Virus record (IMG/VR): IMGVR_UViG_3300010399_000354 | Location: 1 to 24,963 of that record | Reading direction: 5' to 3' (one strand) | DNA from: a virus | DNA length: 24,963 nucleotides | In this document: positions 1 through 24,963 of the stretch, piece by piece | Position numbering within the stretch: position 1 is the first letter of the stretch | Layout: each line of letters starts with the position of its first letter | Translations under genes and position numbers: made by a program | Notes under the pieces: generated by a model | The model's input: the letters and a program-made list of their open reading frames with translations, nothing else | What the model was told of the DNA's origin: nothing | Database searches by the model: none

Positions 1-1
1 C

Positions 2-130
2 ATCAGTGTTAATCTTTCAGGCGGCGTGATTCAGATGTATTTTGAGTCCCCGATAAAAGTTCCTCAACAGATTGAGGTAGCGGCAGGCGGGGCAACGGCA
101 GACTTGCGGATAAGTGGATTCAAGGTATGA
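2..130 (+). CDS. C-terminal end of an upstream probable virion protein (partial)
   Basis: A frame open from the left edge encodes 42 residues ending in ISGFKV and stops at TGA 128..130. That stop overlaps the ATG of the next gene as ATGA, so this is the tail of a real gene rather than leader sequence. The visible residues alternate polar and hydrophobic (for example QMYFESPIKV), as in beta-rich structural proteins. Because the downstream genes look like virion and DNA-ejection genes, a tail or other structural protein is plausible, but too little is present to identify the family. Confidence 0.7.
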   Translation: MSVNLSGGVIQMYFESPIKVPQQIEVAAGGATADLRISGFKV

Positions 131-594
131 AGCTGAAAAAAGAGCAACTGCACCAGTTTTTGAGCACTGTTTTAGAGGCGAGACCCGAGTTGAAAGAGAG
201 ACCCCCGGGCGGGTTCGCTCAGATCAATCCAGATTGTCTGGTTGAGAGCTGGCATCAGATGATGGATGTCGGAAATGGAGTCGCTTACGGGGCAACCGAT
301 GAATCAGGAAAACCTATTGGATTTTTGATCGGATTCCACTCTGTCGATCTGATGACGGGGGTCCGAACCGGATTCGAGTATTTGTGGGTTACAGATCCGA
401 AAGTTTCTGGCGCTACCGGAACGGAGTTGCTGAAGGAATTCGAGGACGGAGCGAAGGAAGACGGCTGCGAACAAGTCGTCATCGGATGCAACCAGATTTT
501 CAAGCCGGATAAACTGGCTCTCTGGTATGAGTGGATCGGATACCAACCGTGTTCCCGATCATTCCAGAAGTGGATAACCGAAAGATCAGAATAA
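127..594 (+). CDS. GNAT-fold acetyltransferase-like protein
   Basis: This 155-residue protein has the order of elements expected of a small GNAT N-acetyltransferase. A beta hairpin contains GKPIGFLIG (residues 61-69), and a central strand EYLWVTDP (84-91) is followed by a Gly-containing turn (SGATG, 94-98) and the helix that normally binds acetyl-CoA pyrophosphate. The typical C-terminal pattern is LALWYEWIGYQP, then a strand ending FQKWI (130-150). The pyrophosphate loop is not a textbook Q/RxxGxG/A, so activity is uncertain. Small GNAT-like proteins commonly sit among podovirus structural genes, where their role is not established. The start is supported by the ATGA overlap with the preceding gene, and AAGG lies two bases before the ATG. 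The next gene begins one base after this stop. Confidence 0.75.
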   Translation: MKLKKEQLHQFLSTVLEARPELKERPPGGFAQINPDCLVESWHQMMDVGNGVAYGATDESGKPIGFLIGFHSVDLMTGVRTGFEYLWVTDPKVSGATGTELLKEFEDGAKEDGCEQVVIGCNQIFKPDKLALWYEWIGYQPCSRSFQKWITERSE

Positions 595-595
595 T

Positions 596-1558
596 ATGGG
601 CGACATTTTAGGTTTTGTTGGTCAAATAGTCGGATCACAAATTTCCGCCTCAGCGCAGAAAAAAATCGCGCAGAAGCAGCTCGACGCAATCGAGCGGCAA
701 CGCCAATTTGTTTATGACCAGCTCGACCCGGCGAAACTCGCGAAGGCCGCGAAGACTCAGGATATCGCCGACGCTCAAGCGCGACTCGATCTCCAGAAGA
801 AACTCGATCCGGATCTTTTCGCGGCACGATACGCCGCTCAGAAGGGTATCACAAAGACCCTTGAAGAACTCGAACCGACAGGCGGGGCGCAGAGAGTTGC
901 GGACCAAGCAACGAAGGAAGCACTCACCGGAACGGATGTCGCGGCCCAAGCAAAGCAACAGCTCATCGATGCCGCGCTCGACCAGCTTCGACTCGGTGCT
1001 ACGCTGCCCCCGGATGTTCAGGCGGAACTCGTAAAGGCCGGTCTGGAAAAGGGCGGAATGGTTACTGGAGCCGCCAGCCCGAAAGGGTTCGGCGGTCAGA
1101 TCACTCGAACCCTCCTCGGTTCCGGAGCGATTGCGCTACAGCAACAGCGACAGCAACAGGCTTCGCAATTACTCGGCCGGGCGCAGGAGATCGAAAGCCA
1201 GCGTTCCCAGTTACTCGGGACACTGTTCCCGAACCTTGCCGCGCTTCAGGTCAACCGACTGAAGGCGCAGGAAGGCGCAGCCGCATTTTCGAATGAGCTG
1301 ATGCCGAGTGCGGGACTCAGCGGAAAAGATATAATCAATTTGTGGCTCAATAGAGTTGGACAAAATTCTGCTCTCCAGTCTCAGGCTACTCAAGCGCAAT
1401 ATCTAGGAGGAATCAATCAAGCAGCCGCTTTGCAGCAAGGTTTTGCGGGTGCCACAGCTTACGCAGCTAACGCCTTCCCAACGACTTACCAATTTTTTCA
1501 GCAGTCTCAGAAAAACAAATCCGCCAATGAAGCTGATTTCAATTATCAGTTCGGATAA
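596..1558 (+). CDS. Ala/Gln-rich putative internal virion (DNA-ejection) protein
   Basis: This 320-residue protein has no recognised enzymatic motif. It starts with a short hydrophobic Gly-containing segment (DILGFVGQIVGSQ). A long, highly helical Ala/Gln/Leu-rich body follows, with strong coiled-coil character and a Gln/Arg-rich run near residues 180-195. The C-terminal 80 residues are Asn/Gln/aromatic-rich. Size, composition and place, upstream of a 483-aa and a giant protein, resemble the small internal core proteins of T7-like phages, but that is inference from context. The codons of the last roughly 240 bases (from about 1320) are visibly more AT-rich than those of the first two thirds, right next to the homing endonuclease gene. 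The start follows the previous stop by one base and lacks a strong Shine-Dalgarno sequence. Confidence 0.75.
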   Translation: MGDILGFVGQIVGSQISASAQKKIAQKQLDAIERQRQFVYDQLDPAKLAKAAKTQDIADAQARLDLQKKLDPDLFAARYAAQKGITKTLEELEPTGGAQRVADQATKEALTGTDVAAQAKQQLIDAALDQLRLGATLPPDVQAELVKAGLEKGGMVTGAASPKGFGGQITRTLLGSGAIALQQQRQQQASQLLGRAQEIESQRSQLLGTLFPNLAALQVNRLKAQEGAAAFSNELMPSAGLSGKDIINLWLNRVGQNSALQSQATQAQYLGGINQAAALQQGFAGATAYAANAFPTTYQFFQQSQKNKSANEADFNYQFG

Positions 1559-1559
1559 G

Positions 1560-2147
1560 ATGATGAACACGTTTATTTACGCTTTGTGTGAACCGGGAAC
1601 TCGGACGATTCGATATATTGGAAAATCTGGAAACCCGAGGAAACGTTTTTTTGAACATTTAGACAAATCGTTTCGTAATAGAAAACCCACTCATCGATCA
1701 AACTGGATTGATAAATTGAAAATACAGGGGCAATCCCCTGAACTTTTGATTTTAAAAGAGGTTCCCTTGAGTGAGTGGGAGTGGTGGGAACAATGCTACA
1801 TACGAAATGCTCGAATGTTAGGTTTTGATTTAGTAAATGCTACCGACGGCGGAGAGGGCATGAAAAACCCATCCTTCGAAACTCGTAAAAAAATATCAGA
1901 CGCGGTATCCGGAGATAAGCACCCCCTGTTTGGAATAGAAAAAGAGAAACATCCGTTTTTTGGAAAACAGCATTCCGAAGAATCTAAGAAAAAAATGTCC
2001 GAGGCAAAGCGTGGGGACAGGCACTTTAATTTTGGAAAACGCGGTAATCAAAGTTTTATGTTTGGAAGAAAACTTTCTGAAGATACAAAAGGGAAAATGA
2101 GGAACTCTCAGAGAATCCGACGCCTCCGAGAGAGGGGGGAGGTTTAA
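1560..2147 (+). CDS. GIY-YIG homing endonuclease with NUMOD3 repeats
   Basis: This 195-residue protein is a free-standing homing endonuclease. The N-terminal GIY-YIG nuclease shows FIYAL (5-9), RYIGKS (18-23), the Arg-rich stretch NPRKRF (25-30), the catalytic-type Glu in WWEQCY (Glu77) and an Asn/Gly-rich end NATDGGEG (93-100). From residue 108 about four NUMOD3 DNA-binding units follow, each with a G-D/N-x-H/S-x-x-FG core and a helix such as SEESKKKMSEA. The frame is open further upstream, but 1560 (or ATG 1563) is chosen because it follows the preceding stop and places IY near the N-terminus. Line 1621..1680 is about 33% GC, against about 63% in 4741..4800, so the gene is compositionally foreign. 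Such enzymes cut unoccupied alleles and spread by gene conversion. Confidence 0.92.
   Translation: MMNTFIYALCEPGTRTIRYIGKSGNPRKRFFEHLDKSFRNRKPTHRSNWIDKLKIQGQSPELLILKEVPLSEWEWWEQCYIRNARMLGFDLVNATDGGEGMKNPSFETRKKISDAVSGDKHPLFGIEKEKHPFFGKQHSEESKKKMSEAKRGDRHFNFGKRGNQSFMFGRKLSEDTKGKMRNSQRIRRLRERGEV
2138..2142 (+). promoter_or_regulatory. Shine-Dalgarno for the 483-aa gene, inside the homing endonuclease 3' end
   Basis: GGAGG lies six bases before the ATG at 2149, within a purine run that encodes the last residues of the homing endonuclease. It is one of the best ribosome binding sites on the plus strand. It fixes the 2149 start, and it means the inserted endonuclease gene now carries the signal for its downstream neighbour. 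Confidence 0.7.
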
Positions 2148-2148
2148 T

Positions 2149-3600
2149 ATGGCCGGTTTTGGACGAGAACCAGACGTTCAGTTAAGACCTGAACTTTCGA
2201 CAAACAGAACTCCCGTGGATTTTGGGGTCGAGCAGAATGCAGTCGCGCATCTTGCGGATGCTTTTCGTCAAGGACTCGTCAATGCTGACGACATCATCTC
2301 CCGTTATGGAACGCTCGCGAAGACGAAGGAGCGGGCTCAGATCCAAGGACTCGACGAATTTATTTCTCCTGAAGCAATTCAGGGGAGACAAAATCAACTG
2401 AAGGCCGCGAATACCGAAGCGGTTCTCAAGTCCTCTCCAGAGTATGTCGCCACTCAGGAAGCGGTTTTGAGGGACACTCTCAACAAAGCGAACTCCGGGG
2501 ATTACGATTCCATGCGTCAGGCGATGATAACGAAGGGATGGGCTGTTCCAGACTTCGATCCGAAGACCGGATGGAACGACGCAACGAGGAAAGACACCTC
2601 GAAGGCTTTCAATGAATTCGTGAACTATCACGACTCCGTTTCTTCGGCGAAGGCGGAACTGGATTCGATCAAACCGATAACCGTGAAGGAAAAAACTGAG
2701 ACGGTTGAAAACGGTCAGTCCAAAACGGTGACTAAGGACATCATCAAATACGTTGACAGTTCCGGAGTTGAGGTGGATGCCAAGGAATATCAGAAGATCC
2801 GGAAATTTGCGGCTATGACTCCGAGCATGTGGCGGCACATGGGCCGACCTCAATTTGTGGAATTATCCGGAATCAAGCCGGGAAAATTTGGCGGCGGCGT
2901 GTCCGGACCTTTGTCGGAACCCGAGGTTACTCCGAAAGCAGCCGGAGCCGCAGCACCATTACCAACAGTGACTACAGAAACGCAATCTCCGGGAATCGTG
3001 ACGAGCATTGAAACTAAACCGGTCGATAAATCGACGGTGAAAGGACCGACGGAAGCGCAGCAACGCGCCGAACTCGCCCTTGCACGGTTCGCGTCAGCGA
3101 ACGATGTTTTCAATACGATGAAAGCGCAAGGATACGATCCGACTTCGGTCACTTCGTATGTGAACAGTTTTCTTCCGGAGATTCTGAAGAGTGGGGATCG
3201 AAAAACTTATGAGTCGGCAATGGATGCTTGGTCTCAAGGTTTGCTTCGTCTCGAATCGGGAGCAGCCATTGCGAGACAGGAAAAATCTTGGTATGAAAGA
3301 TCATTTTTCCCTCAGATCAACGACCCTCCTTCGTTGGTGGAAAACAAAGCGAGGATGCGTGCGGATATCGAACGGATGGTTGCGGAAATTGCCCAAGCTG
3401 GCGGTGTAAACTCACCGGAATCGAAGGCCCAAGCTGACCGAATCGCCGCAGAAGCGAAAAAAATATACGAGCAAGCTGGAGCGAACCTCGGAGGAACGGA
3501 AAGGTTCCGGCCGGGGGCCGCGCCGACTGGAAAAGTCACCACGACTTCAACCGGTAAAAAACTGATTTTCGACGGGCAAAATTATCGTTACGTTCAGTAA
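2149..3600 (+). CDS. Putative DNA-ejection / internal virion protein
   Basis: This 483-residue protein is mostly helical. A helical N-terminal half (1-260) is followed by a Pro/Ala/Thr-rich linker (about 260-310) and a conserved-looking C-terminal helical domain (310-450). That domain contains SGAAIARQEKSWYERSFFP, followed by an Asp-Pro-Pro-Ser segment and a basic helix. The pattern of a Ser-Gly-Ala-Ala helix, then an aromatic FFPQ, then a short acidic/proline turn recurs, from memory, in ejection and internal proteins of podovirus-like phages; this was not checked against a database. The last residues (KLIFDGQNYRYV) form a possible beta hairpin. The gene abuts the giant ORF with no spacer (TAA directly followed by ATG), supporting a joint role in the virion. 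No catalytic motif is visible. Confidence 0.7.
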   Translation: MAGFGREPDVQLRPELSTNRTPVDFGVEQNAVAHLADAFRQGLVNADDIISRYGTLAKTKERAQIQGLDEFISPEAIQGRQNQLKAANTEAVLKSSPEYVATQEAVLRDTLNKANSGDYDSMRQAMITKGWAVPDFDPKTGWNDATRKDTSKAFNEFVNYHDSVSSAKAELDSIKPITVKEKTETVENGQSKTVTKDIIKYVDSSGVEVDAKEYQKIRKFAAMTPSMWRHMGRPQFVELSGIKPGKFGGGVSGPLSEPEVTPKAAGAAAPLPTVTTETQSPGIVTSIETKPVDKSTVKGPTEAQQRAELALARFASANDVFNTMKAQGYDPTSVTSYVNSFLPEILKSGDRKTYESAMDAWSQGLLRLESGAAIARQEKSWYERSFFPQINDPPSLVENKARMRADIERMVAEIAQAGGVNSPESKAQADRIAAEAKKIYEQAGANLGGTERFRPGAAPTGKVTTTSTGKKLIFDGQNYRYVQ

Positions 3601-6600
3601 ATGCCTCTCGACCCCGAAATAGCACACGTTCCGTATGCTTCGGAAAATCCTGTTCAGGAACCGGCGCAAACGAACATTACGTATTTACCAGCCGAACCGG
3701 TCGATCAAGGACCGGCCGTTGAGCAAGGCGGGCCTGCGCCTGTGGAATTCGCTCCGGGAACTCCGACCCTCGCGGAAATCCGCGAATACAATCAGGCGAA
3801 CGGAATCGTCAATCCGATCCTCGACCTGAATGCACAGGAAATTTCGGAACTCGCAGAGAATGATCCAGACCATTTTAATCTGGAGCAATCGCTCATCAAA
3901 CTCCAGCCGCACTGGGACAAGGAACTAATCGACAAATCGGCTGAGGCGTGGAACCTCCTCGAACGTCGCGGATGGAAACCTGCGAAGGATCTTGGAGCGT
4001 CTAAGCTTCCCGGAATGCTTGTCGATACGGTGAAAGGGACTGCGAGCTGGCTTACAAGCCTCGCGAAAGGCGCAGTCGGTATCCCGGCCGCTCTCGCAAT
4101 GGAGAAGATCGATATCATGATGGGTCTCCCTCCGAGCCCTGCGGCAATCACCACTCGTCAGAAACTCGAACAAGAAATTTCGGAGACGGCGGGAGCTACG
4201 GAAGCAAACGTAACTGGTCTCGCTTTTCTTGGGGAGAAAGGTTACAACAAGCTTTTTGGCAAGAAGCCGGAATTGAAGACCCACGAGGAAAAAATCGCGA
4301 GCCTGAAGGCGGCACTCATCCCGCACCTAGCGCAGAAAAAAATCGCGGAAGGCGGGGGTCTCGTTCAATACAGCCCCGAGGTTCAGGAAGAGTTGAAACA
4401 GGCTGGACTCGCAACTCGGCCGGAGGAAGTGGAAAAGAAAATCGCCGGAGACCCTCTCGGGTTCGTGTTTTTCGGCAAGGGCCTCGAAGGTGTCGCTGGT
4501 GCATTCGGTTTGGCGAAAGGCGCGGTTCGAGGTGCTGCAAAGCTTCCCGGAATTGCTCCAGTTGTGGAAAAGGTTTCTGCGACAGTCGGACCAGCCGCGA
4601 AGAAGGTTGTTGATTTCATCCCGAGCGCGGAACAGGTAGGCGGGAAAGTTGTCGAGACGACCGGCAAAGCTGTTTCTGCGGTCGGAAAAACGATTGAGAA
4701 AACCGCGCCTGTCACCGGATCTGCGGCAGCTCTCGGAACGGCTGTTGCGGCCGGTCACGCTCTCACTCCGCTCACCATCGGTCAACTGATTGTCGGAGGC
4801 ATACTCGGTGAAGCTTCCGGATTGACTCGACTGGCTTCTAGGGGTGTAAGACTGACGAAAGGTCTCGGACAAAAAGTCGCGGGCGCGGGTGAAGCAATCA
4901 CCACGGCGGGAAAAGAAATCGCGGGCAAGGAATTGCCGACCGGCGCTATCACTCAGGGCGTCAAAGACGTTTTGCAATCGATTCCGGACTCGGCCGGTCA
5001 TGTTGGGAAGGGCGCGGTCCTCGATCTCGGACTCGCGGCCCTCACTTCCACGACTCCGGAAGACCAGCAAGGTCTTCAACTCGGAACGCTCCTCGGCGGT
5101 CTTCAGGCCGCACGCGGGACGGCTGCATGGGTCGTCAGTGGTCAGAAAATCGCTCCTCGTGCTTGGGGATCGAAAAACGCCGTTGCCTCAAGCAAACAGT
5201 TTCCGACCTTTGACGCGATGCACGATGCGGCGTATTCGAAGGCAACTCCCGCAGAGCGCCAGCGAATCAATGCGGTGCGAGAATTTGTGAAGGGCGTCAC
5301 GGGTGACGCTGATGTTTACATGGCAGACCCGACCCTTCGGGATTCGAGGGGCGTAAACACCGCCATTGAGAAAGCACTCATCGATTCCGGATATTCTCCG
5401 GCAGATGCCGCACTGTATGCCGCACAGGATGGAATGTTCATCAAAGAACTTCCGGACAAATCCGGCAATCCGCGCCGGGTCGTCGTCCTTGCGAAGTCCG
5501 ACGCTGCACCGCACGAAGCGAAGCACGCTTTTCAGGATGTAATCGGAGAGGAAGCGAATCAGGTCATCGACAAAGTGATTCGGGAGACATACGCCGATCA
5601 GTGGGAACAGATCGGAACTGAATACACCGAAAAACTCATCGGCCGAAAGCTGAGGCAGGGCGAGTCTTGGAGAGATCACATCCTAGACAAAACGGGAGAC
5701 GGAGATTACTTCGCCCAACGTCAGCTCGCTCTTGATGAGGCGAACAAGTTCACCGCCGATACTGGCGCAGCCCCGCAGCCCGGACAATTTCCTCAGATGC
5801 CGCCGATTCGACGCGGAGCATGGAGAGATATCCTTGCTCCGGAGGATGCCGGGCGAGTTGCAGACAGATACATCACGCGGGAAATCGCCGCTGAGAATTT
5901 CGATGCTATTTTCAAGAACCTCGGTGGTTCGCTTAAAGAACAAACCGGCGTGCTTCCGTGGTTGGCGCGTGTAGTCGCATCCACAACCGAGATGTTGGGC
6001 GGTGATGCCCTTCAAGGCCGCAAATCCGACCTCGGCATACCGCTACAGGAGCCCGTAATTGAAGCGATCAAGGGTGAGGTTCGGGGATTCACTCCGGAAG
6101 TTGCTCCGAAGGCGGCTGAACCAGCCAAACCGACTATTCGTCCCACGCCTGCGGCACCACTCCCCAGTGGTTCACCGGCACCAATTACCCCGGCCGACCG
6201 TGAAGCCGTCGCGGAAGAGACCCGGGCGATTGCCGCAGAAGCTTCCGACGTTCCGAAAGCCGCTGGCCTGAGATCCGACCGTGAACTACTCGGCGAAATC
6301 GCGCTCGCGCAAGCGACCGGTGACGCCGTCAAACTCAATTACCTGTCCGCGCCGGAGGAACCCGCTGCGGCGATCTCAAGCAACCGGAAAATTCGCCGGG
6401 AGATGATCGAGTTGTTTAGATCCATGCCGCAAGCCGCCCGCAGGCTGTGGGAGAAGAACTTTTTCCCCGAGCGTGTTCGGAGAACCGGCAAAGGAAAAAT
6501 TCAAGTCGGCGGTTGGGCACCCGAGGTGTTCGCTGCGAATGCCCACAAGACCGCTCAGACGCTCTCGAAGCTCGATCCGAGTCTGAGTCCATACGAACTA

Positions 6601-9600
6601 GACCCGGCGACGAATTCCTTTTCCGAAAAAGGCTGGAGAGAACTTTTCTCGGATGTCCAGACTTTCGTCCGTAATCAAATGGCCGGTCGGACAGGTAGCG
6701 GAGAAGAATTGGTGGTCCCCAAGAACTTAACCGATGCTGGATTTTTCAAGCCACCGCTTGAGACTGGCGCGGGTGGACTCGATCAGACGAAGGCCGATTT
6801 CATCAGCGCAATGTTCGGGATGAAACTCCCGGAGACCGCGAGGATGACGGAGGGACGTTTTCCGCTCAATATCGCCGGTCAGGAAGTCAGCGCGGCGACG
6901 ATACCGGGCCGGGTAGAACCCGCTGTTCGTCCGAGGGGCACATACGAAAAGGCACCTGTCGAGGGACGTGACATCGCGGAAGTCAATCCGTGGAGAGCGG
7001 AATTCGAGCGTGCTGTTAATGCCGCAGGCGCGGAGTTGCCGAGCACTATTGAAGCTTTTCAATGGCTCAATCTGGAGAATATCAAAGAAGTGCAGGGATC
7101 TCCGGAGCAGCCGCAGTTTCGCGGCAACACACTCACGTTGCAGGCGGGATTCAAGCCGGGTGAGGCACAATTCAAACCTAGCACCGAGAAAAAAGAAATT
7201 GAGGCAATCGGTCCAGACGGAAAATCCTACAAGGTCCGATTCGACGGATACTGGGATTTGTCGAGCCTCGGGCGCGGACAAGTGCCTGCGATCACCGCAC
7301 TCGAAGATCTGCCCGGATCACTGACCAAACTCAGTTCCGGAATGAGCACCAGTCTGGAGAAAGCCGGATACAAACTGGTCGGACTGCCGGAGCCGGAGAC
7401 CACCGCGCAATTCAAGCCGAGAGAAGGTGAGGAAGATGTGAGGCTTGGCCGAACCTTTGACGATTATATCGGAGGAGTGAAAGCCGCCATATTGGAAGGC
7501 CAGCCGGATCTTGCGAAGGGGTTTTTGGAAAAAGCAGCATCGGCTGCAAATTTTCAGCGAACACTCGCACGCAAAGGCGATGTCTCCGAATTCGGAGATC
7601 CGAAAATCGATGAAGAATTCGAGTCTCAAACGAAGCAAATCAAATCCTTGCAAAAGGAACTTGCCGAGGCGAAAAAAGAACAGAACATTTTCCTCGACGC
7701 AGATCTACCAATCAAAGTTTGGGAAGCTGGTGGGAAGCTTAAAGAGACCCCCGAGTTTCATTCGATGGAAGGAACTGGATTCAATTCTTTCGCTGAATTA
7801 ACGGAAGCTGCGATGGAGGGAGATCTTGTCAAGTTTCAGAACAATCCCGGATTTTGGGGGTTGGCGAGGATTTATGGAGATAGAGCAATTCCTAGACGCG
7901 AAGAGTGGAGACTTGCCGCAAAATTAGCTGATTCAGGGGCTAAGATGTCAGACATAAGAGATGTTGCAGAACGATTAGTTCGAGATTTCTCTGAAAGAAA
8001 CTCCAAACCCGGAGCTACTTACCCGGTGGATGATTTTGCGATTAACTTCTCTACAAAAACTCTAGTGGAAAAAATACAGGAGTTAGAGTTGATGAAGAAC
8101 GCTATCCGAATCAAAAACGGATACTTCGGAAAACGCGCTCCGTTCTCTCAACCACTCAAGCCGAAACGGGGTATCCTGAAGGCGAAGCCTGAGGAGTTGA
8201 AAGAGGGTGTCCAGTTTCGGCCGAAGTCTTCGAAGGAAGTCCAAGAAGTTGCGGAAAAATACGCGAAATCGGTAGGGCGATCCGTCGCTCCTGCGGGTCA
8301 TGTAAAATACCCGAGAGAGACCGCGAAGAAACTCGCCAAATTTTACGAGGAAGCGAAGCACAATCCGGACGATCCGGAGGTGCAAGCTTCTTACGCTGCC
8401 TTCAAACAAGAGACCCTCGATCAGTGGAAAGAAATCGAGGCGGCTGGTTACGATCTCGAACCGATTTTGTCGGTGGAATCTCCGTATCGAAACGTACTCG
8501 ATGTGGCGAAGGATGTTGAAGACAACAAGCATTTGTTTTTCAATTTGACGGAATCCAGTCCTTTCTTGGAGCCGAAAGAAGGACCAAAGAAAAACCTGTT
8601 ACTCGAACCAAGTGGGATAGTTGTTGGTGGAAAAGAATTAAACTACAACGACGTTTTCCGGGCTGTTCACGATTTCTTCGGACACGCCAAGGAAGGTTTT
8701 AACTTCGGACCAAGGGGAGAATTCAATGCTTGGCGGGAGCATTCCAGTTTGTATTCTGAAGAGGCACAGGGAGCACTCGCTGCGGAGACTATCGGTCAAA
8801 CTGCGTGGACACAACTGAAGCCGGAATTACTCGGGCCAACCGGGGAGTTACTGAAGCCGGGGGAAGAAGGTTTCGTGCCTCGCAGAGATCGTCCGTATGC
8901 GGAACAAAAAAATATCGTTGTCCCGAAAGATCTGATTGAAGAAGCTAAAGGACAGTTCAAGCCGAAGAAGGGCAAAAAACAGGATGAACTGAAATTCGTT
9001 CCGACTTCTTTCGATGCCGCGAGCAAAGCTTGGATATTGCCGAACGGAAAAGTCGAGCAACTGGGTGCGGAGTGGCACCATCAGTGGCTCGATGAAAATC
9101 CGGAAGTCCAGAAAAAGTATGGACTGAAGATCCCGCCCTTTGAAGGGACCGATACTGAAGGCGTGCGTGAACAAACACTCCGAAAAGGATTCGCTCGCGT
9201 GAATCTCGACAACGCTACACTTGTGGTTGAGGCGCGGGAACGCGACTGGAAAAACATTCGTCCGATTGTGGAGGACATGATCGAGCGTAATCTCGATGAC
9301 ATCGACAAATTCCGCGTGCAGTTGCTCGATGACGGAGTGAAACGAATCACCCGATCATTCTCAGAGAAACTTTTTGACGCGGATTCCGACAAGGAAAAAC
9401 TCAGCCGAGTATTTTCAGCTTTCTCGGAACAGCCGCAGGCCGAGATCGGACGGGAAGCGCAGTTCAAACCGGGAGACGAAGGGGAAGATATTCGAGGGGC
9501 TATTGGACATGTATATCCTCGGAGCCTCGATGTGGTAGGAAAACAGGGAAGACTTTCTTCTTTGTCCCATACCAAACTTCCGAGAGAAGACGCTGGACAA

Positions 9601-11328
9601 CCGATCAGTTGGAGATATTCCGACAAATACAATACTGTTTTTTGGTGGGAAGTTCCGAATGCTGACCAGAAACAGGCGGTAACAGACTGGTTAAAAACCA
9701 AGGGGTTCGATCCTCAGGCGCATGAATATATGCACCCCGGGATGACCAAGGAATTTTATGATACGGCTCACGGACAGTTCAAACCGAAGCAATCGGATTT
9801 CGAAAATCCAGAGTCCCTCAAGGAAACCCTTTCGAAACCGGGATGGGCAATCGTCACCGCCACACAAGAATCAGTCGGACCTTGGAATGATCCGAAGAAC
9901 GTTGCCGCTAACAAAAAACTAGCGGCAGACTTGACCGAGAAAGGCTACGAACACTTCCCGGTGTCCGGGACGTATAAAGGCGAGCCGCAGGGCGAGAATT
10001 TCGTCGTCCTCGGAATCTCTCCGACCGACGCGCAGATCCTCGGCAAGAAATACGGTCAAGAATCCGTGTTGACGAGTCGCGGCCTGCTTTACGGAGACGG
10101 AACGATAACGCCTGCGAGACCGGAAGACACCATCACAGGTCCGAAGGCGGCAGAGCAAGACTTTTACTCGACGACCCCGGAAGGACTCGATTTCAGCATC
10201 CCGCTCGACTTCGACAAGCCTTACAAGGCAGTCGGCGAGCAGGAGCAACTTTTCGGTGGGCGTGAATACGTGTCACCAGCTAGTTTGTCGCGGCAAGAAT
10301 TGCTCGACCGATACCCGGAAGCAATCGTGCCGAAGAACAGCAATGAGAAAATTCCCTCGGATGTTGTTGGATCTCCGCTTTATCGCAAGTCAGAAAATCC
10401 GGTGCGGGCCTTCGCGGACAAACTTGTTGAATTCGCGAAGCAGCACACCGACAATCCGGTTTATCAACTGGGTTTGAAATGGTATAGCGATTTCGTCCCG
10501 TTGTTGAAGAAACATTTTGGAAAAGATGCCCCGATGATGGCGGAATTGCTGGCTGCTTCGTCTCCTAACGAAACGCCGACGCAAAACTTTTTCTACGCAG
10601 TCGATGCTCTCGAAGGTTTCAAATCCGGTCGGTTCGACAAAACGATTGAGAAATTCAATCAAGGCTTCGACATGTTCAAAGAAGACAAGTGGCAGGCTTG
10701 GTATAACAAGGAATTGAAGGCCGGGAATATCCCGAACCCTCCGCAGAATCCGACTCCGGAAGCGTTCCTCGCTCACTGGATATATAAGCACGGTCTCAAG
10801 CCGAAGCAGTCGAATGGAGCATTGTATGGTTTTCACGGGAAAGCGATTCTCGAAGTGATGGCGAGAAAATGGCTGGAGCAAAACAAAGGACCGAAGGTTG
10901 CGAACTTTGTGCAGAACCTTCTCGGCACTGGTCGCGAGGCAACTATCGACGTTTGGGCAGATCGGACAATGCGACGTATCGGATACGAAGGCGCAAAGGA
11001 CCGATGGAGGATTTTGCCGAAAAACGGTGAAGGTGTGTCCGACGCAGATTTCGAATTCGCTCAGAAAGCCTTCCGGGAGGCCGCAAAAGATCTAGGCATC
11101 ACTCCGGATGCCCTACAGGGTGGACTCTGGTTTGCGGAAAAGAAACTGTGGGCTGACAACGGTTGGGGAAGACTTGACCTCGGTTCGTATGTAAACGAGA
11201 TCGAGAATTTGCCGATCATCCGGCAGTCGATCAAACAGCGGCTCAAAACAACCGAGCTAAAGAAAAAGGCTGTGCCGATGGAGCAGGGCGGGTTAGAATT
11301 TGACATTGGACCGCGAAAACTGAAATGA
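3601..11328 (+). CDS. Giant modular virion-associated 'polyvalent' protein (2575 aa)
   Basis: Domains in order, by eye. 1-70: Pro-rich. 125-520: Gly/Ala/Val-rich helices with hydrophobic stretches (for example 288-310, 370-410), possibly membrane-interacting. 530-790: zincin-like domain with HEAKH at 638-642 and a downstream Glu (761 or 765). 830-900: Pro/Ala linker. 925-1165: uncharacterised. 1200-1260: small beta domain. 1280-1500: helical, partly AT-rich insert. 1545-1740: domain with HDFFGH (1690-1695), GEFNAWREH (1706-1714) and ETIGQ (1729-1733). 1800-1945: domain with AWILPNGK. 1965-2055: small AT-rich module. 2078-2195: DUF3293-like, with KKYGQESVL. 2265-2545: endonuclease III-like helical domain, with KVANF (2432-2436) and TIDVWADR (2448-2455). 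QFKP/QFRP motifs separate the modules from 1190 on. Role inferred: packaged with DNA and injected as a multi-effector protein. No frameshift is seen across 7.7 kb. Confidence 0.85.
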   Translation: MPLDPEIAHVPYASENPVQEPAQTNITYLPAEPVDQGPAVEQGGPAPVEFAPGTPTLAEIREYNQANGIVNPILDLNAQEISELAENDPDHFNLEQSLIKLQPHWDKELIDKSAEAWNLLERRGWKPAKDLGASKLPGMLVDTVKGTASWLTSLAKGAVGIPAALAMEKIDIMMGLPPSPAAITTRQKLEQEISETAGATEANVTGLAFLGEKGYNKLFGKKPELKTHEEKIASLKAALIPHLAQKKIAEGGGLVQYSPEVQEELKQAGLATRPEEVEKKIAGDPLGFVFFGKGLEGVAGAFGLAKGAVRGAAKLPGIAPVVEKVSATVGPAAKKVVDFIPSAEQVGGKVVETTGKAVSAVGKTIEKTAPVTGSAAALGTAVAAGHALTPLTIGQLIVGGILGEASGLTRLASRGVRLTKGLGQKVAGAGEAITTAGKEIAGKELPTGAITQGVKDVLQSIPDSAGHVGKGAVLDLGLAALTSTTPEDQQGLQLGTLLGGLQAARGTAAWVVSGQKIAPRAWGSKNAVASSKQFPTFDAMHDAAYSKATPAERQRINAVREFVKGVTGDADVYMADPTLRDSRGVNTAIEKALIDSGYSPADAALYAAQDGMFIKELPDKSGNPRRVVVLAKSDAAPHEAKHAFQDVIGEEANQVIDKVIRETYADQWEQIGTEYTEKLIGRKLRQGESWRDHILDKTGDGDYFAQRQLALDEANKFTADTGAAPQPGQFPQMPPIRRGAWRDILAPEDAGRVADRYITREIAAENFDAIFKNLGGSLKEQTGVLPWLARVVASTTEMLGGDALQGRKSDLGIPLQEPVIEAIKGEVRGFTPEVAPKAAEPAKPTIRPTPAAPLPSGSPAPITPADREAVAEETRAIAAEASDVPKAAGLRSDRELLGEIALAQATGDAVKLNYLSAPEEPAAAISSNRKIRREMIELFRSMPQAARRLWEKNFFPERVRRTGKGKIQVGGWAPEVFAANAHKTAQTLSKLDPSLSPYELDPATNSFSEKGWRELFSDVQTFVRNQMAGRTGSGEELVVPKNLTDAGFFKPPLETGAGGLDQTKADFISAMFGMKLPETARMTEGRFPLNIAGQEVSAATIPGRVEPAVRPRGTYEKAPVEGRDIAEVNPWRAEFERAVNAAGAELPSTIEAFQWLNLENIKEVQGSPEQPQFRGNTLTLQAGFKPGEAQFKPSTEKKEIEAIGPDGKSYKVRFDGYWDLSSLGRGQVPAITALEDLPGSLTKLSSGMSTSLEKAGYKLVGLPEPETTAQFKPREGEEDVRLGRTFDDYIGGVKAAILEGQPDLAKGFLEKAASAANFQRTLARKGDVSEFGDPKIDEEFESQTKQIKSLQKELAEAKKEQNIFLDADLPIKVWEAGGKLKETPEFHSMEGTGFNSFAELTEAAMEGDLVKFQNNPGFWGLARIYGDRAIPRREEWRLAAKLADSGAKMSDIRDVAERLVRDFSERNSKPGATYPVDDFAINFSTKTLVEKIQELELMKNAIRIKNGYFGKRAPFSQPLKPKRGILKAKPEELKEGVQFRPKSSKEVQEVAEKYAKSVGRSVAPAGHVKYPRETAKKLAKFYEEAKHNPDDPEVQASYAAFKQETLDQWKEIEAAGYDLEPILSVESPYRNVLDVAKDVEDNKHLFFNLTESSPFLEPKEGPKKNLLLEPSGIVVGGKELNYNDVFRAVHDFFGHAKEGFNFGPRGEFNAWREHSSLYSEEAQGALAAETIGQTAWTQLKPELLGPTGELLKPGEEGFVPRRDRPYAEQKNIVVPKDLIEEAKGQFKPKKGKKQDELKFVPTSFDAASKAWILPNGKVEQLGAEWHHQWLDENPEVQKKYGLKIPPFEGTDTEGVREQTLRKGFARVNLDNATLVVEARERDWKNIRPIVEDMIERNLDDIDKFRVQLLDDGVKRITRSFSEKLFDADSDKEKLSRVFSAFSEQPQAEIGREAQFKPGDEGEDIRGAIGHVYPRSLDVVGKQGRLSSLSHTKLPREDAGQPISWRYSDKYNTVFWWEVPNADQKQAVTDWLKTKGFDPQAHEYMHPGMTKEFYDTAHGQFKPKQSDFENPESLKETLSKPGWAIVTATQESVGPWNDPKNVAANKKLAADLTEKGYEHFPVSGTYKGEPQGENFVVLGISPTDAQILGKKYGQESVLTSRGLLYGDGTITPARPEDTITGPKAAEQDFYSTTPEGLDFSIPLDFDKPYKAVGEQEQLFGGREYVSPASLSRQELLDRYPEAIVPKNSNEKIPSDVVGSPLYRKSENPVRAFADKLVEFAKQHTDNPVYQLGLKWYSDFVPLLKKHFGKDAPMMAELLAASSPNETPTQNFFYAVDALEGFKSGRFDKTIEKFNQGFDMFKEDKWQAWYNKELKAGNIPNPPQNPTPEAFLAHWIYKHGLKPKQSNGALYGFHGKAILEVMARKWLEQNKGPKVANFVQNLLGTGREATIDVWADRTMRRIGYEGAKDRWRILPKNGEGVSDADFEFAQKAFREAAKDLGITPDALQGGLWFAEKKLWADNGWGRLDLGSYVNEIENLPIIRQSIKQRLKTTELKKKAVPMEQGGLEFDIGPRKLK
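7168..9786 (+). repeat. Six dispersed QFKP/QFRP linker motifs within the giant gene
   Basis: Copies encoding Gln-Phe-Lys/Arg-Pro lie at 7168..7179, 7408..7419, 8212..8223, 8953..8964, 9460..9471 and 9775..9786. Most read CA(A/G)TTCAA(G/A)CC(G/T); the third is CAGTTTCGGCCG. They are usually preceded by Ala or Gly and followed by charged, flexible residues. Copies two and five extend further, as AQFKPREGEEDVR and AQFKPGDEGEDIR. A degenerate GFKP lies at 7150..7161. The motifs fall between different domains rather than inside repeated ones, so they behave as joints. Confidence 0.8.
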
Positions 11329-11495
11329 AAAATCAACCAACGAAAGACCAACAAGCAGCCGCAGCGATTGCCGCCAAAGTAACCGGCGACGATCTGACTG
11401 ATTTCATGGACCGAGTTGCAGATCGACTCAGCGAATACGACAAAGCGGCCGAGGACTCTGTTGTGGCGCGGCCGACGAAACCGAAGCACTACTAA
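11325..11495 (+). CDS. Small helical protein, unknown function (56 aa)
   Basis: The ATG at 11325 overlaps the giant gene's TGA as ATGA, and the frame runs 56 codons to TAA 11493..11495. The product starts MKNQPTKDQQ, has an Ala-rich helix (11-19), then an amphipathic helix with DDLTDFMDRVADRLSEYDK (22-40), and ends with a basic TKPKHY tail. The coupling to the giant gene suggests an associated virion, scaffold or chaperone-like role, but no family is recognised. The charge pattern, free of low-complexity noise, and the conserved overlap make it a credible gene despite its size. Confidence 0.7.
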   Translation: MKNQPTKDQQAAAAIAAKVTGDDLTDFMDRVADRLSEYDKAAEDSVVARPTKPKHY

Positions 11496-11499
11496 ATGT

Positions 11500-12111
11500 A
11501 TGCCTGAACTAATCGATGAAACAGCGGTGATACCAAAACAGGGTGTTGAACCAGTAGCGGCCGAAGCTGAGGGCGCGGATCTCCCGGATGAAGTTATCCA
11601 GATCCCGGCAATTCAAGGACTCCTCGCGGGCGCTCCCGCAGCGGTGTCCGCGAAGATCAAAAACGCCGAGAAGTCGGCCGAGGGTAAAGCTATCGTGAAA
11701 AACCGGGATGCCTTGCAGGGCGCAGGAGTAGGTTTTTACCGGTCTCTGGCCGGTGACGACGTGGTTTTGTTTAACCAGTTGCACATCAGCGGGGAAGACA
11801 TCAAAGCCGCCGACAAAGCCGGGAAATTGCTGGAAATCGCCCCTCCATTCGATGTGGTCAACCGGGAAATTGCGAAAGCAGGCCCGGAATCTCATCCAAG
11901 TATCAATTTTAAGGGGGTGCCTTCGGGCGCTGCTGGCCCTCAGCCAGCTTTGCCGCCTCAGTCGGCCACAATGCCCATGACGGCCGCTCCGAACGCCGCT
12001 AAAGCGAGGATACAGGCTCAGATCAAGAATCTACAGCCGCAGGCCCCGACTTCGGGGTCAAAACCGGGGTCCGGGAATATATTACGGTCGATCCTTCGTC
12101 CCGTCTTGTAA
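11500..12111 (+). CDS. Unknown protein with Ala/Pro/Gln-rich tail, last plus-strand gene
   Basis: This is a 203-residue protein starting at MPELIDE. The frame is open from further upstream, but that part overlaps the 56-aa gene and reads as non-protein-like basic sequence, so 11500 is preferred. Residues 1-130 look like a folded helical domain (containing IQGLLAGAP, GVGFYRSLAGDD and HISGEDIKAADKAGKLLEI). Residues 140-195 are Pro/Ala/Gln/Ser-rich, and a basic hydrophobic end ILRSILRPVL follows. I do not recognise the family. Being last in the virion-side transcription unit, it may be a structural or assembly accessory. Its last 89 bases overlap the antisense 3' end of the minus-strand gene at 12023..12373. 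Confidence 0.7.
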   Translation: MPELIDETAVIPKQGVEPVAAEAEGADLPDEVIQIPAIQGLLAGAPAAVSAKIKNAEKSAEGKAIVKNRDALQGAGVGFYRSLAGDDVVLFNQLHISGEDIKAADKAGKLLEIAPPFDVVNREIAKAGPESHPSINFKGVPSGAAGPQPALPPQSATMPMTAAPNAAKARIQAQIKNLQPQAPTSGSKPGSGNILRSILRPVL

Positions 12112-12373
12112 AACTCGCGCCTTCCGGAAACTTACCTCCTTTGACGACATCCAGCCAAGGAGAGTGTTCCGAAAGGGCCTTCGCCATCGCTCCAACGAAT
12201 TGTTGGCTGTTCAGAATCAACACATACTCATAATCCGCGCAGGCGTATGCCGGATTCGGAACCCACAAATTTTCTGTCGGAACCCAAGTCCGCGCATACG
12301 TCATCGCGGCCGGGAGTATGGTGAATCCGGCAACCGCTTTCGCGAGCGTGCCGAAAAATCCTCTACGGTTCAT
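12023..12373 (-). CDS. Secreted protein with twin-arginine (Tat-like) signal peptide
   Basis: This 116-residue protein has an N-terminus with the twin-arginine layout. MNRRGFF gives RR at 3-4 followed by Gly-Phe-Phe, then an Ala/Gly/Val-rich hydrophobic core to about residue 22, then PAAMTYA as a possible signal peptidase site near residue 27. The mature part (LWVPNPAYACADYEYVLILNS and onward) is short, with an alpha/beta feel and no known motif. Tat substrates are exported folded across the host inner membrane, which is unusual for a phage product. It is the last gene of the minus-strand operon; its ATG overlaps the phosphoesterase TGA as ATGA. Its 3' end overlaps the convergent plus-strand gene by 89 bp. 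Tat use is predicted from pattern only; a lipoprotein is unlikely because no lipobox Cys is seen. Confidence 0.75.
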   Translation of the reverse strand: MNRRGFFGTLAKAVAGFTILPAAMTYARTWVPTENLWVPNPAYACADYEYVLILNSQQFVGAMAKALSEHSPWLDVVKGGKFPEGASFTRRDEGSTVIYSRTPVLTPKSGPAAVDS

Positions 12374-13401
12374 TTTTTGATGACGAGGTGTCCCTTGAGA
12401 AGTTTCGCGTCTGAGCGCAGGTAAGGCTTATAGTATCCCCGGTCGAAGAAGAGATTAAACTCGATTCGGCATCGCGTCACCGCTCCGTCGTCCGGGTTCA
12501 CTTTGAATTCGAGAATCGCCCCGCCGATCTCCATCCGCAGGCGTTTCTTCCGAGCGAAGATTGTCTGGTCCTGAAACCCGGGCAACCCTATGACGTGGAC
12601 GTTCCGGTCAACCATGTAGTTGCTGACGTGATAGTGTCCTTGAACCAGTATCGCCGGTTTCTCGCCACCTTGAAAACTCTCGACCTGTTTCTGTCCGGTG
12701 TAACTCCTCGCGTATGCGCTGCCGCCTCCGGGATGCTGCACTTTGATGATCGTGCTTTTCCGTGCTCCCTTCGTTTGGACTTCCACATCCGCCTCAATGT
12801 GTCCGATGTATCGCAAGTCCTGCCTCCCGCCCATCTCCGCGACGTGCTGGAGATACGCGCCGAAGTTGAATCCTTCTTTCTGCCACCAACCCTCGTGGTC
12901 GTCCCCGGTGATGAAATGCGTAGTGATACCTTTTCGATTCGGGTAGTTGTCCACCACGTATTGAGCCTGCCCATCGATGCTCGTTTCGATGACTGAGGCC
13001 CCGTTGATCCGAGGGACGTATCCGTCCACAATGTTTCCTCCGTGTAGAACCGTGTCGATTCCCTCCTGTTTAAACAGGTCGTATTGCGAGTGCAGAGAAT
13101 CGAGCCGAGATTCCTTGCACGCAAGGTGCGTGTCGGCGACGAGACCGAACCGAATCCAGTTCGATCCGTCAATCGATCTCAGCGGAATGTAACCGAAGTC
13201 CGGAGGATCGAGTTTGATGTCGTGTTTCAGCGGAATTTCCGGTTGAGGAATTCCAGCCTTCGGAACGGTATTGGCTCTCCACAGCCTACGCTCCACCGAC
13301 TTCAGGGTTCGGCCCAGTATGTCCCCGATCTGTCGGTAGGTCTTTCCTTTTTGGAATAACTCTGCCGCTCTTTTTGTCTCTTCTTCGGTCCACGGATTCA
13401 T
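12370..13401 (-). CDS. Myb/SANT-like HTH fused to a calcineurin-like metallophosphoesterase
   Basis: This is a 343-residue protein. Residues 1-45 form a Myb/SANT-like helix-turn-helix (NPWTEEETKRAAELF, then YRQIGDILGRTLKSVERRLW), a likely DNA-binding unit. From about residue 83 comes a metallophosphoesterase: DTH (90-92), GGNIVDG (121-127), GDDHE (166-170), QHPGGG (222-227) and GHYHV (255-259). The usual GD in motif 2 reads GN, and the usual GNH in motif 3 reads GDDH, an apparent exchange of Asp and Asn at metal ligands. A DNA-directed nuclease or phosphodiesterase is plausible, substrate unknown. ATG 13401 is chosen because it places the Myb domain at the N-terminus; a TTG at 13443 would add 14 low-complexity residues. 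It overlaps the upstream ORF by 116 bp. Confidence 0.88.
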   Translation of the reverse strand: MNPWTEEETKRAAELFQKGKTYRQIGDILGRTLKSVERRLWRANTVPKAGIPQPEIPLKHDIKLDPPDFGYIPLRSIDGSNWIRFGLVADTHLACKESRLDSLHSQYDLFKQEGIDTVLHGGNIVDGYVPRINGASVIETSIDGQAQYVVDNYPNRKGITTHFITGDDHEGWWQKEGFNFGAYLQHVAEMGGRQDLRYIGHIEADVEVQTKGARKSTIIKVQHPGGGSAYARSYTGQKQVESFQGGEKPAILVQGHYHVSNYMVDRNVHVIGLPGFQDQTIFARKKRLRMEIGGAILEFKVNPDDGAVTRCRIEFNLFFDRGYYKPYLRSDAKLLKGHLVIKK

Positions 13402-13972
13402 TTTTTTCTTTCTGTTGTTGTTCGACTGCGTCTCGTTCTGCAAGCCATGCTACCAGATTATCCGGCATCGAATCTCCGGTAAAAAAACTGTCGAATGCTT
13501 CGAGGGCATCCTTCGGTGTGAGCCCGATGCCGACAATGGAGTCCTCTACGTGTTCGAGATCCCCGATGAAGGCAACCCACTGACCATCGGGCAGGCGTTG
13601 CAGAAAAGGCTTGTAGCAAAAGTGCGGTGTGTTGACGTTTTTCGCGGCCTTCGTTTGTTCCGCGAGGAACAGCAAGTTCTGGTCATACATCTGTTCCAGT
13701 TTTCCTTCGAGGCTGTTTTGAATGTCGAAATTCCATCGGTCGGCGTCATCGAGGATGTCCTCCAGCTTCGAACACACCTTGATGAAAAGCGTCTCCGCGC
13801 TCGACTTGCAGCCGCCGTCCATTTCTTTTTTCTGTTGCGGCTCGACGCCCTGTTGATTGTGAACGAGAATCGAATTCATCGCGAAGGAACCGACCTGTAT
13901 CAAGTTCCCGATCTGATTCGCGGTTGCAATGTCGCGCTGTGGAAAAGGTATCTGCGGTTTTTGGTTGCTCAT
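13286..13972 (-). CDS. Unknown protein with HicB-like segment; C-terminus possibly extended by a homopolymer shift
   Basis: This is a 228-residue ORF; ATG 13972 overlaps the RuvC-like gene's TGA as ATGA, so the longer open frame is rejected. The middle is helical. Residues about 119-165 contain PFLQRLPDGQWVAFIGDLE and then GIGLTPKDALEAFDSFF, resembling the strand-strand-helix pattern of HicB-like proteins (GxTPxEAL). No toxin partner is seen. After about residue 190 the product becomes very basic and polar and is simply the shifted reading of the Myb-encoding DNA of the next gene. The change falls on a run of seven A (13401..13407). With eight A the protein would end at about 191 residues in a TGA overlapping the next ATG, exactly like its neighbours. 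The N-terminal part is confident; the last 37 residues are doubtful. Confidence 0.7.
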   Translation of the reverse strand: MSNQKPQIPFPQRDIATANQIGNLIQVGSFAMNSILVHNQQGVEPQQKKEMDGGCKSSAETLFIKVCSKLEDILDDADRWNFDIQNSLEGKLEQMYDQNLLFLAEQTKAAKNVNTPHFCYKPFLQRLPDGQWVAFIGDLEHVEDSIVGIGLTPKDALEAFDSFFTGDSMPDNLVAWLAERDAVEQQQKEKNESVDRRRDKKSGRVIPKRKDLPTDRGHTGPNPEVGGA

Positions 13973-14475
13973 ATTTTCATCCGTGCAAAAGTTTCTTTCG
14001 CCCAAGCCCAAGCCCAAGCTGAATCTATGGCGTTGTCATCGAGACTTTCAAAAGGTATCAAAGCCCGGTGAGTCGGAAAAAGAGGAGTTTTTTTAGCAAA
14101 CCTTTTCATGGCCTCTTTAGTGGCCGTCCCGCTTCCGGTGGCAAATTTCTTCAGGGTTCCGACTGGAACACAGTCGAAGTGAGCCCCGGCCGCGCAAATC
14201 CAAATGGCGGCACGAAGGCTAGACCACAGTTGAACCTGATACGTGCTGGAAGCGAATTCCACATCCTCGAAAACCACGATATCGAATCTGCCGAATCGAG
14301 TAACAGTCTCACACAGCCGCTCGATTCTCGGATCTCTCGTCCGTCGTTGTCTGTCTCTGCCCCAGTCTCGAATTTCTCTTGCTGAGGCAAGTTCGAGTGT
14401 GGCGCAATAAAAGTTCTCGCCCTTGTTGTAGGCGTATCCGGTCTTCGTGCCGAGATCTAGGGCGAGAATGTCCAT
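13969..14475 (-). CDS. RuvC-like Holliday junction resolvase
   Basis: This 168-residue RNase H-fold nuclease is of typical length for the family. The first strand carries ILALDLGTKTGYA (catalytic Asp7). FDIVVFEDVEF holds the second acidic residue (Glu70). The last motif, LDDNAIDSAWAWAWA, supplies Asp146/147 and Asp151. Between them lies the conserved-type segment VPVGTLKKFATGSGTATKEAM, in which Lys and Gly-Thr-Ala contact junction DNA in RuvC relatives. In phages such enzymes resolve branched recombination or replication intermediates before packaging. The start overlaps the preceding stop by one base (TGATG) and the stop overlaps the next ATG as ATGA. It lies downstream of polymerase and primase genes, consistent with a replication/recombination role. 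Confidence 0.9.
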   Translation of the reverse strand: MDILALDLGTKTGYAYNKGENFYCATLELASAREIRDWGRDRQRRTRDPRIERLCETVTRFGRFDIVVFEDVEFASSTYQVQLWSSLRAAIWICAAGAHFDCVPVGTLKKFATGSGTATKEAMKRFAKKTPLFPTHRALIPFESLDDNAIDSAWAWAWAKETFARMKI

Positions 14476-14747
14476 CAGGTGATTTTCTCCACGAATTCAA
14501 CCGTCTTTCCATGAACCCCGCAGAACCTCACCGCACTCTGTTTGTCGATATAGAAATCTCCCCCGAGACCGTCTCCGTAATCGTTTATGAAAACACTCCG
14601 GGGAACGGGTTTCACCCGGTATTCGAATTCTTGAAAGTTCCAACAAGGAGATACCTCGGTCCATTCTCCGCGACCTATTCTTTTTGTTTCGATTGTCTTC
14701 CCCTCTTTGTGGGCCTGAAGAACTTTTATCATTTCGTCGTTTGTCAT
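14475..14747 (-). CDS. Small conserved phage-type protein, paralogue of the 109-aa protein at 20144..20473
   Basis: This is a 90-residue protein. It opens with MIKVLQAHKEGKTIE, then a strand containing Trp (EWTEV), then WNFQEFEYRVKP, and closes with VEFVEKI. The pattern (helix, EGKTI, a variable strand with a central Trp, then Y-R-V/I-K-P) is widespread in phage early regions in my recollection, with no known function. A second protein in this same operon shares the layout and even the FVE ending. The start forms ATGA with the sigma factor stop, and its stop shares a base with the resolvase start. Possibly a small beta-barrel or host-takeover protein; nothing more can be claimed. Confidence 0.75.
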   Translation of the reverse strand: MTNDEMIKVLQAHKEGKTIETKRIGRGEWTEVSPCWNFQEFEYRVKPVPRSVFINDYGDGLGGDFYIDKQSAVRFCGVHGKTVEFVEKIT

Positions 14748-15343
14748 AATAACTGTGATCGACTCGACTCAAGTGCGCCCCTCAATTTGAGAAGCGATTC
14801 CTTGTGAAGAGTCTGGATGTGTTGACGACGATATCCGAGCCGTTCCCCGATCTCCCGGAAAGACAGATCGAATTCGTATCGTAGGCGTATGATTTCCCGT
14901 TCCATTTCATTCAACGTCCGAAGTATGGCAGGTTGCATCCCCCTCGACAACTCTTTTGCTTCGAGACCGCGAAAATCCGGGTCACATGATGTCGGAACGA
15001 GCGCGGGGATCTCCTCTTCCATTTCAACCAGCTCGCCTCCGCGCCTCACGACTTCTAGCCGCTTGAATTCCTTACAGATTTGTCCCCGAAGGTATTGCTT
15101 CGCGAACCCGAAAAACCCGATGCCATTCGATTTCCGCAGACGGTAGTTCTTCGCCGCTTGACGAAGGGCGATCCAGCACATAGAGACCAGTTCAGTCTCG
15201 GACAGTCCCCCACGGGAGCAATGGCGACAATAGATCACGGCCTCGGACATGAACGCGAGTGCCAGTTTGTCGAGCGCGTTTTTCGTTCCGCGCTTCAGCA
15301 ACTTTCGCTCTGCGGCTTTGTCTATAGTTTTGGAAAAATCCAT
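14744..15343 (-). CDS. Sigma-70-family RNA polymerase sigma factor (regions 2 and 4)
   Basis: This 199-residue protein has two recognisable parts. Residues about 33-97 resemble sigma region 2: helices with AVIYCRHC, the acidic SETELVSMCWIALRQAA, then GFFGFAKQYLRGQICKEFKR. Residues 140-188 are a good region 4: LRTLNEMEREIIRLRYEFDL, then the helix-turn-helix SFREIGERLGYRRQHIQTLHKESLLKLR. Regions 1 and 3 are absent, as in small alternative or ECF-like sigmas. It would bind host RNA polymerase core and direct it to phage promoters. Since no phage RNA polymerase is visible and virion genes lie on the other strand, late-gene activation is the natural guess. Its ATG lies 22 bp inside the 3' end of the primase-helicase gene. 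Confidence 0.88.
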   Translation of the reverse strand: MDFSKTIDKAAERKLLKRGTKNALDKLALAFMSEAVIYCRHCSRGGLSETELVSMCWIALRQAAKNYRLRKSNGIGFFGFAKQYLRGQICKEFKRLEVVRRGGELVEMEEEIPALVPTSCDPDFRGLEAKELSRGMQPAILRTLNEMEREIIRLRYEFDLSFREIGERLGYRRQHIQTLHKESLLKLRGALESSRSQLL

Positions 15344-17421
15344 ATCCGAATTTTGTTTTCACCGGTCTCGGTCCTGCATTTGATGATGCCTTCCCGCTCA
15401 ATCAATTCGAGGTATCGATTGAAGGTCTCCGGCTTGAAGCTTTTCATAAAATAGTCGTTCCATGCATTCGACTGAAGCAACCGCACGAGGGCAGTCAGAG
15501 ATCCGCGCCATTCAGTCGCCTCAGGGTTCGCGATGAAATACGCCCGCAGTTCCTCAATGAGAATTTCCTTGAGAGGTGCCGCCCGGCTCGTCTGGTGCGT
15601 TTGATCGAGCAGGAATTGGTTGTGATGCGGGGCGTATCCGAATCGTCCGTCCCTCGGGACGATGTCCGGGACTTCCCAATCAATGAGGTAGCGACAAAGA
15701 AGTGGCAGCTCGATAGTGAGGGTTCGCTGTAGTTCATATCGTTCCGGGAAGTGAATATCGGCATCGGTGCATTTGAAGACGCTCGTTTTGTCGGCCGAGG
15801 TGTTATCGAGAGACGACAAAATCCGGCTGCTGACGAAATCGATGTTTGCGGTGACGCTGATTCTGCCCGCCCACTCGACCGTCACGGGCACGCGGAATTT
15901 TTCGTTCACCTTGAATTCTTGGTTCGCGGCCGTTTTCTTCATCATGGCGCTGAACCGGTCATGTGCATTTGTGGAATTGCCCGGTGAACTGTCATCTATA
16001 CACCACAGAGGGACGTGATAGTTTTCCGATCCGAAGGCGTCACCGTCCACGATGTAGCGACTCGCATCCACAAACCCGCCTACCGTTTTTCCCACCAGTT
16101 GTCGGCAGAAAAATGTTTTGCCCTTGCCCGCTTTTCCGAGGAGGTAAATATTCTGGCCCGGCCTCGGTGTCAGTTCGAATCCGGAGAGATAATAATGCTT
16201 CCACCACGCGAGAACCCAAACAAGTTGCTCCGGTGGGTCGAACAGGTTGTTGAGGAAATACCAGACCCACGTTTTCTCAAGGCCCTCGGAACTTTCCGCA
16301 GGCTTCATCACGTTGTTCCGCCAAGTATTCAGGACTTTCCGACAGTTGTATTCAATCAGGCCGGGCTCTCGGAACACAAACGGGGCTGCGCCGACCACGC
16401 GGGAGTTTTCGTGCAGATGAAAAAGCGTGTCCTCGATTTTCTTCTCTGGTATCCCGCAGCCTTTCTTCAGGTAGATCTTCATCGCGCTCTCGGACACCGA
16501 CTGGTAAACGCCGTCGATCTTGCGCCAGTAAGATTGACCGTCATGGAATACATCAAGTGTCGCCCGGGTTATCGACTCCTCGTTTATCTCTTTGACGAAT
16601 TCTTTTCCGAGGATATCTGACCACGGGTAAAACGGCTTCGCCGCATGTGCGCTGAAGGTGAGCATCCCATCTTTTTTGACGATGGCAGAAAGAGGAGAAG
16701 TTGAATCGACAATCCAGAAACTCGGTCCTTGAGAGTTTTCCTCAAAAGCAGTGGGCCAGCTAAATCCCGGATACTTATCCCGTATTGTTTTCTCAACCAC
16801 TTCGAGAGGGATTTCGTTTCCCTCAGGTGCGCGGAACTTGAATTTTTTCGCGGTCTCAACGAAGAATGCTTGGAGTTTGTTTTCATTTATTGGTCCCGAA
16901 TTATCAACCTTGCGCCAAACGGCCCCGTTGCAAAAAAGTCGAGTCGGATTTTCCCACGCCGAGACATCGAGCCCGGGCAGTAGGTCAAGATGCAGCCATT
17001 TCTTTGCTGCCTGCAAAATCCAGATGGAGAAATCCATAGACTCCACTTGCAGCGGTCGGGGCAAAATCCAAATGAGTCGGCAATTTCCGCCAAGAGAACG
17101 CTCAACCCACACGGGGCGAATTTCCATTGATTGTATTGCTTCATCGATTCGCTCATCAGATATTTTTACGTCATAGTCGGCCGCGAGTGCGTGAATGAAC
17201 TTCGGCGGGTTTTCCTTCGAGCATCGCTGCACGTCGTTCGCGGGCTCGATGCCGGTGTAAAAATTCCATTCGGTATCTTTTCGGCGATACCAGATCTGTC
17301 GTTCCTCTTTGTCGAGACAGATTCTATCTCCCGGCCGACTCGCGGGCGTGAACGTCCACGGCTCGCAGGGCGACATCGGGATCGATTTGTCAACTAGGTG
17401 CCGGGTAGAGAAAAACTTCAT
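15322..17421 (-). CDS. Primase-helicase: AEP-like primase domain plus SF3/D5-type helicase
   Basis: This is a 699-residue protein. In the N-terminal half, HALAADYDVKI (77-87) supplies a DxD pair (Asp82, Asp84), followed by SLGGNCRLIWILP (109-121) and a strand with NPTRLF. This is the arrangement of archaeo-eukaryotic primases, although the usual Ser-x-His is not clear. The C-terminal half has Walker A GKAGKGKT (429-436), a Walker B-like LWCIDDSS (472-479) and a sensor-type Asn in ISVTANID (Asn527), typical of superfamily 3/D5-like phage helicases. The last 100 residues look like a winged-helix cap. It would prime and unwind DNA at the fork with the polymerase gene just upstream. The ATG overlaps the membrane protein's stop as ATGA. 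Helicase half: high confidence; primase half: moderate. Confidence 0.87.
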   Translation of the reverse strand: MKFFSTRHLVDKSIPMSPCEPWTFTPASRPGDRICLDKEERQIWYRRKDTEWNFYTGIEPANDVQRCSKENPPKFIHALAADYDVKISDERIDEAIQSMEIRPVWVERSLGGNCRLIWILPRPLQVESMDFSIWILQAAKKWLHLDLLPGLDVSAWENPTRLFCNGAVWRKVDNSGPINENKLQAFFVETAKKFKFRAPEGNEIPLEVVEKTIRDKYPGFSWPTAFEENSQGPSFWIVDSTSPLSAIVKKDGMLTFSAHAAKPFYPWSDILGKEFVKEINEESITRATLDVFHDGQSYWRKIDGVYQSVSESAMKIYLKKGCGIPEKKIEDTLFHLHENSRVVGAAPFVFREPGLIEYNCRKVLNTWRNNVMKPAESSEGLEKTWVWYFLNNLFDPPEQLVWVLAWWKHYYLSGFELTPRPGQNIYLLGKAGKGKTFFCRQLVGKTVGGFVDASRYIVDGDAFGSENYHVPLWCIDDSSPGNSTNAHDRFSAMMKKTAANQEFKVNEKFRVPVTVEWAGRISVTANIDFVSSRILSSLDNTSADKTSVFKCTDADIHFPERYELQRTLTIELPLLCRYLIDWEVPDIVPRDGRFGYAPHHNQFLLDQTHQTSRAAPLKEILIEELRAYFIANPEATEWRGSLTALVRLLQSNAWNDYFMKSFKPETFNRYLELIEREGIIKCRTETGENKIRIWIFPKL

Positions 17422-17621
17422 TCTTTATCCCACTTATCAAAATTCCTCACTCCGATTTCGAAAAAGGCCCATAAAGAAATTCCGATAACATACATCGGCC
17501 AAAAGTAATACCAGAATCCCCCTTTAGAAGTCTCTGGAAGATCATGCAGCATCAGCCACGTCACAAATAGGATAATTGGAATGCTTGGGAAATACGGAAT
17601 GAGGTTCCACAGTTTTTTCAT
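17418..17621 (-). CDS. Small membrane protein with two predicted transmembrane helices
   Basis: This is a 67-residue protein beginning MKKLWNLIPYF. The open frame extends upstream, but ATG 17621 forms ATGA with the polymerase stop and gives a sensible product. Two hydrophobic stretches are visible, PSIPIILFVTWLMLH (about 13-27) and YYFWPMYVIGISLWAFFEIG (about 38-57), separated by a short loop and followed by a charged tail ending DKWDKE. It is wedged between polymerase and primase-helicase genes with 4-base overlaps on both sides. Possible roles include membrane anchoring of replication, superinfection exclusion or a holin-like function. None can be chosen from sequence, and no lysin is adjacent. 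Confidence 0.75.
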   Translation of the reverse strand: MKKLWNLIPYFPSIPIILFVTWLMLHDLPETSKGGFWYYFWPMYVIGISLWAFFEIGVRNFDKWDKE

Positions 17622-19606
17622 TTGAGATAATGACTTACTTCCTTCGCTTCTGCGGCGACCGGCAATCCGGCGCACCATTCCGGACACACTGACATAATGT
17701 TTTCAACGTCATGCTTTGTAATGTGCTCGTCAACTTCAAGAATTGCCTCGTCGTGCGAGGTAAACAGGACCGAGATCCCCGGAGTATCGTTCAGAATCAA
17801 TATGTGATCGGCGAAAACGTCCCGCGCAAACGCCTGCACCAGATTTTCAGTCAGCTTGCCCCCGTAGCTCTCGAAACGTCTGCCGCCGATGTCGCAGGTG
17901 AATACCGCACTGAGCCTCGGCTTGCCGTCTTTATCCGGCTTCAGCTTGCGCTCGCATTTGACCTTCTCGTAACGTAACACCCGCCCACTGGGGAGCACAA
18001 CTTTTAAATCACTGCCGATACTACGTTTAAACGCCAGCTCAAGAGCCGCCCAAATGCCTTTTTCTTTATCGGCAATCAGCGGGTTTTGCTCCCGGTATGC
18101 CGCGACGATCTCCCTAGACCGTTTTCCGTATCCACTGACTTTCGACCCATCAGGAAGAAACTCAAACTCCGGATCTCCCTCGGTGATGTCCATGCCGGTG
18201 TATTGATGCGCCATTGTAATGAACTTCAGCCATCCAGCCCCGTAGCCGAGAGCAAGTCGTCGCGCTTTCGCCTCCGCATAGATCGTGGATTTCTTGTCGA
18301 GTTTGTCCTCTTTGAATCCCATGCTGAATCGGGCCTCCGCTTCATAGATCGATTTACCGGCCCGAACGAAATCGAGTGTCTGATGATCTCCCACAAGCCA
18401 TGCGAGAGATCTCGGCTCGATCTGCGCGAGATCGGAGACGATCATTTTCTTTCCCGGTCGAGGGATTACAAGTGCCCGGAAATCGAGCGCATACTTCACC
18501 CACTCCGGAAATTTTCCAGTCGATTCCTTGTGCCGCATGGCTTCCTCGATGTTTTTCTGATTAGACTCCATGAAGCCCCCGACAGTGCAGAGAACCGGTT
18601 CCTTCCGCATGTTCTGCATGTTGATTTTCGCGTCACCAGACCAGCGGCCGGTGTGTGCTCCAAAATATTTCAATCCAAAAGGCATCGTTCCGTCACTCCG
18701 CAGCCGAGCCTTGACCGTGAGAAAACTTTTGTAGAGTTTGTTCACGGAGCGCCAGCTTGAAAGCGACACAATCCACGGGTGATTCCGCCGATACTCGTTT
18801 TCCCACTCCTCATAAGCTTCCTCGCCTTCGTGCGCTTTCACTGGAGGGCACGGGATGCCGGAGCGCCGACACTGTTCCGCGATGCATTTTGTGCTTGTCG
18901 GTTTCGTCTTGAAGCCTTCCCAACCGATTTCCTCCTCGTCGTCGCCCTCGTCGTTCATCCAAGGCAATAGTTTCTCGGTAGCGAGTTTCATTTCGTGCGA
19001 CTGGCAAATGTATTCATCGAGCAGCCGGGTATCGATCTGCACTCCGCGCATTCCTTGGTCGATGGTCAGATTCGAGAGTCGCTTTTCCTTCTCAGGCCAT
19101 TTGTCGGAGTGGTCAACCCAAATCTTGCGACACCAGAACGGATCTAGCCGCGCATAATCCAGCATTTTCCGTTGCTCCTCGGCGGAAAAATCCGCAGGCC
19201 AACGCTTGTTGTCGGAGTTTTCTCTCGGATCTTTCGAAAGTTTGATTCCGTAAAGATACTCAATCGAGTGCGCGAGCGCACGCCGGTTGCATAGATATGC
19301 CGTGAGATTCGCGGAGCAATGCCAGCCTGCGATATTGATCCGAGGAGCCCAACCACGGACAACCATTTCGTTGTAAACCGAGTTGTCGAAATATCGATTG
19401 TGACTGATGAGGGTCTGACCTTCGAGGGCGTTCCAGTTGAAATCCCGCCTGTGGCCTGCCCAATTCGTCTCACCGTCGCTCACGGAAATGATATACGGAT
19501 CGAACAACTCGTGCTTGCAGTATTGCTCCGCAATCATCGTTTTGACCGAGTATTTCAGCTTGCGGCTGAAAAACGTTTCTGTGTCGAAGCCGATTATTTT
19601 ATGCAT
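17618..19606 (-). CDS. Family A DNA polymerase with 3'-5' exonuclease
   Basis: This is a 662-residue replicative polymerase. Exonuclease domain: FDTET (Asp8, Glu10), SHNRYFDN (Asn70, Asp74) and YARLD (Tyr151, Asp155) make a complete proofreading site. Polymerase domain: TGRWSG (319-324), motif A SDLAQIEPR (Asp392, Glu397), motif B with Lys447 and LALGYG (451-456), and motif C SHDEA with catalytic Asp619. All metal ligands are present, so both activities are expected. The residue aligned to E. coli Pol I Phe762 is Leu451, the Leu type that surveys of phage PolA associate with slower, often temperate, replication. The position equivalent to Arg754 appears to be Tyr. The start lies 11 bp after the upstream stop, without a strong ribosome site; the stop is coupled to a membrane protein. 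Confidence 0.95.
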   Translation of the reverse strand: MHKIIGFDTETFFSRKLKYSVKTMIAEQYCKHELFDPYIISVSDGETNWAGHRRDFNWNALEGQTLISHNRYFDNSVYNEMVVRGWAPRINIAGWHCSANLTAYLCNRRALAHSIEYLYGIKLSKDPRENSDNKRWPADFSAEEQRKMLDYARLDPFWCRKIWVDHSDKWPEKEKRLSNLTIDQGMRGVQIDTRLLDEYICQSHEMKLATEKLLPWMNDEGDDEEEIGWEGFKTKPTSTKCIAEQCRRSGIPCPPVKAHEGEEAYEEWENEYRRNHPWIVSLSSWRSVNKLYKSFLTVKARLRSDGTMPFGLKYFGAHTGRWSGDAKINMQNMRKEPVLCTVGGFMESNQKNIEEAMRHKESTGKFPEWVKYALDFRALVIPRPGKKMIVSDLAQIEPRSLAWLVGDHQTLDFVRAGKSIYEAEARFSMGFKEDKLDKKSTIYAEAKARRLALGYGAGWLKFITMAHQYTGMDITEGDPEFEFLPDGSKVSGYGKRSREIVAAYREQNPLIADKEKGIWAALELAFKRSIGSDLKVVLPSGRVLRYEKVKCERKLKPDKDGKPRLSAVFTCDIGGRRFESYGGKLTENLVQAFARDVFADHILILNDTPGISVLFTSHDEAILEVDEHITKHDVENIMSVCPEWCAGLPVAAEAKEVSHYLK

Positions 19607-19617
19607 CGGAGGCTCAT

Positions 19618-19812
19618 TCAGGATGCTCCCCCATTCCAGTTTTTGAAACTGCTAACGGCGGCATTCGTCAGCTTGACGATCTGAACCTTCAGGTCGTCGA
19701 TCTGAAGTTGTAGCTTGAGATTTTCCTTGTCGAGTAGGTCGATGTGTTCACACACCGGACATCGACTCACCGAAAACTCGACAGTGTTATGACCGGCACA
19801 GCATGTTTTCAT
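19618..19812 (-). CDS. Small Cys-rich/coiled-coil protein (64 aa)
   Basis: The N-terminal 25 residues hold CCAGH and CPVCEH, four Cys and two His that could bind one zinc. A leucine-rich helix follows, with DLLDKENLKLQLQIDDLK (25-42) and strong coiled-coil heptad character, then a short polar tail. The ATG overlaps the nucleotidyltransferase stop as ATGA and the polymerase gene begins 11 bp downstream. It may be a dimeric zinc-binding accessory or regulatory protein. No family is recognised. Confidence 0.7.
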   Translation of the reverse strand: MKTCCAGHNTVEFSVSRCPVCEHIDLLDKENLKLQLQIDDLKVQIVKLTNAAVSSFKNWNGGAS

Positions 19813-20144
19813 TTGACGAAGAAAAAATCAATCCGCGTTCCGTTGTAATCCCAACATTCGATTTCTTTTGTGTCGGCCGAGTTTTCCGAGAATCCCCACT
19901 TGAACACCGGCTTGAATCCTGCGGATTGAAGGGCCTTCCGAAGTTCCTCCGGCCGCAGACACCGGCCGCAGTGCGGGTAGATGAAAATATCCACGTCCTT
20001 TGCAGATACCCCGGCGTGCAGGACCGAGCCGCCGAGGGCGCAGTGATAACCAGCCGGGATAATCGCCTTCTCTACTGCGTTGGCAATGGTGATGCCGTGC
20101 GACAGGGAAACGAAAGATCCGATCTCGATTTCGGTGTTAATCAT
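19809..20144 (-). CDS. Minimal nucleotidyltransferase-fold protein
   Basis: This 111-residue protein carries the signature of the polymerase-beta-type nucleotidyltransferase fold: LGGS (37-40), then nine residues later the DxD pair KDVDIFIYP (Asp50, Asp52), and a third acidic residue in RIDFFFV (Asp106). The intervening EELRKALQSAGF helix and the Trp-Asp-Tyr strand complete the small fold. Such minimal enzymes transfer NMP groups to tRNA, proteins or small molecules, or act as MNT antitoxin-type AMP transferases; a phage use in tRNA or defence manipulation is conceivable but unproven. No HEPN partner lies next door. A strong GGAGGT six bases upstream and the TAATG overlap with the preceding gene fix the start. 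Confidence 0.8.
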   Translation of the reverse strand: MINTEIEIGSFVSLSHGITIANAVEKAIIPAGYHCALGGSVLHAGVSAKDVDIFIYPHCGRCLRPEELRKALQSAGFKPVFKWGFSENSADTKEIECWDYNGTRIDFFFVK

Positions 20145-20473
20145 TAGAACACCTCCACAAACTTGACCACTCGAACAAATCGATGCTGGTAAGCGTGTCG
20201 GCCGAATCGTTCAGCCTCGGCCGGATCTGAGCGACTTCCGATACTAAGACACATTTCTCCGTTGGATAGAATCCGCTCGACAAACCATCGTTCCCTCGGT
20301 GCCGGAGGTTCCGGCTTGATCCGATATGTTTTCGGATTGGCTTCGAAAGTCGGATTTTCAAGGTCAACCCACTCATTTTGAAAAACTGAGTAGGACTGAA
20401 TTGTTTTCCCCTCGGAATACGCTTGCATGATCGGGGCGAGTGCAGCAAGGTCTCTAGCTTCAGTTTTTGTCAT
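20144..20473 (-). CDS. Small conserved phage-type protein, paralogue of the 90-aa protein at 14475..14747
   Basis: This is a 109-residue protein. It has PIMQAYSEGKTIQSYSV (14-30), NEWVDLENP with a central Trp, and KTYRIKPEPP, then an insert of about 20 residues and the ending VVKFVEVF. The helix, EGKTI, Trp strand, Y-R-I-K-P order and the FVE ending match the smaller protein near the sigma factor, so the two look like paralogues or a repeated domain family. Function is unknown. The start lies 14 bp inside the preceding gene's end, and its stop shares a base with the nucleotidyltransferase ATG (TAATG). Confidence 0.72.
   Translation of the reverse strand: MTKTEARDLAALAPIMQAYSEGKTIQSYSVFQNEWVDLENPTFEANPKTYRIKPEPPAPRERWFVERILSNGEMCLSIGSRSDPAEAERFGRHAYQHRFVRVVKFVEVF
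20151..20156 (-). promoter_or_regulatory. Strong Shine-Dalgarno of the nucleotidyltransferase gene
   Basis: GGAGGT on the minus strand lies six bases before ATG 20144, inside the last codons of the preceding gene. It is one of the best ribosome sites in the minus operon and supports independent initiation on top of coupling. Confidence 0.7.
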
Positions 20474-20717
20474 ATCCGATGATCTCCAGTTCGCTGTTCG
20501 GCGAGATGTTCACACTCGCACCATACTTACTAAATGACGCCACCACAACTTCTTTTCCGTCGATGATTTGTTTCACTTCTGTTTTCCGTTTTTCAACCGG
20601 CGTAATCACCGCCCTGCAATCGTTCACCGAGGTAACTCGCCAGCGTTCCCCGGAGAATACAACGATGTGCCCGGGCTGCAATCGTGTGAGGCTTCCCTCA
20701 GATTTAATCAGTTTCAT
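20460..20717 (-). CDS. Unknown small beta-rich protein (85 aa)
   Basis: The product begins MKLIKSEGSL and contains LQPGHIVVFSGERWRVTSV and RAVITPVEK, with regularly spaced Val/Ile strands and Gly turns suggesting a small beta barrel (SH3- or KOW-like). The later part, TEVKQIIDGKEVVVASFSK, continues the strand pattern. No motif identifies a function. ATG 20717 shares a 4-base overlap with the following minus-strand ORF's neighbour arrangement (20714 stop of the upstream gene), and the end overlaps the next gene by 14 bp, so it is firmly embedded in the operon. A nucleic-acid-binding role is only a guess from the fold impression. Confidence 0.65.
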   Translation of the reverse strand: MKLIKSEGSLTRLQPGHIVVFSGERWRVTSVNDCRAVITPVEKRKTEVKQIIDGKEVVVASFSKYGASVNISPNSELEIIGYDKN

Positions 20718-21007
20718 TGTGGTAGGTTTTTGACTGTCTTCAGGGCCTCCTCACGGGTGACTTCTTGCATATTGTATTCCGAAGTCATTTCGTCAAGCTT
20801 CCAAAACCCGAGCGGGCCGATGTCTCCATCAGGCCAGAAGGTTTGACCCTTTTCTCTCCCTCTTTTGAAGACGATTATTCTGCGCGTGAGATCCGGATCG
20901 TCCATAAGGAAAAACCTTGTTCGCGTTTTTCGAGGTCGCGACTCTTTCAGTATCTCCTCGATGCCTCGGATGAGGTTCCGGATACGTTTGATTTGATCTT
21001 GTGTCAT
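20714..21007 (-). CDS. Unknown small charged protein (97 aa)
   Basis: It begins MTQDQIKRIRNLIRGIEEILKE, an amphipathic basic helix. RPRKTRTRFFLMDDPD follows, then a strand region (RRIIVFKRG), a Trp-containing loop with FWPDGDIGPLGFWKLDEM, and an acidic C-terminus ending VKNLPQ. I do not recognise it. AGGAG eight bases upstream (21016..21020, inside the SprT-like gene's last codons) supports ATG 21007. The stop is in ATGA overlap with the next gene. The pI-splitting pattern (basic N-terminus, acidic C-terminus) is the only remarkable trait. Confidence 0.65.
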   Translation of the reverse strand: MTQDQIKRIRNLIRGIEEILKESRPRKTRTRFFLMDDPDLTRRIIVFKRGREKGQTFWPDGDIGPLGFWKLDEMTSEYNMQEVTREEALKTVKNLPQ

Positions 21008-21009
21008 GG

Positions 21010-21660
21010 TTATTTCTCCTCGGGTTTAGTTGAATCTGCGGGTGTCAGTTCTCCGTGCATCGGACAAATCGGATTCCCGATATCCAGCCACTTTTGCGTG
21101 ACCCGCACAGTGTATCCGCACTCGGCGCACTCGCACTTGAGGAGCCGGGTTCCTTGTTTCTTGCCGGGTGCTTTCAAGCCGTCGAGCCGCGAATGCGGGT
21201 ATTGACCGAGAACCCTTTCGAGGCTTTTGAAAACCGATATGAGGCTTTCGCTGGCGTGCGTGCGGGTGAGCTTTCCCTCAAGGCCGATGAGACGAGCGCA
21301 CTTGCCGAAAACTTTGTTGTGTCCTTCCTTGTGGCCGACGACGGCATGAACAATTTCGTGCGCGAGTGTCGCGAGGACTCCCATGTCGGAAGACACTTCA
21401 TATAGGTTCAGAGAAATAAAGATCTGAGCGCACGCCTTGTCTGCGCTCGCATTTTTGCTCCAGCACTCTCCGAGCACCCGCTTCTTGTTCGCGAGACCGC
21501 CACGCACCGGCCAGCCGCACGCGACCCGCACCTTCGGCACTTTGTAGCCGTTATCTTTGAACAACAGACGGTCCAGATCGACTACCGCCGCTTCCAACCA
21601 TTCCTCTCGTGTTTTGTGTTTCATTTGATTATCATTATGTATTTGATTTTGTTCACGCAT
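21010..21660 (-). CDS. SprT-like zinc metalloprotease
   Basis: This 216-residue protein has the active site LAHEIVHAVVGH (99-110; Zn ligands His101, His105), Glu102 as general base and His114 after the characteristic Lys-Glu-Gly. That is the HExxH...H arrangement of SprT/Spartan-like proteases. A C-terminal zinc ribbon is suggested by CAEC (178-181) and CPMH (199-202). Spartan-type enzymes cleave proteins crosslinked to DNA; in phages of this type the target is unknown, but a role in clearing DNA-protein obstacles fits its place beside the helicase. ATG 21660 is used; ATG 21624 (MKHKTREEW) is a possible alternative, since residues 1-12 are polar and unlike a domain. The 5' end overlaps the upstream small gene by 8 bp. 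Confidence 0.87.
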   Translation of the reverse strand: MREQNQIHNDNQMKHKTREEWLEAAVVDLDRLLFKDNGYKVPKVRVACGWPVRGGLANKKRVLGECWSKNASADKACAQIFISLNLYEVSSDMGVLATLAHEIVHAVVGHKEGHNKVFGKCARLIGLEGKLTRTHASESLISVFKSLERVLGQYPHSRLDGLKAPGKKQGTRLLKCECAECGYTVRVTQKWLDIGNPICPMHGELTPADSTKPEEK

Positions 21661-21784
21661 TCCTTTCTTTTCGGAGCAACACCAGCTCCCGAGCCTTGAT
21701 GTGGTTTTTCAACCACACGATTTCTTTCCGCAGTTGCGGAATTGATTTTTCCGCCAGCTCCCGCATGAATTTTTTATTTTTCAT
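21653..21784 (-). CDS. Small basic helical protein (43 aa)
   Basis: It starts MKNKKFMRELAEKS. The frame is open up to 21919, but the longer part is a shadow of the helicase's C-terminal coding sequence. The product is one long amphipathic, Lys/Arg/Glu-rich helix (QLRKEIVWLKNHIKARE and onward) ending RKERNA. A GAGGT ribosome site and the 17-bp gap after the helicase stop support it. The 8-bp overlap with the SprT-like gene keeps it in the operon. It might be an accessory of helicase or protease; no family is recognised. Confidence 0.6.
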   Translation of the reverse strand: MKNKKFMRELAEKSIPQLRKEIVWLKNHIKARELVLLRKERNA

Positions 21785-21791
21785 GTCCGTA

Positions 21792-21796
21792 ACCTC
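21792..21796 (-). promoter_or_regulatory. Shine-Dalgarno selecting the internal ATG of the 43-aa gene
   Basis: GAGGT on the minus strand lies seven bases before ATG 21784. It favours the short 43-residue product over the longer open frame that would overlap the helicase 3' end. Confidence 0.6.
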
Positions 21797-21801
21797 GCCG
21801 A

Positions 21802-23514
21802 TCACCCGACGAATGTCAAATGCTTTTTTGCCCGGGTCACTGCGACGTAGTAAATATTTGCTTCCTCGATGCCCCGGTCTTTCTTGAAAGTCTGAGACAG
21901 AACAAAAACCCGGTTCCATTCGAGGCCCTTCGCCTTGTGGACGCTTGAGAGAACAACCGCAGGCTTCGAGTTGCTATCGCTATCCTGAAACAAGCTGTAG
22001 ATCTTCGCCTCAATCTCTGCAACGTTCCGAGCCCCTTCCGCGACCGCTTGCAGTGTCTCGACTTGGTCATTAATCAGGGCGACTTTCGCCTCGGCGTTTT
22101 TGCCGACACTCAACCGGGCGCGTTGTTTGTTGCCCCAGTTTTCCAGCTTCCTGAAAAAATCCGGAACGGACTTCGCACGGAGTTTCTGGACCATTCCGAC
22201 CAGTTGAGCCCCGATGTCGCGACCCTCGATCCGGGCAGGCGTTCCGTTCCTCAGCAGGTTCAAGCAGGTTGACATTAAAGGCGCGTTCAGACGGCTCAAA
22301 ATCGCATCGCCGATCTTCGCGTTTTCGAGAAGCAGGTTGCCTTCGATCTCGTCCACCGTGCCTTCGGGAGCGGTCGGCGCGGCGTGGTAATCCTCTACGA
22401 TTTCGCTCGCAATGGCCACTACAGCCTTCGGGCACCTGTAGGTGGTGGTCAGACCGAGAACCGACGCTCCGAGCCTGTCCTGCATCATCCTCATCCCATC
22501 CTCAGCCGCTCCTCGAAAGCCGTAGATTGCTTGCCGGTCGTCACCGACGATGCAAATTCTGCCGGTCTTCTCACAGGCGCGAATCGCCATTTCGAGCTGA
22601 GGGAGATTCATGTCCTGCGCCTCGTCTACCACTACCAAGTCGAACCGGGGGAAAACCCAGTTTTTGACGACTGGCAACCAGACCATGTCGTTGAAACTGA
22701 TTCGGCCGAGTTCATCGCGTTCCTTCGCCAGCTCAAGGGCCTGCATCGATATTTCAGCGAGCCGTGCAACGGTCCAGCCTTCCGATTCCATGCTGGAGAA
22801 AATCCCCTTCGCGTCCGCGAGATCGATGAGTTGCGCGACAGTCGGATTCAGAAGAGTATTTTTCGCGAAGCCTACGATTCGTTCCACCAGCCCGGCAACT
22901 TCCTCCGGGATGTTCGGGCAGACCGTGAGGATACGGTCAGCTTCAACCGAGTTGTCAGGTTTCACGCCAGCCCATACCGCGAGAATGTAAGAAAACCCGA
23001 GGGAGTGCAGCGTCTTAATTTCGACACTCGGGTCGGTGATCTTGCGTTCCGCTTCGATCTGGTTTTTCTTGTTGAACACCGCGTAAAGTTTGCGGGCCTC
23101 GGTTGCGCGTTTGAAAGCCTCCTCGATGGTGGTCGTTTTGCCAGTCCCGGCGCGGGCCTTGACAACCCGGTGTCCGGTGCCCGTCGCGAAGTAAGTGAAG
23201 ATCAATTCCTGTTCCTCGGACCAGACCCGCGACGACGTTTGGGGAAGGGTCGGTTTGTCTCCGCTAGCCTCCGGCTGGCCCATAGCTGCCGCTACAGTTG
23301 AAGGCGATACATCTACCGCACTCCACCAGCAAATCTCCCAAACGTCGTCACGGTTCTTTCCGCAGGACACGCCCTCACTTTTGAGTGTATCCTTCGCGCT
23401 TTTCCACGCGCCCCAAAAAGCCGGTGTCGGACTCGCCGTCCGCAGTGTCCGCGCTCCGACCCGGGTGTTTACTATTTTCGCCTCGCTCCAGTTCAGCTTA
23501 ATCGTTTCGATCAT
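21802..23514 (-). CDS. UvrD/Rep-like superfamily 1A helicase with an N-terminal extension
   Basis: This is a 570-residue protein with all SF1A motifs: Walker A ARAGTGKTT (120-128), Walker B VVVDEAQD (294-301), motif III GDDRQAIYGFRG (324-335), motif IV TTYRCP (357-362), motif V SSVHKAKGLEW (523-533) and motif VI YYVAVTRAKKHL (555-566). It is shorter than cellular UvrD, with reduced 1B/2B insertions, as in phage versions. Residues 1-95 precede the helicase core and are not a usual part of UvrD; they contain a Trp/Cys-rich patch (VWEICWW, 58-64). A 3'-5' translocase acting at forks or in recombination is likely. A sigma-70-type promoter ends five bases before the ATG, so the message is probably leaderless and this is the first gene of the long operon. 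Confidence 0.93.
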   Translation of the reverse strand: MIETIKLNWSEAKIVNTRVGARTLRTASPTPAFWGAWKSAKDTLKSEGVSCGKNRDDVWEICWWSAVDVSPSTVAAAMGQPEASGDKPTLPQTSSRVWSEEQELIFTYFATGTGHRVVKARAGTGKTTTIEEAFKRATEARKLYAVFNKKNQIEAERKITDPSVEIKTLHSLGFSYILAVWAGVKPDNSVEADRILTVCPNIPEEVAGLVERIVGFAKNTLLNPTVAQLIDLADAKGIFSSMESEGWTVARLAEISMQALELAKERDELGRISFNDMVWLPVVKNWVFPRFDLVVVDEAQDMNLPQLEMAIRACEKTGRICIVGDDRQAIYGFRGAAEDGMRMMQDRLGASVLGLTTTYRCPKAVVAIASEIVEDYHAAPTAPEGTVDEIEGNLLLENAKIGDAILSRLNAPLMSTCLNLLRNGTPARIEGRDIGAQLVGMVQKLRAKSVPDFFRKLENWGNKQRARLSVGKNAEAKVALINDQVETLQAVAEGARNVAEIEAKIYSLFQDSDSNSKPAVVLSSVHKAKGLEWNRVFVLSQTFKKDRGIEEANIYYVAVTRAKKHLTFVG

Positions 23515-23519
23515 GGCTG

Positions 23520-23548
23520 AATATAGTTCGGCCCTCGGCGATTGTCAA
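23520..23548 (-). promoter_or_regulatory. Sigma-70-type promoter of the replication operon (leaderless start predicted)
   Basis: On the minus strand TTGACA (23548..23543) and TATATT (23525..23520) are separated by exactly 17 bp: a perfect -35 and a -10 differing from TATAAT at one position. Only five bases (CAGCC) lie between the -10 element and the helicase ATG at 23514, so transcription should begin at or within a base or two of that ATG. No Shine-Dalgarno is present in the interval, which agrees with a leaderless message. Confidence 0.8.
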
Positions 23549-23591
23549 AAAATATTTTGGCCCCCCGGGAGAACCACCAACCCGGGGAGCC
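23547..23591 (-). terminator. Hairpin terminator in front of the helicase promoter
   Basis: An 11-bp GC-rich stem with one mismatch (23559..23569 pairing with 23581..23591, core CCCCGGG/CCCGGGG) encloses an 11-base loop. Read on the minus strand it is followed by AAAATATTTTTT, whose T run leads straight into TTGACA. It would end transcripts of the two genes to its right. The six-base gap before the T run makes it less than ideal, so leaky read-through into the operon is possible. Confidence 0.65.
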
Positions 23592-23600
23592 ATGAGGGAC

Positions 23601-23616
23601 ACACAGTCTCCTGTGT
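23601..23616 (-). repeat. Short perfect hairpin just after the 54-aa gene
   Basis: ACACAG and CTGTGT (plus-strand reading) pair over six bases around the tetraloop TCTC, two bases beyond the stop codon at 23618. It has no T run of its own. Together with the larger hairpin at 23559..23591 it may stabilise the 3' end of the upstream transcript. Confidence 0.4.
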
Positions 23617-23617
23617 A

Positions 23618-23782
23618 TCAACGACTTAGGATCGATTGGTCCGTGAACTTGTCCACGATTTCACTGAAAACTTCCTTCAGTTTTTTGCTGTCGGACTTCG
23701 ATAACAGTTTTGCGTGTTTGACGTTCACGAGAGTATCGATTGAACCCCCGTCAGAGGTGAATGTTTCGATTGAGATCTTCAT
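23618..23782 (-). CDS. Small unknown protein (54 aa)
   Basis: It starts MKISIETFTSDGG and ends QSILSR. The open frame continues upstream to 24001, but that part is the antisense-frame shadow of the 283-aa gene; ATG 23782 lies two bases after that gene's TAA. The product has an N-terminal beta strand pair (KISIETF, DTLVNVKHA) and a C-terminal amphipathic helix (SDSKKLKEVFSEIVDKF). It is probably co-translated with the 283-aa protein and ends just before the hairpin terminator. Function unknown. Confidence 0.65.
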   Translation of the reverse strand: MKISIETFTSDGGSIDTLVNVKHAKLLSKSDSKKLKEVFSEIVDKFTDQSILSR

Positions 23783-23784
23783 GG

Positions 23785-24636
23785 TTATGCTTGGACGATG
23801 CTGCGGATGAATTCGAGCACTTCCGGACTCGTTTTCTCGAACGGCGTGCAGACCGGCACGGGTGCGCTGAAGTTTCCCTTCTTCGTTTTGAAAGGACTGA
23901 TCTTCGTGCTGACCTTGAACGAGTGCGTGTAGTAACCGCCGCGCAGAACACCCGTGACCCGGTGCAAGTTGAAAACGCCTTTCACTGCTTGAGTGAAACA
24001 CGAGCCCTTGCAGTCCCAGTAACCGACGGTCATTTTCCGGTTGCCGATGTCGAAACCGAAAACGGTTCCATCATCAGCGAGGTGTGCGGGCTTCTCGATG
24101 GCGACGAGCAACTGCCAAAGAGGTTCGAACCGGCGCATACCCTCATCGCGCTTCAGTTCCCACTCTTTGTAATTGATCGTTCCGCCTGCCGCCCGGACTT
24201 CCGCCTCGGTGTCCACGGTGTCACCGCCGATGCCGCCCTCGATCTTTTCAGAAAAACGCTTCGACACAACGCCGATGACGTAAAGCACGACCGGAGGCAA
24301 AGCCGCCTTGGTGATCGTGCCTGCGCCTGCGTCGATGACTGCCGGGCTGTAGAGAATCGTGTCCTTCTTGAACACAATCGAACCGACGGGAAAAGTCTTT
24401 CCCAGTTCGCCGACTGCGTAAACAAGGTTCATGCGCGGAAGCATCACGTCCTTGAATCCCGGGAGATCATCGCCGAGGATGAACCCGCCGCCTGAGGGCA
24501 CAACGGCCGGGACGGAAGAGGGAGCCGCTGTCGCTACCTTCATTCCTTCAACCGGAGTATCAACCACCTCTGTTTTCCTCTCGACCACTGGGGCCGGAGC
24601 CGATCCTGCATCATTGCCGAATTTAATTTCGCTCAT
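23785..24636 (-). CDS. Unknown early protein, possible ssDNA-binding or replication accessory (283 aa)
   Basis: Residues 1-50 are Ala/Pro/Val-rich and low complexity. The folded part begins at GFILGDDLPGFKDVMLPRMN, continues with beta-rich segments (VGSIVFKKDTILYSP, PPVVLYVIGVV) and a Gly/Asp loop (EGGIGGDTVDTEAEVRAAGG). It ends with an aromatic/basic region (GYYTHSFKVSTKISPFKTKKG). No catalytic motif is evident. Place at the head of the replication genes and the beta/aromatic/basic composition are compatible with single-stranded-DNA binding, which a phage with its own polymerase, primase and helicases would need. This is inference; the acidic C-terminal tail typical of SSBs is absent. The leader is A-rich (AACAAAAACAAAATG) with no Shine-Dalgarno. 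Confidence 0.75.
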   Translation of the reverse strand: MSEIKFGNDAGSAPAPVVERKTEVVDTPVEGMKVATAAPSSVPAVVPSGGGFILGDDLPGFKDVMLPRMNLVYAVGELGKTFPVGSIVFKKDTILYSPAVIDAGAGTITKAALPPVVLYVIGVVSKRFSEKIEGGIGGDTVDTEAEVRAAGGTINYKEWELKRDEGMRRFEPLWQLLVAIEKPAHLADDGTVFGFDIGNRKMTVGYWDCKGSCFTQAVKGVFNLHRVTGVLRGGYYTHSFKVSTKISPFKTKKGNFSAPVPVCTPFEKTSPEVLEFIRSIVQA

Positions 24637-24827
24637 TTTGTTTTTGTTGTTAGTTGTTCACTGCAAATTGGTGGACCCGTCGTTCGTCAGGACGACCTTC
24701 TCCGGCGCTGACGCACCCAAGAAGCAAACGTGTGTTGGGGTCCGTAAATTGGCGGGGCCGGAGTGAGAATACAGATTTCGAAAACAGTGGCGTATTCACT
24801 TTTCAAAACTCCTCATCGGCCCCGTTA
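24637..24827. other. 191-bp non-coding stretch upstream of the 283-aa gene
   Basis: No credible ORF on either strand. On the minus strand it holds the A-rich leader of the 283-aa gene, a possible leader hairpin (CGTCAG/CTGACG at 24685..24690 and 24708..24713) and the large inverted repeat at 24753..24824. I see no convincing sigma-70 promoter for the downstream gene, although the position calls for one. Confidence 0.6.
24753..24824. repeat. Long inverted repeat with perfect 8-bp GC arms
   Basis: CGGGGCCG (24753..24760) and CGGCCCCG (24817..24824) are exact reverse complements. Inside them GAATAC (24767..24772) pairs with GTATTC (24792..24797), and AGTGA (24762..24766) is an alternative partner of TCACT (24796..24800). 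The outer arm starts three bases beyond the stop codon of the right-edge gene on the minus strand. There is no T run on either side, so it is not a standard intrinsic terminator. It could be a structured 3' end, a protein-binding palindrome or an origin-like element. Confidence 0.55.
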
Positions 24828-24962
24828 TCATAAATTGTTCGCCTGTTGTTCGATATACACAATCAACCGGTGAAGGTTGTTGAGTATGTCCCGTGTGGTC
24901 ACGAGACCGGCTTCAGTGGATATCTGGAACGGTTTCGCAACACACCTGAGGGCACGCGCATA
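24828..24962 (-). CDS. C-terminal end of a gene entering from the right edge (partial)
   Basis: A minus-strand frame open from the right edge gives 44 residues ending IVYIEQQANNL and stopping at TGA 24830..24828. The sequence is protein-like (VAKPFQISTEAGLVTTRDILNNLHRL), with an amphipathic helix at its end, and is followed by the inverted repeat. Its family cannot be judged from the fragment. It lies on the same strand as the replication operon and is probably an early gene. Confidence 0.6.
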   Translation of the reverse strand, partial: YARALRCVAKPFQISTEAGLVTTRDILNNLHRLIVYIEQQANNL

Positions 24963-24963
24963 C

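Follow-up and report, generated by a model that had tools for sequence, protein, structure and literature searches.

In the window, the whole 24,963-nucleotide stretch of viral DNA analyzed here, the mRNA of the replication genes is very probably leaderless: the -10 box of a promoter abuts the coding sequence of a helicase, and RNA polymerase would start at the A of the helicase ATG, giving a message that is read without an SD sequence. A leaderless helicase mRNA had been predicted in an earlier note on this DNA, and the prediction is well supported by comparison with relatives, in which the promoter layout is kept and the homologous protein starts at the same place. The gene concerned (21802..23514, minus strand) encodes a UvrD-like superfamily 1 helicase of 570 amino acids (PF00580, E 6e-18; PF13361, E 4e-14) and opens a unit of co-directional genes.

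The minus strand reads tggctccccgggttggtggttctcccggggggcca-aaatatttt-TTGACA-N17-TATATT-cagcc-ATG in this region. The -35 hexamer TTGACA (23543..23548) and the -10 hexamer TATATT (23520..23525) are separated by the 17-bp spacer atcgccgagggccgaac (23542-23526), and the five bases cagcc (23519-23515) lie between the -10 box and the ATG (23512..23514), whose A, the sixth base after the -10 box, is the predicted +1. The UP-like A/T block AAATATTTT (23549..23557) adjoins the -35 box upstream and overlaps the tail of the supposed terminator discussed below. The coordinates that the earlier note gave for the hexamers, the spacer, the five bases and the ATG hold on direct reading of the sequence. The two hexamers match the sigma-70 consensus at 11 of 12 positions, with a spacing inside the 16-18 bp of sigma-70-type promoters. 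This is the top promoter-like match of the scanned region, where all others reach 9/12, and in the whole window an 11/12 site is found only at the helicase start, both strands included. Dinucleotide shuffles gave a mean of 0.09 such sites anywhere in the window, and a site of this quality with an ATG 4-8 nt behind it appeared in none of 150 shuffles. With a scoring matrix trained on relatives, the window being left out, the helicase promoter scored 19.1 bits versus 14.0 bits for the next-best minus-strand site. The consensus match and these scores bear out the description of a strong sigma-70-type promoter, the best on the minus strand. The helicase start also has the features of leaderless TA-led genes, namely TAnnnT at 5 nt from the start (range ~5-8 nt), a start codon placed by homology, and the absence of an SD (no anti-SD match of at least 3 nt ahead of 23514). 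Within the window, the strict promoter-ATG layout was seen once.

Relatives were public virus contigs of environmental origin found by their helicase. Protein alignment and the limits of the reading frames fixed their start codons, before the upstream DNA was inspected. The motif search that had been proposed as a check on the layout gave a positive result: in 18-19 of the 21 near-clade helicase loci (window included), a TTGAC-like box, a 16-17 bp spacer and TAnnnT end 5-6 nt before the homologous ATG or GTG, a fraction that describes the clade in a biased sample, near and distant loci having been split by identity and presence of the layout. This split does not affect the shuffle tests and whole-contig counts in the same manner. 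In a free search, the promoter at the start was the best promoter-like site of the 110 bp upstream in 17/21 near-clade loci, and the shuffle p was 0.001-0.002 for most of them. Two near relatives (L006 and L012) and an SD-bearing sister branch are without the layout, and it was absent from all 22 more distant or side-branch helicase loci, most of which carry an SD instead. On the helicase tree, the layout label needs 5 changes, compared with 13.5 when labels are shuffled. Among the aligned relatives, A2 and T6 of the -10 hexamer are invariant (19/19), and the extended -10 element GTGn, absent in the window, is frequent. The aligned promoters have an A-rich block 5-10 bases ahead of the -35 box, with A-rich columns of up to 16/19, and AAATATTTT of the window aligns with AAAATAGTnn, which in the relatives stands equally far from -35. 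This A/T block is widespread in the clade and is a candidate UP element.

Judged by sequence pattern, the layout is a genome-wide grammar in the near clade, covering many genes beyond the helicase, since 16 related contigs scanned in full (about 1.17 Mb) contain 58 strict sites in which the -10 box is followed by an ATG after 5-7 nt, against 6 with an ATG at 12-14 nt, 8 at 25-27 nt (a number that includes promoters counted again through a later ATG) and 1 for the reversed pattern, in counts that require no annotated gene behind the ATG. The near clade has about 50 sites per Mb. In 13 bacterial genomes the density is about 3 per Mb, and the summed counts at 5-7 nt and at 25-27 nt differ little (162 vs 106). 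In 16 more distant or side-branch phage contigs, the corresponding numbers were 22 vs 10, and half of the 22 came from one contig of 182 kb (L108) with 11 strict promoter-ATG sites. L108 comes from a lineage farther off than the near clade, so leaderless use may also have emerged or been retained in that lineage. Clade contigs are mostly about 60-75 kb, with one of 138 kb. This 138-kb contig (L107) holds 18 strict promoter-ATG sites, many with the common GATATATTAA..ATG. L002 (at 46321) and L003 (at 57548) share a second leaderless-type promoter before ATGAACGAATTTTTCGA, the counterpart of which is not among the strict sites of the window. Layout matches at L007 6038, L009 5825 and L022 2530 were set aside as the "promoter" apparently lies inside conserved RuvC-like coding sequence. 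Counts of AAATAGTnnTTGAC...ATG over all viral contigs, taken for two spacings, are lower bounds in both cases and cannot be compared with each other.

The hairpin upstream of the promoter is a 12-bp stem-loop, TGGCTCCCCGGG ... CCCGGGGGGCCA (23558..23592, minus strand), and may act as a terminator or insulator behind the upstream genes. These form a unit of a 283-aa and a 54-aa gene (23618..24636, minus strand) that ends 103 bp before the helicase ATG; the 283-aa gene has its counterpart ahead of the helicase in L002 and L003. The stable G+C-rich stem, as in intrinsic terminators, folds with about -27.1 kcal/mol (z -3.4). The earlier note had a terminator fused to the promoter. The part of this claim that stands is the strong stem, with hairpins of different sequence at the corresponding place in the two nearest relatives, L002 and L003; the part that fares poorly is the T run, which does not directly follow the stem. 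AAATA separates the two, and the six Ts include two that are part of the -35 box. A rival reading is that the promoter is real and the hairpin is a chance or regulatory structure, with the T run serving as the UP-like block of the promoter. We rate this at slightly under an even chance. It is favored by the position of the T run, which begins five bases (the first three AAA) past the stem, and by a re-implemented terminator formula, which is below zero both for the window (-6.9, below the cut-off) and for L002 (-10.9). Furthermore, the T block aligns with the AAAATAGTnn ahead of -35 in relatives that are free of the hairpin, four other folded clade members having none at the helicase promoter. 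On the other side, strong hairpins are present in all three closest members, between -78 and -83, in spite of unrelated stem sequences (L002 at -83, z -5.6; L003 at -80, z -5.7), and the L003 hairpin is canonical as a terminator (formula +40.6). The T run of the window appears to be mainly part of the promoter, corresponding to the AAAATAGTnn block of the relatives, and termination by the window hairpin is possible but weakly supported.

A protein with sigma-70 region 4 is encoded inside the operon (14744-15343, minus strand; Pfam), and 15 of the 16 related contigs have matches to this region, so transcription in the clade may follow a programme of its own. Both observations favor reading of the promoter by this operon-encoded, sigma-70-like factor of the phage, not by the housekeeping sigma of the host. 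We consider this unlikely, however, since the hexamers are the plain housekeeping consensus and the L107 contig is without a sigma match yet has its 18 sites. Reading of the helicase promoter by the host sigma alone is not settled either, because most relatives carry a sigma-like gene. The broader proposal that this uncultivated phage clade runs key operons mainly from leaderless promoters, possibly under its own sigma, is made tentatively and is rather doubtful at present. No inference on the host was drawn from cultured phages, whose closest matches are too distant (38% identity for the helicase and about 25% for the polymerase). A helicase family search in genome contigs likewise named no host, because no long match among those listed exceeded about 34%.

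The start point of RNA polymerase is often 7-8 nt past the -10 box. The 5-nt gap places the A of the helicase ATG, the sixth base, at the near edge of the usual range, and a start 1-2 nt farther on would cut the AUG. On this ground, transcription might begin a few bases to either side of the A. The mRNA would then have a 1-5 nt leader or an incomplete AUG, and translation would begin farther down, for example at Met78. Such an offset is improbable in the light of the relatives. Homologous helicases begin at the same codon as the window ATG in the N-terminal alignment, and many open with M-[I/S/N]-E-T, so that the start codon and first residues are conserved. Compared with L002, 26 of the 44 changes in codons 2-52 are at third positions, which argues that the N-terminus is translated. 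In addition, the A is the sixth to eighth base after the -10 box at many sites of the clade. From the homologous N-termini and the third-position changes, Met78 was ruled out as unlikely to be the true start. The remaining view, that the match arose by chance, that the helicase has no promoter of its own and that the operon is read from upstream, is highly improbable given the conservation in relatives, the shuffle results and the whole-contig counts. As a separate observation, two unrelated N-terminal domains, of the NWSEPK type and the VEISGNTYPVKEALK type, alternate on one helicase core among L002-L022; the promoter and the opening few codons remain similar across this swap between subgroups.

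In the leaderless reading that we prefer, RNA polymerase would start at the A of the helicase ATG from the sigma-70-type promoter, and the 5'-terminal AUG would be taken by ribosomes without an SD, in 70S-type translation. The hairpin would mark the end of the preceding transcription unit and would keep read-through RNA, which lacks a ribosome-binding site for the helicase, from mattering, tying helicase output to the promoter. Since read-through RNA has no SD before the helicase, helicase synthesis should depend on its own promoter. We infer the exact 5' end, the 70S-type translation, the use of the promoter in infection and the insulation by the hairpin.

Behind the helicase, co-directional genes extend over 12023..21785 on the minus strand, as delineated with the ORF list, Pfam, promoter scans and reading of the start regions. 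A small ORF starting near 21785 fills the 21802-21660 stretch, so there is no large gap after the helicase. The other products are a SprT-like protein, a PolA-type polymerase, a DUF5906 protein, the sigma-70 region 4 protein, a RuvC-like protein, a phosphoesterase and further small ORFs; the RuvC-like protein and the phosphoesterase were named by sequence appearance, without a Pfam match. Promoter scans found no second strong promoter within 12023..21785 on this strand, other sites being much weaker. SD-like sites lie ahead of downstream genes (AGGAG at 21007 and GGAGGTG at 20144), and at least some genes farther along the transcript would use their own SD. As for the claim that the promoter drives about 11.5 kb, the tight packing of co-directional genes speaks for it; co-transcription of this length from the helicase promoter is plausible, and we infer that the whole stretch is transcribed.

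Leaderless promoters of this form are already known in bacteria and in some phages, and the clade-wide use is what is added here. The lambda cI gene is a phage gene with a leaderless mRNA. In phage PY54, the cI and cro mRNAs begin with AUG as determined by RACE, and in the case of cro the start codon immediately follows a strong promoter flanked by a UP-like A/T sequence (PMC4488713), an arrangement like that of the helicase. Leaderless expression in PY54 and lambda concerns repressor genes of temperate phages, whereas here it would concern a replication operon and many further genes. Promoters with an adjacent -10 box have been described in Deinococcus-Thermus (PMC12340547); they share TAnnnT about 6-7 bp before the start, leaderless mRNA and the absence of an SD, while the present promoters have a full -35 box and an upstream A/T block and belong to an uncultivated phage clade known from sequence. 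In a survey of bacterial and archaeal genomes, TA-led leaderless genes were found in many bacteria, and a TA-like signal lying about 10 bp ahead of the start was likewise taken as a sign of leaderless genes (Zheng et al., 2011, PMC3160421); the genes considered here are those of phages. Phage-wide use of leaderless mRNA is also known from the Thermus phage phiYS40, in which changes of IF2/IF3 have been reported (reviewed in PMC3594737), but there it involves the middle and late classes in a thermophile, and here it is predicted. The window hairpin resembles intrinsic (Rho-independent) terminators in having a G+C-rich stem followed by a T-rich stretch, and differs from them in that the T run is displaced from the stem and is common to the next promoter.

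These results make a statistically strong case, from sequence only, for an uncultivated phage group with broad leaderless expression that includes replication genes and goes beyond a repressor. The rule TTGAC-16/18-TAnnnT-5/7-ATG can be used to correct start sites and to find promoters in such contigs. Broad leaderless use would imply that the hosts translate leaderless mRNA well. If it holds clade-wide, phage protein output would depend on promoter choice and on the leaderless-competent state of host ribosomes. The combined hairpin and promoter would illustrate a compact joining of two transcription units.

Elsewhere in the window, neither an RNA family (Rfam search) nor a tRNA was found. The last gene of the helicase unit (12023-12373, minus strand) begins with MNRRGFFGTLAKAVAGF, which is similar to a twin-arginine export signal and is unusual for a phage replication operon. 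On the plus strand, 3601-11328 is a single ORF of 2575 aa that matches DUF7178 and DUF3293 close to its C-terminus, and is probably a large virion-associated protein. An ORF resembling a GIY-YIG type nuclease (1443-2147, plus strand) lies amid putative virion genes.
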